Shown one piece after another: positions 1 to 64,000 of a stretch of DNA of 64,000 bases; position 1 is the first letter of the stretch; each line of letters begins with the position of its first letter. Location of the stretch: positions 2,294,001-2,358,000 of the forward strand of contig NZ_CP151273.1 of the NCBI RefSeq assembly GCF_038237375.1. Direction: 5' to 3'. Position numbers and translations under genes: made by a program. Source of the stretch: Alcaligenes sp. SDU_A2. Lineage in GTDB: Bacteria > Pseudomonadota > Gammaproteobacteria > Burkholderiales > Burkholderiaceae_B. Under the pieces are notes generated by a model. The model was not told where the DNA came from, ran no database searches, and was given only the letters and a program-made list of their open reading frames with translations.

Positions 1-1
1 C

Positions 2-73
2 CAGAACGAAATGCAGGTCAACCTGCGCACGCTGCAACTGGGCACGCAAGGATTCCAAGCCAAACAGCCCTGA
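2..73 (+). CDS. C-terminal end of an upstream gene (partial, unknown)
   Basis: An open frame enters from the left edge and ends at a TGA at 71-73. It encodes the last 23 residues (ending GFQAKQP) of a protein whose body lies outside the window. The next gene starts 17 bases later in the same direction, so the two may share an operon. Nothing in this fragment identifies a family. Confidence 0.5.
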   Translation, partial: QNEMQVNLRTLQLGTQGFQAKQP

Positions 74-90
74 ACATGACGGAGATCGCC

Positions 91-804
91 ATGAATCGCC
101 TGACCACGCTATGCGGTGCCCTGTCCATCGTCGTCGCCTCCTTGGCCCATGCCCAGGACTATTCTTTTCAAGGCTTTGCCACGGCCGATGCCATGAACCA
201 GATGCACGCCGCCGTGCGCGACAGCATGTTGGAGCCGGCAGCCCCTGGGCCACAGGCCCGTGCGACCAAACCCGGCACCACCGGCAGCTATCAATCAAAC
301 CGCGATATCTCGGCGCGGGTGCGTGCCCAATTCGTCCAGTTCGTGCGGCAGACCTCGGGCGAGCAAGCCGCCCGACAAATCGGTGCTGTTCTGGAGAAAG
401 GCGACCCGGTTGCCAGCTGGGCCAGCATCGTACGCGAAAACGGTCTGCGTCCAGGAAATCTGGGTGATGCCCTGACTGCCTACTGGGTACTGAACTGGGT
501 CATGGCCAACCAAAGCGACAACACACGCCAGCAGACCCAGGCGGTGCTCGCACAGACCCGCCGGGCGATTGCTACCACGCCCGCTCTGGCGCGTCTGGAC
601 GATGCCGGGCGGCAGGAAATGGCCGAAGTCCTGATGCTGAATTTCCTGCTTCAGCACGCGGTCTATATCAATGCCATCCAGCGCGGCGATCAAGACCTGC
701 AACGGCGCCTGGGCCAAGCCGCCGTCACACGCTTTCGCAAGGAAATGAACATTGATCTGCTCGGCCTGGAGCTGAGCAATGCCGGTTTTGTGGCCCGGCC
801 ATGA
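91..804 (+). CDS. Secreted DUF6683-like protein
   Basis: A protein of 237 residues with an N-terminal signal peptide: a hydrophobic stretch LCGALSIVVASLAHA followed by a probable AxA cleavage site, so it should be exported. The mature part is mostly helical, with a conserved-looking GLRPGNLGDALTAYWVLNW stretch that resembles DUF6683 family proteins (recognised by memory only). I chose the ATG at 91 because GGAG lies 8 bases before it; an in-frame ATG at 76 is possible but has no such site. The stop overlaps the start of the next gene by four bases, indicating translational coupling. Function is unknown. Confidence 0.65.
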   Translation: MNRLTTLCGALSIVVASLAHAQDYSFQGFATADAMNQMHAAVRDSMLEPAAPGPQARATKPGTTGSYQSNRDISARVRAQFVQFVRQTSGEQAARQIGAVLEKGDPVASWASIVRENGLRPGNLGDALTAYWVLNWVMANQSDNTRQQTQAVLAQTRRAIATTPALARLDDAGRQEMAEVLMLNFLLQHAVYINAIQRGDQDLQRRLGQAAVTRFRKEMNIDLLGLELSNAGFVARP

Positions 805-1436
805 CGGCCGTCCCATCGACTAGGCCGTGCATGACCACATCAAAAGGCCCGAAAGACCGCCAGCCCTGCGTTCACCGATGCCATCAAGCACGCCTCCTGT
901 CAGCAGCAACGCTTCTTGCCGCGCTGCTGCTTGCTTTACCGGCACAGACCCAGCCCCTGCCCGCCGAGCAATTTATCGCTGCAACACACTCGCTCGATAG
1001 CACCACACTGCACGCTCTGAGCGATACCGTCGATGCCGCCCCCCTTGCCCTGGCCCGCGAACTGCGCACCGGTCTTGGCGGCCACAAAGCATGGCAACGC
1101 TATGCCGCCGCCATGCTGGACAACGGGCAGGCCGAGGCACTGGGCAGGCAATGGGCCGCTTTATTCGTTGAGCCACGGATACTGGCCAAAGGGGAAGAAA
1201 AAGATGGCTCCTTCTGGTACCCCGTCGCCCGGGACGCCGGTTTTCTAACCGGCGGCATTGCCGCCGCACTGAACGATAGACAGCAGCAGCTACCCGCATT
1301 TGCGCTCGGCGCGCAGCGCCACGCACCTGCGGCGCAACAGAGCCTGTTTGAATGGTTGGCTCAGGCAGCCAAAGGGCTGCCCCGCCCGGCACGCACCGCC
1401 TTCAATCAGGCCATGCGCGCCGCCGCCGTGCTCTAA
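801..1436 (+). CDS. Hypothetical exported protein
   Basis: A 211-residue protein overlapping the preceding DUF6683-like gene by ATGA, so the two are co-translated and probably act together. After a basic leader there is a hydrophobic segment (LLSAATLLAALLLALPAQTQP) that reads as a signal peptide, although it begins unusually far from the first Met; the ATG at 831 would give a more normal leader. The rest is Ala/Leu-rich with no motif I recognise. Probably periplasmic; function unknown. Confidence 0.55.
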   Translation: MTAVPSTRPCMTTSKGPKDRQPCVHRCHQARLLSAATLLAALLLALPAQTQPLPAEQFIAATHSLDSTTLHALSDTVDAAPLALARELRTGLGGHKAWQRYAAAMLDNGQAEALGRQWAALFVEPRILAKGEEKDGSFWYPVARDAGFLTGGIAAALNDRQQQLPAFALGAQRHAPAAQQSLFEWLAQAAKGLPRPARTAFNQAMRAAAVL

Positions 1437-1472
1437 GACGCTCCCTGCCCGCCTTGGAGCACGCACGCGACC

Positions 1473-2747
1473 TTAGCCGCGCAAACGCTTGAGTTCTTCC
1501 AGCGCGATATCCACACGCACCTTGCCCAAGGCCACCAGCTTGTCGGCCAATACGGCAATTTCGTCGCCCAGCGCGCCGGCCATCATGGCGATATTCTGGG
1601 CGTGCAAGGACATATGGCCTTTCTGGATGCCGGTAGTGGCCAAGGCCTTCAAGGCCGAGAAATTCTGCGCCAGACCGACCGCTGCAATCACACGCGCCAA
1701 TTGCTGGGCGGACTGCACATTAAGAATTTGCAAGCAGGCGCGGGCTGTCGGGTGCAGCTTGGTCGCGCCCCCCACCAGGCCCACCGCCATCGGCACTTCG
1801 ATGCTGCCGGCCAGATGGCCTTCTGGCGTGACTTCCCAGCGGGTCAAGGAACCATAATGGCCGTTGCGGGCCGCATACGCGTGGGCACCGGCTTCCACAG
1901 CACGGGTGTCATTGCCAGTGGCCAACACCACCGCCGAGATACCGTTCATGATGCCTTTGTTGTGGGTGGCCGCCCGATACGGATCGGCATCGGCAAACTG
2001 GTAGGCCGACACGATGCCATCACGCACCGCCGGTCCGCCGATGGCTTCGCACGTCCAGACGGCCCGCGCGCGCGCCAGGCGCTGATCGGCCAGATTGGAC
2101 AGAATGCGCAGATACACCTTGCCGCCGGTCCAGCGCTCGATATGCGGTGCCAGGGTCTCGGCCATGGTATTGACCGCATTGGCACCCATTGCGTCTTTGG
2201 TATCGACCACGATATGGGTAATGACCATCGGGCCGCCCTCGGTCTGCAGCACGCGCACATTCAGGTCATGAAAGCCGCCGCCCATCTGTACCAGAATCGG
2301 ATCGCATTCGTTGCACAGGCTGCGGATTTCGTCCTTGCGCTCCAGAATGCGCAGACGGCTATCGTGGGGGTTGGGCGATTGCACCAACTGAATCTGCGCG
2401 ATCATGAAGGTGCCCGACATCGAGGTCTGGAAGCCCTGATGATCGTAGCACTGACGCGCCGCATTGGACACCGCCGCCACCACCGAGGACTCCTCGGTCG
2501 CCATCGGAATCAGGTAATCCTGCGCGTCGATCTTCAGGCTGGTGGCAATGCCCAGGGGAATGTTCATGGTGCCCACGACGTTCTCGATCAGGCGATCGGC
2601 CAGCGCGGGGTCCAGATTGCCCATATTGCGCAGGTGCGTGACGGCGTCGGCATCCAAGCCGGCGAAATCGGCGGTTTTCTGCAGACGTTCGTCGGGGCTG
2701 AGTTTATGAAAACCCGAAATGCGGGAGCTGGGTTGAGTAGTGCTCAT
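1473..2747 (-). CDS. mvaA: Hydroxymethylglutaryl-CoA reductase, degradative (class II)
   Basis: Class II HMG-CoA reductase of 424 residues, close to the 428 of the Pseudomonas mevalonii enzyme. The expected catalytic landmarks are visible: the Glu in ENVVGTMNIPLG, the Lys in THNKGIMNG, the Asp in TGNDTRAVEAG and the His in HMSLHAQNIAMM. Class II enzymes in bacteria that do not make isoprenoids through mevalonate oxidise mevalonate to HMG-CoA with NAD(P) for growth on it. The gene follows, on the same strand, a complete TRAP transporter and a divergent MocR regulator, which supports catabolic rather than biosynthetic use. An HMG-CoA lyase is not visible nearby. Confidence 0.92.
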   Translation of the reverse strand: MSTTQPSSRISGFHKLSPDERLQKTADFAGLDADAVTHLRNMGNLDPALADRLIENVVGTMNIPLGIATSLKIDAQDYLIPMATEESSVVAAVSNAARQCYDHQGFQTSMSGTFMIAQIQLVQSPNPHDSRLRILERKDEIRSLCNECDPILVQMGGGFHDLNVRVLQTEGGPMVITHIVVDTKDAMGANAVNTMAETLAPHIERWTGGKVYLRILSNLADQRLARARAVWTCEAIGGPAVRDGIVSAYQFADADPYRAATHNKGIMNGISAVVLATGNDTRAVEAGAHAYAARNGHYGSLTRWEVTPEGHLAGSIEVPMAVGLVGGATKLHPTARACLQILNVQSAQQLARVIAAVGLAQNFSALKALATTGIQKGHMSLHAQNIAMMAGALGDEIAVLADKLVALGKVRVDIALEELKRLRG

Positions 2748-2773
2748 GATAGTGTCCTTGTCATGTCAAAGCG

Positions 2774-4087
2774 TTAAGCGCCGCTCATGAGTCGGGGCAG
2801 CCAGGTTACCAGGCCGGGGAAGGCCGCGATCAACAACAGGGCGACGACTTGCAGCAGCATGAAAGGAAGTACGCCGCGATAGACCGTTGTCATATGGATG
2901 GACGCGGGCAAAGCCCCTTTCATGTAAAACAGGGTGTAGCCGAACGGCGGGCTGATATAGCCGGTCTGGATCGTGATGGCGTACAGCACGCCGAACCAGA
3001 TCTCGTCAAAGCCCAGCACGCGCACAATGGGCAGAAACACGGGCACGGTCAGCAAGATAATGCCGATCTCATCCAGGACAGTGCCCAGAAAAATCAGGAT
3101 CAGCATCATGCAGGCCAGGATCATGTAGGGATGCACATTCAGGTCACGGATGAAGTTCATCAGGGTGTCGGCACCGCCCAGACCCGTGAAAATCGCCACA
3201 TAGGCCTTGGCACCCACCGTGATCCACAGAATCATGGCCGTGGCTTTCAAAGCCTGCACCCCGGATTCCTGCAGATTGCGCAGACTTAGCCGACGACGCA
3301 CCGCGCTGGCCAGAATCGCACCGGCCACACCCACGGCAGCCGCTTCGGTCGGCGTGGCGATACCGAAGAAAATCGACCCCAGAATCACCACGATCAGAAA
3401 AATAGGCAGAATCAACTGCTTTAAGCTGGCCAGCTTGACGCTCAGGGCGATGGCCTGACCGCTGCATTTGGGCACCCGGTGCGGCTGGGTATAGGCCAGC
3501 ACCAGGATGTACAGCACATACAGGCCGGCCAGAATCACGCCCGGCACAATCCCGGCAATCAACATCTTGCCGATGGAAACCTGCGCCGTAATGGCATAGA
3601 CAATGGTCAGCACCGACGGCGGGATCAAAATGCCCAAGGTGCCCGATGCGCATATGGTGCCGGTGGCCAGCGCCGGATCGTACTTGCGCTTGAGCATTTC
3701 CGGCAGGGCCAGCACACCCATGGCAGTGACTGCCGCGCCTACCACGCCGGTCATGGCCGCCATGAAGACGCAGATTACGACCGTGCCGATGGCCAGTCCG
3801 CCGCGCAGGCGGCCGAACCAGATCTCCATGGTGCGGTACAGATCCTCGATCACGCCCGAGCGTTGCAAAATACCGGCCATCAGGATGTACAGCGGAATGG
3901 CCAGCAAGGCCTCCGAGCGCATGGTGTCGAACACCTGCAGCACGATGATGATGACGGACTCCGGATTCCAGAGCGTCACCGTCAACAACAGGGACAGCCC
4001 ACCCAGCACAAAGGCGATCGGCAGGCCCGACAGCATGAACAGCGTCAAGCCGCCGAACATGAGCAGCAAAATCATGTTGGGAGTCAT
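2774..4087 (-). CDS. dctM: TRAP transporter large permease subunit (DctM)
   Basis: A 437-residue integral membrane protein with about 12 hydrophobic segments, the normal size for DctM, the channel subunit of tripartite ATP-independent periplasmic transporters. Typical stretches include FMAAMTGVVGAAVTAMGVLALP and GTICASGTLGILIPPS. It overlaps the DctQ gene by ATGA and lies 26 bases before the HMG-CoA reductase, so the group is one operon. The substrate is probably mevalonate or a related hydroxy acid, inferred only from the reductase. Confidence 0.93.
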   Translation of the reverse strand: MTPNMILLLMFGGLTLFMLSGLPIAFVLGGLSLLLTVTLWNPESVIIIVLQVFDTMRSEALLAIPLYILMAGILQRSGVIEDLYRTMEIWFGRLRGGLAIGTVVICVFMAAMTGVVGAAVTAMGVLALPEMLKRKYDPALATGTICASGTLGILIPPSVLTIVYAITAQVSIGKMLIAGIVPGVILAGLYVLYILVLAYTQPHRVPKCSGQAIALSVKLASLKQLILPIFLIVVILGSIFFGIATPTEAAAVGVAGAILASAVRRRLSLRNLQESGVQALKATAMILWITVGAKAYVAIFTGLGGADTLMNFIRDLNVHPYMILACMMLILIFLGTVLDEIGIILLTVPVFLPIVRVLGFDEIWFGVLYAITIQTGYISPPFGYTLFYMKGALPASIHMTTVYRGVLPFMLLQVVALLLIAAFPGLVTWLPRLMSGA

Positions 4088-4626
4088 GCCAGTTCTTCCT
4101 CGGTGCGGGTCACAGGATCAATCCAGATACGGATGAATTCGGCCAGAGTCTGCAAGCCCAGCAGCACGGCGGCCAGCGGGACGGCGAATTTATAGGGCCA
4201 CAAAGGGGGATTCCAGCCGGAAAACGTGGTTTCCCGATACTCGAAAGACTGCAGGGCCAGCGGCCAGGAGTAGTACAGCAAAATGCCGCAGAACAGGATG
4301 ATGACCAGAAAATTGACCGAATCCAGTACCCGACCAGGCACAGGCGACAAACGGCGGCGCACAATATCCAGATTGACGTGTCCGCCTATATGCATCAAAT
4401 AAGGCCCGCCCAGCAGAAAATATGGGCCGAACAACAGCACGGCCAGCTCCATGCCCCAGGCCGTGGGCGCGTTAAAGACGTAGCGGCTGGTCACCTCGAA
4501 CAGCATGACCGGCACAATAATCAACATCAGGGCGGCCGCCAGCATAAAGCACCAGCGGTTCAAAGTTGTGATCAGGCGTATATACGCGCGCAAAGCAGGG
4601 AGCATACGTTCTCGCTGGCGGATCAA
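4084..4626 (-). CDS. dctQ: TRAP transporter small permease subunit (DctQ)
   Basis: A 180-residue protein with four hydrophobic segments, matching the size and shape of DctQ, which docks on DctM in the inner membrane. It lies between the binding-protein gene and DctM, the common P-Q-M order. The 3' end overlaps the DctM start by four bases. About 60 bases separate it from the DctP stop. Confidence 0.88.
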   Translation of the reverse strand: MIRQRERMLPALRAYIRLITTLNRWCFMLAAALMLIIVPVMLFEVTSRYVFNAPTAWGMELAVLLFGPYFLLGGPYLMHIGGHVNLDIVRRRLSPVPGRVLDSVNFLVIILFCGILLYYSWPLALQSFEYRETTFSGWNPPLWPYKFAVPLAAVLLGLQTLAEFIRIWIDPVTRTEEELA

Positions 4627-4685
4627 AGAGAGAAAAAAATGCCGGGCGCAACCACAGCCCGGCCGGTCGGTCCAGCGCTGCGCGC

Positions 4686-5726
4686 TTAGCTAAGCAGACC
4701 CAGGCGCTCCAGGAACGCGATCTGGCTATCGAGCATCTTGACGGCGTTGGGGTTGTTCTTGGTCGCCTTGCGCCATACTTCCACCGCCTGCTTGCGGGCC
4801 TGCAGCACATCAGCCGGGTCCAGCGAACTGATCGTCACGCCCTGCTTCTTGAAGGCTTCCAGGGCCACGCCGTCGGCCACCAGGATATGCTGGCGCAAGG
4901 CTGCCGAGGTATCGCGCGCCGCCGTGGCCAGCGCCACCTTGAATTGTTCGGGCAATCGATCGTAGGCCGCTTTGTTAGCCACATAGCTGGTGGCCGTGGA
5001 CGGCTGATGCGGACCGGGCGTAATGATGTACTTGGCCACTTCACCCAGGCCGGCTTCCAGGTTGGCGGTCAGATCGCCACGGTCGGCCAGATCGATCACT
5101 CCCTTGTCCAGCGCCGAATACACTTCGCTGGTGGGCAGCGGCGTCACGGACACGCCCATCGCATCCATGACGGTCGCGGCCAGACCGACAAAACGCCCTT
5201 TCTTGCCTTTTAAGTCCGCAATCGACTGGATGGCGACTTTGGAATGGATGGGCTCGGGACCATACACGGTCGGAGCAATGTAGAACAGACCGGCCGGCGC
5301 ATACGCTTCGCGCGCCAGCTCCAGACCGCCCAGTTCGTAGAACCAGGCTTCGTATTGATCGGCTTCGGGAAAGCCAAAAGGCACAGTGCTGGTAAAAGCC
5401 AGGCCGGGAATCTTGCCGGCTTCGTAGCCGTCAAAGGTTTTCATCATCTGGAATGCGCCGCCGCGCACCGCATCGAAGGCCTGATTGGCGGGCACCAACT
5501 GTCCGGCGGAATACAGATCGATCTTGAAGCGGCCCTCGGTCAGATCAGCCACGCGCTTGACAAAGTATTCCTCGAACTTCTGCGGCGTGGTGCCACCGTC
5601 CCACAAAGCCTGCATACGCCAGGTCACAGTGTCGGCCGCGCGGGCCAGCGAAGCGCCTGCGCCCAGCGCGGCCACACCAGCCATGCCCAAACCCTTGATG
5701 ACGGAACGGCGAGAGAGCTGTTTCAT
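4686..5726 (-). CDS. dctP: TRAP transporter substrate-binding protein (DctP)
   Basis: Periplasmic solute receptor of about 346 residues. The start at 5726 is chosen because a GGAGG site precedes it and it places a twin-arginine type leader (RRSVIKGLGMAGVAALGAG) at the N terminus; the longer frame upstream runs into the regulatory region. The mature part has the DctP fold signature (YSAGQLVPANQAFDAVRGGA; later DLKGKKGRFVG). A Tat leader on a TRAP receptor is seen in a subset of the family. First gene of the operon, transcribed away from the MocR regulator. Confidence 0.9.
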   Translation of the reverse strand: MKQLSRRSVIKGLGMAGVAALGAGASLARAADTVTWRMQALWDGGTTPQKFEEYFVKRVADLTEGRFKIDLYSAGQLVPANQAFDAVRGGAFQMMKTFDGYEAGKIPGLAFTSTVPFGFPEADQYEAWFYELGGLELAREAYAPAGLFYIAPTVYGPEPIHSKVAIQSIADLKGKKGRFVGLAATVMDAMGVSVTPLPTSEVYSALDKGVIDLADRGDLTANLEAGLGEVAKYIITPGPHQPSTATSYVANKAAYDRLPEQFKVALATAARDTSAALRQHILVADGVALEAFKKQGVTISSLDPADVLQARKQAVEVWRKATKNNPNAVKMLDSQIAFLERLGLLS

Positions 5727-5805
5727 ACTTTCCTCCAAATGGTGCTTATGGCGGATCTCTTGACGAGCAAGAGTCCGAATAGTCATTTTTAGTAGCGACA
5801 ATACG

Positions 5806-5874
5806 GTCCCATAATAAAAACTAAAATGGGACAATACAAGGTACAGTTATTGGGTCAGTCGCAAAACTGTCCCA
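5806..5874. promoter_or_regulatory. Candidate MocR operator region
   Basis: The divergent gap between dctP and the MocR gene contains GTCCCA at 5806-5811, its inverse TGGGAC at 5827-5832 and GTCCCA again at 5869-5874. Inverted and direct copies of a hexamer in a shared promoter region are what MocR/GntR regulators typically bind. Binding is inferred. Confidence 0.5.
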
Positions 5875-5912
5875 CGTTATACATGGGTACGTCTTAACCC
5901 TAAGGAGAGGCC

Positions 5913-7268
5913 ATGAGGCCGGTCTACCAAATCGTCAATGCCATCCGGGCCGAGATCGAGGCCGGCCTTCTGAAGCCGGGCGCGCGCCTGCTGTCCATTC
6001 GCAGCGGCGCGCAGCGCCATGGCGTGTCCAAAAACACCATGGCCGACGCCTACGACAGGCTGGTCGCGCAGGGCCTGCTAGTGGCCCAAGCAGGCTCGGG
6101 CTACTTCGTGGCCCAGACCGATACACTGAATACTGCCAATCGCCAGCCCCATGTGGCTCAAGCGATGGACACCGTGTCTCTGCTGCGCGAACAACTGGTG
6201 CGTCAGTACGAGGTGCGCGTGGGCGATGGCCGCCTGCCCGCCAGCTGGGCGCGCGGCCTGGATAAATTGACACGCGGCCACCTACCCGTCTCCGACCTGA
6301 TGGATCACGGCTACGGCAACCCCTGGGGATACGAGCCCTTGCGCGAACGCATCGCCCTGATGCTGCGCGAACGCGGCATCAAAAGCGGCAGCAACCAGAT
6401 ACTGCTGACATACGGGGCGAATCATGCTCTGGATCTGGTGGCGCGCTACTGTCTGGTGCCGGGCGATGTCGTGCTGGTGGACAGCCCAGGCTATTACCCG
6501 TTATTCGGCAAGCTGCAGTACTCCAACGTCCAGATCATCGGCGTGCGGCGCACCGTGGACGGCCCTGATCTGAACGAACTGGAACACGCCTGCAAAACCT
6601 ACAAGCCCAAGCTGTTCTTTACACAGACACTGGCGCACAACCCCACCGGCACCAGCGCCACGCTACCAGTCTGCCACCGCATCCTGACGCTGGCCGAACA
6701 GCATCAGCTCTATGTGGTCGAGGACGATCCTTTTGCCGACATCCTGCCCGTGGACAGCCCCCGGCTGGCCACGCTGGACCAGTTGCAACGCGTCATTTAC
6801 GTGGGCACTTTTTCCAAGACCCTGTCAGCCGGCGTGCGCGTAGGCTATATGACGGGCCCCGAGACCTTGCTGTCAGCCTTGTGCGACCTGAAAATGCTGA
6901 CTCTGGTGGCCACTTCCGACTGGGCCGAACGCACCGTCTACGACCTGATTGTGCGCGGCCAGTACCTGAAGCACCTGCGCCGCCTGAAAACGCAGGTAGA
7001 ACGCGCACAAAAACAAGCCTATCAAGCGCTGAGCGAGCTGGGCCTGAGCATCTTTGCCCCGCCGACCGGGGGATTTTATCTATGGGTGCTGCTGCCCTCT
7101 AATCTGGACGAAACAGCCTTCCTGCACGCTGCCTCGCAACGCAGCATTTTCATCGCCCCCGGCAGTCTGTTCATGCCAGATCGCAGTCCCGCGCGCGCCA
7201 TGCGTATCAATATTGCCTATGCCCTGGACAAACGCTTTCTGGACTTGCTGCGGGAGTGGGTGCACTAA
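5913..7268 (+). CDS. MocR/PdxR-type GntR regulator with aminotransferase domain
   Basis: 451 residues: an N-terminal winged-helix GntR domain (residues 1-70, with SKNTMADAYDRLVAQGLL as recognition region), a linker, then a fold-type I aminotransferase domain with the PLP-binding lysine in YVGTFSKTLSAGVRVGY and the NPTGTS and DDPFAD motifs. Such proteins sense an amino acid or PLP-linked ligand and often activate a divergent operon. A good ribosome site (TAAGGAGAGG) precedes the ATG. Its divergent target is the TRAP/HMG-CoA reductase operon, an unusual substrate class for a MocR protein. Confidence 0.9.
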   Translation: MRPVYQIVNAIRAEIEAGLLKPGARLLSIRSGAQRHGVSKNTMADAYDRLVAQGLLVAQAGSGYFVAQTDTLNTANRQPHVAQAMDTVSLLREQLVRQYEVRVGDGRLPASWARGLDKLTRGHLPVSDLMDHGYGNPWGYEPLRERIALMLRERGIKSGSNQILLTYGANHALDLVARYCLVPGDVVLVDSPGYYPLFGKLQYSNVQIIGVRRTVDGPDLNELEHACKTYKPKLFFTQTLAHNPTGTSATLPVCHRILTLAEQHQLYVVEDDPFADILPVDSPRLATLDQLQRVIYVGTFSKTLSAGVRVGYMTGPETLLSALCDLKMLTLVATSDWAERTVYDLIVRGQYLKHLRRLKTQVERAQKQAYQALSELGLSIFAPPTGGFYLWVLLPSNLDETAFLHAASQRSIFIAPGSLFMPDRSPARAMRINIAYALDKRFLDLLREWVH

Positions 7269-7450
7269 GCCAGCCCTCTATCGGAAAGATTTTTTCAAAG
7301 ATGACACATTTCCCCTCTCCGCAACACTTTAAACATTAACAATCAGCAAAAAAGGCTTATATTTCCCACAATACACGGTCAGCAAGCTACTATTTGTTGC
7401 GTTCATTGCCCTGCCCTGCTGCCGGGCCGCTCCTTTTTCCGCGCCCCCTT

Positions 7451-8944
7451 ATGTCCCTTCCCATCTTGACCGATCCGGCCCTTGTCCTTGGTTCCACCGA
7501 CTCTCTGCGCCTGTTCGATGCCTCGCCCGTATCCATGTGGCTGGAAGACTACAGCGGGGTATTCGAGGTGTTTGAACAGTGGCGCAAGGACGGCGTAACT
7601 GATCTGGCCACCTTTTTGCAGGCCCATCCCGAACAGGCCGCGCACTGCTCGGCCCGCATTCGCTTGCTGCACGTCAATCCTGCCACGCTGGCCTTGTTTG
7701 CTGCGGACAGCTTTACCGAACTATCGAGCCGACTGAACGAGGTCCTGCGCGACGAGACCTTCGAGGCCTTTATCCGGGAACTGCAACAGCTTTGGGACGG
7801 GCAAAGTCACTTTCAGAGCCGCAGCGTCAACTACGCGCTCGATGGCCGACGCCTGGACATACAGCTCAAGGGCGTGCTGCTGCCCGAACAGGAGCGCCAC
7901 GGCGACCGCGTGCTGGTCGTGATCGAAGACGTGACCGAGCTGGAGCAGGCCCGTCGCCGGGCCAGAGACAGCGCCCGCCATGCGCGCAGCCTGTTTCAGC
8001 AAGCCCCGGTATCGCTGTGGGTAGAAGACTTCAGTACCATACGCTTGCTGCTGGAAGAACTTCGTAGCCACGGCATCACGGACCTGCGCACCTTTACCGA
8101 TGTGCACCCCGAGTTCGTGGAACGCTGCATGGCCGAGATCAAAGTGCTGGATGTAAACCAGTACACACTGGACATGTTCAAGGCCGACAGCAAAAAAGAA
8201 CTGTTGACCCGCCTGCCCGATGTTTTTCGGGAAGAGATGATTCCCAGCTTTCGCGAACAGTTGATCGACTTGTGGGAAGGACGCCTGTTCCAGCAACGCG
8301 AAGTGCTCAACCACACGCTGGATGGCTCTCCCCTGAATATCCACCTGCAATTTTCCGTTTTCGGCGGGCACGAAGACAGTTGGGATCAGGTCCTGCTGGC
8401 CCTGACCGATATTACTGCCCGCAAAAAAGCCGAAACCTACCTGGAATACCTGGGCAAGCACGATGTGCTGACCAAGCTCAAAAACCGCTCATATTACGTG
8501 GATGAACTGAACCGCCTGACACGCAAGAACATCCTGCCCACTTCGGTCATGGTGCTGGATCTGAACCACCTGAAAGAAACCAATGACCATCTGGGACACA
8601 TCAGTGGGGATGCCCTGCTGCAACGAGTGGGCGAAGTGCTGCTGCAAGCGGTAGACAAACCCTGGCATGCGGCCCGCGTAGGCGGAGACGAATTTATTGT
8701 GCTGATGCCAGGGGCCGACGAAGCGGCTGCCCAGGCCGTGGCCGACAATATCATCAAACTGACCGCGCTGAACAACCAGTTTTACGGCACGCCGGCCATC
8801 GCCTTGTCTATTGGTATTGCGACGGCGCGTGAACCCAATTCCCTGGAAGCCACGTTACGTCTGGCCGACCAGCGCATGTACGCCAACAAGCGGGATTATT
8901 ACGAAAAAAGCGCCCAGGAACGCCGCCAGCGCAGCACAGACTAA
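7451..8944 (+). CDS. Diguanylate cyclase with two tandem sensory repeats
   Basis: About 497 residues. The C-terminal GGDEF domain is intact (RVGGDEFIVLMPGA) and should make cyclic di-GMP; no RxxD inhibitory site is visible five residues before GGDEF. The N-terminal two thirds consists of two related PAS-like units, each starting with a (S/P)VS(M/L)W(L/V)EDxS motif and continuing with GxTDLxTFxxxHPE. There is no signal peptide or membrane segment, so it is cytosolic. The ATG at 7451 is the first in frame; the frame stays open back to a TTG at 7394. Confidence 0.88.
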   Translation: MSLPILTDPALVLGSTDSLRLFDASPVSMWLEDYSGVFEVFEQWRKDGVTDLATFLQAHPEQAAHCSARIRLLHVNPATLALFAADSFTELSSRLNEVLRDETFEAFIRELQQLWDGQSHFQSRSVNYALDGRRLDIQLKGVLLPEQERHGDRVLVVIEDVTELEQARRRARDSARHARSLFQQAPVSLWVEDFSTIRLLLEELRSHGITDLRTFTDVHPEFVERCMAEIKVLDVNQYTLDMFKADSKKELLTRLPDVFREEMIPSFREQLIDLWEGRLFQQREVLNHTLDGSPLNIHLQFSVFGGHEDSWDQVLLALTDITARKKAETYLEYLGKHDVLTKLKNRSYYVDELNRLTRKNILPTSVMVLDLNHLKETNDHLGHISGDALLQRVGEVLLQAVDKPWHAARVGGDEFIVLMPGADEAAAQAVADNIIKLTALNNQFYGTPAIALSIGIATAREPNSLEATLRLADQRMYANKRDYYEKSAQERRQRSTD

Positions 8945-8968
8945 GCGCCGACAGCGCACCCGGCTACA

Positions 8969-9481
8969 TCACGCCAACCCCTGGGATTTTTTCCATTTGC
9001 GCAAACGCCCACGCGCATTGGCATACGGCGAAGAGGTGTTGAGCTGTATCATTCGCCCCAGAGTGTAGGTCTTGTACCAAGGCGCGCCATACAGGCTGGC
9101 ATCGGACTCTCTTTCAACCAAAGCCACTATGCGGGCATGTACGTCAGCCAATTGCTGCAATAAATCGCCATAGGCCAGGCCGGCATGATCGGCATAGAAC
9201 TTCTGCGCCAATTCGCCCAAATCATTCCAGGTATAGCCGGTTTCGGGAAAATCCACTGCGGCACCGGTGGCCTTGCCATCGCACCACTTCAAAACCAGCT
9301 TGTTCCAGCCGATCAGGTAGGCGAGCAAATCCGCCACACTGATCTGCGTACCCTGACGGTGTCCTTCCAGAGTGGGCAGACGACTGGCGTCGGGCGGCAC
9401 ACCGACCAGATCGGCCGCCAGCTTGCCATACGTGCTACGAATAGCATCAAGCAGCTCCTGTTTGTTTTGAGGCACAGCCAT
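8969..9481 (-). CDS. ClbS/DfsB family four-helix protein
   Basis: A 170-residue protein resembling the ClbS/DfsB family (DUF1706): a DinB-like helical bundle with SVADLLAYLIGWNKLVL near residue 50 and a C-terminal LGRMIQLNTSSPYANARGRLRKW motif typical of the group. ClbS protects colibactin producers by hydrolysing the toxin's cyclopropane; most chromosomal relatives, as here, lack any toxin cluster and their role is unknown. The start at 9481 is preceded by AGGAGA. Confidence 0.75.
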   Translation of the reverse strand: MAVPQNKQELLDAIRSTYGKLAADLVGVPPDASRLPTLEGHRQGTQISVADLLAYLIGWNKLVLKWCDGKATGAAVDFPETGYTWNDLGELAQKFYADHAGLAYGDLLQQLADVHARIVALVERESDASLYGAPWYKTYTLGRMIQLNTSSPYANARGRLRKWKKSQGLA

Positions 9482-9729
9482 TTTCCGTTCTCCTGGTGCG
9501 ACAGCCTGGATGCCGTCCAATACGAGCATTTTCCGCAGTTTAATCGCGGTAGGCAGCAAGAAAAAAGGTTCTTCGAAGAATTTCGAGCGCCAATTTACCC
9601 AGTCGATAAGGAACTGGCTTTTTGAAGACGCCATGCAAGGCGCAGCCAGATCGGACAGAGCTGATGGTTAATACCTTGTACGGTGTGCGCAGATGTCACG
9701 CCGTTTGGGCAAAGCAGAGAGAACCTCGG
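9482..9729. other. Non-coding gap before structured repeat A
   Basis: No gene is convincing here. Open frames are short and lack ribosome sites. The stretch holds the promoter region of the ClbS-like gene on the minus strand. Confidence 0.5.
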
Positions 9730-9970
9730 GTTCTCGCCAGGCAGGTCATAGCAGGCCGGCTTGGCTGGGTCCTTCGCCCGCGCTGCGCGCGGGTTCCCTG
9801 GTCAGGATGCCGGGGCGGGCGAGGCGTGAACTCGCAGGGTGACTCGTCCGCTAGACGAATCACAAACGTCCTGCTCGAACAGCACGCCCCTTGCCCCCCG
9901 CCCCAGCATCCCGCCTGCGGCGATGGCCCTGACTCGCCCACCGGCCTGCTATGACCTGCCTGGCGAGAAC
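9730..9970 (+). repeat. Structured hairpin repeat, copy A
   Basis: A 241-bp element closed by a perfect 30-bp inverted repeat (9730-9759 with 9941-9970). Inside it carries the conserved 20-mer at 9780-9799 (GCGCTGCGCGC then GGGTTCCCT) and an inner hairpin at 9839-9863. Copies B (40221-40434) and C (40577-40810, opposite strand) share this layout and core but have different stem sequences that remain complementary. No protein is encoded. It could be an RNA structure or a DNA hairpin repeat; I do not recognise a named family. Confidence 0.7.
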
Positions 9971-10038
9971 GGCACCGCTGTACTTGACCCACACGGCCCG
10001 CCCACTACGAAGGAACTCCCGTCATTTCTCGAAGAACC

Positions 10039-10119
10039 AAAAAAGCCCGCTCCGGAACATCCTGCCCCATGCATAGCCTCGCTAAGCAAACAGGGCGAAC
10101 ATTCCAGAACGGGCTTTAT
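10039..10119 (-). terminator. Terminator of the M48 protease gene
   Basis: On the minus strand a 16-bp near-perfect stem (AAAGCCCG arms at 10043-10058 and 10102-10117) with a long loop is followed by a run of T. It sits just after the stop of the protease gene at 10138. The long loop makes it less typical. Confidence 0.55.
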
Positions 10120-10137
10120 GCCGACGGACGAACCGCC

Positions 10138-10896
10138 TTATTTAGCGGCGTCGATACGCTGCTGCATGCGCTGGGCACGGTCTTTGGAACCAGGATGCGA
10201 ACTCATTACGCTGCTCTCGCCGCCGTCCAGCTCGGCCAGCTTCTCGAAAGCAGTGACCAGACCCTGGGTCTTGAGCTTGCGCTCGGTCAGCAGATCAAAC
10301 GCATAATCGTCGGCAGCCGATTCCTGGGACTGGGAGAACTGCGCGTTCAGCAAGGCTTCGGTCAGTTGGCCCAATTGGCTGGAGTTCAACTGCGCGGCCA
10401 CGCCATTGCCCGAGGCCGCCGCCACATCGCGCGCAGCCGACAGGCCATAGGCTGTCTGCATTGCTTTCTTGCTGTGACCCAGTTCCACGTGCCCCATTTC
10501 GTGACCAATCACGCCACGCAATTCGTCGTCGTTCATCTTGTCCATCAGACCGGCGTAAACCCGGATGCAACCGTTAGCCATGGCCCAGGCATTAATTTCC
10601 TGTACCTGGTACACCTTGAAATTAGGTGTCTGTCCGTTGAGCTGCTTGCTCAGTGGCTTGACGATACGCTGCAGACGCTTGTTGTATTTGCTGTTGGCGC
10701 TGGCGATTTTATTTTCCGCATCCATCTGCTGGCAAGACTGATCGGACAAGGCGATCACTTCCTGATCGGACAGGTTGTAGGCCTGCAAGGCCTTGCTGCC
10801 CGCGCCTACCATGCCACCCACATCCATCGTTTTGCAACCGACTGCCAAACCGGCCATCACCAGCAGGGCGGCACCTGCGCTCAAACGAGAAATCAT
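10138..10896 (-). CDS. M48 family metalloprotease, lipoprotein (LoiP/YggG-like)
   Basis: A 252-residue protein with an N-terminal lipoprotein signal ending in LAVGC, placing it on the inner face of the outer membrane after lipidation. The zinc protease motif HEMGHVELGH (HEXXH) is intact and the third ligand region SAADDYAFDLL follows. C-terminal HPGSKDRAQRM is typical of the YggG/LoiP branch, which takes part in envelope protein quality control. The start at 10896 is chosen because the longer frame would put the signal peptide too far inside. Confidence 0.9.
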   Translation of the reverse strand: MISRLSAGAALLVMAGLAVGCKTMDVGGMVGAGSKALQAYNLSDQEVIALSDQSCQQMDAENKIASANSKYNKRLQRIVKPLSKQLNGQTPNFKVYQVQEINAWAMANGCIRVYAGLMDKMNDDELRGVIGHEMGHVELGHSKKAMQTAYGLSAARDVAAASGNGVAAQLNSSQLGQLTEALLNAQFSQSQESAADDYAFDLLTERKLKTQGLVTAFEKLAELDGGESSVMSSHPGSKDRAQRMQQRIDAAK

Positions 10897-11025
10897 CACT
10901 CTTCCCCTTCTCAAAGTATCAAAGGGGGCAATTGTATACACCGAAACAGCTTGCAACAGAGGATGCACGCAATGGATAACAATTGTTTAACTTTCATCAA
11001 ACACTTTATTTCCATTTGTAAATAA

Positions 11026-12354
11026 TCAGACTGTTGATTTTTCAAACCCCTGGGCCTGATGCACGCGCTTTAGCTCCTGCACGTCATTCGCTTGAACCAA
11101 CGCCTGCGCGGCGCACTCGTACGCGAAAACCGCATGGCGACCGGCGGCCAGAGCCAACTCCCGAGACGGGCTTTCCTGTGCCAGCATCCCTAATAGTTTC
11201 TGCATCTTGACAGCGATCTCAAACGAGGCTGCCCCATCGCGCGCCACCGGATCAAAGCCATCGATCAGAAATTCCTGTGGAGCCAGAGCAGGCACGCTCA
11301 AACGGTCAAAGCGGATATCTCCGCACCGGGTAAAAGCCTGCTCTGCAGACGGGATCTGGCTCTTGAGCAGACTGCGGGTCATGATGTTCAGACAGGCAAT
11401 CGCCGTTCCCGGATCATTGATGGCCGCCGACAAGGCGCGCTGTGCCGCTTCCCGCAACACCAGCATGCCAAAGCGCGGGTCCTGATCAAAGGTGCGCTCG
11501 GCATCCAACTGAAAACAGGCCGCAACTCTGCGGCTACGCTCCTGGCGTGTCGAGGCATCCAAGTCGGCCCACGCCTGCCGGGCCGACGCATCCACGCACA
11601 GATCGGCCAACACGGTTTCCAAGGAACACAATTGGCCAGGACGAATCCGGATATGGATGACGCATTCCCATTCCTGCGCCAACGCTTGCAGGGTCGGCAG
11701 CTCGATCCGTCTGACCAGCAGGACATCCCGTGCCGTCACACGCAATACGGTCTGACACGCGCCCAATGCCTCCGGTGCCTGCGCCCCCATCAACGGTTCG
11801 GACCAGTAGGCGCGTAGACAAAGCAGGGTGGCATCCTCGATGCGCCTAAGGGTATTGCTCAACCGCCCCAAGGACGACAGCGTCTTGACCCAGCGCAACA
11901 AGGTCAACACCAGCCAGGCCAACACGCACAGAGTGCCAACAAATAAAATGAAACGCCCGTTGTCGCCATAGATTTTCAAACCCAGCGCGATCTGTGCCAC
12001 CAAAGCGTAAATAAAGGCCGACAAGAAATTGGCAATCGCCGAGCGCGTGCCCTCGTCGCCCATGACCAGCTCGGTGGCCCGGGGCGTCACCCCGGAGCTG
12101 GCCGACGCAAAGGCGGACACCATAATGGACAAAGAAAACGTGGTCACCGCCAGCATGCTGGAGGCAATGACCGTCAGCAGGCTTTCCAATGTTTCGGGCG
12201 CGATCACCGGCAACTGCATCTGCGGCAGCAACGCTGGCACCCACGCCGCGGCCAAAGCCAGCAAAACCGCAGCCGCACTGTTCAGGGCGGGCAAGACCCA
12301 CAACTTGTTGCGCCGCTCCAGCCACAGGCGGTTCCAAAGACGGATCAGGAACAT
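11026..12354 (-). CDS. DUF2254 family membrane protein
   Basis: A 442-residue protein with four N-terminal membrane segments (around residues 20-40, 60-85, 110-130 and 135-155) and a soluble C-terminal half with INDPGTAIACLN, typical of DUF2254 predicted membrane proteins. The start at 12354 (MFLIRLWNRLW) follows GGAAGG. It stands alone between the protease and the APH-like gene. Function is not known for the family. Confidence 0.8.
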   Translation of the reverse strand: MFLIRLWNRLWLERRNKLWVLPALNSAAAVLLALAAAWVPALLPQMQLPVIAPETLESLLTVIASSMLAVTTFSLSIMVSAFASASSGVTPRATELVMGDEGTRSAIANFLSAFIYALVAQIALGLKIYGDNGRFILFVGTLCVLAWLVLTLLRWVKTLSSLGRLSNTLRRIEDATLLCLRAYWSEPLMGAQAPEALGACQTVLRVTARDVLLVRRIELPTLQALAQEWECVIHIRIRPGQLCSLETVLADLCVDASARQAWADLDASTRQERSRRVAACFQLDAERTFDQDPRFGMLVLREAAQRALSAAINDPGTAIACLNIMTRSLLKSQIPSAEQAFTRCGDIRFDRLSVPALAPQEFLIDGFDPVARDGAASFEIAVKMQKLLGMLAQESPSRELALAAGRHAVFAYECAAQALVQANDVQELKRVHQAQGFEKSTV

Positions 12355-12517
12355 GGTGACCTTCCTTGTCGAATGAATGCAGAACCTGGCAGCATCGTTG
12401 ACGTCGCATACCCGGCGGACAGGATTCCACCATACCAGCGCCGGCCCGTTCGTATTCAACACAGAACGATTTTGTCCGCACACGCAACAGCCGTCAGCGC
12501 GCCGACGGCGGATACCG

Positions 12518-13459
12518 TCAAGCTCGTGCCTGGCGGGCGAGATGTGCGATAGTCAGTTCCGCATCGGCCATGCTGCGCTCGCCATCCTCCAGGAACCAGG
12601 CAGCCGACAAAGCAGCATGTGCCATCACCCATTTGAGCAAGCGTTCGCGCTCCAGCCCGGTAGCCTGGAGGATGACGCCAAGTTGCCGCGCAAAGCGCGC
12701 CGGGTCGGAGCACACCGCCAGGTCGGGGTTGCACAATACATGTACGTAATCGTAATAGCGCTCGCTGGTGACGCGCTTTGGATCTATCGCTAACCATCCG
12801 CGCTGCTCAAAATCGAGAATATTGCTGTGGTGCGCATCACCGTGCAGCACCACCTGCTCGCGCTGATCTCTCAAGAGCGTATCGGCCAGCGTTGCGCATT
12901 CGGCCATCAAGCCGCCTTCTCGCTGCGCCATCGGCGCAAGCGATCTAAAAAACTGCGCCAGTGATAGCAATTGATCCGGTGGAGGCGACAGTCGCTTTGC
13001 ATGCAACTGATGGATAGTGCGGCACATAGCACGCGTCGCCGCGTCATCGTCCCCTTCTGCCGCCATGCGCAGCAAATGCCTGGTGCCCAGTGCGCGCTCC
13101 ATCAGCAGCGTTCCCGTCGCCAAATCCCACGCATACACCCGGGCCGCGCCATCGCCCTCCCACCATTTCAGCACCTGACCACCAATCCGCTCATCACTAT
13201 CGTGCGCAATTTTGATCATCGCAGAAAGCCCCTCTTGTTTCCCGCCAAGGCTAACGGGTAAAAGGTCGCTTGTATCCGTGGCGAACGGATCGCCAGCCGC
13301 CTGTGCGTTCCAGCGTCGCAGGTAAGGATCAAAGAGCGTTAAGTTGGGTATGCGATTAATTTTTGTGCCTCCACGACCGTGCCATGCAACAGCGCATTTC
13401 GCCGCCCTGACGAAACCCTGGACGCGTGCATTGCCTTTAAACCATGCTCTTTCTACCAT
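12518..13459 (-). CDS. APH(6)-like aminoglycoside/hydroxyurea phosphotransferase
   Basis: About 313 residues with the kinase catalytic loop HGDAHHSNIL and the metal-binding IDPK segment, resembling the APH(6)/StrB and hydroxyurea kinase family. N-terminal half matches the family layout (LLPVSLGGKQEGLSAMIKI, then TGTLLMERALG). Resistance to streptomycin would be the textbook role, but chromosomal homologues are often silent. The start is uncertain; 13459 is the ATG nearest a plausible leader, and ATG codons further in are possible. The 5' end lies less than 30 bases from the left attachment repeat of the neighbouring element. Confidence 0.75.
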   Translation of the reverse strand: MVERAWFKGNARVQGFVRAAKCAVAWHGRGGTKINRIPNLTLFDPYLRRWNAQAAGDPFATDTSDLLPVSLGGKQEGLSAMIKIAHDSDERIGGQVLKWWEGDGAARVYAWDLATGTLLMERALGTRHLLRMAAEGDDDAATRAMCRTIHQLHAKRLSPPPDQLLSLAQFFRSLAPMAQREGGLMAECATLADTLLRDQREQVVLHGDAHHSNILDFEQRGWLAIDPKRVTSERYYDYVHVLCNPDLAVCSDPARFARQLGVILQATGLERERLLKWVMAHAALSAAWFLEDGERSMADAELTIAHLARQARA

Positions 13460-13487
13460 AACCGCCCACCCTAGGACGAGCACCGTG

Positions 13488-13503
13488 CCAACGGATTATG
13501 AGT
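13488..13503. repeat. Left attachment site (attL core)
   Basis: CCAACGGATTATGAGT, identical to 36101-36116 inside tRNA-Met. The sequence diverges at once on both sides, so the common core is exactly 16 bases. The left end of the element follows. Confidence 0.8.
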
Positions 13504-13633
13504 AAGCTGCGCAGGCACCGCCACATCCCGCAGCCCAGGCAGAATCAGCGTCATGCGTGTGCAAGCACCGCGCCCTGCCCCCACTGGTGCGCATATATCG
13601 ACAGAAATCCCCCCACATCCCAAGGGCCCGTGA

Positions 13634-13885
13634 TCAATCGGCGCACTGCTTGGCGCGTTCCAGATTGTGCGCCAGGATCTGCTGCGCCGTCACATGGGTC
13701 AGCATGTCCTGCGGATGAATCAGGATATCGCGCGTCCACAGACAACCGGTATCAGTCACGCGACCAATGGCGGCGCAGCTGCTCAGCAGCGGCACCATCA
13801 GGCAAGCGCCCCACCGCCCGATCCGCCTTAGACCGAGACTGCGCGGCCGCAACGGCCTGATCGAGCTGTCGTTTGCGCTCATCAT
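13634..13885 (-). CDS. Outer-membrane spanin Rz1-like lipoprotein
   Basis: An 83-residue lipoprotein with lipobox LLSSC at about residues 33-37 after a basic leader. Its 5' part is embedded out of frame in the Rz-like gene and its 3' part extends beyond it, the usual Rz/Rz1 overlap. Spanins fuse inner and outer membranes in the last step of lysis. The start at 13885 is preceded by GGGAG; ATG 13900 is an alternative. Confidence 0.75.
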   Translation of the reverse strand: MMSANDSSIRPLRPRSLGLRRIGRWGACLMVPLLSSCAAIGRVTDTGCLWTRDILIHPQDMLTHVTAQQILAHNLERAKQCAD

Positions 13886-13994
13886 CAACTCCCTTCCCAT
13901 AACGTCCTTCACCATACAAGTGCACGGCAGCCAATGCCGCCAAGACCAGCGCAATGCCCGCCAGCCACTTCCAGGCACGAGCAGCCGGCATCAT
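13752..13994 (-). CDS. Inner-membrane spanin Rz-like protein
   Basis: An 80-residue protein with an N-terminal membrane anchor (WLAGIALVLAALAAVHLYG) and a charged coiled-coil-like tail (KGVDDERKRQLDQAVAAAQ). Such proteins partner with an overlapping lipoprotein to disrupt the outer membrane. The ATGATG start overlaps the TGA of the lysozyme gene. It is shorter than lambda Rz (153 residues), so the coiled coil is short. Confidence 0.75.
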   Translation of the reverse strand: MMPAARAWKWLAGIALVLAALAAVHLYGEGRYGKGVDDERKRQLDQAVAAAQSRSKADRAVGRLPDGAAAEQLRRHWSRD

Positions 13995-14671
13995 CACGCC
14001 TGCTCCCACAGAAAGCCCGGCAAACGCCCTCTGGCCAGGGCGGCCTGCACTTTGGCGCTGGCTTCTGCCTTGGTGATGCGGCCATCTCTGTTGGCATCCA
14101 ACCCTGCATTCTGACGGTACGTCACTGGTCGACTGGACAGGCTCCACAGCTCCCAGTGATCCGCCTTGCCGATGCCGGCAGGCCACAAAATCGCCATATA
14201 CACATCCGCCAGACCGGTCAGACGGCCTTGGTACGGCATGAAATACTGCAGGACATATTCCAGCTGCTGTTCGGCCGTCATGGCGGCCAGGCGCAAACAG
14301 GCATTCAGACCTGCCTGCCTGCGTTGCACCGCCGTCATTGCCTTGATCTGGGCCTTACTGTGAAAAAATCCGATAGCCGTGGTCGGCATGAACTGAATCA
14401 GTCCCGTCGCTCCGCTGCCGGCGGCATTGCGCACCGACGGGCTGAATGTTTCGGCCGACTCAAATGCCATGCACGCCATCAGATAATCCGGCTCCACGTC
14501 CAGAATCCGCGCAATCTCGAACACCCGGACGCGAAAGGCATCGCTGACCTTCAAGCCCCAGGCCAGATGCCGAAACGGTATCTGCTCGGCCGGCACGACG
14601 ATCGCATCCTCTTTCCGGGGCCGAAAAAAAAGAGCCGCCAGGCTCGCCATTTTTTTTAGCAGTGTCGTCAT
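13994..14671 (-). CDS. Phage lysozyme/transglycosylase with C-terminal EF-hand-like motif
   Basis: A 225-residue endolysin. The catalytic region (residues 50-150) has CMAFESAETFSPSVRNAAGS with the presumed catalytic Glu, and GATGLIQFMPTTA, the GLIQF signature of lytic transglycosylases in the SLT superfamily. Near the C terminus DANRDGRITKAEA matches an EF-hand calcium loop. No signal peptide is evident, so export would rely on the holins encoded just upstream. The start codons include an A-rich run and a GC hairpin with eight T's, which looks like a terminator inside the coding region. Confidence 0.82.
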   Translation of the reverse strand: MTTLLKKMASLAALFFRPRKEDAIVVPAEQIPFRHLAWGLKVSDAFRVRVFEIARILDVEPDYLMACMAFESAETFSPSVRNAAGSGATGLIQFMPTTAIGFFHSKAQIKAMTAVQRRQAGLNACLRLAAMTAEQQLEYVLQYFMPYQGRLTGLADVYMAILWPAGIGKADHWELWSLSSRPVTYRQNAGLDANRDGRITKAEASAKVQAALARGRLPGFLWEQA

Positions 14672-14680
14672 ACCGCCTCT

Positions 14681-14956
14681 TCAGTCATGAACGGCCGATA
14701 CCATGCAGGCCACATTTCCCTTGGCCCGCCAGACCAGCACAGCAATGACCATCGTAAATGCCGCCTCCCAGCCGGACACCGGGCTGTGATTGAACAAGGC
14801 ATCGATCACCTGCCCGCCCGAGCTGACGATCAGGACATAGGCCAGCACTGACATGCCCGGCCTATAACGAGCGCAGCCACGACGGTAGCAGATCAACCGT
14901 CCCGCAGTCGCCACATTGGCCAAAACAGCAAAAACCGTGAATATCGAAGCAAGCAT
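14681..14956 (-). CDS. Small three-segment membrane protein, probable second holin
   Basis: A 91-residue protein with three hydrophobic stretches (MLASIFTVFAVLANVATAG; MSVLAYVLIVSSGGQVID; WEAAFTMVIAVLVW), similar to 3TM phage holins or holin partners. It sits between the first holin and the lysozyme gene. The start at 14956 lies two bases after the first holin's stop codon. Its exact role (holin or antiholin) cannot be told from sequence. Confidence 0.65.
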   Translation of the reverse strand: MLASIFTVFAVLANVATAGRLICYRRGCARYRPGMSVLAYVLIVSSGGQVIDALFNHSPVSGWEAAFTMVIAVLVWRAKGNVACMVSAVHD

Positions 14957-14957
14957 G

Positions 14958-15305
14958 CTATGAACCCCGTTTGAAAATAGTGCTGATATCGAATGTCTTG
15001 ATTTTTTCGATGCCGGCCAAGGCCAGCGTAACCACCGTGGAAGACAGCCCGAAAGCGGCAATTGTCCAGCTTTGCAAGCCTGTCTGCGTCATGACTTCAC
15101 TGGCCCCCATATAGCCGATCAGGATAGAGATCAGCATGTAGACCAGCCGTTTGAGCAGACCCAGCTCCTTGGCCTGCAACGCAAATACCGTTGCACCGGC
15201 AAACGCCCCGATCAAGGCATCGCCGTTGACCCCCGGCAACAAAGACGTCATGACCACCGCCCAGAGCGTCGCCAATGCCGATGCGGCGCTTGATGTCGAC
15301 TCCAT
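14958..15305 (-). CDS. Phage holin
   Basis: A 115-residue protein with three or four membrane helices (SALATLWAVVMTSLLPG, ALIGAFAGATVFAL, LVYMLISILIGYMGA, TIAAFGLSSTVVTLALAG) and a short basic tail. This form and its place as first gene of the lysis group identify it as a holin that opens the inner membrane to the endolysin. GGGAGA precedes the ATG at 15305. Divergent from the recombinase gene, so the 97-base gap to 15403 holds both promoters. Confidence 0.72.
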   Translation of the reverse strand: MESTSSAASALATLWAVVMTSLLPGVNGDALIGAFAGATVFALQAKELGLLKRLVYMLISILIGYMGASEVMTQTGLQSWTIAAFGLSSTVVTLALAGIEKIKTFDISTIFKRGS

Positions 15306-15402
15306 GGTTTCTCCCAAAAAAACACAATCAAACGGGTTGCTGTAAAAAATCACAGTTGAACTATTTATTTAGGCGGCATACAAGGCATATTTCGGATTAG
15401 CC

Positions 15403-16389
15403 ATGAATACCGACCGCCAACGCCGCCTGTCACGCTTCTGCCCGTCACTGACCCAGGCCTTGGAGCGATACCTGAGCGAGGTCTCGGTACTCAAGAAGTC
15501 CGCCTATCAGGAACGCTCTCTTGCCCGGGCCTGGATGAGCACCCTGCTGGCCGGGCGCAATCTGGCCAGAATTACCCAACAGGATCTGCAGCGCATCCGG
15601 GACGAATGGATGCAAGAAAAAGCACCGGCCACCGTCAATCGGCGCATGGCCCTGCTGTCGCATCTGTACACGGTGGCCCGCAAAGACTGGGGCTACAGTT
15701 GGCTGGCCAACCCTGCCCAGCTCGTGCGCCGTCCCGCCGTGAACGATGCGCGCGACCGCCGGCTGTTCACACAGATCCGGCTGTATGGCGTCAGCCCCGA
15801 GGAGTGCCCGCGCTCGGAGATCGACTGGATACTGAAACACACCCGTTCCGAAAGCTTGCCCACCATCGTGGCCCTGGCCGTGGAAACAGGCATGCGCCGC
15901 TCCGAAATCGTCATGCTGACCCGCGAGCAGATCGACCTGACGCACGGTGTCATCACCTTGCAGGACACCAAGAACGGCGACACCCGCTACGTACCGCTGA
16001 CACCCTTTGCCCGCGACGCGCTGCGCAAATGGCTGGTCGGCAAGCCGCTGCGCGGGCGCATCTTTGACGTCTCGCCCGGCTCCATCAGCCGCGCCTTTGC
16101 ACGCGCGCGCGAACGCGCGCGGCACGCCTACGGCCAACTGTGCCGACAGTATGGCCGCCGGCCGGTACGCGCTTATTTTCTGGATCTGCGCCTGCACGAC
16201 CTGCGGCATGAAGCGACCTCGCGACTGGCCGACGTATTCCCCGCCCACGAGCTGGCCAAGGTCACGGGGCACAGGGACACGCGCATGCTGCAACGCTACT
16301 TTCATCCCCGTGGGCGGGATTTGGCGCAAAAACTGATGCGCAGCAAACTAGGCCGCGCCCAGGTCGAGCAATTACGCTTCACCGCCTGA
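15403..16389 (+). CDS. Rci-like tyrosine recombinase (shufflon invertase)
   Basis: A 328-residue tyrosine recombinase. An N-terminal SAM-like core-binding domain (residues 20-105) precedes the catalytic domain with all expected residues: Arg in ETGMRRSEIVML, Lys in DTKNGDTRYVPL, His-x-x-Arg in LHDLRHEATSRL, His in VTGHRDTR and the nucleophile Tyr in MLQRYFHP. It is distinct from the integrase beside tRNA-Met. It lies on the opposite strand to the tail genes, ends 18 bases inside the 3' end of the fibre assembly gene and is about 740 bases from the first inversion site. By analogy with Rci of plasmid R64 it should invert the six fibre segments. The alternative, a second integrase, is less likely because no other attachment site is seen. 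Confidence 0.85.
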   Translation: MNTDRQRRLSRFCPSLTQALERYLSEVSVLKKSAYQERSLARAWMSTLLAGRNLARITQQDLQRIRDEWMQEKAPATVNRRMALLSHLYTVARKDWGYSWLANPAQLVRRPAVNDARDRRLFTQIRLYGVSPEECPRSEIDWILKHTRSESLPTIVALAVETGMRRSEIVMLTREQIDLTHGVITLQDTKNGDTRYVPLTPFARDALRKWLVGKPLRGRIFDVSPGSISRAFARARERARHAYGQLCRQYGRRPVRAYFLDLRLHDLRHEATSRLADVFPAHELAKVTGHRDTRMLQRYFHPRGRDLAQKLMRSKLGRAQVEQLRFTA

Positions 16390-17067
16390 CACGGGCCACA
16401 CCACGGCCTTGACGGCCTGCGCCGTCAGGGCCACCTGGACCTGATCGCGCAAGCGCTGACGCGTACCCACCAGTTGCTGGCTGGACTGCAGGAACAGACG
16501 GGCCTGGTCCAGGGTCTTTTGCCGCATATCCTGGGCCGAAATGCCCCTGGCGGCAGCCAGACCGTCCAGATAGGGAGTGGGCGCCGTGGGATCGGCCGCC
16601 CAGGCCAGCGCTTCGGTGCGCTGTTCCGGCCAGGTCAGACGCTCGGCCTCGGGATAGCCCGAGGTCAGCTCGATGGCGGCCTGCTCGAACGCCGCATTGA
16701 TCTGGGCCAGTTGCATGGCCTGAAGCTGGACAAGGGTCGGCTCCGCGACGGGCGGTGCCTCGACACTGAGCCAAGCGGGCACCGGGCCCAGACCGTTGTA
16801 GGTCTGCCCCTTATGCTCGCTGCCTACGGTGTACAGACCATCGCTGGTATACAGGCTGGTCTGGCGATGGTCATCCACCCGCTCCCAGACACCCGTACCA
16901 GGATCGCCATACTCCACGGCGTTGATGTCAACGCTCGACGCCCAACGCAGTACCTGACCGGCCGGAACCTCGCTCGGCGGACGAACAATCACATCCCCAA
17001 AACCTTTATCGGCATAGGATGACTGACCACACAGCAAGCCGTGAGCATCGGTTTGAAAATTTGGCAT
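16372..17067 (-). CDS. Tail fibre assembly protein
   Basis: A 231-residue protein with an N-terminal beta-rich part (SDGLYTVGSEHKG) and a C-terminal helical region (LTWPEQRTEALAWAADPTAPTPYLDGLAAARG) that is characteristic of phage tail-fibre assembly chaperones. These help fold and trimerise the fibre tip. The start at 17067 is preceded by AGGAG; an upstream in-frame ATG lacks this. It sits 60 bases from the outermost shufflon site, so the fibre gene and its chaperone flank the variable array. One chaperone must serve all the alternative tips. Confidence 0.8.
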   Translation of the reverse strand: MPNFQTDAHGLLCGQSSYADKGFGDVIVRPPSEVPAGQVLRWASSVDINAVEYGDPGTGVWERVDDHRQTSLYTSDGLYTVGSEHKGQTYNGLGPVPAWLSVEAPPVAEPTLVQLQAMQLAQINAAFEQAAIELTSGYPEAERLTWPEQRTEALAWAADPTAPTPYLDGLAAARGISAQDMRQKTLDQARLFLQSSQQLVGTRQRLRDQVQVALTAQAVKAVVWPVSGGEA

Positions 17068-17126
17068 ACAAAAACTCCTGGCCACGTGCGTGGCTATATG
17101 AAAAAAGTTGGGAAATGGCTATGGGA

Positions 17127-17152
17127 CTGCAAATGCGAGGGGGTTAGGTTCG
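17127..17152 (+). repeat. Shufflon site S1 (outer end)
   Basis: CTGCAAATGCGAGG followed by GGGTTAGGTTCG, reading rightward. This is the only site in the array besides S13 without a head-to-head partner and spacer, so it marks the distal end of the shufflon. Confidence 0.85.
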
Positions 17153-17416
17153 AGCCAAGCTGATGCATCTCAGAGGATTTATGCCACAGCAGATTTTCGA
17201 GGGGCGGGAGCCGCAGGGCATGACGGCGCTATGGTAATGGCCCACGGTGCGGCTTCCTCTCTTCCCCGTGGTGGCATTGGGGGAGCATCTAATGTTCAGT
17301 TGGGATCAATCACTACTCCTGCGGACAGACTTGATTTTGATTCGGCTCGCATAGCTCGTACCGCCAACGAAACAAGGCCTACTAATATGGCCTTTCATCC
17401 ACGGATTCAAATCTGA
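17127..17416 (+). CDS. Silent fibre-tip cassette 1
   Basis: Open frame from site S1 to stop, encoding ANARGLGSSQADASQ through ETRPTNMAFHPRIQI. It has no start of its own and is silent unless brought behind the fixed fibre region at 20447. Its C-terminal part (ARIARTANETRP) resembles cassettes 5 and 7, forming one sub-family. Confidence 0.8.
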
Positions 17417-17609
17417 ATTCGAGGATGTAGTGCTACGTTTAGAGGCCGGGTTTCAGTGCCTCCTACCGTTGTAGTGGCCCAACGTGACGAACCGCTTCCT
17501 GGCACCCCGTACGAGGTTCCAGTAGACCCAGCAACTAGTCCAATCGTCTCATGGGCGTGTGCACGAAACGCGTCTCCCTGTGTCGAACCCAACCCCCTCA
17601 CATTTGCAG
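17407..17609 (-). CDS. Silent fibre-tip cassette 2
   Basis: Reads leftward from site S2: ANVRGLGSTQGDAFRAHAHE, then a Gly/Ser-rich body, ending ETRPLNVALHPRIQI. It is among the shortest cassettes, about 67 codons. The AHAHE segment resembles metal-binding His-x-His motifs in phage fibre tips. It overlaps cassette 1 tail to tail by 10 bases. Confidence 0.8.
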
Positions 17610-17650
17610 ACAGATGGCCACTTCGCTGCAAATGTGAGGGGGCTGAGTAG
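17584..17650. repeat. Shufflon junction S2/S3, spacer orientation A
   Basis: Two sites head to head: S2 (17584-17609, leftward, GTG allele) and S3 (17626-17650, rightward, GTG allele). Between them is the 16-base spacer ACAGATGGCCACTTCG at 17610-17625. Confidence 0.88.
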
Positions 17651-17831
17651 TTACCAGAACGATCGACTTAGTAAACACGTGCATGCATACGGCGGAACTG
17701 TTGCTATAAACGTTGGCTCTCAGCAAAACATCATTACAGGAACCACCGGATCAGCTGCAATCACGGAGAGCACAGGGGGAAGCGAAACCCGCCCAGAAAA
17801 TACCGCTCTTCACCCACGCATTCAGATCTGA
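17626..17831 (+). CDS. Silent fibre-tip cassette 3
   Basis: From site S3: ANVRGLSSYQNDRLSKHVHA, a short body with TGTTGSAAITEST, ending ETRPENTALHPRIQI. Intact frame, no start of its own. The KHVHAYGG segment again gives His-x-His. Overlaps cassette 4 tail to tail. Confidence 0.8.
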
Positions 17832-17845
17832 ATGCGTGGGTGAAG
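17808..17845. repeat. Tail-to-tail palindrome, segment 2
   Basis: A perfect 38-bp palindrome centred on AGATCT where cassettes 3 and 4 meet. Both strands encode the HPRIQI-stop end. No T run follows, so it does not look like an intrinsic terminator. Confidence 0.75.
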
Positions 17846-18048
17846 GGCTGTGTTAATTGGACGAGTTTCCTTCCCGCCCGTGGACATAGTAGGTAATTTC
17901 CCCCCCGGCTCCAGGTAATCATAAGCGTCAACAGCGCTACCAAAAATGAAGTATCGACTACCTGTGTTTCCCTGCGGGGTAGGCACAAAATGCGAGTGGG
18001 CTTGTAGTTCTTCCACTTGCCGACTACCCAGCCCCCTCGCATTTGCAG
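17822..18048 (-). CDS. Silent fibre-tip cassette 4
   Basis: From site S4 leftward: ANARGLGSRQVEELQAHSHF, then TGSRYFIFGSAVDAYDYLEPGG, ending ETRPINTALHPRIQI. Intact open frame of about 75 codons. It carries a His-x-His (AHSHF) like cassettes 2, 3 and 12. Confidence 0.8.
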
Positions 18049-18089
18049 ACAGATGGCCACTTCGCTGCAAATGTGAGGATAGTAGGTAG
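18021..18089. repeat. Shufflon junction S4/S5, spacer orientation A
   Basis: S4 (to 18048, leftward, GCG allele) and S5 (from 18065, rightward, GTG allele) flank the spacer ACAGATGGCCACTTCG at 18049-18064. S5 departs from consensus after the core (AGGATAGTAGG instead of AGGGGGCTGGG), so it may be a weaker site. Confidence 0.85.
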
Positions 18090-18336
18090 CTATCAGTTTG
18101 ATGCGATTCAAAGACACACAGGTGCAGTAGAGAAAATCCAACTGGCTGATGGAGGAGGGATTCCATCAGGCGTCTTTAACTTGTCTAGATGGAATAGATA
18201 CAGCTCATACACAGTGTCAGCAGAGCCATTAGGCCACGCGCTGCACAATATCGAATTCGATGTATCTCGTGTTGCTCGAACAGCAATAGAAACTCGACCT
18301 ACAAATACCGCACTCCACCCCCGGATTCAGATCTGA
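18065..18336 (+). CDS. Silent fibre-tip cassette 5
   Basis: From site S5: ANVRIVGSYQFDAIQRHTGA, a Ser/Asn-rich body (FNLSRWNRYSSYTVSAE), ending ETRPTNTALHPRIQI. It lacks the RGLG that all but one other cassette have after the site. Related at its C terminus to cassettes 1 and 7. Confidence 0.8.
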
Positions 18337-18354
18337 ATCCGGGGGTGGAGTGCG
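18309..18354. repeat. 46-bp perfect palindrome, segment 3
   Basis: Every base from 18309 to 18354 pairs with its mirror across the centre between 18331 and 18332 (AGATCT core). It is the tail-to-tail join of cassettes 5 and 6. Perfect palindromes this long are unusual in bacterial chromosomes and prone to replication errors. Confidence 0.85.
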
Positions 18355-18580
18355 ACGTTGGTAGCCCGTGTTTCAGCCTTATCACCATACGAAGCATAGC
18401 CATATATAAGGCCCTGATCAGTGCTCCAGGGAGCCCCTATCGTGGCTGCTAGCCCTACGTTTATTAAAGATGCTCTGTCTAAAGTGTGAAGATTTCCGCC
18501 AGTTAACAAGCCATAAACTGGTACCAGCCCCTTTTTAACCGAGTCAGCTTGCTGGCTAGCCAGCCCCCTCACATTTGCAG
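18327..18580 (-). CDS. Silent fibre-tip cassette 6
   Basis: From site S6 leftward: ANVRGLASQQADSVKKG, then LLTGGNLHTLDRASLINVG, ending ETRATNVALHPRIQI. Intact frame. The ETRA end differs from the usual ETRP. Confidence 0.8.
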
Positions 18581-18622
18581 CGAAGTGGCCATCTGTCTGC
18601 AAATGCGAGGTGGTTGGGATCA
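18555..18622. repeat. Shufflon junction S6/S7, spacer orientation B
   Basis: S6 (18555-18580, leftward, GTG) and S7 (18597-18622, rightward, GCG) flank the spacer in flipped form, CGAAGTGGCCATCTGT at 18581-18596. The flip shows that this junction lay inside a past multi-segment inversion. Confidence 0.88.
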
Positions 18623-18862
18623 ACCCAAGGAGACGCCATCCGGAATATCACGGGTACATATGGAAATGCTTCTTGGAGAGACCCGAGTGGCTCATGGACT
18701 GAAGCCTCAGGGGCATTTCACGCTGCTTATTACGCCGGTTTATCCGGGAATATTGGGAACCACTTGGGTACGTATTTAACATTTAATGCGGCCCGAGTTG
18801 TGCCTACAGCGAACGAAAACCGGCCGAGAAACACAGCTCTTCACCCCCGGATTCAAATCTGA
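18597..18862 (+). CDS. Silent fibre-tip cassette 7
   Basis: From site S7: ANARWLGSTQGDAIRNITGT, then WRDPSGSWTEASGAFHAAYY, ending ENRPRNTALHPRIQI. Trp replaces Gly after the site because S7 reads GAGGTGG. Related to cassettes 1, 5 and 9 by the ITGT/AAR pattern. Confidence 0.8.
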
Positions 18863-19157
18863 ATCCGAGGATGGAATGCAGTGTTAATTGATCGGGTCTC
18901 GCTACCTCCGAACGGCGCAATTCGCATGCCATATGCCGTGAGACCATTCCATTCACCGCCAGCTGTATTCACGTTAGCTTTGGTGACCTGTAGGCCTATA
19001 TGTGCGCTGCCCGAAGTCGAGGCGCTAATCGAGTTAATGTCGATATCGGGGCGCGTAACCCCCCACGTTTGGCTATTGTTTATCGACGCTTGGAACTGTG
19101 GGGACTGTCGCTTAATTGAATCATTCTGAGTAGAACCCAACCCCCTCACATTTGCAG
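18853..19157 (-). CDS. Silent fibre-tip cassette 8 (paralogue of the expressed tip)
   Basis: From site S8 leftward: ANVRGLGSTQNDSIKRQSPQ through HIGLQVTKANVNTAGGEWNG to ETRSINTAFHPRIQI. It aligns along its length with the tip now joined to the fixed fibre (IKRQQPAF, THIGLRVTTANVN, NAYGLRI), so these two arose by duplication. At about 101 codons it is one of the longest cassettes. Confidence 0.82.
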
Positions 19158-19199
19158 CGAAGTGGCCATCTGTCTGCAAATGTGAGGGGGCTCGGCACC
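19132..19199. repeat. Shufflon junction S8/S9, spacer orientation B
   Basis: S8 (19132-19157, leftward, GTG) and S9 (19174-19199, rightward, GTG) flank the flipped spacer CGAAGTGGCCATCTGT at 19158-19173. Confidence 0.88.
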
Positions 19200-19433
19200 A
19201 TACAGATGGACGCGATCCAAAGGGCTACCGGGACCATTATCGACGTTGCTGCAGGAACCAACGGTGGAGCCAATGGTGCATTCAGTAAATCTCGTGATGC
19301 CGGCCTAGCTTATGCGGTACCTGGCGGAGTCGGAAACCTACGATTTATGGATGTGATGTTGTCTGCGACGAGTCGCATGTCGTCAGAAACACGCTCTACC
19401 AATACTGGGCTCCATCCCCGAATTCAGATTTGA
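19174..19433 (+). CDS. Silent fibre-tip cassette 9
   Basis: From site S9: ANVRGLGTIQMDAIQRATGT, then GGANGAFSKSRDAGLAYAVPGG, ending ETRSTNTGLHPRIQI. Intact frame. The DAIQR(A/H)TG motif is shared with cassette 5. Confidence 0.8.
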
Positions 19434-19647
19434 ATCCGAGGGTGGAACGCCGTATTGCTGGGGCGTGTTTCAGTCCCCTGGTTTGCGAACATTGCTGCTG
19501 ATAATGCTCCTATAGAACCCGCTGTATCTGCCCCGACCAAGTGTATGGATGAGCCTGTAGTATCAAAGCCGTTTGAAGACCAGGTCTGAATCGGCAGCAT
19601 CTTGGTGGCCATGGCTTGTGCGCTACCTAGCCCCCTCGCATTTGCAG
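19424..19647 (-). CDS. Silent fibre-tip cassette 10
   Basis: From site S10 leftward: ANARGLGSAQAMATKMLPIQTWSSN is interrupted by no stop and runs to ETRPSNTAFHPRIQI. It has no clear relative among the other cassettes apart from the two conserved ends. Confidence 0.8.
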
Positions 19648-19689
19648 ACAGATGGCCACTTCGCTGCAAATGCGAGGGGGCTGGGTTCG
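19622..19689. repeat. Shufflon junction S10/S11, spacer orientation A
   Basis: S10 (19622-19647, leftward, GCG) and S11 (19664-19689, rightward, GCG) flank ACAGATGGCCACTTCG at 19648-19663. S11 is the left boundary of the segment that currently carries the expressed tip. Confidence 0.88.
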
Positions 19690-19887
19690 TTTCAGCTACA
19701 GCAGTTTGCTTCGCACTATCATCAGCTGCCGACTGACATATTTTTTGATGCACATGGAGACCGTGTATTCAACCCCGAAGGGGGGCAAAGAATTTCATCA
19801 AATAATCCTCTTCGCCCCACACATGTGGCGGGTGGTACGGAAACAAGGCCGAATAACACAGCTCTTCACCCCCGGATTCAAATCTGA
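19664..19887 (+). CDS. Silent fibre-tip cassette 11
   Basis: From site S11: ANARGLGSFQLQQFASHYHQ, then FFDAHGDRVFNPEGGQRISS, ending ETRPNNTALHPRIQI. One simple inversion of the last segment (19664-20446) would place this tip behind the fixed fibre region. It has a His-x-His (SHYHQ). Confidence 0.82.
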
Positions 19888-20135
19888 ATGCGAGGGTAAA
19901 GGGCTACGTTTGCGGGTCTGGTTTCTACGCCTCCTGTTTCTGCTGTTGCCACCCTAAACCCTATTGCAGCCTGGTCATTAAAATGTGGTGGTGCCACCTC
20001 TTGCCAGGGAGATCTCACATGCCCGAAATCGGCAAACACCAGCCTGCCGTAGCCCCCCCTTCGGTCATAAGACTGTGATCATGTGATTGCAGCCGCCCCA
20101 GTTGCGTAGACCCTAGCGCCCTCGTGTTTGCATTG
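19878..20135 (-). pseudogene. Embedded fibre-tip cassette 12, frameshifted at a G7 tract
   Basis: Between the stop of the expressed fibre and cassette 11 lies another tip on the minus strand. It begins NANTRALGSTQLGRLQSHDHS in one frame, meets seven G's (C's at 20053-20059 on the plus strand), and then reads out as ISGM-stop. In the other frame it continues YGRLVFADFGHVRSPWQEV and ends ETRPANVALYPRIQI. Losing two or gaining one G would restore one open frame of about 85 codons. Its head (ATGCAAACACGAGG) matches only 11 of 14 site bases, so it is probably not a crossover target and moves only with its segment. Confidence 0.75.
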
Positions 20136-20144
20136 AAAAAGTCT

Positions 20145-21086
20145 TCAGACATGGATTCTCGGATGAAAAGCGACATTAATCGGGCGTGTCTCGGTGCCGC
20201 CAAACGACGAGATGCGCAGACCATAAGCATTAACCCCGTCCCAGCCTGCGCCGATATTATTGACGTTTGCGGTGGTGACCCGCAAACCGATATGCGTCGT
20301 GCCGGTACCCGAGGAGCCGCTATTGACGTCCAGAGTGGAGCGTCTGACGGTCCACGGTGCCCCGATACTAGTCGCTGCATCGAACGCGGGCTGTTGTCGC
20401 TTGATCTCGCCGACTTGCTGCGTTCCGAGTCCCCTCGCATTTGCAGTGTCAGCGTCAGTTCCGGTCGCGCGGATGAATTGGTCGCGCAAATCGGGCAGGC
20501 GGACGTTGTTGCCCGAGAGCACCGAAAACTTGAATGTGCCTTTGCTCCAGGCCGTCGAGGCGACCATATGGCCATTGGCTTCGGCCCAGGCGATCAGGGC
20601 ACGAAAGCGTGCCTGGCTGCGATCCACGGTCTGGCCAATCGCATCGACTTCGTCCGCGCGGGCGTTGATGGACGTGCCCCAGATAAAGCGTCCCACATTG
20701 GGGCTGACATAGCCCGTGAAGGAGCCGATCACCTGCCAATGCAAAATTTGCTGGCGGTCGATGGCGTACACCAGCGGACCCACATTGGTCGCCGGCGCGG
20801 ACGGATACACAGGAATAGACAAAGCCCGGATGGCGCGCGAAAGCGTATCCGTGCTGCCGGCCGACATCGTCAGGTTGGCGTCGGTCGCCGCCTTTTTGAT
20901 CTGCTCGAACAAGTAGTTCGTTTTTTCGTCCGCGATCTGGCTGATGCGGTTGAATTGCTCGACCGAAGGCGGCACCGAGCCGATCACGGCCCAGCCCTGC
21001 TTGTATTGGGCATCATCCCAATTGAACGCGGTTCCGGCCTGGGCCCACTTGTACCCGAATGCATCAAAGAAATTTACCGATGGCAT
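20145..21086 (-). CDS. Tail fibre/collar protein, currently expressed form
   Basis: A 313-residue fibre. Residues 1-213 are fixed: an N-terminal baseplate-attachment region, then a tail-collar type segment ending LPDLRDQFIRATGTDADT. Residues 214-313 are the variable tip, starting at site S13 (ANARGLGTQQVGEIKRQQP) and ending ETRPINVAFHPRIHV, a slight variant of the array's HPRIQI end. The tip is paralogous to cassette 8. The fixed part is preceded by an intrinsic terminator (21099-21124). As the last fixed structural gene before the array, it is the receptor-binding component of the tail. Confidence 0.88.
   Translation of the reverse strand: MPSVNFFDAFGYKWAQAGTAFNWDDAQYKQGWAVIGSVPPSVEQFNRISQIADEKTNYLFEQIKKAATDANLTMSAGSTDTLSRAIRALSIPVYPSAPATNVGPLVYAIDRQQILHWQVIGSFTGYVSPNVGRFIWGTSINARADEVDAIGQTVDRSQARFRALIAWAEANGHMVASTAWSKGTFKFSVLSGNNVRLPDLRDQFIRATGTDADTANARGLGTQQVGEIKRQQPAFDAATSIGAPWTVRRSTLDVNSGSSGTGTTHIGLRVTTANVNNIGAGWDGVNAYGLRISSFGGTETRPINVAFHPRIHV
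20421..20446 (-). repeat. Shufflon site S13 inside the fibre gene
   Basis: CTGCAAATGCGAGG on the minus strand, in frame as GCA AAT GCG AGG at codons 214-217. This is the anchor at which all alternative tips are joined. Upstream sequence is fixed; there is no spacer copy here. Confidence 0.88.
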
Positions 21087-21098
21087 TGATAGCCCCCA

Positions 21099-21124
21099 TA
21101 AAAAAACCGCCAGAAAAGAGGCGG
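21099..21124 (-). terminator. Intrinsic terminator upstream of the fibre gene
   Basis: On the minus strand CCGCC and GGCGG pair around an 8-base loop and are followed by seven or eight T's. It lies between DUF2612 and the fibre start, inside the late operon, and resembles the one at 26134-26156, including flanking sequence. Confidence 0.75.
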
Positions 21125-21178
21125 CTGTGATTTAAATCGACACTGGGACTGCGCAGCTGGCAACTGCGCAGCCCGCCA

Positions 21179-21835
21179 CTACAGTTGCCGCGCCAGCACG
21201 CCGACGCCAAACCCATAAAATCCCTGGCTGACAAAGCCGAACGGCTTCTGATCCGTATTGGCCAGCAGTTCCACCCCCACCCCGGCCAACGCTGGCACCC
21301 AGCGCTCGGGATGCACCATCAACGCCGGGTTGGTCTGGGGCGTGGTGTTGAACCAGACGCCCAGCCTGGCATTGCCCAAATCCCGCACTCGCACGATAGA
21401 TGCATCAAAGATGGCTTTGACCGAAGCGGCGATCTCGGGCGCAGTGCCGTGACCGTTGTTCAGACCGATTTTCCAATACAAGATCTTGCGGTACTCCGCA
21501 TCCGGCAAGCGGCTCGAACCGGCAACCGAGGGCTCGTAATGCCTACGCAGACGCGCCTTGCCAAAGCCGGCGACACTGGCCTGGCCCTGGAAGCCGAAGA
21601 ACTGCACGAACAGCGTGTCATCGATCTCGCGCGGCTGGCCGACAATCTCGCCGATGCCATCGAGCTGCCTGCCCAGTGCCGTATCCAGCCACCGCTCGTC
21701 ATACAGTGCCTGTAACTGCCCATGCTGCACCGGCGCATACAAGGCGCGCACTACGGATTCCAAGCGTGCCGATTTGCCGTACTGTGCCAGAAAATGCCCC
21801 CAGGCAATGTCTGCGTGGTCTTGTTCCAGGTCCAT
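21179..21835 (-). CDS. DUF2612 baseplate protein
   Basis: A 218-residue protein of the DUF2612 family found between baseplate J and the fibre in contractile tails; it plays the role of a gpI-like wedge or fibre connector. Features include RWLDTALGRQLDGIGEIVGQPR and YRKILYWKIGLNNGHGT, typical of the family. Its start overlaps the J stop (TGATG). Confidence 0.82.
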   Translation of the reverse strand: MDLEQDHADIAWGHFLAQYGKSARLESVVRALYAPVQHGQLQALYDERWLDTALGRQLDGIGEIVGQPREIDDTLFVQFFGFQGQASVAGFGKARLRRHYEPSVAGSSRLPDAEYRKILYWKIGLNNGHGTAPEIAASVKAIFDASIVRVRDLGNARLGVWFNTTPQTNPALMVHPERWVPALAGVGVELLANTDQKPFGFVSQGFYGFGVGVLARQL

Positions 21836-23286
21836 CAGGTCACCTCGATGCGGCTGGCGTCGAACAGTGCTTTCTGCACACCGGCGATCGTAATATTGCC
21901 CGCCGAATAGTCGCCGGGGCCGGGCACGAAGGCCGGGTCAGTCGACCGAGCAAACTGCAGATCCACATCGGCAATGCCCCGCGTGGTGTAAATCTGGGCA
22001 AAAAACCGCTGAATACGAACATCCTGACCGATGGCATGACTGGCACCGGTGGCCAGGATGGCGCTCTGGATCTGCTCGAAACCATCCGATGGGAAGGCCT
22101 GCTCGTCCGGCGGCAGAAGCGTGACACGGGCACGCGCCCACACATAGACAGGCTGGGGCCGATCAAACCGGACAAGCTGCATCCCCTGGGGCGTATCCAA
22201 GGTCTTGGCGACTTCCCCATTGGTATCAATGCCCGCGCCCTTATACCGGTAGACGGCTTGCGCGACGTCGTCGTCTATGCCGCCGTCCACCACCACATGC
22301 ACGCTATGGGGCTTGCGCCCTGCTACATCCATCACATCGGTGGCGTTGTCAAAAACACGGATGTCCACAATGCCGGGAACATCGTTCAGAATATTGGGTC
22401 CGATGCTGGGCAAGGTGCCCGCACCAAAACGGAACACACCCAGGCGATAACGCGCGCGCAGTTGGGCATCACTCTCGGGTAGGCGGCCGACCGCGGCAGC
22501 CTGCAGATTCACCACCCGCGTCCAGCCCGGAACCAAGGTAACAATAGAGTCCAGATCGCCTGGGCCTGCCGTTTCGGCAATCGCTGCCACGGTCTGGGCC
22601 AACACCGCCGAACCCACTTCATTGAACGCCAGATTGCCGCTCAGTTGAATACTGACAGCGACCGTGGCAACCGCCGTCAGACGAATGGCGGCACCATCGC
22701 TGGATACCCGCAAGCCGCTGGTGGCCAAGGCAGCCACCAGGCCGGCCAACACAGCAGCGATAGTGGCGTCGGCCTGGCTGGCATAGGCATACGGCACGCC
22801 ATCCACGGTGATCCGATACACCGCCGATGGCTGAACGACTGGCACGATTCGCACGTCCGCGGCCGCAGCGGCACTGATCGTGACCGCTTCAGCCGTCTGC
22901 CAGACGCTCTGCGTGACGCGGTGCCGGATCTGCGCGCCGGCGGGAACCTGCGTACCTTGCAAACCATAAGCGACTACGTAGGCTCGACTTGGCTCGGGCG
23001 GAAGACGCTTCACCCCCGAAAACGACACCGCACGATCCAGCGATACGCCGGTCGCCGACCCCGGATACATGGAGTAATAAACGCCCTCCCCCATTTCCCA
23101 CAGCGCTGCCTCGCGCTCGGCAAAGGTGTCCACAAGCACGCCCGTCACCGAGTCCGGGCGGGTCTCAATGTCGGCAGACAAGCCTCGAATGCGCAGGTTC
23201 TTGCGCAGCTCTTCGATGATTTCCATACGAATCTCGGGCAGGCGCGGGCGCACAAAGCCCTCCGGAGTCACACCGTAATCAGCCAT
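21835..23286 (-). CDS. Baseplate J-like protein
   Basis: A 483-residue baseplate wedge protein of the gpJ family: the N-terminal region contains a PEIRMEIIEELR helix and the centre has GWTRVVNLQAAAVGRLPESD and LRARYR, family landmarks. It forms the peripheral baseplate ring in contractile tails. Size and place (after gp25-like, before DUF2612) are as expected. Confidence 0.9.
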   Translation of the reverse strand: MADYGVTPEGFVRPRLPEIRMEIIEELRKNLRIRGLSADIETRPDSVTGVLVDTFAEREAALWEMGEGVYYSMYPGSATGVSLDRAVSFSGVKRLPPEPSRAYVVAYGLQGTQVPAGAQIRHRVTQSVWQTAEAVTISAAAAADVRIVPVVQPSAVYRITVDGVPYAYASQADATIAAVLAGLVAALATSGLRVSSDGAAIRLTAVATVAVSIQLSGNLAFNEVGSAVLAQTVAAIAETAGPGDLDSIVTLVPGWTRVVNLQAAAVGRLPESDAQLRARYRLGVFRFGAGTLPSIGPNILNDVPGIVDIRVFDNATDVMDVAGRKPHSVHVVVDGGIDDDVAQAVYRYKGAGIDTNGEVAKTLDTPQGMQLVRFDRPQPVYVWARARVTLLPPDEQAFPSDGFEQIQSAILATGASHAIGQDVRIQRFFAQIYTTRGIADVDLQFARSTDPAFVPGPGDYSAGNITIAGVQKALFDASRIEVT

Positions 23287-23297
23287 GTTTCAAAGTC

Positions 23298-23660
23298 CTA
23301 TTGAATAACGGAGACCGTCAGCGGGCCTTCGTCTGTTTCGATATCGGGCAACGTGATACGCGCCCGACGCGCCAAAGCGTCGATCTGAATATCTACGGCG
23401 GGCACAGCTTTTACGCCAGGCACATCGCGCACCTTGGCGCGCACCAGGTTTTCGATCTCGACCCGACTGGGTGCCTTGACCATGATCTTCTCGAAATAGG
23501 GCATGCCCCAGCTCTGATCCAAAAACCACTCGCCCAGAAAGGTCAGCAAAGTCACCGTGATCTGCTGACGAATCCGCTGGGCACCACCGACCAACATCAG
23601 ATCCTGATCCGTCCCCACAGCCAGATCATGCTTGTTATCCAGTTTCAGATCCCATCCCAT
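23298..23660 (-). CDS. Baseplate wedge gp25-like protein
   Basis: A 120-residue protein with LDNKHDLAVGTDQDLMLVGG and LLTFLGEWFLDQSWGMPY, typical of the gp25/gp46 (DUF2634-like) wedge family, which also shares the lysozyme-like EPR-type fold region. Start overlaps the spike gene's stop (TAATG). Confidence 0.85.
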   Translation of the reverse strand: MGWDLKLDNKHDLAVGTDQDLMLVGGAQRIRQQITVTLLTFLGEWFLDQSWGMPYFEKIMVKAPSRVEIENLVRAKVRDVPGVKAVPAVDIQIDALARRARITLPDIETDEGPLTVSVIQ

Positions 23661-24331
23661 TACACCGGCCCCCCAGACTTGCTACCACCAGACTGCACGC
23701 CGCTGTGCGCGTGGTCAGAACCGATGTTCTTATTGTTGTGCGTAAGCCGCCCGCCCTGGAAGCTGGCACCGCCTTGAATGCTGATCGAATGGCCCTGCCC
23801 GCCGGACCCCGCCATGCCGGCGGTATAAGTCAACAGGCCATTGATGGTCACTGGGCTATCAAAAACCGTTTCGTCTGCAATGACATGCTGACGCGGCACC
23901 CGGATGGTCAGGCTGCCGTCGGGAGCCAGCTTCATCGAGCCGGCACCGTACTGAACCGAGACGTTATCCGTATCGGCCTGCGGCCCTGGCCGCATGACCG
24001 GCGAGGCGAAGGCATCGGTCAGATCGAACTGGCGCGGGTCATCGGGAGCCTGATCCGATCCGGACAGCCAGTTTTCCAGGCTGCGCTGCGAGAAATGCAG
24101 CAGCACCGGATCGCCCGCTTTCAGCGGCACCGTAATCATGGCCCGCCCGCCGTCCGCAATCGGCCAGCACACCGGCACCTGCACAATCATGGGCGCGGCC
24201 AGGGTTTCACCATTGGCCAATTGCTTGGGCAAGGCCGGTCGAACCGTTGCGCTGACTCCATCGTAGGCCTGGATCACACCAGGCAGGCACACATTGACTT
24301 CCGCCAACGCCACCGCAATTTGCTCATTCAT
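23660..24331 (-). CDS. Baseplate spike protein (Gp138 N-terminal family)
   Basis: A 223-residue central spike. The N-terminal OB-like domain (residues 10-120, with PGVIQAYDGVSATVRPALP and LKAGDPVLLHFSQRSLENWL) matches Gp138-type spikes. The beta-helical C-terminal part ends in a His-containing tip (NNKNIGSDHAHSG) that likely binds metal at the apex. It punctures the outer membrane. The start at 24331 overlaps the hub stop by ATGA. Confidence 0.87.
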   Translation of the reverse strand: MNEQIAVALAEVNVCLPGVIQAYDGVSATVRPALPKQLANGETLAAPMIVQVPVCWPIADGGRAMITVPLKAGDPVLLHFSQRSLENWLSGSDQAPDDPRQFDLTDAFASPVMRPGPQADTDNVSVQYGAGSMKLAPDGSLTIRVPRQHVIADETVFDSPVTINGLLTYTAGMAGSGGQGHSISIQGGASFQGGRLTHNNKNIGSDHAHSGVQSGGSKSGGPV

Positions 24332-25248
24332 GGTTTTCCCTTTTCTTTGGACACGGCATGTCGGCTCGCCAGCTTCAGTTCGGTGATCCACTCGCCCTGC
24401 CCGCTCCAATCGCCTTTATGCTGCACCGTCTCGATACGAAACCAATCTGTGGCAGCGGAGCATTCCAGCTTGACCAGATCGCCCGGGTTCAAGGTCGGCA
24501 AGAGCAAGGATTTCACGCTCCAGCCATCGCTCTGCTGCCGGGACGACACTGTTTTCTGATTATCATCGGTCTTTTGGGAGTCCTGACGGGCCTTCTCGCG
24601 CGCACTTTCACCCACACGCTCCGGAACTCCGACCAGGCCACTATCGGCGGCCAAAACAAAGCCCTCGCGAGGCGTGACTCCCCCACGCCGGATCACCTGC
24701 AACTCGCCGTTCTGGATGGAATATTCCAAGCCGGTACCTTGCACAACCTTATGCAACGCCACGTGTGCCGCGCCGTAATAGCTAAAGCCGTTCTGCCAGA
24801 CCCGATCAGGCACATCGGCAGCCATCTTCAGGCGCAAGCCCATCTTGCGGGCAATATCCTGCACAATGGATCGCGCCCGCACACCAGGAGCACAGCCCAA
24901 ACTGACCACCGTATCGCGGATCTGCGCAAAGCCATCCCGCACATCCAGCTCGGTAATCATATCGACCCCGTCCGTGTACGTGCGGCCGTGCAGCAAGGTG
25001 CCATACGCCATCAGTAGCGCACCGTCCTCCTGCGCGTAGCCGGCATATAAGGCAACGACATTGTCGGGTTCGACCATCGTCTCGCGCGTGGTCAGGCTCA
25101 GATTCCAGATCTTGATCTTGATCTTGTTGGGCTCCTCGCTCGTATCCTTGGAAACATCAAATGTGATGCGCAGCGGCGGGGCTATCTCGACACCGGTCTG
25201 ACCCGGCTTACCCACCAAAAGCCGATAAATCCGATCAAAGCGCGGCAT
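24328..25248 (-). CDS. Baseplate hub protein (gp27/gpD-like)
   Basis: A 306-residue hub protein. N-terminal LRITFDVSKDTSEEPNKIKIKIWNL is typical of this hub family, and LNPGDLVKLECS near the C terminus belongs to the last barrel. Hubs link the tail tube to the spike. It overlaps the upstream small baseplate gene by 14 bases. Confidence 0.84.
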   Translation of the reverse strand: MPRFDRIYRLLVGKPGQTGVEIAPPLRITFDVSKDTSEEPNKIKIKIWNLSLTTRETMVEPDNVVALYAGYAQEDGALLMAYGTLLHGRTYTDGVDMITELDVRDGFAQIRDTVVSLGCAPGVRARSIVQDIARKMGLRLKMAADVPDRVWQNGFSYYGAAHVALHKVVQGTGLEYSIQNGELQVIRRGGVTPREGFVLAADSGLVGVPERVGESAREKARQDSQKTDDNQKTVSSRQQSDGWSVKSLLLPTLNPGDLVKLECSAATDWFRIETVQHKGDWSGQGEWITELKLASRHAVSKEKGKP

Positions 25249-25561
25249 ACTCGGCCTCGCTCATGTAATACAAAGTGGCCTGGGCATTCCTGAAGGAATC
25301 TCGCCCTAACGACAGGCTGTCATCCTGCCGATGCACCATAAACTCTCCAGGCGGCACGGCCAGGTGCCTGAACTGCCCCAGCAAAGGGCTGCCTGGCACC
25401 AGGGCCACGCCCTGCAATACAACGGCCGTGCGGGCGTCTTGCAGCCCCAACACCCACAGACCGGCCTCGCTGTTCCAGTCCAGTCGTAAAAAATAGGTGT
25501 TTCCCTCCAGGCTGGCTTCAACGACGAAGCTGTTCTGGTCTGCCAATGGAATCGCAATCAT
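25235..25561 (-). CDS. Baseplate plug-like protein (DUF6983)
   Basis: A 108-residue protein of the size and pattern of small baseplate plug proteins: IPLADQNSFVVEASLEGNTYFLRLDWN, then RHLAVPPGEFMV. The start at 25561 is the first ATG that fits the family; the longer frame overlaps the previous gene deeply. Family assignment is from memory of the motif. Confidence 0.7.
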   Translation of the reverse strand: MIAIPLADQNSFVVEASLEGNTYFLRLDWNSEAGLWVLGLQDARTAVVLQGVALVPGSPLLGQFRHLAVPPGEFMVHRQDDSLSLGRDSFRNAQATLYYMSEAEYAAL

Positions 25562-25575
25562 GTGCCTTACTCCGT

Positions 25576-26121
25576 TTATGTCACCGGGGCCGGCGGCACG
25601 TCCGTGGCCGTGGCATCGCTGACCTTGCCGCTCTTGGCCCCCGTCTGTCCGGCCTTGCCCTTGGCAGACTGCGCCACATTGGCCGGGGGCAAATGCCCTT
25701 CCCGCAACGTCACCATGACGATTTTCTGAAAGCTGCACTCCAGGCTTAATTGTTCACCACTCGGACTACGCGAGATCTTGGCGCTCAGCATCGCAAAATT
25801 CACGTAGACATCGGACCCCGTCACAATGGTGACCGGTACGCGCCGCTCCTGAATCTGGCGCAGCGCGTCTTTGACCGCCATCAATTTGGAACGACCGCTC
25901 GAGCCGAACGCAAAAATGCTGGCTGCCGTGATCACCCCGGACACCGTCAACTTTTCGGGCTCGCAAGCGATATGGTCCGTAATCGTGCTTCCATCCTCGA
26001 CTGCGTGCGCACTGACCTTGGCGGACAGTTCGGTCTGCTCGGTCAGCAACGCATCCAAGGGAATACTGCCCACCAGCGTCTGATTGCCTGTCAGACCAAA
26101 CAACAAAGATACAAATGCCAT
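25576..26121 (-). CDS. Dit-like baseplate/tail protein
   Basis: A 181-residue protein with SAHAVEDGSTITDHIACEPEKLTVSG, the pattern of the Dit-like N-terminal domain in this tail type. The C-terminal 40 residues are Gly/Ala/Lys-rich and low complexity. A GTG nine bases upstream (26130) could also serve as start. It lies downstream of a terminator after the tape measure gene. Confidence 0.75.
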   Translation of the reverse strand: MAFVSLLFGLTGNQTLVGSIPLDALLTEQTELSAKVSAHAVEDGSTITDHIACEPEKLTVSGVITAASIFAFGSSGRSKLMAVKDALRQIQERRVPVTIVTGSDVYVNFAMLSAKISRSPSGEQLSLECSFQKIVMVTLREGHLPPANVAQSAKGKAGQTGAKSGKVSDATATDVPPAPVT

Positions 26122-26133
26122 ACTGAGCACCCA

Positions 26134-26156
26134 TAAAAATGCCGCCCAAAGGCGGC
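26134..26156 (-). terminator. Intrinsic terminator between tape measure and Dit genes
   Basis: On the minus strand GCCGCC (26151-26156 complement) pairs with GGCGGC around a 4-base loop, then five T's. It sits inside the tail operon. Confidence 0.72.
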
Positions 26157-26161
26157 TGACC

Positions 26162-28000
26162 TCAAGGAGCTGCCTCTACGTTAGGCATGCCCATACCGGA
26201 TGCAAACGGAGCAGCCGACCCATAGCCCTGCTGCACGCCATGCTGTGCTGCGAGTGCAATCCTGCCGGGATCGCTATCTTTGGTGTGGATATTGATGGTC
26301 GTCATGCGGCCATCGGTATAGCTTGCCTCGGCACTGACGCCAGGCGCCGGGGTACTGAAGCCAAATGTGCTCATCAAGGTGTCCACGCCGGGAATCTTCT
26401 TGACCATGCCCGTAAAGAAGTCGCCCACTTTCGCAAACTGCTGCTCAAACCAGTCAAACAGATTCTTAAAGACGGCTTGGATCGCCTGCCAGGCCTGATC
26501 AGCCGCATTGGTAAAGCTGTCCCACAAGCCGGTGACGACCTCGGTGATCTTGCCCCAGTGCGCGAACAACAGCGCAACAACAGCCACAATCAAGGTCGGA
26601 ATCCAGCCAATCACCATGACCAGCCCAAGAACCACGGTTCCGATCATGCTGAATTTGGACAGCCACTGGTCCAACTGCTCCGATGAAAAACCAAACAGAT
26701 TCCTCACCCACTCCAGGGCATCCCGTACCGCCTGGATCTTGCCTTCCCATTCGCTGGACTGCCCGATAATGGACCCCAGCAGTGAATCACCACCCGACAG
26801 CCACGCCTGAACATCGCTGAAAATCAGACTGATGGCCTCCAGCACGATCATCCAGCGCAGAAAAGGAGCCAACATCACCCAGAATTGCCTGGCGAGCACG
26901 CTTGTCAGGCCCGATAAGCCGCGCAGCACCGCCCCCAAGGACACAGCGCTGCCCACCAGACGGTTCATCGCCCAGGATGCCCCCATCAGCAGCAACAGAT
27001 CCAGAATTTCGCGCAGATTGTCGCCAAGAAAGCGCAACACCGTTGTCAAAAACTTAATGACACCGTGCTGCTTGAGCATCTCCCAGCTGGTTCTGCCCAC
27101 CTGATCCTGAAAGTCCGTCATCGCCCCTTGAAGGGACTTGGGCATCGCCTGGACATCCTTGCTCATGCCCGACAACTGGCTGCGCAAGGCGGGAATCATG
27201 GCTTCGGTCGTAATCTTGCCTTCGTTGACCAATTGCTGAAAATTTTCCCGAGTCGCGCCCAGCGCCGGACTGGTCTGGTTCAACCCCGCCAACAAATAAC
27301 TGAGCATGCGCTGATTCGTGCTCAGCATGCTCTGGAAACCTTGGCCGCTCAATGCCCCCTTATTCATGTCCTGAGCGAACTGCTCAATGAACTGGGCAGC
27401 CTGGCTGGCGTCGGCACCGCTGGCTGCCAAGGACAGGTTCGTGGCCGAAACCACATCCAGGGTATCCCGCGTACTCTTGCCCAGCGCCTTCATGGCCTGA
27501 TCGGTACGCACAAACAAATCCACACTGGCTTCGAAAGGCTGATGCGACTGGCGCGAACTGGCCGACAGTTCCTGATCGACCGCCGCGAACTCCTCCTGGC
27601 TGCCGGTGGCCCCTTTTAACCGCGCCTGGGTCCGGCCAAACTGGTCCCCCGCCATCACAAACGATTTCAGCGTGTCAAAGCCGACAAACTCCCTGACCAC
27701 GCCACGAACCGCCCCGGCCAAGGAGTTAAACCGCCCTTGGATGTCCTTGACGTTCTGCACAGAACGCCGCTGCTCCTGGTTCAGTTGGCGTTGCGCCCAG
27801 ATCGTGCGCATCACGCTATCGACCGCGGCGACATGGTCTTTCAGCGATTCGCGCGCACTCGCACGCCAACTGCTCGCCGCAGTGCGCCCATGCGCCGCAA
27901 CCTGGCCAAGCCACGACTGCACGGCTTGAATGTCCTGTTTCAGGCTGGAGTTATCGACCTGATAACGTATCAGCGTTACAACTTCACGAACAGTGGTCAT
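26162..28000 (-). CDS. Tail tape measure protein
   Basis: A 612-residue protein with an N-terminal tape-measure domain (residues 85-300; ASQAAQFIEQFAQDMNKGALSGQGFQ and later KITTEAMIPAL), central hydrophobic segments (ILDLLLLMGASWAMNRLVG; WIPTLIVAVVALLFAHWG) and long helices. At the usual 0.15 nm per residue it would set a tail about 90 nm long. The start overlaps the preceding small gene by four bases. Confidence 0.9.
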   Translation of the reverse strand: MTTVREVVTLIRYQVDNSSLKQDIQAVQSWLGQVAAHGRTAASSWRASARESLKDHVAAVDSVMRTIWAQRQLNQEQRRSVQNVKDIQGRFNSLAGAVRGVVREFVGFDTLKSFVMAGDQFGRTQARLKGATGSQEEFAAVDQELSASSRQSHQPFEASVDLFVRTDQAMKALGKSTRDTLDVVSATNLSLAASGADASQAAQFIEQFAQDMNKGALSGQGFQSMLSTNQRMLSYLLAGLNQTSPALGATRENFQQLVNEGKITTEAMIPALRSQLSGMSKDVQAMPKSLQGAMTDFQDQVGRTSWEMLKQHGVIKFLTTVLRFLGDNLREILDLLLLMGASWAMNRLVGSAVSLGAVLRGLSGLTSVLARQFWVMLAPFLRWMIVLEAISLIFSDVQAWLSGGDSLLGSIIGQSSEWEGKIQAVRDALEWVRNLFGFSSEQLDQWLSKFSMIGTVVLGLVMVIGWIPTLIVAVVALLFAHWGKITEVVTGLWDSFTNAADQAWQAIQAVFKNLFDWFEQQFAKVGDFFTGMVKKIPGVDTLMSTFGFSTPAPGVSAEASYTDGRMTTINIHTKDSDPGRIALAAQHGVQQGYGSAAPFASGMGMPNVEAAP

Positions 28001-28125
28001 TTTCTATCCGCCAGGTGTTCGGCCTGAGCCGCGGCCTCGGCGTCCATGAGATGGTTGAGTTTGATCAAATCGAGCAGCAGGACCTCCCGCCGGCGCACTT
28101 CGCCGACGGTGGTCCGGCCTGCCAT
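27997..28125 (-). CDS. Small protein after the tail chaperone (possible frameshift extension)
   Basis: A 42-residue open frame starting MAGRTTVGEVRRREVLLLDL. The same frame is open back to 28227 across the end of the chaperone gene, in the -1 frame relative to it. That is the position and shape of a gpGT-type extension, but I see no classic slippery heptamer, so independent initiation at 28125 is also possible. Confidence 0.5.
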   Translation of the reverse strand: MAGRTTVGEVRRREVLLLDLIKLNHLMDAEAAAQAEHLADRK

Positions 28126-28139
28126 CACAGGCCGCCAGA

Positions 28140-28619
28140 TCAGAAATTCCCGCTGGATTTCTGCGCGATACGAGCCAACTGGTCTGCTTTGACTAGGCTC
28201 AGGTCCAGACCAAAATGGCTGAGCCAACGCCCCAAAGGGGCTGCAAAATTGACCTTGATCACGTGAAACAGCAGTTCCAGAATTTCCGTGAACTCGCGAA
28301 ACGCCAACGCGCGCGCCGCCTTGTCCAAAGCCATATCCTGGCCGTTGATCGAGACGGCGACCGAATCCGCTGTCACCAGCCGATCGACCCAGGTCTTGAG
28401 CTGCTTGCCATCGAGCTTGAGGGACAGTTTCTCGATGGCGCTGGCCATCGCCAGCCCCCCTTGCTCCTCGCTCTGGCCCAATCCGGCCGAGATCAGATCG
28501 CCAATGGCCGGCAGCAGGTCTTTTTGCAGATCGCCAAAGACCTCCAAGGCCTCGAAGGCATCCATCGGCGTAATGAAAAAGGTACTTTCATTGACCTTGA
28601 CTTCGACAGGACGTGCCAT
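28140..28619 (-). CDS. Tail assembly chaperone
   Basis: A 159-residue mostly helical protein between tube and tape measure genes, where tail assembly chaperones are found. MARPVEVKVNESTFFITPMD start, then a central helical body (AFREFTEILELLFHVIKVNF). Its start overlaps the tube stop (TGATG). Confidence 0.78.
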   Translation of the reverse strand: MARPVEVKVNESTFFITPMDAFEALEVFGDLQKDLLPAIGDLISAGLGQSEEQGGLAMASAIEKLSLKLDGKQLKTWVDRLVTADSVAVSINGQDMALDKAARALAFREFTEILELLFHVIKVNFAAPLGRWLSHFGLDLSLVKADQLARIAQKSSGNF

Positions 28620-29050
28620 CAGTCGCCACCCCCGCCGTGCGTGAATGCACCTACGGCTTCCAGCACCCATTCTTTGTTGGTGGGCGTGTTGGCAAAGGTC
28701 GCCGCCGCTTGCTTGACCATCCAGGCCGTGCCTGCAAACAGCGTGCCGCCGCGCAGATCCGTCACCAGAATCGGGAAGGCACCATTGCCGCCCGACAGAC
28801 GATCCGCATTGCACAAGTCCGACAGCACTGCATTACTGCGGCTGGTCGGCTGCAGCGTGATCTTGACGGTGTGGCGCGGGTCATGACTGAGCGTGCGGGT
28901 CACATCGCCGTACACGCCCACGACGCTGGCGACACCCTCGCCCTTGGGTTCGATGCTTAGAAAGCTGCTTTCGGACACGCCCGAAACAGTGTGCGCGCCC
29001 ACCACGATCTTGACCTGTTTGGGGTCGTACGTTTTCACATTAGTTGCCAT
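28619..29050 (-). CDS. Tail tube protein (DUF3277 family)
   Basis: A 143-residue tube protein: KQVKIVVGAHTVSGVSESSFLSIEP at the N terminus and TLQPTSRSNAVLSDLCNAD in the middle match DUF3277 tubes. The stacked hexamer ring of the inner tail. Lies directly downstream of the sheath gene and is paired with DUF3383 sheaths in other phages. Confidence 0.87.
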   Translation of the reverse strand: MATNVKTYDPKQVKIVVGAHTVSGVSESSFLSIEPKGEGVASVVGVYGDVTRTLSHDPRHTVKITLQPTSRSNAVLSDLCNADRLSGGNGAFPILVTDLRGGTLFAGTAWMVKQAAATFANTPTNKEWVLEAVGAFTHGGGGD

Positions 29051-29063
29051 TTCCGGCTCCAGA

Positions 29064-29090
29064 AAGAAAAGCCCAGCTCATGGCCGGGCG
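29064..29090 (-). terminator. Terminator-like hairpin between sheath and tube genes
   Basis: On the minus strand GCCCGGCC and the facing arm ending GGGC form an imperfect stem followed by TTTTCTTT. Weaker than the other late-operon terminators. Confidence 0.5.
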
Positions 29091-29097
29091 AAGTTTG

Positions 29098-30456
29098 TTA
29101 GACGGCGTAGCTCAGGCTGCCTTTGACTTCGGCCACATGAATGGCACCGGCCAGCCGCGCGGTGAAGCTGACATCGCGCAACACGCGATTGGCCTTGTCG
29201 TTGAACGGAACCTGGCTGCTGCGAGGCAGGCGCAAGGTGTAGCTGGGCACGATGCGATCGTTCTCGTCCAGTTCCTCGGGCGCAATGCCGCCGCGACGCA
29301 CGTTCAGATCCAGCGGAGCGCGGATCGCGTTGCCGATCATCTGGATGCCATCGTCGGTAAACGGCGTACGGCCATCGGCATTGATCATGGCCGAGGCCAC
29401 CGACACTTTGATCTGATCGACCAGCGCATCGCGCAAGCGAATGACGTCAATCCATTCACCCGCGGCCGTCTTGCCGCCTTGGGTCACGGCGAAATTGCGG
29501 AATCGCTCGAAGGTGGAGAAGTTCTTGCCGTGTGCGGTCAGGGCCTGGCCTTCGCTCAGCTCGTCGTACGCAATGCCCGCCAGTTTCTTCAAGGCCCACG
29601 ACTCCTGGCCAGGGTAGAAGGTGAACATGGACGACATGATGGCCGCCTCCGGATACTGGGTCTGAGCCCGGGCGCTGTACAGACCGAAAGTACGGAAGTA
29701 CTGGCTGGCCTGCAGGTCCGAGGCCAGGTCGTTGCTGATGCCTGCATCGATGATGCCGGGTTCGTCGCTGGCCGTACCGAACAGCTTTTCATTGGATTCG
29801 GTCCAGGCGGCGGCCGCCTTCACATCGGCCGGGACGCGACTGGTCAGCACCAGGCCATACCAGTTGAATGGTCCATTGGCAATGGCAGCCAGCGCCTGCG
29901 TAACGGTCTCCACGCTGGGCGTGATCGCCATGGACAGATTGCCTTTAAGTTGCACCGACATGGCGGCACCGATCGTGTTGTTGCTCACCGTCACCACACC
30001 GGCCGCGGCGGTCGCCGTGAATGGGGCGGCGGTGTTGTTGATGGCCGAGGCCAAGCCGGTGGCCACTGCGGCCACCGTGTCGGTAGCCAGCGCGGTGTAG
30101 ATGGCCTGAGCCTGTACCTGGTTGCCGGACGAGTCACGCCAGCGCAGCAACGCAAGGTACTCGGCACCGACGGCGGCGTGCGATACGGTAATTTTCAGCT
30201 CGTCGACCTGGCGACGACCGATGAAGACCTGACGCACCGACGGGATCTGCGCAAACGCGTCGCGGGCGGCCCAGTACAGCGGGTCGCTGTCCTGCAGGCC
30301 CATATCCAGCAACTCGTTGGCGCTGGTAATGGTCATGGCTCGCGCCGTAGACAGAACGTGGCTGCCCAGAATGAGCATGTCCGAAAAAGACTGTTCGTTG
30401 ATCGCGGTCGTACGCAACGCAATGGTCACGTCAGCGATCCGGGAAAGTGTTGCCAT
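29098..30456 (-). CDS. Contractile tail sheath protein (DUF3383 family)
   Basis: A 452-residue sheath protein. N-terminal IADVTIALRTTAINEQSFSDMLILG is typical of DUF3383. The central insertion domain includes FTATAAAGVVTVSNNTIG, and the C-terminal domain ends KANRVLRDVSFTARLAGAIH. Sheath contraction powers the spike. Start at 30456 follows a clear gap from the previous gene containing a terminator. Confidence 0.9.
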   Translation of the reverse strand: MATLSRIADVTIALRTTAINEQSFSDMLILGSHVLSTARAMTITSANELLDMGLQDSDPLYWAARDAFAQIPSVRQVFIGRRQVDELKITVSHAAVGAEYLALLRWRDSSGNQVQAQAIYTALATDTVAAVATGLASAINNTAAPFTATAAAGVVTVSNNTIGAAMSVQLKGNLSMAITPSVETVTQALAAIANGPFNWYGLVLTSRVPADVKAAAAWTESNEKLFGTASDEPGIIDAGISNDLASDLQASQYFRTFGLYSARAQTQYPEAAIMSSMFTFYPGQESWALKKLAGIAYDELSEGQALTAHGKNFSTFERFRNFAVTQGGKTAAGEWIDVIRLRDALVDQIKVSVASAMINADGRTPFTDDGIQMIGNAIRAPLDLNVRRGGIAPEELDENDRIVPSYTLRLPRSSQVPFNDKANRVLRDVSFTARLAGAIHVAEVKGSLSYAV

Positions 30457-30469
30457 GAGGTGGCTCCAA

Positions 30470-30497
30470 AAGAAAAAGCCACCGTGGCGGTGGCTGT
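30470..30497 (-). terminator. Intrinsic terminator between neck and sheath genes
   Basis: On the minus strand AGCCACC and GGTGGCT pair around a short loop and are followed by TTTTTCTTTT. Located inside the late operon. Confidence 0.72.
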
Positions 30498-30520
30498 GGC
30501 AGTGAAAAAAATGGTCCGGC

Positions 30521-31027
30521 TCAAGGGGCCCTGAATATCTTGGGCACCCACTCGCCCGCACGGGCGTTCATGCCGACCTCGACGGTGTCGATAAGGCCGA
30601 CGTCATCTTCAATAAAGGCGGTGTGCCCGGACTCCAGATCCAGAACGGCCCGGGGCTCTTGCCCTCCGCCCTCCAGCGGCACGGACAAAACCTGCAGACG
30701 CACCGGCCGCAGCGCCGTGATGTTGAGCTGTTCGCTCAGGTCCTGCATCGCCTGATTCTGCAAAACAAGCTGCAATGTATCCAGGGCATCGAAGCCGCCA
30801 GAACCGAAATACTGCAAACGGATGGAAACCGGTCGATGAAAACTGACTCGGCCGGCCCCCGTTGCACGAACAGGCGCACGCTGGCCCGAGCCAAGTTCGC
30901 CCAGCTCCAGTCCCAGCATAATGAAAGGCCGGGCAGGCAAAGCGTCGGTGTGATCGCTGTGGATCACCGTGCCGGGAGCCACCGCTGTCGAGATCAGGGT
31001 ATAGAAATCGTGACGCACACTACTCAT
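30521..31027 (-). CDS. Tail terminator / neck protein
   Basis: A 168-residue protein preceding the sheath gene. Size, position and the pattern LISTAVAPGTVIHSDH, then RPVSIRLQYFG, resemble the phage neck terminator family (LIC_12616-like), which caps the tail at its head-proximal end. It is the first structural gene of the element, so the head genes that should precede it are missing. Start at 31027; longer frames cross the terminator. Confidence 0.75.
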   Translation of the reverse strand: MSSVRHDFYTLISTAVAPGTVIHSDHTDALPARPFIMLGLELGELGSGQRAPVRATGAGRVSFHRPVSIRLQYFGSGGFDALDTLQLVLQNQAMQDLSEQLNITALRPVRLQVLSVPLEGGGQEPRAVLDLESGHTAFIEDDVGLIDTVEVGMNARAGEWVPKIFRAP

Positions 31028-31107
31028 CGGTTTCCTCTTCAGAAGAGCCGCCGCATCCGGTTGCCCGGCGCGGCATGCAACAGGCGACACCGTGACCGGG
31101 CGGCCAC

Positions 31108-31152
31108 AAAAAAAACGCCCCGAAACCGGATGGATATCCAATTTCTGGGGCG
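31108..31152 (-). terminator. Strong terminator ahead of the late operon
   Basis: On the minus strand CGCCCCAGAAA and TTTCGGGGCG pair around about 16 bases and are followed by eight T's. It lies between the early genes and the first tail gene, exactly where a Q-type antiterminator would act. Confidence 0.82.
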
Positions 31153-31210
31153 CTGATGAATGGCGGGGCTCCTGTCTGTGGACGCAACTTCGCCGCAGAT
31201 ATTGTCCCAA

Positions 31211-31480
31211 CTAGGGTCCTAATTCGCAACTACTTCCTGAAAACTCATGTCCCAATCGCCGCCAGGCATAGCTCGTAGAGCGCGTGCCCTCTCCGATCCG
31301 TTCCACATGGCCGCCCTCGATCAAATAGTCCAGCACGCGTCTGACGCCCTTGCGGGCCGCCTCTGTTTGCGCCGGCGTCAGGGACCGGCCGGACGTAGCC
31401 TCCCGCACCAATTGCCCCATGCGAAATGCCCGTCCAGGATAAGGACGCATCAGGCCCAGAATCTCGCTGGCGTACTTCAC
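31211..31480 (-). CDS. Small winged-helix-like phage protein
   Basis: An 89-residue protein with a probable wHTH: FRMGQLVREATSGRSLTPAQ then KGVRRVLDYLIEGGHVERIG. Overlaps the stop of the upstream gene by four bases. Possibly a DNA-binding regulator of late genes. Confidence 0.6.
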   Translation of the reverse strand: MKYASEILGLMRPYPGRAFRMGQLVREATSGRSLTPAQTEAARKGVRRVLDYLIEGGHVERIGEGTRSTSYAWRRLGHEFSGSSCELGP

Positions 31481-31839
31481 GGCAGCACCTCCCGTTCCAC
31501 CAAAGACCTGAACTGATCCAGATGCCGCCTGTAGTCCTCGTCCCGCAACACGGCACCGGTCGCCTGCTGAATCCAGCGACGCGCCTGCACCCGGCGCTCG
31601 GTCGCCGAGTAGCGACCAAATTGCGAGTTCTTACGGGTGTATTCGGCCTGCACCACCATCGCCTCATGCCTGGGCAGACGCCGGTACAGACGATCTACCG
31701 CTTGCGCATGATCTTCGTTAACAGGCCGGCAGTCCCCCTCGTCCTCGGGCACATACGGTTCCATATTGCCCACCGTCGCACCCGACCAGCACCAGCGGGT
31801 CCAGTTCCACAGCAAATCATCACCACTTAGCTCGTACAT
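31477..31839 (-). CDS. Putative late antitermination (Q-like) protein
   Basis: A 120-residue protein with WNWTRWCWSG near the start and LYRRLPRHEAMVVQAEYTRK in the middle, a pattern reminiscent of phage antiterminator Q proteins, but I am not certain. Location supports it: after the replication genes, just before a strong terminator and the tail operon. Start at 31839 has AGGAGG close by; an ATGA-coupled start at 31947 would add 36 residues. Confidence 0.5.
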   Translation of the reverse strand: MYELSGDDLLWNWTRWCWSGATVGNMEPYVPEDEGDCRPVNEDHAQAVDRLYRRLPRHEAMVVQAEYTRKNSQFGRYSATERRVQARRWIQQATGAVLRDEDYRRHLDQFRSLVEREVLP

Positions 31840-31943
31840 GCATCCTCCTGTCTGTCCGGTACACCGCCCCGCCGGGGCACTTTCAATAAGAACGGCTGAC
31901 GCCTTGCCGCCCAGCGGCAACAGCGCCTGCCTATCGATACGGC

Positions 31944-32597
31944 TCATGCCCTTAGACACCCGGGCTGATCACGCTTTAAGCATTGCGCCAGCTCCTGTTC
32001 GCTGAGCGGCTGAAACCCGATGCGTTGCGTATCCACGCCGCCTTGCAGCGTTGCTTTGGCTCGCGCCGCATCGCCGATCAACACCGGAGGCTCGATAGGC
32101 TGGCCTGCATGGGCGTTCTGCGTCTCGGCAATTCCAGGCAGCCAGCGCGGATGCTCCAGGTCCGTGCGTATGGCGTAGCCACGATAGCGAGTCTCGAATT
32201 CGCGAGCCACAAACGGCCACTCCCCTTCTGTTTTCGTGCCCAGCGCCGCCCAACCGCCCATATCCTGCAGGACGGCCAGGATGACCGGATCATCGAATGT
32301 CACGCTGCGATACACGCCGACCGAACGAACGCCCCTGTCCACTTTGGTCCAGGCCAGCAAGGCCGAGTCCTGCGAGGACCCGCGCAGCAATTTGACGATA
32401 TCCGACGGCCTGGGCATGAATTGGCCATTGTCCGGATTCATGCAATGCGCCCCCAAAGCCTGACGCACGGCCTGGAAGTCAAACGGAACCATGGCCTCCC
32501 ACCAGACACTTAACGCAAAGCGGGACGTGTTCTTGCCATAAAAGGCGGACACGTCGGCCAGCAGAGCGAAAAAATCTCTTTTGTGCGTCTCTTGCAT
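31944..32597 (-). CDS. Phage DUF6475-like protein
   Basis: A 217-residue protein with KRDFFALLADVSAFYGKNTSRF and ALGAHCMNPDNGQFMPRPSDI near the N terminus, and TEGEWPFVAREFETRYRGYA later, like DUF6475 proteins found downstream of replication initiators. Perhaps a helicase-loader-like role, by position only. Starts two bases before the stop of the upstream gene. Confidence 0.65.
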   Translation of the reverse strand: MQETHKRDFFALLADVSAFYGKNTSRFALSVWWEAMVPFDFQAVRQALGAHCMNPDNGQFMPRPSDIVKLLRGSSQDSALLAWTKVDRGVRSVGVYRSVTFDDPVILAVLQDMGGWAALGTKTEGEWPFVAREFETRYRGYAIRTDLEHPRWLPGIAETQNAHAGQPIEPPVLIGDAARAKATLQGGVDTQRIGFQPLSEQELAQCLKRDQPGCLRA

Positions 32598-32598
32598 A

Positions 32599-33408
32599 TC
32601 AGCCTCCCATCGCCGCCCGACGGGCGATCTCCCGATTGCTCGCCTCCAGGCTTTCCTGGGCATTCAAGGCCTGTGCCGATGCCGTGTTCTTGACGGCAAA
32701 AAGTCCGGTCCAGCCTCGTTCTATGCTTTGTTCGATGACGGCGGCTGGTGATTGGCCTTGCTCGTACAATCTGGTCAAGGTCCGCAAAGACAGGCGCTGC
32801 GCAGCCGCAATCCAGGCCTTGCCGCTTTTCAGCTTGCGAAAGTCGTGCCACATCCGCCAGAGTTCGGGATCGAGCCAACCGGGGATATCCAGCCCAAACA
32901 GTTTTGATGATTCCTGACGGTTCATGGACGATTCAATGATGGTTATATGCGGGTGCAAGCTGCTGCGCCCTTTCGGACGCTCAATTGCACCCTTTGCGTT
33001 GTCCATTGCGCTGTTCATGTGCCCAGTTGCGCCCTTATCGGCACACACAAAGGGTGCACAATCTGCATGCTTATCCTGATCAGGAATAGGCGCACTTTCT
33101 GCGCCGTTTGCGCAAACCGATAATTCCCCACCATTAATCCAGTCCGGATTAATGCGATATTCACGCGACTGGCCTCGCCCACCATGCCCGTTTTTCACCA
33201 GAATCAACCAGCCGCTCTGCTCCATGCGACGCAATTGATATTGCACCGTGCGCCGCGATTGGCGTGTTTTCGACATCAGATGCTCGACTGACGGAAATAC
33301 CCTGGCCCCTTCATCGTCGGCATGATCGGCCAATGCCAGCGCAAGAATCATTTCTCCGCCACCACTAGGATATCGTTCAAACACCGCCGTCATTACTTTG
33401 ACGCTCAT
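32599..33408 (-). CDS. Phage replication protein O-like, HTH domain
   Basis: A 269-residue protein with an N-terminal winged-helix (residues 20-75; FPSVEHLMSKTRQSRRTVQ, then LRRMEQSGWL) typical of phage replication initiators, a low-complexity linker and a C-terminal helical region (WRMWHDFRKLKSGKAWI). First gene of the leftward early operon. Its retention in an element without a head is unexpected. Confidence 0.7.
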   Translation of the reverse strand: MSVKVMTAVFERYPSGGGEMILALALADHADDEGARVFPSVEHLMSKTRQSRRTVQYQLRRMEQSGWLILVKNGHGGRGQSREYRINPDWINGGELSVCANGAESAPIPDQDKHADCAPFVCADKGATGHMNSAMDNAKGAIERPKGRSSLHPHITIIESSMNRQESSKLFGLDIPGWLDPELWRMWHDFRKLKSGKAWIAAAQRLSLRTLTRLYEQGQSPAAVIEQSIERGWTGLFAVKNTASAQALNAQESLEASNREIARRAAMGG

Positions 33409-33545
33409 ACCAGCTCCCTACCTCGCACGAGGTTTCAGATGACACGGGCGCAGCACCAGACCGCTCTATCCCGAGCGGTCCTGAAATAGGGTTGCTGCAA
33501 CCTTTTCCTGATCAAAAAAAACAGGTCTTGAATGTGTGAAAAGAC

Positions 33546-33815
33546 TCAGGGCACGGACCCTGTCTCCACCCGCCGAGAAGAAGAATGTGAGCCATCTGTC
33601 CTAGGCGTATTGCCCGGGTCCTGGGCCAGATACCCCAACAGGGCCAGATAGGGCCGAAAGAGCCCGGCATGTTCTAGCAATACCCGCGATGGGATGCCAC
33701 GCTTTTTCCAGTTGCTGACGCGTTGCACAGCGCCAGGCGTCTGCCCGAACCCGAGCAGGCGCGCCACCTTGGTCGGCCCACCCATGCTGGTAATGATTAT
33801 GTTGGCTTTATCCAT
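33546..33815 (-). CDS. Cro-like/YdaS-type regulator
   Basis: An 89-residue protein with an HTH (GGPTKVARLLGFGQTPGAVQ then RVSNWKKRGIPSRVLLEH), similar to Cro/YdaS antitoxin-like regulators that oppose CI. Divergent from the CI-like gene, and reads in the same direction as the replication genes. Start at 33815. Confidence 0.75.
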   Translation of the reverse strand: MDKANIIITSMGGPTKVARLLGFGQTPGAVQRVSNWKKRGIPSRVLLEHAGLFRPYLALLGYLAQDPGNTPRTDGSHSSSRRVETGSVP

Positions 33816-33821
33816 AACCAA

Positions 33822-33838
33822 TTAAACAATATGTTTAA
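33822..33838. promoter_or_regulatory. Operator TTAAAC-N5-GTTTAA (immunity region)
   Basis: TTAAACAATATGTTTAA lies just upstream of the Cro-like gene in the divergent immunity promoter region. The same TTAAAC-N5-GTTTAA pattern occurs at 34785-34801 before the excisionase and integrase genes. Confidence 0.65.
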
Positions 33839-33894
33839 TATTTGGTCAACAGTATGTGTAACAACAGAGTTCACGTTTTGTTTATCCTTTTGAC

Positions 33895-34236
33895 ATGAAT
33901 AAATCCGTGTTCTCTACCATGATGCAATGGGCCAAGATCGAAGGCTGGAGCCAAAGCGACCTGGCCAACCGGATCGGTGTGTCCCCGCAGAACATCACCA
34001 ACTGGAAGATACGCGGTGTCCCGTCCGACAGACACGCACAGATCGCTGCCTTGTTCGGCAAAACCGTCGATCAATTGCTTGGCAACAGCCCGACAGGTAC
34101 AGCGGGGACGCATACCTGGCCTTTTGCAGCTATCGACGAGCAAAAACTCTGTGCGCTTAGCCCCAGCGATGCCCTTCGCCTTGAAAGCATTATTTTGCTT
34201 GGCGCTGCCCAACTGGGCATAGACATCAAAAAATAA
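33895..34236 (+). CDS. CI-like repressor without protease domain
   Basis: A 113-residue repressor with an N-terminal HTH (WSQSDLANRIGVSPQNITNW) and a short tail with HTWPFAAID and LSPSDALRLESIILLGAAQLG, a form common in small phage repressors. It lacks the LexA-like S24 autocleavage domain, so induction is not by direct RecA cleavage of this protein. A terminator follows at 34304. Confidence 0.78.
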   Translation: MNKSVFSTMMQWAKIEGWSQSDLANRIGVSPQNITNWKIRGVPSDRHAQIAALFGKTVDQLLGNSPTGTAGTHTWPFAAIDEQKLCALSPSDALRLESIILLGAAQLGIDIKK

Positions 34237-34303
34237 ACAGTCCGCCGGGCATTAAATCCACGACCTGCAGTCACGCAGGTAAACGCCGTGCGTCCTATTC
34301 TTT

Positions 34304-34339
34304 CCCCACGATGCCAATTGTGTATCGTGGGGATTTTTG
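34304..34339 (+). terminator. Terminator after the CI-like gene
   Basis: CCCCACGAT and ATCGTGGGG pair around 11 bases, then ATTTTTGT and a further T run. Strong and in the sense direction of the CI-like gene. Confidence 0.8.
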
Positions 34340-34504
34340 TATTTTTTTTCATTTACGAAAAAAATGTCCATTCTTATTAAACAGCAAATAAGATTGACTA
34401 AAAATACTGTATGAATATACAGTTATTGTATTCGATTTATGTAATATATCGACATTCAAAAACTAATTTTCCGTGAGCCGCTGACTTTACCGCCCGCATC
34501 AACA

Positions 34505-34732
34505 ATGAAAAAGCAAAAGCGACCTGAAGCCCTCTCCTCTCCGACCCCAGCCTTCAGCAGTTCAGACCCCGAGCTGCTTCAAAAACTGGAACAGTTGGAA
34601 GCCCTGCTGATTCATGCCGTGTCAGCCAATGTTCAACACATCGCGCCAAGCAGCCAAAAAAGCCTGCTGGAGCTGGCCCACGACATCACGTGCTCGGCCA
34701 TCATCATGGTCCACGACCAACGCCATCAATAA
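34505..34732 (+). CDS. Small hypothetical phage protein
   Basis: A 75-residue protein: a Lys-rich start, Ser/Pro-rich linker and a helical second half (DPELLQKLEQLEALLIHAVS). Lies alone between the repressor and the excisionase-like gene. No family recognised; low-GC flanks. Confidence 0.5.
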   Translation: MKKQKRPEALSSPTPAFSSSDPELLQKLEQLEALLIHAVSANVQHIAPSSQKSLLELAHDITCSAIIMVHDQRHQ

Positions 34733-34784
34733 CAAAATCCAAGTGTAGCGGATGTACCGTTTTAAACATTTTGTTGATTTTATA

Positions 34785-34801
34785 TTAAACTTAATGTTTA
34801 A
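34785..34801. promoter_or_regulatory. Second operator TTAAAC-N5-GTTTAA
   Basis: TTAAACTTAATGTTTAA about 67 bases before the excisionase-like gene. A related half site TTTTAAAC lies at 34759-34766. The match with the immunity operator suggests the repressor also controls excision. Confidence 0.6.
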
Positions 34802-34867
34802 TCGCTGCAAGCCGGCAACCTGACAGACAGGTGCCACCATCCACAGAAAGACCTGAATGGAGCACCA

Positions 34868-35209
34868 ATGCTATCCGTCACTCAAACCGCCCAACGCCTG
34901 GGTGTCTCCCCCAGAACCGTATACGACCTGGCCGCCCCTGCCGGCCCCATTCCCTGCCACCGCATAGGCCGGCGCATTTTATTCAGCCACGACGATCTTC
35001 AGGAGTATCTTCAGTCATGCCGATATACCGCGACAAAGCGCGCGGCTGCTACGTATTCGAATTCGACCGAATCATCGGTGGGCAGCGCGTCCGGACTCGA
35101 AAGGCTCTTCCAAAAACATGGACGAAAGCCAAAGCTGACGCCTACGACAGACAAGAGAGCGATCGGATCTACGCCGTCGCCACACGCATCGCAACACCCG
35201 ACTACCTGA
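34868..35209 (+). CDS. Excisionase-like HTH protein
   Basis: A 113-residue protein whose first 50 residues form an AlpA/Xis type HTH (SVTQTAQRLGVSPRTVYDLA, then GRRILFSHDDLQEYL). The rest is read out of frame with the integrase start and is low in structure. Such proteins bend the attachment DNA during excision. The long overlap with the integrase gene is typical for a coupled pair. Confidence 0.65.
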   Translation: MLSVTQTAQRLGVSPRTVYDLAAPAGPIPCHRIGRRILFSHDDLQEYLQSCRYTATKRAAATYSNSTESSVGSASGLERLFQKHGRKPKLTPTTDKRAIGSTPSPHASQHPTT

Positions 35210-35985
35210 TCGAGAGCGCCGTTGCGCTGTATATCCGCGAACATGCTCCAACACTGAAGTCGGCCGACAACATCATTGCGGAGCTGGCCTTGATGTACTG
35301 GGCCTACAAAGGACGGCCACTATCCACCCTGGCCGAGGTCTGCAAAGACTATTCGCGCAAAGCATGCAAAGAAAATGGCGAACCACTCGCGCCCAGCACG
35401 CTACGAAACCGCATTCGCTACTTGACCAGCGCCTGCCGCTACGCATGGAAACACCACAATATGGGGGTCCGCGATCCAGCGGAAAAAGTCATCGCGCCTG
35501 CGGTGCGCAACGAGCGTCAGTTCTATATCTCGCGCGCGGAAATGCTGCAGCTCTGCCGGGCATGCGCCTGCCGGTCCACGCGCGCAGCAATACGGATTGC
35601 TTTCTACAGCGGCATGCGCATGGGTGAAATCATTCAGGCCCAACAACTCAGCGACTACTTTAAGCTGACGGACACCAAAAACGGCGAACCCAGAATCGTG
35701 CCGATTCACCCTCGCATCCGGCCATGCCTGACCATCAAACTCAAAGACGGAATAACCATGTCCAAACGCTTCAAACGCGCGGCAAGAGACATAGGAAAAG
35801 GAGAGTTACGATTTCACGATCTACGCCACGCCGCCGCCAGCGAGATGATTAATGCCGGCGTGGACCTGTTTACCGTCGGCGCTGTTCTTGGCCACCGCTC
35901 GGCCGTCAGCACCAAACGCTATGCGCACCTGGCTACCGACGCGCTGAAAACCGCGCTGCATAAAATCGGCACGAACGAGAAATAG
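35017..35985 (+). CDS. int: Tyrosine integrase of the element
   Basis: A 322-residue phage integrase starting MPIYRDKARGCYVFEFDR (a short arm-binding domain), with a core-binding domain (residues 65-160) and catalytic residues Arg in YSGMRMGEIIQA, Lys in DTKNGEPRIVP, HDLRH, GHRSAVSTKRYAH. Start at 35017 has AGGAG 11 bases before it. Located 116 bases from the tRNA-Met right attachment site, as expected. It is not closely similar to the recombinase at 15403. Confidence 0.9.
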   Translation: MPIYRDKARGCYVFEFDRIIGGQRVRTRKALPKTWTKAKADAYDRQESDRIYAVATRIATPDYLIESAVALYIREHAPTLKSADNIIAELALMYWAYKGRPLSTLAEVCKDYSRKACKENGEPLAPSTLRNRIRYLTSACRYAWKHHNMGVRDPAEKVIAPAVRNERQFYISRAEMLQLCRACACRSTRAAIRIAFYSGMRMGEIIQAQQLSDYFKLTDTKNGEPRIVPIHPRIRPCLTIKLKDGITMSKRFKRAARDIGKGELRFHDLRHAAASEMINAGVDLFTVGAVLGHRSAVSTKRYAHLATDALKTALHKIGTNEK

Positions 35986-36020
35986 CGAAAAATCCCCCAC
36001 AGACAATCGAAAAAAGCAAA

Positions 36021-36057
36021 AGGCCGCTTAAATTAAGCGGCCTATCTTTTTGATTTT
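36021..36057 (+). terminator. Terminator of the integrase gene
   Basis: AGGCCGCTT and AAGCGGCCT pair around a 5-base loop, followed by ATCTTTTTGATTTT. Confidence 0.8.
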
Positions 36058-36070
36058 ACTGAAAATTCTG

Positions 36071-36149
<79 letters not shown>

Positions 36150-36341
36150 AGATCGAAGCGATCAAGTCGGCAATTATTACACAAAGTCGCTGGCTGTGCA
36201 TGCGAGAGCGGGGACTTATCGTGCTCGGATCAGGGTAGACACAGTGCCTGACTCCATCACTACGTTTCCTAACCGGGCAGAAACTCTATTCAACTGGCTT
36301 TCAGGTATGCTTGTGCTCTTGTCCGCTTCCCCGTTTTTGCT

Positions 36342-36746
36342 GTGAAAAAATCGTCTCCTCAAGCCGATCTGTGTCCTTGCGGCAGCGGCGCGATGTACGC
36401 CTCTTGCTGCGGCCGCTGGCATGCCGGGCCCTTGCGCCTGCAAGCGCCCGACGCCGCCGCCTTGATGCGTTCGCGCTACAGCGCCTTTGTGCGCAACGAT
36501 CTGGCCTATCTTCTGGACACCTGGCATCCATCCACCCGTCCTGCAACGCTGGAACCCAATCCGACCGGCTTGCAATGGTTGGGCTTGCAAGTGCGCCGTC
36601 ACGAACAAAGCAACGCGGATACGGCCACGGTCGAATTCGTTGCCCGCAGTCGGCTAAACGGACGCGCCAACCGCTTGCACGAAACCAGCCGCTTTGTCCG
36701 GGAACAGGGCCACTGGCTATATATAGATGGCCAGTTCCATGACTGA
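36342..36746 (+). CDS. YchJ family protein with SEC-C motif
   Basis: A 134-residue protein starting with GTG. The N-terminal SEC-C zinc motif (CPCGSGAMYASCC) is intact and is followed by an NTF2-like YchJ domain (MRSRYSAFVRNDLAYLLDTWH). Role unknown. It overlaps the next gene by 8 bases. Confidence 0.85.
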   Translation: MKKSSPQADLCPCGSGAMYASCCGRWHAGPLRLQAPDAAALMRSRYSAFVRNDLAYLLDTWHPSTRPATLEPNPTGLQWLGLQVRRHEQSNADTATVEFVARSRLNGRANRLHETSRFVREQGHWLYIDGQFHD

Positions 36747-37197
36747 ACTACATATTGAACAGGTCGACTGCCAGGATCTGCCCCTGGCGCTTTTGCTGAA
36801 CGCCGATCCCTGCCCGGATCAGATCGCACGCTATCTGGCCGTCGGCACAGGCTGGCGCGTGCGGCGACGCGACCAAACCCTGGCGGCAGCCATACTGATG
36901 CCGCACACGGAGCAGACCTGGGAATTGATGAATATCGCTGTGCAGCCACAACAGCAGGGCCGGGGCTTGGGCGCCCAACTATTGCAAGCGCTGATTGCGT
37001 TTCTGCGCGCGCGTCAGGCACAGCAATTGCTCGTGGGTACGGGCGCTTTCGGCTATCCTCTCACCTTTTATCAGCGCGCCGGTTTTCGGGTCATGCGAAT
37101 AGAACACGATTATTTTCTGCGCCATTACGCGCAGCCGCTATTCGAGGATGGCATCCAGCACAAAGACAGGCTGATTCTAAGCCTGGCGCTGTCCTGA
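36739..37197 (+). CDS. GNAT family N-acetyltransferase
   Basis: A 152-residue acetyltransferase with the acetyl-CoA binding loop QQQGRGLGAQLL after the NIAV strand, and YPLTFYQRAGF near the C terminus. Substrate unknown. Start at 36739 overlaps the ychJ stop. Confidence 0.82.
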   Translation: MTELHIEQVDCQDLPLALLLNADPCPDQIARYLAVGTGWRVRRRDQTLAAAILMPHTEQTWELMNIAVQPQQQGRGLGAQLLQALIAFLRARQAQQLLVGTGAFGYPLTFYQRAGFRVMRIEHDYFLRHYAQPLFEDGIQHKDRLILSLALS

Positions 37198-37234
37198 TCC
37201 TTCACCGATTTCTACGCTTTCATAAAGAATTTCT

Positions 37235-37756
37235 ATGCTGAGCACTCTGACTGACTTTGCCAACCAGGCAACACAAGTAATCGCCGCCAATCCACAATGG
37301 GTAGCGCCTGCCGTTTTTGCCTTGTGCTTTGTGGAATCGCTACCTTTTCTGGCCCTGCTTGTGCCTGGCACCGCCATCTTGCTATCGGTAGGCGCATTGG
37401 TGGGGGCCGGAGAAATGCCGATCCTGCCCGTATGGCTGGCCGTCACCCTGGGTGCCGGACTGGGCAACTGGATTTCCTTCTGGCTCGGACAGCGCTACGG
37501 CGGCAATCTGTTTCACTTTGAATGGGCCCGCAAACGTCTGCATATGTACGTCAAGGCGCAGGCCTTTTTCGCCCGCTGGGGCTGGTTCAGCATTGTGGCC
37601 TGCCGCTTTATAGGTCCGCTGCGCGCCACTGTTCCGCTTATCGCTGGCACCTGCAATATGTCGCCGCTGGCGTTTCATATTTCCTCTTGGGCATCGGCCT
37701 GCCTGTGGGCCAGCGTGCTGCTGCTGCCCGGCTGGCTCAGTTTCCAGTACATGTAA
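37235..37756 (+). CDS. DedA family membrane protein
   Basis: A 173-residue DedA/SNARE-associated family protein. FVESLPFLALLVPGTAILLSVGAL near the N terminus, CRFIGPLRATVPLIAG centrally and several membrane segments match the family, which is involved in envelope homeostasis and lipid scrambling. Confidence 0.88.
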   Translation: MLSTLTDFANQATQVIAANPQWVAPAVFALCFVESLPFLALLVPGTAILLSVGALVGAGEMPILPVWLAVTLGAGLGNWISFWLGQRYGGNLFHFEWARKRLHMYVKAQAFFARWGWFSIVACRFIGPLRATVPLIAGTCNMSPLAFHISSWASACLWASVLLLPGWLSFQYM

Positions 37757-37762
37757 AAGCCC

Positions 37763-38107
37763 ATGACCCCACTGACAAGCAGCTATCTGACCCTGTCCGC
37801 CGCCATTGTCTGCGAGATCATCGCCACCAGCCTGTTGCAGCAATCGCAACAGTTCACGCGCTTGGTACCCAGCGTGCTGACCGCCCTGTTCTACGCCGGG
37901 GCCTTTTATTTTCTGTCACTCAGCTTGCGTACCTTGCCCGTGGGTGTGGCCTACGCAATATGGAGCGGCGTAGGCATTGTGCTGATCTCTTTGATCGGCT
38001 GGCTGCTGTTCCAGCAAAAGCTGGACCTGCCCGCCCTGATCGGCATAGGTTTTATTGTCGTCGGGGTACTGATCGTCAATCTCTTTTCCAAAACCGTCGG
38101 CCACTGA
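37763..38107 (+). CDS. SMR family multidrug exporter (EmrE/QacE-like)
   Basis: A 114-residue protein with four membrane segments. The essential membrane Glu is present in CEIIATSLLQQS, and YAIWSGVGIVLISLIGW is the SMR signature. A proton-coupled exporter of cationic compounds or guanidinium. Seven bases after the DedA gene. Confidence 0.88.
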   Translation: MTPLTSSYLTLSAAIVCEIIATSLLQQSQQFTRLVPSVLTALFYAGAFYFLSLSLRTLPVGVAYAIWSGVGIVLISLIGWLLFQQKLDLPALIGIGFIVVGVLIVNLFSKTVGH

Positions 38108-38120
38108 ACGGAGCCCGCTC

Positions 38121-38579
38121 ATGATCGCCCTGATTCAACGCGTGCGGCGCGCGCAAGTGGATATTGAAGAACAGACCGTGGCACAAATCGGCGCTGGCAT
38201 GTTGGTCCTGGTCTGCGCCGAACACGACGATACGCCCGAACAGGCCGATCGTCTGCTGGACAAGCTGCTGGCGATGCGCATCTTTCAGGACGAACACGGC
38301 AAAATGAACCTGAATGTGCAACAAACCGGCGGCCAGTTGCTGCTGGTCAGCCAGTTCACCCTGGCGGCCGATACCCGCAAAGGCAACCGCCCCGGCTTCA
38401 GCCGCGCCGCAGCCCCCGCCATCAGCCAACCGCTGTTCGATGAACTGGTGCGCCGGGCGCAAACACGGCTGCCGGGAACCCAGGCAGGTGTATTCGGGGC
38501 CGATATGCAAGTTAGCCTGATCAATGACGGTCCAGTCACCATCCCGCTGCATTTGCCGCCCAAAAGTGCGGAAAATTGA
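38121..38579 (+). CDS. dtd: D-aminoacyl-tRNA deacylase
   Basis: A 152-residue DTD enzyme with the active-site motifs SQFTLAAD and NDGPVT (NxGPVT). It removes D-amino acids from mischarged tRNAs. Complete, with normal start MIALIQRVRRAQV. Confidence 0.93.
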   Translation: MIALIQRVRRAQVDIEEQTVAQIGAGMLVLVCAEHDDTPEQADRLLDKLLAMRIFQDEHGKMNLNVQQTGGQLLLVSQFTLAADTRKGNRPGFSRAAAPAISQPLFDELVRRAQTRLPGTQAGVFGADMQVSLINDGPVTIPLHLPPKSAEN

Positions 38580-38582
38580 CGA

Positions 38583-38611
38583 TTGCCATCGAAAATAAGG
38601 CTCCCTATAAT
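38583..38611 (+). promoter_or_regulatory. Promoter of the nhaA leader
   Basis: TTGCCA at 38583-38588 and a perfect TATAAT at 38606-38611 with a 17-base spacer. Transcription should begin near 38618, giving an 80-base leader before nhaA. Confidence 0.7.
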
Positions 38612-38617
38612 GCCCGC

Positions 38618-38697
38618 TGGGTGTATTTGCGGCGTGGTGTTGCAAAACAGGTTAAATAAATGCGCAGGTCGGGCCGCCTCGCGGAGACTTGCCGACC
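38618..38697 (+). ncRNA. Probable nhaA-I type (Li+/Na+) riboswitch leader
   Basis: Immediately upstream of nhaA. GCGGC (38629-38633) can pair with GCCGC (38673-38677), and GGTCGG (38667-38672) with CCGACC (38692-38697), the latter ending at the ATG so that it can hide the ribosome site. The GGGTGTATTTGCGGCG and GCCGCCTCGCGGAGAC blocks resemble the nhaA-I motif as I remember it, a class reported to sense lithium. The assignment rests on recollection plus position. Confidence 0.6.
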
Positions 38698-40047
38698 ATG
38701 TCATCCATGACTCCCGGTGCGCCGATTCCGCGCGCCCATGCTTTTACCCGCCAGCTACAGCAACAGTTGCAGCGTCTACTTCATATTGAAGCCCTGGCAG
38801 GCATCATTCTGTTGCTGGCCGCCGCCCTGGCCCTGATCTGGGCCAATTCCTCCTATGCCGACAGCTACCATGCGCTATGGCATACCCAGTTGACGCTGGA
38901 GCTAGGCTCCTGGCGTTTTTCCCAAGATCTGCACTTTGTGGTCAACGACATTCTGATGACCCTGTTCTTCTTGGTCGTGGGCATGGAAATCCGCCGCGAA
39001 ATCCACGACGGCGCGCTGTCGGACTGGCGCTCGGCCATGCTGCCCGTCTGCGCGGCATTGGCAGCCATCACCCTGCCCGCCCTGATCTACGCGGCCATGA
39101 ACCCGGAACCCACGCTCTTGCAAGGCTGGGCCATTCCCACCGCTACCGACATTGCCTTCGCCGTGGGCGTGCTGGCCTTGCTGGGCCGCTCCCTGCCCGG
39201 CAGCCTGCGGGTCTTTTTGCTGGCCTTGGCGATTATTGATGATCTGGTTGCCATCCTGATCATTGCCTTTTTCTACTCCGGCGGTCTGGACTACAGTGCC
39301 TTTCTGATCGCCGGACTGGGCGTGGCCGCAGTGCTGGGCCTGCAGAAACTGGGCATAGGCTCGGCCTGGGCCTATGTTCTGCCAGGTGCCATCTTGTGGT
39401 TCGGCATGCTCAAGACCGGTGCCCATCCGACTCTGGCTGGTGTGGTGTTGGGCATGATGAGCCCGGTGCGCTCCCTGCCGCTGCCAGGCACCGCGCACGC
39501 CATGACGATGGAGCTGGCCCAGAAGCTGGGACAACAGAAAGACCCGCACGATGTGCTGCATACCCTGCGCAATCTACAACTGGCGCAGCGCGAAATGCTC
39601 GCGCCGGTTGACCGCATTCCGGCCTTGCTACACCCTTGGGTGGCCTTTACCATCATGCCCATTTTTGCGCTGGCCAACGCCGGCGTCAGCATGGGCGGCC
39701 TGGACCTGTCGGCGGCCAGTTCGCAAAGCACGCTGCTGGGAGTGGCTATCGCGCTGATCGTGGGCAAACCCCTGGGCGTGCTGCTAGGCACCTGGCTGCC
39801 CGTGCGCCTGGGCCTGTGCACCCTGCCGGCGGGCATGGACTGGGCCGGCGTCACCCTGATCGGCATGCTGGCCGGTATCGGCTTTACCATGTCTATTTTT
39901 GTGGCTAACCTGGCCTTTAGCCAGGCCGAATTGCTGGATGCCGCCAAACTGGGCGTCTTGTGCGGTTCGCTGGTCTCTGCTGTGCTGGGCTTGTGTTGGG
40001 GTCTGGTCCTGCAACGCCGCTACCGCCGTCAGGCCGCGGCAGCCTGA
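38698..40047 (+). CDS. nhaA: Na+/H+ antiporter NhaA
   Basis: A 449-residue NhaA antiporter. The ion-binding Asp pair is in LALAIIDDLVAILIIA, with GWAIPTATDIAFAVGVLALLG before it. About 12 membrane segments. Exports Na+ or Li+ in exchange for protons. ATG at 38698; the leader structure ends at this codon. Confidence 0.93.
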   Translation: MSSMTPGAPIPRAHAFTRQLQQQLQRLLHIEALAGIILLLAAALALIWANSSYADSYHALWHTQLTLELGSWRFSQDLHFVVNDILMTLFFLVVGMEIRREIHDGALSDWRSAMLPVCAALAAITLPALIYAAMNPEPTLLQGWAIPTATDIAFAVGVLALLGRSLPGSLRVFLLALAIIDDLVAILIIAFFYSGGLDYSAFLIAGLGVAAVLGLQKLGIGSAWAYVLPGAILWFGMLKTGAHPTLAGVVLGMMSPVRSLPLPGTAHAMTMELAQKLGQQKDPHDVLHTLRNLQLAQREMLAPVDRIPALLHPWVAFTIMPIFALANAGVSMGGLDLSAASSQSTLLGVAIALIVGKPLGVLLGTWLPVRLGLCTLPAGMDWAGVTLIGMLAGIGFTMSIFVANLAFSQAELLDAAKLGVLCGSLVSAVLGLCWGLVLQRRYRRQAAAA

Positions 40048-40062
40048 TACGCCGCAAAAAAG

Positions 40063-40084
40063 GGGAGACAAGAGCGTCTCCCCT
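40063..40084. other. Hairpin after nhaA
   Basis: GGGGAGAC and GTCTCCCC pair around 6 bases, with an A run before it. It has terminator form only on the minus strand; on the nhaA strand no T run follows. Confidence 0.5.
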
Positions 40085-40220
40085 CAGACTGCTGACAAAC
40101 CCCGCTGTTACACCCGTGTCTGTTTGCTCAGCCCAAACACAGGTTCGGACCGTAGGGCTAACACATCACTATGTCGCGTTCGGTCGTTGAGCGAAGCAGA
40201 AACGACATCGAAACAGGCGA

Positions 40221-40434
40221 GTCCGGCGGCCCTGATTCGGCGGGCTGGGGCCTTCGCCCGCGCTGCGCGCCGGTTCCCTTGCCGGCTGGCCGGGACAGGC
40301 GCCCCGTTAACTCGCCGCGTGGTTCGTGCCGAACCACAAGCGCGCGTCTCAAACAGAACGGGGCTTGCCCCCTGTCCCGGCCATCCGTCGGCGGCGAATG
40401 CCCTGACTCGCCCGCCGAATCAGGGCCACCGAAC
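40221..40434 (+). repeat. Structured hairpin repeat, copy B
   Basis: A 214-bp copy with outer arms 40221-40244 and 40411-40434 (22 of 24 pair), the conserved 20-mer at 40260-40279 (GCGCTGCGCGCCGGTTCCCT) and an inner 8-bp hairpin at 40319-40337. Same orientation as copy A. Confidence 0.7.
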
Positions 40435-40576
40435 TCACCCCGGCAACGTGATGGTTTCAGGCCCACGGCCCATCGACCAACCCTACCAGGCGGGAGCTCT
40501 CTCGGTCGCCCCTAGTCTTGCTATCCGTGAATCTCCCATAGACCAAAGATTGAAATCTATGCCATCAGGGCTTCGA

Positions 40577-40810
40577 GCCGCTCAAGGCGCACGCTGAACG
40601 GGGCAGGCGGGTCAGATGGCTTGCCGCAGGCGGGGCGCGAGGACGGGGGACACGTGTCGTGCTGTTTGACGGCGGCGCTTGTCGCTCGCCTGGGGGGCGA
40701 GCGACCCGCCGGAGTTCACGACGCGCCCGGCCCCGCGAACCGACCAGGGCACCGGCGCGCAGCGCCGGCAAGCCGTCAGCCTGCCCCGTTCAGCGTGCGC
40801 CTTGAGCGGC
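40577..40810 (-). repeat. Structured hairpin repeat, copy C
   Basis: A 234-bp copy on the minus strand closed by a perfect 31-bp inverted repeat (40577-40607 with 40780-40810). The core 20-mer is at 40746-40765 and the inner hairpin with 10-bp arms at 40681-40705. It lies 142 bp from copy B, in inverted orientation. The whole 40.05-41.0 kb gap otherwise holds no gene. Confidence 0.72.
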
Positions 40811-40860
40811 GTCTATAGAAAACCGGTTCGGCAATAAACATCGGCAGCCGAAGGGAATGC

Positions 40861-40891
40861 AAAAAAAGCCAGCCCACATTCAAGGGCTGGC
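40861..40891 (-). terminator. Terminator of the CnbZ-like gene
   Basis: On the minus strand GCCAGCCC and GGGCTGGC pair around 8 bases, followed by seven T's. Confidence 0.75.
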
Positions 40892-41003
40892 AAGAGGATT
40901 TTACGCAAAGGTTTGTCAGCAGCCTAAGGAGAGACAAGCGTATCTCCCCTGCAAAAACCCCATTGGGGCACCGTATTTTGCGGTGCCCGACTGCCGTGCG
41001 CGA

Positions 41004-41765
41004 TCAGTCAATGACCAGCACGCGCTCGTTCAGAATACGACGGCAATCCATTTCGTATTCCAGATCGACCACGGGCGGGCGGGCCAGATGCCAGCCCAGT
41101 CCCTTCTGAATGGCGCCACGCCGAGCCAGTTCGCTTGCCATAAAGGCATGCACATCATGCACGGTATAAGCATGCGTGGCCGTTGTATCGGCCCACTCGA
41201 AACCCAGCACCTGCATGCGGCGCTCCATTTCATCCAGAACCCACTCCGCTTTCTTGAGCATGCCCTGTGGCGACACATCCCGATACGCCACCACCAGATG
41301 CTCGTCATCGCCATCTACTTCCGGCACTTCGCAACTGCCAGAAATCACAAACGTCGACTCTTCGATATCCGTTTCCACCGTGTAGCTGAAAGCATAAAAA
41401 CTAGGCTCGGCAGGCGCGCCGACCAGAGGCGACACATTGCAGCGCGCCACTGGATTATGTTTGCCCTTGATCAGGCCCCAATCGCTCAGCGTCTGCACAT
41501 AGGTTTCGTTAAAGCTGCTGAAATCGGCTGCATTGGCCGGCTCGGGCGAGCGCAGTTCGCAGGCGCACAAGGCCGTCAGCGGCCTTTCTTCGGCCTCCAG
41601 CACGGCCTGGATGATGGCAAAGCCCTCATTCAAAGGGACCGGTTCGGAAAACACCACACGGCAGATTTCGTAACCGGGCTGCGCGGCCACACCGGCCGAA
41701 TATCGATGCACCCCTGTCGGGACGAAGCGGTAATTGCCCTTGTCAAATACCAACGCTTTATTCAT
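41004..41765 (-). CDS. CnbZ-like (2-amino-5-chloromuconate deaminase family) protein
   Basis: A 253-residue protein with YRFVPTGVHRYSAGVAAQPG, RPLTALCACELRSPEP and SPLVGAPAEPSFYAFSY, which match my recollection of CnbZ-type deaminases, a RidA-like group acting on aminomuconate analogues. No chloronitrobenzene genes lie nearby, so its natural substrate is unclear. Start at 41765 has AGGA seven bases before it. Confidence 0.7.
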   Translation of the reverse strand: MNKALVFDKGNYRFVPTGVHRYSAGVAAQPGYEICRVVFSEPVPLNEGFAIIQAVLEAEERPLTALCACELRSPEPANAADFSSFNETYVQTLSDWGLIKGKHNPVARCNVSPLVGAPAEPSFYAFSYTVETDIEESTFVISGSCEVPEVDGDDEHLVVAYRDVSPQGMLKKAEWVLDEMERRMQVLGFEWADTTATHAYTVHDVHAFMASELARRGAIQKGLGWHLARPPVVDLEYEMDCRRILNERVLVID

Positions 41766-42053
41766 TGTCATTCCTGATTCTGTGGCGGGCACGCTGCCCT
41801 GCCTTAAGTTCGCTGCCTGCCACCGCGCGGCGCGCAAGCGGGCACTATAGCACCGTCCAAACGCAAAAAAGGCCGATGTGCAGTTCGATTACAACAGTCG
41901 CACCCAAGCCCGGCCTGCGGCCATAAAACTGTCTTGTACGGCACACACAATGACGCTTTTTCCTGTGTCCTGCAGCCACTGGGTACAATGGGCAGCGTCG
42001 GTGCCGGCGCGCCCGACTCCGCCCCGAGCCCCTGCCAGCCCAACGGAGTGTCA

Positions 42054-43394
42054 ATGCCATTAAACCAGACCGCCATCGCTCTTGATCTGCTGGCCCATCC
42101 GGCCGACCTGGTCCAGACCTTGAATCAACTCGAGCGCAATCAGGCCGTGCCGGCCGTACGCGCCCTGGACGACGAGCGCCTGCACGCCGTGCTGGAACGC
42201 CCCGAACTGCGCTGGGCCACCGACATGCTGGTCGATGCCGCGCGCCAGCAGCGCGGCACCATGCTCGAAGGCCTGGCCGAAGACCGCATGGCCGACCTGC
42301 TGCAAGATCTGGATGCCAAAGAACGAGACAGCATCCTGGCGCTCCTGTCGCAGCCCACCCGCACCTCTATATTGCAGCTGATGCACTATCCGGCCGACAC
42401 CGCCGGCGGCATCATGACCACCGAATTCCTGCAAGTGCCCATAGACTGGAACGTGGAGCAAACCTTGCAACATATACGCCAGGTCGAAAGTTCGCGCGAA
42501 ACGGTCTATGCCATTTACGTCGTGAACGAGCACAAACAACTGCGTTTCGTAATTCCCCTGCGCAAGCTGGTATGCGCGCCCGCCCAGGCTGCGCTGACCG
42601 ATCTGTGGCGCGGCGAAACGCCGGTTACCGTCCCGGCCTACGCCGACAAAGAGGCGGTGGCGCAGATCATACGCCGGCACGACTACCTGGCCGTGCCGGT
42701 GGTGGACGACGAAAACGTCATCATCGGCATTGTCACGGTCGACGACGTCATCGACGCGCTGATGGATGAAGCCGCCGAAGACATGAACCGCTTTGGCGGA
42801 GCCGAATCCATCGGCAAGCCCTATCTGCAGGCCGGTTTCTGGACCATGATACGCAAGCGTGGCGGCTGGCTGGCCGCCTTGTTCCTGGGCGAGATGCTGA
42901 CGGCCAGCGCCATGCAACATTACGAATTCCAGCTGGAAAAAGCAGTGGTGCTGGCCATGTTCATTCCGCTTATCATGAGCTCGGGCGGCAACTCGGGCTC
43001 GCAAGCCACCTCTTTATTGATCCGTGGCCTGGCCCTGGGCGATGTGCGCCTGGGTGATTGGTGGCGCGTGCTGCTGCGCGAACTGCCGGCCGGCATTGTG
43101 TTGGGCACCCTGCTGGGCGCGGTCGGCTTTGTCCGCATCGAACTCTGGCAGCACCTGGGTCTGTACGATTATGGCGAGCATTCGCTGCTGATCGCCTTCA
43201 CGATCTGGCTGGCCCTGATCGGCATCGTCACCTTCGGTTCCTGCATCGGCTCCATGCTGCCTTTTTTGCTGCAGCGCGTCGGCTTTGATCCGGCCAGCGC
43301 CTCGGCCCCGCTGGTGGCAACGCTGGTGGATGTGCTTGGCCTGGTCATCTATTTTTCGGTTGCGGCCCTGCTTTTGACAGGAACATTGCTCTAA
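42054..43394 (+). CDS. mgtE: Magnesium transporter MgtE
   Basis: A 446-residue MgtE: N-terminal helical domain (residues 15-130), two CBS domains (VTVPAYADKEAVAQIIRRHD), and five C-terminal membrane segments with PLIMSSGGNSGSQATSLLIRG. Imports Mg2+ and is gated by its cytosolic domain. Start at 42054 follows CGGAG. Confidence 0.92.
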   Translation: MPLNQTAIALDLLAHPADLVQTLNQLERNQAVPAVRALDDERLHAVLERPELRWATDMLVDAARQQRGTMLEGLAEDRMADLLQDLDAKERDSILALLSQPTRTSILQLMHYPADTAGGIMTTEFLQVPIDWNVEQTLQHIRQVESSRETVYAIYVVNEHKQLRFVIPLRKLVCAPAQAALTDLWRGETPVTVPAYADKEAVAQIIRRHDYLAVPVVDDENVIIGIVTVDDVIDALMDEAAEDMNRFGGAESIGKPYLQAGFWTMIRKRGGWLAALFLGEMLTASAMQHYEFQLEKAVVLAMFIPLIMSSGGNSGSQATSLLIRGLALGDVRLGDWWRVLLRELPAGIVLGTLLGAVGFVRIELWQHLGLYDYGEHSLLIAFTIWLALIGIVTFGSCIGSMLPFLLQRVGFDPASASAPLVATLVDVLGLVIYFSVAALLLTGTLL

Positions 43395-43549
43395 ATCGCA
43401 CCTTACGCGTCATATAGGGCAAAAAAATCAAACATTTGTAAAAATCTTCTGTAACATACGTTCGCAGTTTCATACACCCGAGGGACGCTTTTGCGAAAAC
43501 TCCCTCTGTATCAGGAATAAAGCAAGGCAACGCCGGCTTTTACGGACCC

Positions 43550-46502
43550 ATGCAGATACTCGAACAGTTCTTCATTCGCGCCGACCAGACGGCCCCTTTT
43601 TTGATCGGCAGTCACAACACCGGCCTGGTCATTCTGTCCTTGCTGGTCGCGATATTTTCGTCCGGCATGGCCTTGCAGACCGCCCATATCGCTCGCATGG
43701 CCGACCTGCGCCTGCACCGGCAAATTGCCATCTGCACCGGCGCAGTCGCGCTGGGCGGCGGCATCTGGACCATGCATTTCATCGGCATGCTGGCCTTCGA
43801 ATTATGCACCCCCGTTCATTACGACCCGACACTGACGATTCTGTCCGTCATCCCCAGTGTCGGCGCATCCTGGGTCGCGTTACAGATACTGTCGCAAGCA
43901 CGCGTGCAGCGTTCGCACCTGATCATGGGGGGCGTGCTGGTGGGGCTGGGCATAGGCACCATGCATTACAGCGGCATGGCGGCCATGCGCATGGCCGCCG
44001 TCCTGAAGTACGAACCCATCATGTTCGGGGTATCCATTCTGGTCGCCGTGGTCTTGGCCATCCTGGCGCTGTGGATACGCTTTAGGCTGCACAGAACGGG
44101 CCTGACCCTGCTACAGCGAATCGTGATCAGCGGCATCATCATGGGCCTGGCCATCGCCGGCACGCACTATACCGGCATGGCCGCCGCCCGCTTTATCGGC
44201 GAACCGAGCCAGCCGGAAAGCATGATCATGTTCAACGCCACCTTCGCCTCGCTGGCGCTGTCCACCTTCACCATCACTGTCACGGTGCTGGTCACCGCCG
44301 CCAATGGCCTGCTGCGCTACCGTCAACTATTTCTGAAGATGGAAGAAAGCGAATCGCACATCCGCGCCATCGTCGACACGGCGGTCGACGGCATCATCAC
44401 GATTAACAGCCGCGGTGCCATCCAGGACTTCAATCATTCCGCCGAGCGCCTGTTCGGCTGGAAGGCAGGTGAAGTGCTGGGGCGCAACATCAATATTCTG
44501 ATGCCCGAGCCGGACCATTCGCGCCACGATGGCTATCTGGCCAACTATCTGCGCTCGAACGACCCCAAGATCATCGGCGTGGGGCGGGATGTTACCGGCC
44601 TGCGCAAAGACGGCAGTCTGATGCCCATGCGCCTGGCCGTAGGCAAGGTGCCCCAACCGGGCGATCCGCTGTTCGTGGGCTTTGTCTCGGATATGAGCGA
44701 TTACAAGGCCATGGCCATGTCCCTGCGCGAAACAGCAGAACGCGCCGAACAGGCCGCACAGGCCAAGACCGCCTTTCTGGCCAACATGAGCCACGAAATC
44801 CGCACCCCCTTAAACGCCATCATCGGATTTTCCGAACTGCTTCTACGCAGCACGTTAAATCCCCAGCAAAACAAACATTTATCCATCGTGCGCAACTCGG
44901 CCCGTTCGCTGCTGGGCCTGCTGAACGACATTCTGGATACCACCAAACTGGAGCGCGGCTCGGTCGAACTGGAAAACATCGACTTTTCCCTGAAAGATCT
45001 GTGCAGCCAGGTCGTAGCCTCGCTGCGCCTGGCTGCCGAGGCCAAGCACCTGGAGTTCCGGCTGCACTGCGCCGACGATCTACAGGACTACTACCGGGGA
45101 GATCCGCTGCGCATCCAGCAAGTGCTCAACAACCTGATCGGCAATGCCATCAAGTTTACTGAACAAGGCTCAGTGCATGTCGATGTTCTCAGCAGCCCCG
45201 ACGGCGTCACCATACAGGTGCGCGATACCGGCATAGGCATGACGCCCGAGCAATTGCAGCATGTGTTTGCACCCTTTGCGCAAGCCGATGTCTCCATCAG
45301 CCGCCGCTTTGGCGGAACCGGCCTGGGCATCACCATCGCCCGCCAACTGATCGAGCTGATGCATGGCAAACTCGATGTCAGCAGCGAACTGGGCCAAGGC
45401 AGCATGTTCCAGATGACCGTGCCGCTACAAGCCGGCGCACCGCCGGCCGACACGACGGACGATGACGCCCTGCCCCATGTGCCGCCTTTGCGCATACTGG
45501 TTGCCGACGATGTCGCCCTGAACCAGGAATTGCTGACGCTAGCCCTGGAGCAACACAACCATACCGTCACCGTCGCCAGCAACGGCCATGAAGCACTGAA
45601 GAAATTGCAGCAGGAACACTTCGATCTGGCCTTGCTCGATGTACACATGCCCGATCTGGACGGGCTGGAAACGGCACGTCGCTGGCGCGCCCTGGAACAA
45701 CAGGAAAACCGCAAAACCCTGCCGCTGATCGCCCTGACCGCCAGCGTCATGGAATCGGACCGGCGCGCCGCCCGCGATGCCGGTATGAACGGCTTTGCCA
45801 CCAAGCCACTGGATATGCCCCGCCTGCTGCTGGAAATCGCCCAGGTTCTGGGGCTGGATAGCTCACAACCCGACAGACAGACATCAGGTGCTGCCAATCT
45901 GAACCTGATCGACTGGGAAGCCGGGACACGACTATGGGGGTCGCAAGAACGCCTGCGCCGCGCCATCCTTAATTTTCTGTCCGACCTGGCCACCCGCTAC
46001 CCCTTAAGCGAAGCCAGCCTGGAACAACCCAACTGGGAAATCGTCCTGAGCAGCCTGCATGGCATACGGGGCACGGCCGGCAATCTGGGCCTGACGCCGG
46101 TCTGCACCCTGGCGGGCGAACTGGAGGACAAGATCCGCCGTGGCGAAACCCGCCACGCCCGCGACCGCATCTACCGTCTGCAAGATGTTCTAAACAGCGT
46201 GGCGTTGGAGCTGAACCTGCACAAGGACACAGCCCCGGTCCAAGCAACAAGCGCCGCAGCAGCACTGACGCCGGCACAGGCCCTGATGTGCCTGCGCAAT
46301 CTGCAAGACAGCCTGCAGCGCAGCGAACTGGACGAGAACGCCTTCCAAGCGGTCTGCCAGCACCTGGACGGCCAAGGCCAAATCACCACCTTATCGAGTC
46401 TGAACAAAGCCATTGATGCGTTTGACTTTGAGCTGGCCAGTTCCATACTTGCCGGGCTGATTGCCGAACTGAACGCCACTCTGGCAACCGACCCCAAGCA
46501 CC

Positions 46503-46510
<8 letters not shown>
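43550..46510 (+). CDS. MHYT-domain hybrid histidine kinase
   Basis: A 986-residue membrane sensor. Residues 20-230 hold an MHYT domain with repeated MHF/MHY/THY triplets (TMHFIGM, TMHYSGM, THYTGM), thought to sense O2, CO or NO through bound metal. Then a PAS domain, HisKA (ANMSHEIRTPLNAIIGFSE), HATPase (GTGLGITIA), a receiver domain (DLALLDVHMPDLDG) and a C-terminal HPt-like region with SLHGIRGTAGNLG. The downstream HD-GYP gene overlaps by 8 bases, so the output probably lowers cyclic di-GMP. Confidence 0.9.
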
Positions 46511-47516
<1,006 letters not shown>

Positions 47517-47580
47517 GCGAGCAGGGCCTTTCGGCGCAGGCGGCAAGGCCCATGAGCGAAGGGCCTGCCTTGGTCCGCCA

Positions 47581-49950
47581 TCATTGCCCGTCCGGGTCCT
47601 GCGCCGTGTGCAGCCAGCGCTGCGCCGGATGCAAGCTGATGCCATGCGCCCGCAGCCGGCGCAGCACGTCAAGCATCAGTTTGCTGCGCACGCGCCGCTG
47701 CTGACGCATACTGGCCAAGAAACAACGCATGCCAAAAGCCAGCCCATCGCCCTGAATACCGTCGCAAAACAATTGCGCCGGCGGATCAGCCAGAATTTCA
47801 ATCTGTTCCGCGACGGCCTGTTGCAACAATTCCATGACCAGATCAGCGTCCACATCCAAGGGCAGGATCAACCGCGTCTCCACGGCCCCCAAAGAGGCGG
47901 GAGTGTAAGTCAGATTACGTACCTGCCGCCCCACCATGTCGGCGTTGGGCACCATCAACATGCTGCGGTCAAAACGCTCGACATAGGTCGCCCGCATACG
48001 AATTTCGCGCACATTGCCCTCGCTGCCATCGACCTCCACCCAATCCCCTACCTTCACCGGACGCTCCAGCATCAGAATCAGGCCGGAAGCAAAGTTCTGC
48101 ACAAGACCACGCAGACCAAAACCCACGCCGACGGTTAGCGCGGTAAAAATCCAGGTCACCGACTCGATCGGCACCCCCAGCATAGACAGGCAGACCACCA
48201 CCAGCACGAAATACGCCGCATAACTTAAAGAGGCCACAATCGCGTTCTGCAACCCCGGCTCCAGGGTCGTAGTAGGCATGAAGCGACGGCGCAGCCAGAT
48301 GCGCAACATTCTGATGAACAGCACGCCCGCCAGGAGCACACCCAGCGCAATCAACCACAGATCCAGGCGCCATTGCACCGCCCCCAGGCGCAACACTTCG
48401 CGCGACACATCCAGCCCCGACTCCAGCATCTGCTTGGGTGCGCTCAGCCAATCCGAACTGATGACCCACACCGTCAGGGCCAGGACAGACAGACGCGCCG
48501 CCGCAAACAGCACAACAATCAGTTGGCTCTGCGCACGGGATTGCCCCGAATCCGCATCACGCTGCCGGGCCTGGACATGAGCCAGCAAACTATCGCCCAT
48601 GTCCTGCAACAACACCATCAGCAAGTAGCCCAGCAGGCCAAACAGCAAGGCCATAGACATGAAATGCGAAATCAGATCGTCCGCCAGACCCTGCCAGCCG
48701 CCCAGAAAAGTCAACAAAGCCAAGGAGTAGACCGCGATCGCTCCGTAGTAGGCCAGACGCGCCCAGGAATAGGCTCGTTCACCCGGCTCGGGCCCTTGCC
48801 CTGCCGGGGCAAGAAAACGCTCGGCCCGCACCCCCCACAAGGCGTAGGCAAACAAGAGCAGGTACAGGGTCGTTACCACGCCCTCGAGCGATTGCACAAA
48901 AATATCGGACAAGCTCAAGACCTCCTTGAAGGCCTCGGCCAGAAACTCGATATACACCAACACCAGAAAAAGATAGGGAAAAAAGCGCAGCCGGGCCTGC
49001 CCCCGGTCCGACACAGGCAACAAACGCCAGGAACTGCGCGGCTGAAACAACACCGCCTGCATCACGGCCAGCACCAACGCCCCCGTCAATGCAGCAAACT
49101 GCCCGTACGCCAGCAAGGCATACTGCCTTTCGGACAAACCAGGCCTATCGAGCGCGATCTGCACAAGCTCTTTGCCCAGCACCCAGACCATGCCCAGCCA
49201 GACCAACAGATTGCCCATCGCCAGAGCAGAGCGCCGCAAGCGGCCGCCCGGCACAAAACGGGCGACCAGACCGGGCAAGGCCTTGAGCATGACACTGCCC
49301 ACCAGTAACGCAGCCAAAGCCAGCCAGAGCGAACCGTCGCCCTGATGCCACGGTTGGCGCCAGCTTGCGCGCCACTCCTGCCAATACTCGACCCATTGTT
49401 CCTTATCGGAAAGCCACGTTTGACGCAACAGGGGAACGCCTTCCAGAAACAGCAGCGAAGGCACCCGCTGCCAGCGTTTTTCATTCTCCAGCCGGCGTCC
49501 CGTATCTTTCAAAAGCTGGCGAGCCTGATCGGCTTCCACCTGGACCAGACGGGCCAGCTTCAGATCGGCCCGCACTGCCGCTTCGGCACGTCGCAGTTGA
49601 TCCCGCTCGGCCCGCACCTGTTCAGGTTCGATCTCTCCGGCACTCTCCTGGCCCAGCTCCTGCAAGCGCGCCTGCAGGAAACGACTACGCTGCTCTAACT
49701 GACGCACAGCGCGTACCGCTATCCCTAACACCTCATCCAGGTTGCTGTCCTGCTGGCTAATATCCGCCACCCGCAAGCCACGCGTATCATCCAGACGCAA
49801 TTGCACCAAGCGCACCGTGTCCTGGGCTTGTTGCAGACTTAACTTCAGTTCCCGATCGGCGGGACCGTCCAGCACCGGCTGCGCCTGCGCCGCAAACGCC
49901 GTCCACAGGCATAGGCACAGCACCAGCCACACTCCACGCAAGACCGTCAT
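47581..49950 (-). CDS. Large MscS-family mechanosensitive channel (1)
   Basis: A 789-residue protein with a signal peptide, periplasmic coiled coil (residues 30-170), many membrane segments and a C-terminal MscS domain (VGVGFGLRGLVQNFASGLILM; VKVGDWVEVDGSEGNVREI). Resembles the large DUF3772/KefA-like channels. The following gene upstream is a paralogue. Confidence 0.88.
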   Translation of the reverse strand: MTVLRGVWLVLCLCLWTAFAAQAQPVLDGPADRELKLSLQQAQDTVRLVQLRLDDTRGLRVADISQQDSNLDEVLGIAVRAVRQLEQRSRFLQARLQELGQESAGEIEPEQVRAERDQLRRAEAAVRADLKLARLVQVEADQARQLLKDTGRRLENEKRWQRVPSLLFLEGVPLLRQTWLSDKEQWVEYWQEWRASWRQPWHQGDGSLWLALAALLVGSVMLKALPGLVARFVPGGRLRRSALAMGNLLVWLGMVWVLGKELVQIALDRPGLSERQYALLAYGQFAALTGALVLAVMQAVLFQPRSSWRLLPVSDRGQARLRFFPYLFLVLVYIEFLAEAFKEVLSLSDIFVQSLEGVVTTLYLLLFAYALWGVRAERFLAPAGQGPEPGERAYSWARLAYYGAIAVYSLALLTFLGGWQGLADDLISHFMSMALLFGLLGYLLMVLLQDMGDSLLAHVQARQRDADSGQSRAQSQLIVVLFAAARLSVLALTVWVISSDWLSAPKQMLESGLDVSREVLRLGAVQWRLDLWLIALGVLLAGVLFIRMLRIWLRRRFMPTTTLEPGLQNAIVASLSYAAYFVLVVVCLSMLGVPIESVTWIFTALTVGVGFGLRGLVQNFASGLILMLERPVKVGDWVEVDGSEGNVREIRMRATYVERFDRSMLMVPNADMVGRQVRNLTYTPASLGAVETRLILPLDVDADLVMELLQQAVAEQIEILADPPAQLFCDGIQGDGLAFGMRCFLASMRQQRRVRSKLMLDVLRRLRAHGISLHPAQRWLHTAQDPDGQ

Positions 49951-49985
49951 ATGCGTCCCTTTATGATGTTGCCTAATCCACCTGT

Positions 49986-52430
49986 TCAAGAACCTGCGGC
50001 CATAGGGCCATTCGTTTCTGCCGCCGGCGCGCTGGCCGCCGGCACAGTCGGCAGGACCGACATAGTCTGCGTATGGTGCAGTACCAGCCGGTTCTGGCGC
50101 AAGCGATCCAGAATCTCGAACATCAGCGCGCTGCGCGTCTTGGCCGAGTTACGTGGCGAGGACACAAAGCTGCTGGCCGTGAACACCAGCCCATTGGCAT
50201 CGAAGCCGTCCAAGGTAACGCCCGGTGCCGGGTCCTCGAGCACGTCCGGATGATCCTGCATCGCGCTGAGCATGATATCGCGCACGCGTTTAGCATCCGT
50301 GTCGATAGGCATATTGATTTTGACATTGACCACACCCAAGGGATTGGTCAAGGTGACATTGCGCACCGGCTTGGTAATAAATTCCGAATTGGGCACGATC
50401 AAGGTAGAACGGTCGAACATTTCAATTTCCGTGGCGCGCGCATTGATCTTGCGCACATTGCCCTCGACCCCGTTCAGGCTGACCCAATCTCCTACTTTGA
50501 TCGGACGTTCGGCCAGCAAAATCAGACCGGACACAAAGTTCTGCACCACCGCCTGCAAGCCAAAACCGATGCCCACCGACAAAGCCGAAATAATCCAGGC
50601 CATGCGCTCCAGGCCTATGCCCAGCGAGGAAATCGTCATGGCGAACACCACGAAATACCCCACATAACTGAACAGATTGGCCGTGGACACACGCATGCCG
50701 GCATCGATACGGGTAGCGGGCAGCAATTGATTGGTCATCCAGCGCTGCAAGACCTTGACGGCAAACATGCCCACCAGCAACACCAGCAACGCCGCCAGCA
50801 CCGAGCCGGGCTTGATCTGCACCTGACCGATGGAGAATCCTGTCAGCAAAAAGCCCAGACGACGTTGCAGCCATTCAGCCGGATCTTCGCCAAACGGCAA
50901 CAGAACCAGAGTCACCGCCGCCACGATCAAGCTCAGGCGAATCGCCCCCGACAACAGGATCACCACCTGGCTGCGGGCGCGCACCTGCGAATTGGAGAGC
51001 TCGTTAGCAGCGCGCTTATCCTTGAACTGCAGCAACAGGCTGTTGCCTATATCGCCCACAAGAGCGACCAGCACATAGCAGGTGCAGATCACCATGCTCA
51101 GCCACAGCGTTTCCTGCACGATCAGACTGCTCAGCGCAATGTAGCCCAGCAGCAAGGCCAACAAGCCCGCCGCAATGACGATACCCAATACCAACGGCAC
51201 AGACCGGAACCAACTGTTGACCCGCGCAACAGGTTTGGTCCCGTCCGGGTCGGCAGAATCCGCCTGCGCAGAAGGCACGCGCAAACCCTGGTTCAGATTC
51301 CAGGCCGCAAAAGCCAGCAACATGCTCAAGGTCAGTGTGTTGAAACTGTTGACCAGCAAGGCCGAGCTAAGGGTGGCGTTGACCAGCCCCAGCAATTGTT
51401 GGGACATCCAGGTCAGGGTGACCATCACCCCCAAGGCCAGCGGCAGCCAGGCCAGCTTGGTGGCCACATCGCCAGGAATCGGCGGTAAACGCCAACTGGG
51501 CCGCTGCGGTGCCAGCAATACCCGGCCCATACCGGTGACAAAGCCGCCAAAATACAAGGAAAACAAGCACTTGGACACAAAGTTGTCCAGCTCGACGGGC
51601 AGATCACCCTGCCATTGCAACAAATTAACGACAATGGCCCCCAACAAACCAGGCGTCAGCGTGTACAGCACAATCAAGGCTGCGGCATAGAACGAACGCC
51701 GCAACCGCGATGGTTTGGTATGGTTAATGGTAAAACCGGCCAGGCCACGGGACAGAAAGAAGGCTGCGCCCATCAGCAGCAACGCCAATATCCCGGCCAG
51801 CCAGAACTCGCGGGCGGGCGCATCAACCATGCGCTTTTCAACATCGTTCACCATGCGCTGCACACGCGCCAGATCCCCCGGCAGGTCGCGCTGCACCATA
51901 CTCCAGAAACGAGGCGTCAGTATGGACTGTGAGCGGCGTCCCAACTCGGCCTGAAACATCTGGCGGCGCTGCTGGGACACCTGATCCATGCCTTGCCGGG
52001 CCTCCACACCGATCAAACGAGCCAGCTTGATCTGACCATCCAGGTTGGACTGGGCCTGCTGCAATTGCGTGCGTTGACGGGCGATGTCCTCGGATTCAGC
52101 CGCCTGCTCGTCCAGCGGCCCTAATTGGGTCAGCCGCGCATCCACGCTGGCCAGCTCCGGCTCCAGCCGGGTCCCGATATCCTGGGCCTGCTCCTGGGCG
52201 TCATTCAGGCTGTTGCGCAGCTCCACCAGATCGGTATCGCTCAGGCCATCGGGCTTTTGCAAACGCCCTTGTACCTTCTGCAAGGTCTGGCGCAAGCCGT
52301 CCAGGGCCTTGCCGGCCTCCTCTACCTGAAGCGCCGTCGGCTCGGCAGCCTGCGCCCCCCCTCCCAGGGAAAGACCAAGAAAGCAAACACACAACAGGGC
52401 GCAAAGCCCCAGGCGGCGCAAGAACTGCAT
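49986..52430 (-). CDS. Large MscS-family mechanosensitive channel (2), DUF3772-like
   Basis: An 814-residue paralogue of the preceding channel with signal peptide, periplasmic coiled coil (residues 35-190), around ten membrane segments and MscS domain (VGIGFGLQAVVQNFVSGLILL; IKVGDWVSLNGVEGNVRKI). Start at 52430 follows GGAG. The pair of divergent large MscS genes may form mixed or separately gated channels. Confidence 0.88.
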   Translation of the reverse strand: MQFLRRLGLCALLCVCFLGLSLGGGAQAAEPTALQVEEAGKALDGLRQTLQKVQGRLQKPDGLSDTDLVELRNSLNDAQEQAQDIGTRLEPELASVDARLTQLGPLDEQAAESEDIARQRTQLQQAQSNLDGQIKLARLIGVEARQGMDQVSQQRRQMFQAELGRRSQSILTPRFWSMVQRDLPGDLARVQRMVNDVEKRMVDAPAREFWLAGILALLLMGAAFFLSRGLAGFTINHTKPSRLRRSFYAAALIVLYTLTPGLLGAIVVNLLQWQGDLPVELDNFVSKCLFSLYFGGFVTGMGRVLLAPQRPSWRLPPIPGDVATKLAWLPLALGVMVTLTWMSQQLLGLVNATLSSALLVNSFNTLTLSMLLAFAAWNLNQGLRVPSAQADSADPDGTKPVARVNSWFRSVPLVLGIVIAAGLLALLLGYIALSSLIVQETLWLSMVICTCYVLVALVGDIGNSLLLQFKDKRAANELSNSQVRARSQVVILLSGAIRLSLIVAAVTLVLLPFGEDPAEWLQRRLGFLLTGFSIGQVQIKPGSVLAALLVLLVGMFAVKVLQRWMTNQLLPATRIDAGMRVSTANLFSYVGYFVVFAMTISSLGIGLERMAWIISALSVGIGFGLQAVVQNFVSGLILLAERPIKVGDWVSLNGVEGNVRKINARATEIEMFDRSTLIVPNSEFITKPVRNVTLTNPLGVVNVKINMPIDTDAKRVRDIMLSAMQDHPDVLEDPAPGVTLDGFDANGLVFTASSFVSSPRNSAKTRSALMFEILDRLRQNRLVLHHTQTMSVLPTVPAASAPAAETNGPMAAGS

Positions 52431-52707
52431 CGGAACGGCTCCAGTATCCGGCATCGCCGCTCCGGCCCCGGCATAGGAACCCGTCGATACGGCGAAGTAA
52501 AAACATGCACAGAATACTCAAGAATCGTGTCGATCGCGCTACCCGATGAAACCAGGAGCATATCTTTTTGGCTCTATGGCCACGATCGGGGCTGGCACAG
52601 GCGGGCTTCGCCCTCGTAGACCAGGTAAAACGTCGTCCTCTTTTCTTTGCCAGCCGTGCAGCAGGTCGGCGTGGCTGGCCAAGAAAACAGCATCGCTGTC
52701 CTACCCC

Positions 52708-54303
52708 TTAGCGGATCTGCTGCGCCACCATAAAGCCCGACGCTCCCGCCAGCCCGGGCCCTGGATGGGTAGACGCACCAATGTGATACACATTTTTGTA
52801 CGGTGTGCGGTGCGCGCGGGCCCCCTGGGTGCTGGCAAAAGGCCGCATCCAAAAAAACTGGTCGGGGGAGCACACACCCGAATACGGATCGCCGCCCACC
52901 AGATTGCAATTGATCTTTTCAAGATCAGCCGGAGACAGAACCTTGACGCCGATGATCTGCTGACGCAGACCGGGCATGACCGCTTCCAGTTGATCGATAA
53001 TGCGTTCGCTGACTGCATCACGCACCGCATCTGTCCACTGCCCATCAGCCGGAACGGCGATCTTGCGGGCGGCATCGCCACGTAGGCGGGCAGGCATATC
53101 CTGCATCTGCATCCACAAAATCCACTTGCCCGAGGGCGCGCGGCCTGGGTCCACCGCGCAAGGCTGACCAATCGCCACCGTCGGCTTGGCCGGGATCAAG
53201 CCATTATTGGCCTGTGCCACGCTCATGCTGACATCTTCCAGGCCATCGGACAGATGCAGCAGCGGCACTTTCAGCAATTCCGGGTCGCTCCAGTTGGGCA
53301 CGCCGTCCAAGGCAATATGGATCTGCATATCGCCACGCCCGAAGCGATACGCCTGCGCCTGTTCGCGCACCGCCGCCGGCGCGCCGGGCAATAGACGTCC
53401 ATATAGCTGCGGCGGCGTTACATTGCACACCACGGCCTCGCTGGCCTCGTAGATCCTGCCGCCGGCGCGCACGCCGCTGGCTTTCTGGCCGTCCAACACA
53501 ATTTGCTCGACTTCCGTATTTAACAGAATGCGTCCGCCGGCTTTTTCGACGATGGCGCACAGCGCGCGCACCAGATTCTGCCCGCCGCCCTTGACCACCG
53601 GCATGCCACCGGCCACCACCGCTGCGAAGGTCAGTTTACCGATCAGGGCCGAACTGGCATCGTCCGGTCCCAGCCCCGAATGCAAGACCCAGGGGGCCAT
53701 CATGCCGCGCACACGATTGTCTTGGATTTCGCGCTCCGCCCAGCGACGAAAGGACTCCAGCGACTCGCGGCCATACTGCACCATGCCGTCCAAGCGGCGT
53801 TTGCGCCACTGCGAAAACAACAAACCCAACAAGCCGCGGCTGTAAGGCTCCGACCCCAGCAAGCCAAAGGTCAGCGCGGCATCGCGCTCGAACAGTTGGC
53901 TGGCCATCTGTCCAAAGGCGGCCCCATCGCCCGCCGCAAAGTCATTGATGCGCTGCACCGCATCGCCCACGTCGCGGCGCAAGGCCAGGCCCCGGCCATC
54001 GCTCCCCACCACGCCGGTGGTATACCCATTATCCAGAAACTCCACGCCGTGGGCCGCCAGATCATCCTTCAGGCGCGCATAAGCGGCACCGGAGGTAAAC
54101 AAGGGATACCAGGACGACAAGACTTCGTGCGTAAAGCCGGGAAACAGTTCTTCTGTGCGTATGCAGCCCCCGGCCCTGTCATTGCGCTCGATGATCAGCA
54201 CTCGCTTGCCGCGCTGCGCCAACAAAGCCGCGCAAACCAGGGAATTGATGCCACTGCCCACCACCACCACGGCATGCCGTTCATTCTTTTTTTCGCTTGT
54301 CAT
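52708..54303 (-). CDS. FAD-dependent phytoene-dehydrogenase-like oxidoreductase
   Basis: A 531-residue flavoprotein with N-terminal FAD-binding VVGSGINSLVCAALLAQRGK, then GG(R/H) region RAGGCIRTEELFPGF, and C-terminal IGASTHPGPGLAGASGFMVA, of the CrtI/PYROXD2 superfamily. It ends the dioxygenase operon; an oxidation or desaturation of a ring or side-chain product is plausible. Confidence 0.82.
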   Translation of the reverse strand: MTSEKKNERHAVVVVGSGINSLVCAALLAQRGKRVLIIERNDRAGGCIRTEELFPGFTHEVLSSWYPLFTSGAAYARLKDDLAAHGVEFLDNGYTTGVVGSDGRGLALRRDVGDAVQRINDFAAGDGAAFGQMASQLFERDAALTFGLLGSEPYSRGLLGLLFSQWRKRRLDGMVQYGRESLESFRRWAEREIQDNRVRGMMAPWVLHSGLGPDDASSALIGKLTFAAVVAGGMPVVKGGGQNLVRALCAIVEKAGGRILLNTEVEQIVLDGQKASGVRAGGRIYEASEAVVCNVTPPQLYGRLLPGAPAAVREQAQAYRFGRGDMQIHIALDGVPNWSDPELLKVPLLHLSDGLEDVSMSVAQANNGLIPAKPTVAIGQPCAVDPGRAPSGKWILWMQMQDMPARLRGDAARKIAVPADGQWTDAVRDAVSERIIDQLEAVMPGLRQQIIGVKVLSPADLEKINCNLVGGDPYSGVCSPDQFFWMRPFASTQGARAHRTPYKNVYHIGASTHPGPGLAGASGFMVAQQIR

Positions 54304-54366
54304 CCTGCATCCTTATTCTTGTTGCCCACAATGGGCCAGGCTTTTTGTACCCTATTTCGCTGCGTC

Positions 54367-55191
54367 TCAGCCAGCGTGCCGCTGCGCCCAGGCCTCAAAC
54401 CAATGCCGTGGCGAACGCCCCTGGTCGGGCCCCAATACGGAAAAGCCGCCGTCCACGGGCAGATCCACACCCGTCATCCAGGACGCCGCGCCCGACACGG
54501 CAAACAGCACCGCCTGGGCCACTTCCTGACCCGACCCCACCCGGCCCAGTGGGTGTACCTGTGCGCCCACCTGATCGGCCCGTTCGCGCGATCCAGCGGC
54601 CATGCTTTGCGTGGCCGGCGACCAGGTCCAGGCCGGCGACACGGTCAGAACACGGATGCCGGCCGGCGCCAACTCCACCGCCAGGCTCTTGGTCAGCTGC
54701 AAAATGGCCGCCTTGGACGCCGGATACAGCGCCCGTCCGGCAACCCCGAATTTGCCGCCCGTACTGCCCATATTGATGATGACCCCACCCTGCCCCATAT
54801 ACGCACTGGCCTTCTGCGCCAAAATGGCGCTCGACACCAGGTTCACGTCCAAAGTCTCGTGCCACAACGCCCGGCTGGAGGCCAGCCCCTGGTCGCCATA
54901 GCTGCAGGCATTGTTGACCAGAATATCGATGCGCCCGGTCTGTTCCAGGGCCAACTGCACACAGGCATCCAATTGTGCATCGTCACGGATGTCGGCATGC
55001 AGAAAATGCGCCCGGCCCACGGCGTTCAGGCGCGCCAACGTCGCCTGGCCCTGCTCTTGCCCCAAGCCCACCATCAAGACCCAGGCACCAGCACCGCACA
55101 GGGCCAAGGCAATGTCGGCACCCAAACCTTGACTGGCACCGGTCACAATGGCGACCTTGCCCTGCAAGTTAACGGAAAAATCCTGCTCCAT
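54367..55191 (-). CDS. Short-chain dehydrogenase/reductase
   Basis: A 274-residue SDR with cofactor motif TGASQGLG, NNACSYG and the active-site YPASKAA. In a ring-hydroxylating operon such an enzyme usually serves as cis-dihydrodiol dehydrogenase. Start at 55191 with GGGGGAT upstream. Confidence 0.87.
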   Translation of the reverse strand: MEQDFSVNLQGKVAIVTGASQGLGADIALALCGAGAWVLMVGLGQEQGQATLARLNAVGRAHFLHADIRDDAQLDACVQLALEQTGRIDILVNNACSYGDQGLASSRALWHETLDVNLVSSAILAQKASAYMGQGGVIINMGSTGGKFGVAGRALYPASKAAILQLTKSLAVELAPAGIRVLTVSPAWTWSPATQSMAAGSRERADQVGAQVHPLGRVGSGQEVAQAVLFAVSGAASWMTGVDLPVDGGFSVLGPDQGRSPRHWFEAWAQRHAG

Positions 55192-55209
55192 CTTATCCCC
55201 CTGTGGCAA

Positions 55210-55800
55210 CTAGCCGCCAAAGACCGCGTCCCAATCTTCCTGCTGGTCGATATCGGCAATCAGGCTCATACTGGCCAGCGACGCCTCGTGCGTGCCGGGC
55301 GGCGCAGCGCAGGCCGTGGCGGCCACCGCCACCTCGAAGCCCATGTCCACGGCATGACGCACCGTGCTCTCGACAACAGAATGCGTCGCCACGCCGGCCA
55401 CAACCAGCCTGTCCACACCCAGACGACGCAGCACCGGTTCCAAGGAAGAGCCGAAAAACGCATTGATGCGGGTGTGATGCACCTCGAACTCCTGCGGCAA
55501 AGGCTCAAGCCCCGTGTAGAAGTCCGCCCCCCAACTGCCCACCTGCATGGCCCCGATACGCTGCACATTGCGCAAAATGGGCGCATTGGTCAGCAAATCG
55601 GCGTAATCAGGCCGGTAACCGACCCGCACATGCACCACCGGCACGCCGCGCGCCCTGGCCTGAGCCAGCAAGCGGCCTGCAGCGGCAATCAGTTGCTGAC
55701 GCTGCGGGCTGTCGGCCGTCAGGCCGACCCGGATACGGCCATCCGCATGCAAGACATCGTTCTGGTAATGCAAGGCCAGCAAGGCCGTGCGCCCGCCCAT
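55210..55800 (-). CDS. Isochorismatase-like protein with altered catalytic residues
   Basis: A 196-residue protein of the cysteine hydrolase/isochorismatase fold. The usual catalytic Asp of the first strand is His (ALLALHYQND), and the loop that carries the nucleophile Cys reads GVATHSVVEST, with Val where Cys is expected. The Lys position is His/Arg (VHHTRINAFFGS). It either uses another mechanism or is not a hydrolase. It is kept in the dioxygenase operon between the beta subunit and the SDR. Confidence 0.75.
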   Translation of the reverse strand: MGGRTALLALHYQNDVLHADGRIRVGLTADSPQRQQLIAAAGRLLAQARARGVPVVHVRVGYRPDYADLLTNAPILRNVQRIGAMQVGSWGADFYTGLEPLPQEFEVHHTRINAFFGSSLEPVLRRLGVDRLVVAGVATHSVVESTVRHAVDMGFEVAVAATACAAPPGTHEASLASMSLIADIDQQEDWDAVFGG

Positions 55801-56336
55801 CAGATATACACCTGAATGGCGCCGTGCACCGCATCGCGGTCCACCAGATTGACTTGCTTCATGCGCAGCTTCCAGCCGCCGTCCTCTTGCGCTTGCAGCT
55901 TATGGATCAGCGAACCGACGCGGTGCACCGGCTCCTTGCCGCGCCACTCCATCGAATGGAAAGCGGAGCGCACCACCAGATAGCCATCGGGATCGGTGCC
56001 GTCTATCATCACATTGCTCACGACGCGACACGACTGCGTCACCGGCTGCTGGGACCAGTTGCGGCTGTTTTCCAGCCGACGGATACGCAGTTCGCGCAAC
56101 AGTTTGTTCTCCCAGCACAGCGAAATATGTTCGTAGGGGCTGGTCTGATCGAAACTGTGCGGCACCCAGTACATCCCGTCCTCGGTCCACAGATCCAGCC
56201 ACTCTGGCCAGCGGCGCTCGTCCAACAGGCGGGCCTCGTGGTAGATGTACTGCTCCACGGCACGGCTGGCCTGCGGATTCAGATTCACAGGCGCAACGCG
56301 GTCCACCCCTACATCAAAATCGATATCAAACAGCAT
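55800..56336 (-). CDS. Ring-hydroxylating dioxygenase beta subunit
   Basis: A 178-residue NTF2-like small subunit (HEARLLDERRWPEWLDLWTEDGMYWVP) of aromatic-ring dioxygenases, right after its alpha partner. Overlaps the isochorismatase-like gene at its end. Confidence 0.88.
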   Translation of the reverse strand: MLFDIDFDVGVDRVAPVNLNPQASRAVEQYIYHEARLLDERRWPEWLDLWTEDGMYWVPHSFDQTSPYEHISLCWENKLLRELRIRRLENSRNWSQQPVTQSCRVVSNVMIDGTDPDGYLVVRSAFHSMEWRGKEPVHRVGSLIHKLQAQEDGGWKLRMKQVNLVDRDAVHGAIQVYI

Positions 56337-56351
56337 GACGTCTCTCCTTGC

Positions 56352-57653
56352 TCAAGCCATGGTCATGAATTTTTTCCAGGCGCGAAACTGGTTGCGCATG
56401 GGCAATTCGCTGGTGCCGTTGGTCGCCACCATGCCGCCTTCTATCGGTTTGTCCGTGCCGTTATAACGGTGCATGCTGATCCAGTCGCCGCCGCGCGTCA
56501 GATTCCCTTCCTGGCAACGGCCATACACTTCAATATCGTCCGGCATCACGTTAGAGGACGGCGAATTGATCAGATTGGCATACATCAGCCCACGCTTATA
56601 GATCTCGTCCGGAGCCCCTTTCAGGCGAAACAGCTGAATCTCCACATGCGTGCGGTCCACCGCCACCGGGCGGATCACGCGAAACTGCTGGAACACCGTA
56701 TGCGGCGAGCCACTGCCGTAGATAATGGTGTTGTGGCGATTCTGGCCCAAAATGCCTAGCGCCTTCTCTTCGCCGTACGCATCCTTCAAGGTCTCGAAAT
56801 GCGCCTTGGATACCGGGTCGGTTTCGATGGCGCCGGGATTGAAGATGCCTTCCATATAGCCGTGGCCATTCTCGAAGGCATACAGGTCCAGCTTTTCCCA
56901 GAAGCCATACGGTTCGCCGTTGCCATCCATAATGTGCAGCTCCAGCGGCATGGAACCGTAATCCTGGGCCTGCTCGCGCGCCGCCACATACGACGATTCG
57001 TGCGTGACATTAGCGTGCATGGTGTCGTGCAGATTCTCGTAGAACACTTTCCAGTTCGAGGGTTGCCAAACCTTGAAGGTGCCGCCCACCACTTCCACTT
57101 CCCCGACCGGGGAGCGATCGCACATATTGTCGATGGACGTAATCACATGCCCCAGGAACTCGCCCAGATCCGGGCCCTCGGCGCTCTGGTTGGCAAACAC
57201 AAAGCCACGGTAGCTTTCCACCCTGGCCACGCGGCGCATGGAAAAGTCCGGATGTTTGGGATCGAAACAAGTGCCTTCAAAACCATTTTTCATGGGTGCG
57301 GCCAAATGCTGGCCATCCAGCTTGAAGGTCCAGGCATGGTAGGGGCAGCGAAAGAACTTGCCCGTATTACCGCAACCTTCGGCCACGACCTTGGCCCCTT
57401 TGTGCGGGCAGCGGTTATACAGCACATACACTTTCTTGTCGCTGCCGCGCACCATAATCACTTCCTGACCGCCCAGCGATGTCGTGTGGTAGTCACCGGG
57501 ATTGGGCACCTGACTGTCATGCCCCACATAAATCCAGGCACGTCCGTAAATCCGCTCCATTTCCAGCCGGAAAATCTCGGGATCGGTATAGACCGACTTA
57601 TGCACACTGTCCTCGCGCACCAGCGCGGCCAGGTCTTCGTTGCTGTAACTCAT
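56352..57653 (-). CDS. Ring-hydroxylating dioxygenase alpha subunit (Rieske)
   Basis: A 433-residue catalytic subunit. The Rieske ligands are C82-x-H84 (CPHKGAK) and C103-x-x-H106 (CPYHAW). The mononuclear iron site is in ENLHDTMHANVTHES, with H213 and H218. Substrate class cannot be given; reductase and ferredoxin genes are not beside it. Confidence 0.9.
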   Translation of the reverse strand: MSYSNEDLAALVREDSVHKSVYTDPEIFRLEMERIYGRAWIYVGHDSQVPNPGDYHTTSLGGQEVIMVRGSDKKVYVLYNRCPHKGAKVVAEGCGNTGKFFRCPYHAWTFKLDGQHLAAPMKNGFEGTCFDPKHPDFSMRRVARVESYRGFVFANQSAEGPDLGEFLGHVITSIDNMCDRSPVGEVEVVGGTFKVWQPSNWKVFYENLHDTMHANVTHESSYVAAREQAQDYGSMPLELHIMDGNGEPYGFWEKLDLYAFENGHGYMEGIFNPGAIETDPVSKAHFETLKDAYGEEKALGILGQNRHNTIIYGSGSPHTVFQQFRVIRPVAVDRTHVEIQLFRLKGAPDEIYKRGLMYANLINSPSSNVMPDDIEVYGRCQEGNLTRGGDWISMHRYNGTDKPIEGGMVATNGTSELPMRNQFRAWKKFMTMA

Positions 57654-57679
57654 GGTTCTCTCCTTGGAGCCGGGCCCGT

Positions 57680-58873
57680 TCAGGCACCCTTTTTATTGCC
57701 GTCCATCTTGCACTGCGGGGCAAAATGGTCCTGGAATTGCTCGAACACGGTAGACACGATCTTGTTGCTCATCTGGCCCTGCGCATTGGGAGCCACTTCG
57801 CGCATGTAATAGGTCTGCACCGGGTACTGGTTATGGTTAAAGGCGAAGGCACCACGCACCGATTCAAACGGGGCGCGCCGCAAGGCCTGGCGCATGGCCT
57901 GGCGGTCGTGTGCCGCCTTGGGATCGGCTTTCAGCGCGCCGTCCAGCAAACGGGCCGCATCATAGCCCTGGGCCGCGTACATGGACGGCAAACGACCATA
58001 CGTCTGCTGAAAATCGTTGACAAACCGCTGGTTGGCGGCATTGTCCAGATCCGGCGACCACTGGGCGGCGTTGGCCATGCCTTTCATGGAGTCGCCAATG
58101 GCCGCAATCGTGTCCTGATCGGCAGAAAAACCGGGGGTATACACCGCCATCTGACTGGACAGCCCCGAATTGACCAATTGCTTGATGAACGCCACGCCCA
58201 TGCCACCGGGCAGAAAGAAAAACACCGAATCTGCGCCCGAGGCCCGCATTTGGGCCAGTTCGGCGGCAAAATCCACCTGCCCCAGCTTGACATAGACTTC
58301 GTCGGCGATCTCGCCCTTGAAGGTGCGTTTGAACCCCTCGATGGACTCGCGCCCGCCCGGATAATTGGGGGCAATCAGGTACACCTTCTTGTGCGCCTGG
58401 TCGGTCACATATTTGCCCATCGCCGCCGGAATATCCTCGTTCTGCCAGGACACGGCAAAGAAATTGGGATTGCAACGCTCGCCGGCGTAATCGGCCGGGC
58501 CGGTATTGGCCGAAATATAAATGGTGTCGCTGTTCAGAATCGTGGGCATGACCGGCAGCAACACATTAGAAAAAGCCATGCCGGTAATGACATCGACCTT
58601 GTCGCGCTTGATCAGACGCTCCACGGCCTGACGCCCTTCCATCGGCTTTTGCTGGTCATCCACCACCGTCACCGCCGTGTCGATGCCGCCCAGCTTGCCG
58701 TCCGCGTGCTTGACGCCCAGCTCGAAACCATCGCGGATCTCCGAACCGATGGCCGCGCCCGGCCCCGACAAGGTAGTCAACAGCCCCACCTTGAATACAT
58801 CCTGCCCCCAGGCTGCGGAACTGGCCGCCGCCAGCGCCACAGCGCCCATACAGCCCGCAAATCGCTTGTTCAT
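57680..58873 (-). CDS. ABC transporter substrate-binding protein (Leu/Ile/Val-type family)
   Basis: A 397-residue periplasmic binding protein with signal peptide (VALAAASSAAWGQ) and KVGLLTTLSGPGAAIGSEIRDG. Members near aromatic-degradation genes often bind aromatic acids. No permease or ATPase genes lie nearby, so it must share a transporter. First gene of the operon. Confidence 0.87.
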   Translation of the reverse strand: MNKRFAGCMGAVALAAASSAAWGQDVFKVGLLTTLSGPGAAIGSEIRDGFELGVKHADGKLGGIDTAVTVVDDQQKPMEGRQAVERLIKRDKVDVITGMAFSNVLLPVMPTILNSDTIYISANTGPADYAGERCNPNFFAVSWQNEDIPAAMGKYVTDQAHKKVYLIAPNYPGGRESIEGFKRTFKGEIADEVYVKLGQVDFAAELAQMRASGADSVFFFLPGGMGVAFIKQLVNSGLSSQMAVYTPGFSADQDTIAAIGDSMKGMANAAQWSPDLDNAANQRFVNDFQQTYGRLPSMYAAQGYDAARLLDGALKADPKAAHDRQAMRQALRRAPFESVRGAFAFNHNQYPVQTYYMREVAPNAQGQMSNKIVSTVFEQFQDHFAPQCKMDGNKKGA

Positions 58874-59069
58874 GCGTGTCTCCGTCCTTGATCTTGAATA
58901 GAAAACTGCTACGTAAAGACGTCAATTCACAGCTTGGCCCCAATCTGCTAACGTGCGGGAAAAGGACTTACTGTTTTAAGTTTGAAATACATTAGGCCAC
59001 AGACAGGCCATCGGGCTATCCGGATGTGGCAACACACATCCAGATCCGGCAGAAATTAGGAGACACATC
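58874..59069. promoter_or_regulatory. Divergent promoter region of the dioxygenase operon and AraC gene
   Basis: A 196-base gap with outward-facing genes. It must contain both promoters and the AraC sites. I do not see a clear repeated operator by eye. Confidence 0.5.
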
Positions 59070-60050
59070 ATGCAAGCGTGGTTCATGTCGGGGTTAGCTC
59101 CCCTGCAGCGCAGCGCGCCGCGCTTTCAGTCACATTGCCCGGACCAGACCCGCAGCGAAACCGCCGGCGTGCTGACCGAGCATCGCCTGACCTGGAACGG
59201 CGGTCAGGTGGACGCCTCGTTGCGCTACGCAAAAAGCCACAGCTTTTCCTTTGTGCTGCTTAAATACGGCGCGGCGGTGCAGGTATCGCCGGGGGCGCTG
59301 GAAGATTTCCTGCTGTTTCAGGTGCCCATCCAAGGACACTCCTGTATCCGGGTCGGCCGCGAACGGGTGCGTGCCGACCCCAACACAGCCAGCGTCATCT
59401 CGCCGTCCCTGCCTTTGGAGCTGGACTGGGAACAAGGCTGCGAACAATTCCTGATCAAGATCCCGCGTGTACGCCTGGAAGAAGTCGCGCGCACGCAGCT
59501 GGACCTGACGCTGGACAGGCCCATTGAATTTGCCGCCACACTGGCACTGGATTCGCCACAAGGGCGCGCCTGGCAACATCAGGTGGGCAGTCTGCTGGCC
59601 TATGGATCGGAGCCGCCGCCCGAACTGGACAGTTGGCTGCGCCAGGTAGAGGACAATCTGCTGCTGCACCTGTTTCATACCCAGCCGAGTAACTACAGCC
59701 GGCAATTGCATCTGGGCAGCGCGCCCGCCGGTTCGCGCCGTGTGCAACGGGCCGAAGACTTTATGCGCGCCCATCTGGATCAGGTGCTGACGCTGGACGA
59801 CATTGCGCAGGCCGCCTGCGTCAGCGTACGCAGCCTGACCCAGGCCTTTCGCAGCGAACGCGGCCAAAGCCCCATGCAATTTCTAAAGCAACTACGGCTG
59901 GAAGCCGCCCACGCCGCCTTGCAACATGCGGCACCCGACGCCTTAGTAGGGGATCTGGCCCTGCGGGTGGGCTTTAACCACCTGGGACGTTTTTGCGCCG
60001 ACTACAAGATGCGATTCGGCTGCACCCCGTCCCAGACACTCAATGGTTGA
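59070..60050 (+). CDS. AraC/XylS family transcriptional regulator
   Basis: A 326-residue regulator: N-terminal AraC-binding-like domain (residues 15-200) and C-terminal double HTH (LTLDDIAQAACVSVRSLTQAF, then DLALRVGFNHLGRFCADYK). Close to the XylS/AraC_binding_2 type that responds to aromatic acids. Divergent to the dioxygenase operon. Confidence 0.88.
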   Translation: MQAWFMSGLAPLQRSAPRFQSHCPDQTRSETAGVLTEHRLTWNGGQVDASLRYAKSHSFSFVLLKYGAAVQVSPGALEDFLLFQVPIQGHSCIRVGRERVRADPNTASVISPSLPLELDWEQGCEQFLIKIPRVRLEEVARTQLDLTLDRPIEFAATLALDSPQGRAWQHQVGSLLAYGSEPPPELDSWLRQVEDNLLLHLFHTQPSNYSRQLHLGSAPAGSRRVQRAEDFMRAHLDQVLTLDDIAQAACVSVRSLTQAFRSERGQSPMQFLKQLRLEAAHAALQHAAPDALVGDLALRVGFNHLGRFCADYKMRFGCTPSQTLNG

Positions 60051-60093
60051 TACGGCCCGACAGCTGGTATAAACCGCCATCCAGCCGCAGGCC

Positions 60094-61254
60094 TTATTCC
60101 TCCAGCGCGTCGCCGGGCACCCACAGACGACCGTCGAACAAGCGGCGCGCTGTTCGGTAGAACGAACCGGCGCGGGCCTGCCATTGGTCCCCGTCGCGCT
60201 CCACCTGCGCGCCCACCGTCAACACGCCCGACGGCATGCCCAGACGCAAGGGGCCCGACGGAGCCACCGATGCCGACAGACACTGTGCCGGCAGGCTGCC
60301 CGTCATGCGGGCGGCCACCGCCGTACACAAGGAGATGGTCAAGGGTAAAGCGCGGTGCGGCTGCCCGTTGGATATTACCCGGGCCACCAGATCGATATCG
60401 CCCGCCGCAATGGTGTCGCCCGACAAGGTAGGGCTGTCCTGCGCCGGGGCCACGATGCATACAAAAGGCACAATGCGGATCTGGCGCGCGGCGTCCTCGT
60501 CCGGCGCAATGCCCATGCGCACCGAAGCCTGCACACGGATGGCATCCAGGCGCTCCAGTACCTGTGGCTGGGACTCCAGCCAATCGGGCAGCTCCAGCCC
60601 CGTCAGGCCCACATCAGCGGCGCGCACAAACACCGCTGCATTGGCGGCATCCACCAGCGACACTTCAATGCGCCCCACGCCAGGCACATCCAGCCATTCG
60701 GTCAATTGTCCGGTCGGCAACAAAGCCCCTGTGGACGCACCGCCCGGCTCGACAAAATCCAGGCGGATCGGCGAACCCGTGCCGCCCACTCCCGGAATGG
60801 CCAGATCGCCGTCGTAGCGCGGCTGGCCGTCCTGCACCAGAAAACGCGCATGAATGATTTTTTGCGTGTTGGTATTGAAAATCCGCACGCAGGCCTCGCC
60901 ATCCTGCGCCTGCACCAATCCTTCTTCTACAGCAAACGGTCCGACGGCCGAGCTCATATTGCCGCAATTGCCGCGATAGTCCACCTTTTGCTCTTTAATG
61001 GACACCTGCGCAAAGGTGTAGTCCACATCGGCCTCGGGGTGGCTGGATGGGCCTATGATGCACACTTTGGACAACGAGGACACCCCCCCGCCCATGCCAT
61101 CGAGCTGTCGTCCATACGGATCGGGCGAGCCCATCGCCGCCGCAAACAGCGGCGTCCAATCGTCACGATCGGCAGGCAGATCACGGGCGTGCAGCATCAG
61201 CGCCTTGCTGGTGCCGCCACGCATGAATACAGCAGGGAGGGATTTCTGTTTCAT
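60094..61254 (-). CDS. PrpF family isomerase (2-methylaconitate or 4-oxalomesaconate type)
   Basis: A 386-residue PrpF-fold protein: PAVFMRGGTSKALML, GGGVSSLSKVCIIG, DYRGNCGNMSSAVGPFAVEEG and TNTQKIIHA are family motifs. PrpF isomerises 2-methylaconitate; related enzymes tautomerise 4-oxalomesaconate. Start at 61254 has AGGA before it. The AcnD-like gene divergent beyond a GntR regulator suggests a tricarboxylic-acid isomerisation/hydration pair. Confidence 0.87.
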   Translation of the reverse strand: MKQKSLPAVFMRGGTSKALMLHARDLPADRDDWTPLFAAAMGSPDPYGRQLDGMGGGVSSLSKVCIIGPSSHPEADVDYTFAQVSIKEQKVDYRGNCGNMSSAVGPFAVEEGLVQAQDGEACVRIFNTNTQKIIHARFLVQDGQPRYDGDLAIPGVGGTGSPIRLDFVEPGGASTGALLPTGQLTEWLDVPGVGRIEVSLVDAANAAVFVRAADVGLTGLELPDWLESQPQVLERLDAIRVQASVRMGIAPDEDAARQIRIVPFVCIVAPAQDSPTLSGDTIAAGDIDLVARVISNGQPHRALPLTISLCTAVAARMTGSLPAQCLSASVAPSGPLRLGMPSGVLTVGAQVERDGDQWQARAGSFYRTARRLFDGRLWVPGDALEE

Positions 61255-61366
61255 CGTCATTCCTGGTGCTTGGCTTGCGCCGTTAATAAATGCCCCCAAA
61301 AGGGGTTGTTGTACCTTGGGTGATGCGGCATGCCGACGGCCCGGAGGTAACACAATCCGATCAACG

Positions 61367-62269
61367 CTATCGTGCGGCGCGCTGCAATTGCTGCACTTTT
61401 TCGTGACTGGCGTTGCCCAGGTGGCGTGCCAGCAGCTCGGCCGCCTGGGCACGTTCACCGCGCTCCAATAAGTCCAGAATCGCCAGATGCTCCAGGCACT
61501 GGCGACGGATACGATCCCGGTCTATGGTTTCCTGATATTCGAGCAAGCGGCGCAACTGATTCTGACGCGTCACCGTCTGGGCAATAAAGCGATTGCCCGA
61601 CAACGATGCCAAGGCTTCGTGGAATGTGGCATTGGCTTGATACATTTCGGCATGCCCGGCATGACGCCAGCCACCGTCGGCCAAGGCCTGCTGCTGCAAG
61701 CGCACCCGCTGGAGCACGGCGCTATCGATGGCAAAATCGGGCAGCAGCATGGCGGCCGGCTCCAGCATCTGACGCAAGGCATAACTTTCCGCGCAGGCCT
61801 GAGGGCCATCGATCATAGGCAGAAAAGACCAGCCCTTACTGGCGCGCTGCTCCATCCAACCTTCATTGGCGGCACGCGCCAAAATACGGCGCAAACGCTC
61901 GCGCGTCAGGCCGTAGCGGCGCATGGCATCATTTTCCGACAGCGTCTCGCCCCACGAACCGGACAATTTATCGCGCGCCAACTGCAAATAGACTTCGTCG
62001 TCCTGGCTGGCACCCAGTTCGTGCTCTACAACCCCAAGCTCGTCCGCGCCTTTCAGCAAAAAAACACCGCGTCGGGGCGGCTGCGCGCCCACAATGCCTT
62101 TCTCGGCCAGATACGCCAGGGCCGCCCGCACCGGCGAGCGCGACGCGCCCAGCGCCTGCGCCAAGGATTGCTCGGTCAAATGATGCCCGGCCGGCAAATG
62201 GCCTGCTCGTACATAATCGAGCAAGCGGTGTGCCAGCGTCAGGTGCAAAGCATTAAATTCGCTTTTCAT
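61367..62269 (-). CDS. GntR family regulator, FCD type
   Basis: A 300-residue regulator: N-terminal wHTH (SLAQALGASRSPVRAALAYLAEKG) and FCD-type helical ligand domain (TFHEALASLSGNRFIAQTV). Between PrpF and AcnD-like genes and likely controls both. Confidence 0.85.
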   Translation of the reverse strand: MKSEFNALHLTLAHRLLDYVRAGHLPAGHHLTEQSLAQALGASRSPVRAALAYLAEKGIVGAQPPRRGVFLLKGADELGVVEHELGASQDDEVYLQLARDKLSGSWGETLSENDAMRRYGLTRERLRRILARAANEGWMEQRASKGWSFLPMIDGPQACAESYALRQMLEPAAMLLPDFAIDSAVLQRVRLQQQALADGGWRHAGHAEMYQANATFHEALASLSGNRFIAQTVTRQNQLRRLLEYQETIDRDRIRRQCLEHLAILDLLERGERAQAAELLARHLGNASHEKVQQLQRAAR

Positions 62270-62377
62270 ACAAACCTATTCATGCAAGCGCCGGACGAAA
62301 AGACGCTGTGTGCCTACAGACGGCTCCCCATTTCTCTTGGCCAGACTAAAAACCAGAACGAAGCGTTGCCTTTTCAT

Positions 62378-62390
62378 TGTATTATATACA
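62378..62390. promoter_or_regulatory. Candidate GntR operator
   Basis: TGTATTATATACA has perfect 5-bp arms (TGTAT/ATACA) and lies between the GntR and AcnD-like genes. FCD regulators commonly bind such A/T-rich TGTAT-N-ATACA sites. A further ATACAAT follows nearby. Confidence 0.55.
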
Positions 62391-62506
62391 AACAAAATAC
62401 AATTTATTGGTTCTATCTGGCCTCCAGGCACCATTTATGCGCCTGGCTCTTCACGGTAACGCCGGTCCGCCCTTCCGGCCTTTTCTGTACGGATGCATTG
62501 CTTGCC

Positions 62507-64000
62507 ATGTCTCAGACTCCACGCCTAGAAACCCTGTCCATCCAGGGCCGCACCCTGCGCTACGTGCCTATCGGCCATATTGACGGCATCGACACCCTGC
62601 CCTATTCGCTGCGCGTCCTGCTGGAAAACCTCTGTCGTCAGCACGCCGTGCGCGGCGCGGACGTAGATACAGAGATCCGTTCCCTGCTGGAGCGCAAAGT
62701 GGGCGACGGCATTACCTTCTACCCCGCCCGCGTATTTGGTCAGGACATTCTGGGTCTGGTCATGCTACTGGACATGGCGGCACTACGCGAAGGCGTGCAG
62801 GCGGCCGGCGGGGATGCCAGCCGCGTACGCCCGCAAGTGCCGATCGACGTCATCATCGACCACTCCCTGCAAGTCGACAGCTGGGCTAACCCGCAGGCGG
62901 CAGACATCAATCTGGCCCGCGAATACCAGCGCAACGGCGAACGCTTTGCCTTTTTGCGCTGGTGCTCCAGCAATTTCGACGGGGTCAAAGTAGTGCCGCC
63001 CGGCAAGGGCATCATGCACCAGTTGCACATCGAGCACATAGGTCAGGTCGTCTGGGCCGAACAAGCCGACGGCGGCGAACTGGTCTACCCGGACAGTTGC
63101 GTGGGCACCGACAGCCACACGCCCATGGTCAATGGCCTGGGCATTCTGGGCTGGGGCGTGGGCGGCATCGAAGCCGAAGCCGTCATGGTGGGCCTGCCGG
63201 TCGCCATCGCCCTGCCCGCCGTAGTGGGTATCGAACTGACCGGTTCCCTACAAGACGGCGTGCTGCCCACCGATCTGGTGCTGGTCATTACCCAGAAGCT
63301 GCGCGAACTGGGCGTGGTCGGGAAATTCGTGGAGTTCTTCGGCCCCAGCGTCGATCAGCTTTCGCTGGGCGACCGAGGCATGATCGCCAATATGGCCCCC
63401 GAATACGGGGCCACCGCCGTGTTCTTTCCCATCGACCAGGCCGCCCTGGACTATATGCACATGACCGGCCGCCCTCAAGCGCAGATCGACCTGGTCGAAC
63501 AGTACAGCAAGGCGCAAAAACTGTGGCGCGACCCCCAGGCTCCCGCCCCGGTGTACGACACCGTGCTGAAACTGGACCTGGGCAGCATCAAACCCAGCCT
63601 GGCCGGCCCCAGCAACCCCGAAGACCATCTGGACCTGGACACCGCCGCCCAGCAGTTTCCGGCGCACCACCAGAAAATCGCCGGTCGCCCTTATGACCCG
63701 CAACGCGCCGTGCCCGTACAAGGCGAAGATTTCGCCCTGCGCGACGGCGATGTGGTCATCGCGGCCATCACCTCCTGTACCAATACCGCCAACCCCGCCA
63801 ATATGATGGCGGCCGGTCTGTTGGCCCGCAATGCCGTGGCCCGCGGCCTGCGCAGCAAGCCTTGGGTCAAGACCTCGCTGGTGCCCGGCAGCCAGGTCAC
63901 CGCCGATGTCTTGCAACTCGCCCAGTTGCAAGACAGCCTGGATGCCCTGGGCTTTAACATCGCCGGCTTTGGCTGCACCACCTGCAACGGCGGCTCCGGC
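62507..64000 (+). CDS. AcnD-like aconitase family hydratase (partial, runs off the end)
   Basis: The first 498 codons of an aconitase. QDILGLVMLLDMAALREGVQ, VPIDVIIDHSLQVDS, PPGKGIMHQLHIEH, CVGTDSHTPMVNGLG, ITSCTNTANPANMM and GCTTCNGGSG show the cluster ligands. The QDILG and TTCNG variants are nearer AcnD, the Fe-S 2-methylcitrate dehydratase, than to AcnA. AcnD works with PrpF, present divergently. It is truncated by the window edge. Confidence 0.8.
   Translation, partial: MSQTPRLETLSIQGRTLRYVPIGHIDGIDTLPYSLRVLLENLCRQHAVRGADVDTEIRSLLERKVGDGITFYPARVFGQDILGLVMLLDMAALREGVQAAGGDASRVRPQVPIDVIIDHSLQVDSWANPQAADINLAREYQRNGERFAFLRWCSSNFDGVKVVPPGKGIMHQLHIEHIGQVVWAEQADGGELVYPDSCVGTDSHTPMVNGLGILGWGVGGIEAEAVMVGLPVAIALPAVVGIELTGSLQDGVLPTDLVLVITQKLRELGVVGKFVEFFGPSVDQLSLGDRGMIANMAPEYGATAVFFPIDQAALDYMHMTGRPQAQIDLVEQYSKAQKLWRDPQAPAPVYDTVLKLDLGSIKPSLAGPSNPEDHLDLDTAAQQFPAHHQKIAGRPYDPQRAVPVQGEDFALRDGDVVIAAITSCTNTANPANMMAAGLLARNAVARGLRSKPWVKTSLVPGSQVTADVLQLAQLQDSLDALGFNIAGFGCTTCNGGSG

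Follow-up and report, generated by a model that had tools for sequence, protein, structure and literature searches.

We identified an array of twelve alternative tail-fibre tips in Alcaligenes sp. SDU_A2 that is best read, with a probability of about 0.87, as a shufflon driven by the tyrosine recombinase encoded beside it. The array lies in the 64,000-nucleotide stretch of DNA analysed here (the window). The association between enzyme and site across related loci, inversions among those relatives and the mixed orientation of the spacers within the array together point to a shufflon of a working type. We infer that inversion takes place in the window strain, that the recombinase at 15403-16389 is its agent and that the tips bind receptors.

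Twelve fibre tips lie between alternating inverted sites

A scan of the window recovered twelve exact copies of the 14-bp site CTGCAAATGYGAGG within 17127-20446, strictly alternating in orientation and identical except at one C/T position. The 3.65-Mb genome holds 13 exact copies (12 in the array and one near a second copy of the recombinase), while the reversed site pattern, used as a control, has no match in it. With up to three mismatches allowed, the window contains 26 matches against 15.8 expected, and it is therefore the exact copies that form the distinctive signal; twelve exact sites here against one elsewhere in the genome rule out chance repeats. The sites delimit six segments of 483, 423, 516, 561, 474 and 783 bp:

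17127 (+), 17596 (-), 17626 (+), 18035 (-), 18065 (+), 18567 (-): first six sites
18597 (+), 19144 (-), 19174 (+), 19634 (-), 19664 (+), 20433 (-): last six sites
17127..17609: segment 1, tips 17129-17413 (+) and 17410-17607 (-)
17626..18048: segment 2, tips 17628-17828 (+) and 17825-18046 (-)
18065..18580: segment 3, tips 18067-18333 (+) and 18330-18578 (-)
18597..19157: segment 4, tips 18599-18859 (+) and 18856-19155 (-)
19174..19647: segment 5, tips 19176-19430 (+) and 19427-19645 (-)
19664..20446: segment 6, silent tip 19666-19884 (+) and fibre-joined tip 20148-20444 (-)
about 19885-20133 (-): decayed 13th tip within segment 6, frame lost, with a site-like sequence at 20120 (3 mismatches)
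17610-17625, 18049-18064, 18581-18596, 19158-19173, 19648-19663: the five 16-bp spacers, one per back-to-back site pair
20148..21086 (-): tail fibre gene as assembled, 313 aa (PHROG tail fibre families, structure model)

One identical 16-bp sequence forms the spacer in all five internal site pairs; its orientation along the array is mixed (F, F, R, R, F). All twelve cassettes are open in a common frame, xANxR, which runs through GCA-AAT-GYG. The layout proposed by the first-pass annotation, with twelve alternating inverted sites, six segments and two C-terminal cassettes per segment on opposite strands, was thus recovered in full. Its further statement that all cassettes end near HPRIQI describes 11 of the 12, within a shared end strand of the form ETRPxNxALHPRIQI; the twelfth, the tip joined to the fibre, ends in HPRIHV.

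The fibre gene is constant to codon 213. Its start at 21086 puts base 20446 in codon 214, where a site had indeed been placed. Pfam returned nothing for the twelve tips except one match at E 0.17, and a search of solved structures with the fibre sequence as query gave no match.

A complete tyrosine recombinase adjoins the array

The array is flanked by a recombinase gene and one intervening gene, and a second recombinase of the same Pfam family lies at the tRNA-Met end of the element:

15403..16389 (+): tyrosine recombinase, proposed shufflon invertase
16372..17067 (-): gene between recombinase and array, PHROG 2618, 231-237 aa
34831..35985 (+): separate phage-type integrase of the element (PF00589, PHROG integrase)
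36071..36149 (-): tRNA-Met with the right attachment core (36101-36116)

The adjoining enzyme is as complete as had been claimed, with 328 aa, a PF00589 match at E 1.2e-21 and catalytic residues (R165, K190, H265, R268, Y299) that are invariant in an alignment with 16 relatives. Its AlphaFold model ends in one helix and matches lambda Int, Tn1549 Int, Xer and Cre. We rejected a main role as the element's integrase, given the other integrase at the tRNA-Met end. In a tree of 51 rows, the window enzyme falls in a 28-row branch (100/97), with R64 Rci and a Salmonella plasmid homologue outside; past the aligned part it has 17 residues, against 101 in R64 Rci. The initial description as "Rci-like" thus fits the mode of action; as to membership it does not, since the enzyme is placed outside the branch of R64 Rci and is without the Rci C-terminal domain. 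The PHROG 2618 gene adjoins the recombinase in five of five relatives compared and, judged by position, probably encodes a fibre-associated or assembly protein.

Site arrays track the recombinase group, and array segments are inverted between relatives

The recombinase group is found mainly in Burkholderiales. An initial scan of genome contigs with a single protein as query confirmed no relative, and the collections searched yielded no other isolate of the window's own species. Among 45 loci with a recombinase at least 55% identical to the window enzyme, 41 hold the site core in inverted arrays, whereas the site occurs in both orientations at none of 45 distinct loci with a recombinase less than 44% identical (counting loci with enough flank and including L211, the IMG/VR copy of PAJU2). 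Once 23 pairs with identical arrays were set aside (mostly, it seems, one strain or record entered twice, in different collections), comparison of collinear relatives revealed a shared segment inverted in five pairs, with the inversion ending at sites. Between the window and the related locus L081, two tips have swapped partners.

It is improbable that the array is frozen, the remnant of a shufflon in which either the sites or the recombinase has ceased to function in the window strain. In favour of this reading, one tip has decayed together with its site, and the tip frames run wrong both in the second array of the same genome (L039) and in another locus (L079). The twelve sites of the window array are nevertheless letter-perfect apart from the single C/T position, its twelve tips are all open and the recombinase is intact, with a pN/pS of 0.12 against the congener G055, a comparison in which synonymous sites are near saturation.

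Very unlikely is the alternative that the adjoining recombinase is only an integrase and that another enzyme, or homologous recombination between tips, rearranges the array. NCBIfam and PHROGs place the protein only with Xer/integrase models, and the partner swap between the window and L081 requires more than site inversion. Against this reading, a separate integrase sits beside the element's tRNA-Met, site presence tracks the recombinase clade and a scan of the 28 element proteins turned up no serine recombinase; the sites, at 14-44 bp, are short for homologous recombination, and it is at sites that the inversions end.

If the array is a shufflon driven by its neighbouring enzyme, the recombinase would act on a short asymmetric site, with a core of about CTGCAAATG, pairing any two copies that face opposite ways and inverting the DNA between them. 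The tip adjoining the codon-214 site would then become the last ~66-100 residues of the fibre. Each of the six segments carries two tips, on opposite strands and overlapping at their stop ends, so that inversions, whether single or multiple, could in principle bring any of the 12 tips to the fibre; we compute 176,947,200 arrangements of the 11 modules if every +/- pair is usable. In the structure model, the shared end strand is predicted to pack back onto a constant collar-like domain, and the variable middle of the tip appears to be inserted into a domain similar to the fibre tips of phage T4, so that a changed tip would be expected to alter receptor choice. Receptor range may accordingly be shuffled in the population, as the first-pass annotation proposed.

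The fibre belongs to a contractile tail cluster in which no head genes were found

The element spans 22.6 kb between attachment cores at 13488 and 36101, the latter at tRNA-Met; the core sits within a 46-nt repeat of 76% identity. Besides the genes listed above, it contains:

13488..13503: left attachment-site core CCAACGGATTATGAGT, a 16-bp exact repeat of the tRNA-Met anticodon region
13755..15353 (-): lysis genes (PHROGs; Pfam holins)
13755-14186 (-): Rz-like spanin (PHROGs)
13997-14671 (-): PHROG 4928, baseplate-hub C-terminus-like, lysozyme-type
14684-15061 and 14961-15353 (-): two holins (Pfam)
21182..31210 (-): contractile tail module, sheath at 29101-30561
31480..34233: junction/replication/regulator region
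31480-31959: small junction gene
31947-32663: DUF6475, helicase-loader-like
32602-33408: O-like replication initiator
33895-34233 (+): CI-like regulator (repressor)

The contractile context named in the first-pass annotation is borne out by a module that encodes a DUF2612 baseplate protein, baseplate J, wedge, spike, hub, plug and Dit-like proteins, a tape measure, a tail assembly chaperone, a tube-like protein, the sheath and a tail terminator. We dropped the label of a Mu-like or P2-like tail; the Pfam names are those of E217 gp41-like, Pam3-type and DUF2612 baseplate proteins.

The absence of head genes alongside this tail is a point that the earlier annotation had missed. PHROGs matched none of the 28 element proteins to a large terminase, a portal, a protease or a major head family; PHROG 38 has no match in the whole genome, and matches to PHROG 2, 9 and 12 lie outside the element. 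PHROGs labels three of the tail proteins "head and packaging, (virion) structural protein", and a weak small-terminase match (E 1e-4) fell on the CI-like protein. Since no virus-head genes were found in it, the cluster may be a bacterial weapon with a changeable target. We think it rather probable that this cluster is a headless tailocin-type element and not an infectious phage. The congener G055 has a similar headless cluster in the same order, at tRNA-Met beside an nhaA-like gene as in the window, and the two clusters together suggest a tailocin with a switchable fibre.

There is a substantial possibility that the cluster is no tailocin but a broken prophage from which the head module has been lost. 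The element has kept an integrase and an attachment repeat along with a repressor and an O-like replication initiator. Two relatives, G204 and G042, are head-bearing; in them the tail terminator is separated from the junction/replication genes by genes for terminase, portal and head. On a seven-row sheath tree, whose rows exclude G055 and G093, headlessness requires at least two changes. Decay of this kind is harder to reconcile with the matching headless order in G055, with tail genes constrained between the window and G055 (pN/pS 0.21-0.52), with the presence of lysis genes and with the 14 of 22 genomes with this sheath in which PHROG 38 terminase is absent within 15 kb.

R-type tailocins likewise combine a contractile tail, lysis genes and a regulator, with large terminase, portal and capsid absent, features that in the window are read from gene content. 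The window element differs in keeping an integrase, an attachment repeat and replication-type genes and in carrying a shufflon on its fibre. Our literature search, mostly outside preprints and subscription journals, did not find this combination of shufflon and tailocin.

Only tentatively do we join these elements into one reading: a tailocin with a random fibre selector that draws on 12 tips cell by cell, giving one clone up to twelve weapons; a separate invertase lineage that has a preference for alternating inverted sites and is without the C-terminal domain to which inversion-only action is attributed in Rci; and a module exchanged between phages and bacteriocins. The last part is suggested by the occurrence of the module of fibre and recombinase in head-bearing phages too. 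If true, a single clone could produce contractile weapons or phages of a dozen receptor specificities, and targets that become resistant by receptor loss would face a population already holding the next fibre. The recombinase clade offers dozens of natural arrays with a common readable site, so that switching should be measurable from ordinary long reads, and tyrosine invertases without the Rci C-terminal domain provide a direct test of whether that domain enforces inversion over deletion. In assembled genomes of Achromobacter, Bordetella and related bacteria, the fibre tip may be one of several states, and contigs may break at fibre tips.

The array parallels several known inversion systems

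The plan is that of the R64/IncI pilV shufflon, as had been recognized from the outset: inverted sites, cassettes on two strands and an adjoining tyrosine recombinase. In both systems the site reads into the cassette and a short back-to-back spacer occurs in both orientations. R64 (NC_005014) has seven sites GTGCCAATCCGG with 8-bp spacers and acts on a pilus tip, whereas the window has 12 sites, 12 tips and a 16-bp spacer and acts on a phage-tail fibre. Compared by eye, the window core CTGCAAATGYGA and the R64 sfx core agree at 8 of 12 letters. The two recombinases are 37% identical. According to PMC11852207, all 14 homologues considered there have the C-terminal domain; even so, one of these enzymes, such as SI-B. 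ubonensis, may fall in the window clade.

PAJU2-like Pseudomonas phages encode recombinases 38% identical to the window's and deposited as "Shufflon-specific DNA recombinase". We did not accept this name as support, as their loci lack such arrays.

Fibre C-termini are also swapped by inversion in the serine-invertase systems Mu Gin, P1 Cin, p15B Min and carotovoricin Er. Gin, Cin and Min are serine recombinases, whereas the window enzyme is of the PF00589 tyrosine type; most serine-invertase fibre switches have fewer tips. Carotovoricin is a tailocin with fibre inversion, as cited in PMC13280938.

A twelve-tip tyrosine-type shufflon in a contractile tail had been called unusual. Unusual it is, but it has a precedent in Rin, a tyrosine-family invertase described beside shuffled receptor-binding-protein C-termini in Bifidobacterium prophages (PMC6109161) and again in Eggerthella prophages (PMC8778435); both reports place a separate integrase elsewhere in the prophage. 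By these descriptions, Rin resembles the proposed window system in being a tyrosine invertase that acts on a prophage receptor-binding gene, and differs in its actinobacterial phages, five full-length receptor-binding-protein forms and 11-bp or 8-bp repeats of another sequence. Set against the Rin shufflons described there, the window system is a larger, Gram-negative, contractile-tail form.

Twelve fibre tips are arranged in an array of inverted sites

Mapping bore out the twelve alternating inverted sites and six segments proposed in the first-pass annotation. The site CTGCAAATGYGAGG is present in 12 exact copies at 17127-20446, which alternate in orientation without exception and bound six segments of 423-783 bp each. 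The rest of the 3.65-Mb genome contains one single exact copy, and the backward-read pattern has no copies in the whole genome. Translated from each site in the frame xANxR, all 12 tips are open (~66-100 residues). The earlier claim that every cassette is in frame and ends near HPRIQI thus holds, with HPRIQI ending 11 of the 12 and HPRIHV the tip presently fused to the fibre gene. The tip alignment is fixed at both ends and diverse in the middle (invariant positions A1, N2, R4, Q10, E81, R83, N86, H90, P91, R92 and I93). Tip coordinates place the partners of one segment tail-to-tail, with overlapping final codons. At segment centres (for example, window 17805-17850 and 18310-18350), the paired stop ends form near-perfect palindromes (CACCCNCGNATTCAGATCTGAATNCGNGGGTG), possibly a second substrate for inversion or strand slippage.

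The array carries probable traces of past rearrangement

One identical asymmetric 16-bp spacer separates the back-to-back sites at all five internal pairs, in the order forward, forward, reverse, reverse, forward. Inversion between outward-facing sites mixes spacers, whereas plain duplication would leave all of them pointing one way. The 8-bp spacer of the R64 shufflon is likewise found in both orientations, in one copy each. Segment 6 contains a further remnant:

19885-20133, minus strand: decayed thirteenth tip with the site-like sequence ATGCAAACACGAGG (three mismatches)

This tip begins NANTRALGSTQ before its frame is lost, and ETRPANVALYPRI follows at the far end in another frame. The array was thus once larger. 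Separately, the tips at 17410-17607 and 17628-17828 belong to adjacent window segments, while their closest relatives (75-76%) share one segment of a related recombinase locus (L081:5160-5555). Site inversion alone is insufficient to explain this change of partner.

The recombinase is not an R64-type Rci

15403-16389: tyrosine recombinase, 328 aa (Pfam accession PF00589)

Residues R165, K190, H265, R268 and Y299 of this enzyme are invariant across 16 relatives, and its structure model (mean pLDDT 86) matches Tn1549 Int, lambda Int, XerA, XerH and Cre. We rejected it as the integrase of the surrounding element, a role that belongs to 34831-35985, which adjoins tRNA-Met. The description "Rci-like" stands for the predicted mode of action, which is R64 shufflon-like, and fails for the enzyme itself, which does not qualify as an R64-type Rci. 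The two proteins share 37% identity, 17 residues extend beyond the aligned part in the window recombinase versus 101 in Rci, the window recombinase falls outside the Rci branch of the tree, and the site cores differ (8 of 12 letters in common). According to PMC11852207, the Rci C-terminal domain is thought to mediate cooperative binding that restricts Rci to inversion and is present in 14/14 homologues considered there.

Related enzymes are associated with the same sites

Relatives gathered from a scan of 268 family genomes, GTDB contigs and IMG/VR carry organism names that include Castellaniella, Paracandidimonas, Bordetella, Achromobacter, Paenalcaligenes, Corticimicrobacter, Herbaspirillum, Herminiimonas, Paraburkholderia, Burkholderia and Pandoraea. 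After duplicate removal, 62 distinct loci encode a recombinase at least 55% identical to the window enzyme (the near group), 45 of them with a 5-kb flank. The proposed search of relatives for inverted site pairs beside a recombinase was positive at 41 of these 45 loci, which have TGC[AG]AATG in both orientations within the flank; L070, L134, L139 and L158 lack the two-way motif there. Below 44% identity the motif was found at 0/45 loci. Between 44 and 55% it was found at 1/6, though in L162 and L166 the sites lie on the opposite side of the recombinase gene, and L163/L072 have four sites. All these loci are akin by descent, and the counts are given without a probability. The window's 12 sites are the highest number among the 45 near loci (runners-up, 10).

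Contigs end less than 1 kb past the recombinase in 11/62 near-group versus 2/51 far-group cases, as mixed arrangements would cause, though other causes are possible. Many relatives (including L045, L062, L069 and L159) have arrays of type +++--, with several tips in direct order. Recombination between direct repeats would delete tips from such arrays, and a strong inversion preference or other safeguard is thus expected. In GenBank records of PAJU2-like phages (MK511001-MK511014), an enzyme of 38% identity bears the name "shufflon-specific DNA recombinase". An inverted array of the window type is absent within 5 kb downstream in the related loci examined, including L211, and the label is probably a carried-over name.

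Related loci differ by inversions

Both flanks of the L080 and L081 arrays are collinear (93% over 770 bp on one side, 96% over 1948 bp on the other), yet the two loci share a 489-bp segment at 97.5% identity in opposite orientation. In the fibre tip of this segment, the sequence right of the site is unchanged, and that on its left is ...TTATGGGA in one arrangement and ...TTACTCCA in the other, which places the exchange in or beside CTGCAAATG. Inverted common segments also distinguish the collinear pairs L079/L081, L039/L080, L147/L148 and L159/L160, the five pairs having members in common and thus representing fewer than five independent events. Counting against inversion, L040 and L082 are identical, and the eight tips of L096 stand in the same order in L103, although the two loci come from different metagenomes. 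The latter pair provides a test case for the stability of one tip order.

The array lies in a headless, tail-bearing element

13488-36116: element of 22.6 kb, bounded by a 16-bp att core (13488) on the left and tRNA-Met (36101-36116) on the right

A PHROGs scan of 28 of its proteins identified tail, baseplate, lysis, replication, regulator and integrase functions; neither a large terminase or portal nor a protease or major head protein was among them. The loose label "head and packaging, (virion) structural protein" falls on three tail proteins, and the CI-like protein matches a small-terminase family weakly (1e-4). In the whole genome, PHROG 2, 9 and 12 match only outside the element and PHROG 38 has no match.

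The window-type sheath occurs in 2/10 genomes of the genus, the window's and that of a congener (G055), and in 22/268 of the family. A PHROG 38 terminase lies within 15 kb of the sheath in 8 of the 22 and is lacking there in 14; PHROG 9 and 12 were checked in 10 of the 22. Full gene order was read for headless G055, G022, G031 and G037 and headed G204 and G042. The sheath relationships imply no fewer than two switches between the headed and the headless state. G055 has the window's tail order plus repressor and O/P-like replication genes; its tRNA-Met adjoins an nhaA-like gene (82% identical), and the stretch examined contains no integrase. Tail genes are constrained between window and G055 (pN/pS 0.21-0.52). 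Together with the lysis genes, this constraint favours tailocin use over decay, short of proof.

A search outside preprints and most subscription journals found no paper that treats a shufflon and a tailocin together, and the passages it covered yielded no description of tyrosine-type fibre shufflons in Burkholderiales.

The fibre-and-shufflon module is shared with headed phages

The recombinase, its neighbouring gene and the fibre region also occur in headed phages with a different sheath family, namely in G268 (head genes identified by PHROGs), G270 and a second locus of the same genome:

C1:1192322-1195090: L039, recombinase 92% identical to the window enzyme, four-site array

L039 lies in a prophage with terminase and portal, and two of its tips run out of frame. 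Presence of the module in both settings indicates that the fibre-and-shufflon block moves between headed phages and headless clusters. Since the window and L039 arrays share a site core, exchange across 1.1 Mb is conceivable. G204:C17:286001-326000 (L226, L227) is a headed relative of the window tail (sheath 73% identity). No member of the shufflon-recombinase clade is listed for G204 in the 268-genome scan, and this genome is an outgroup for shufflon gain.

Directly outside the left att core lies one further gene:

12518-13483, minus strand: APH(6)/hydroxyurea-type kinase ORF (Pfam accession PF04655, E 2e-71)
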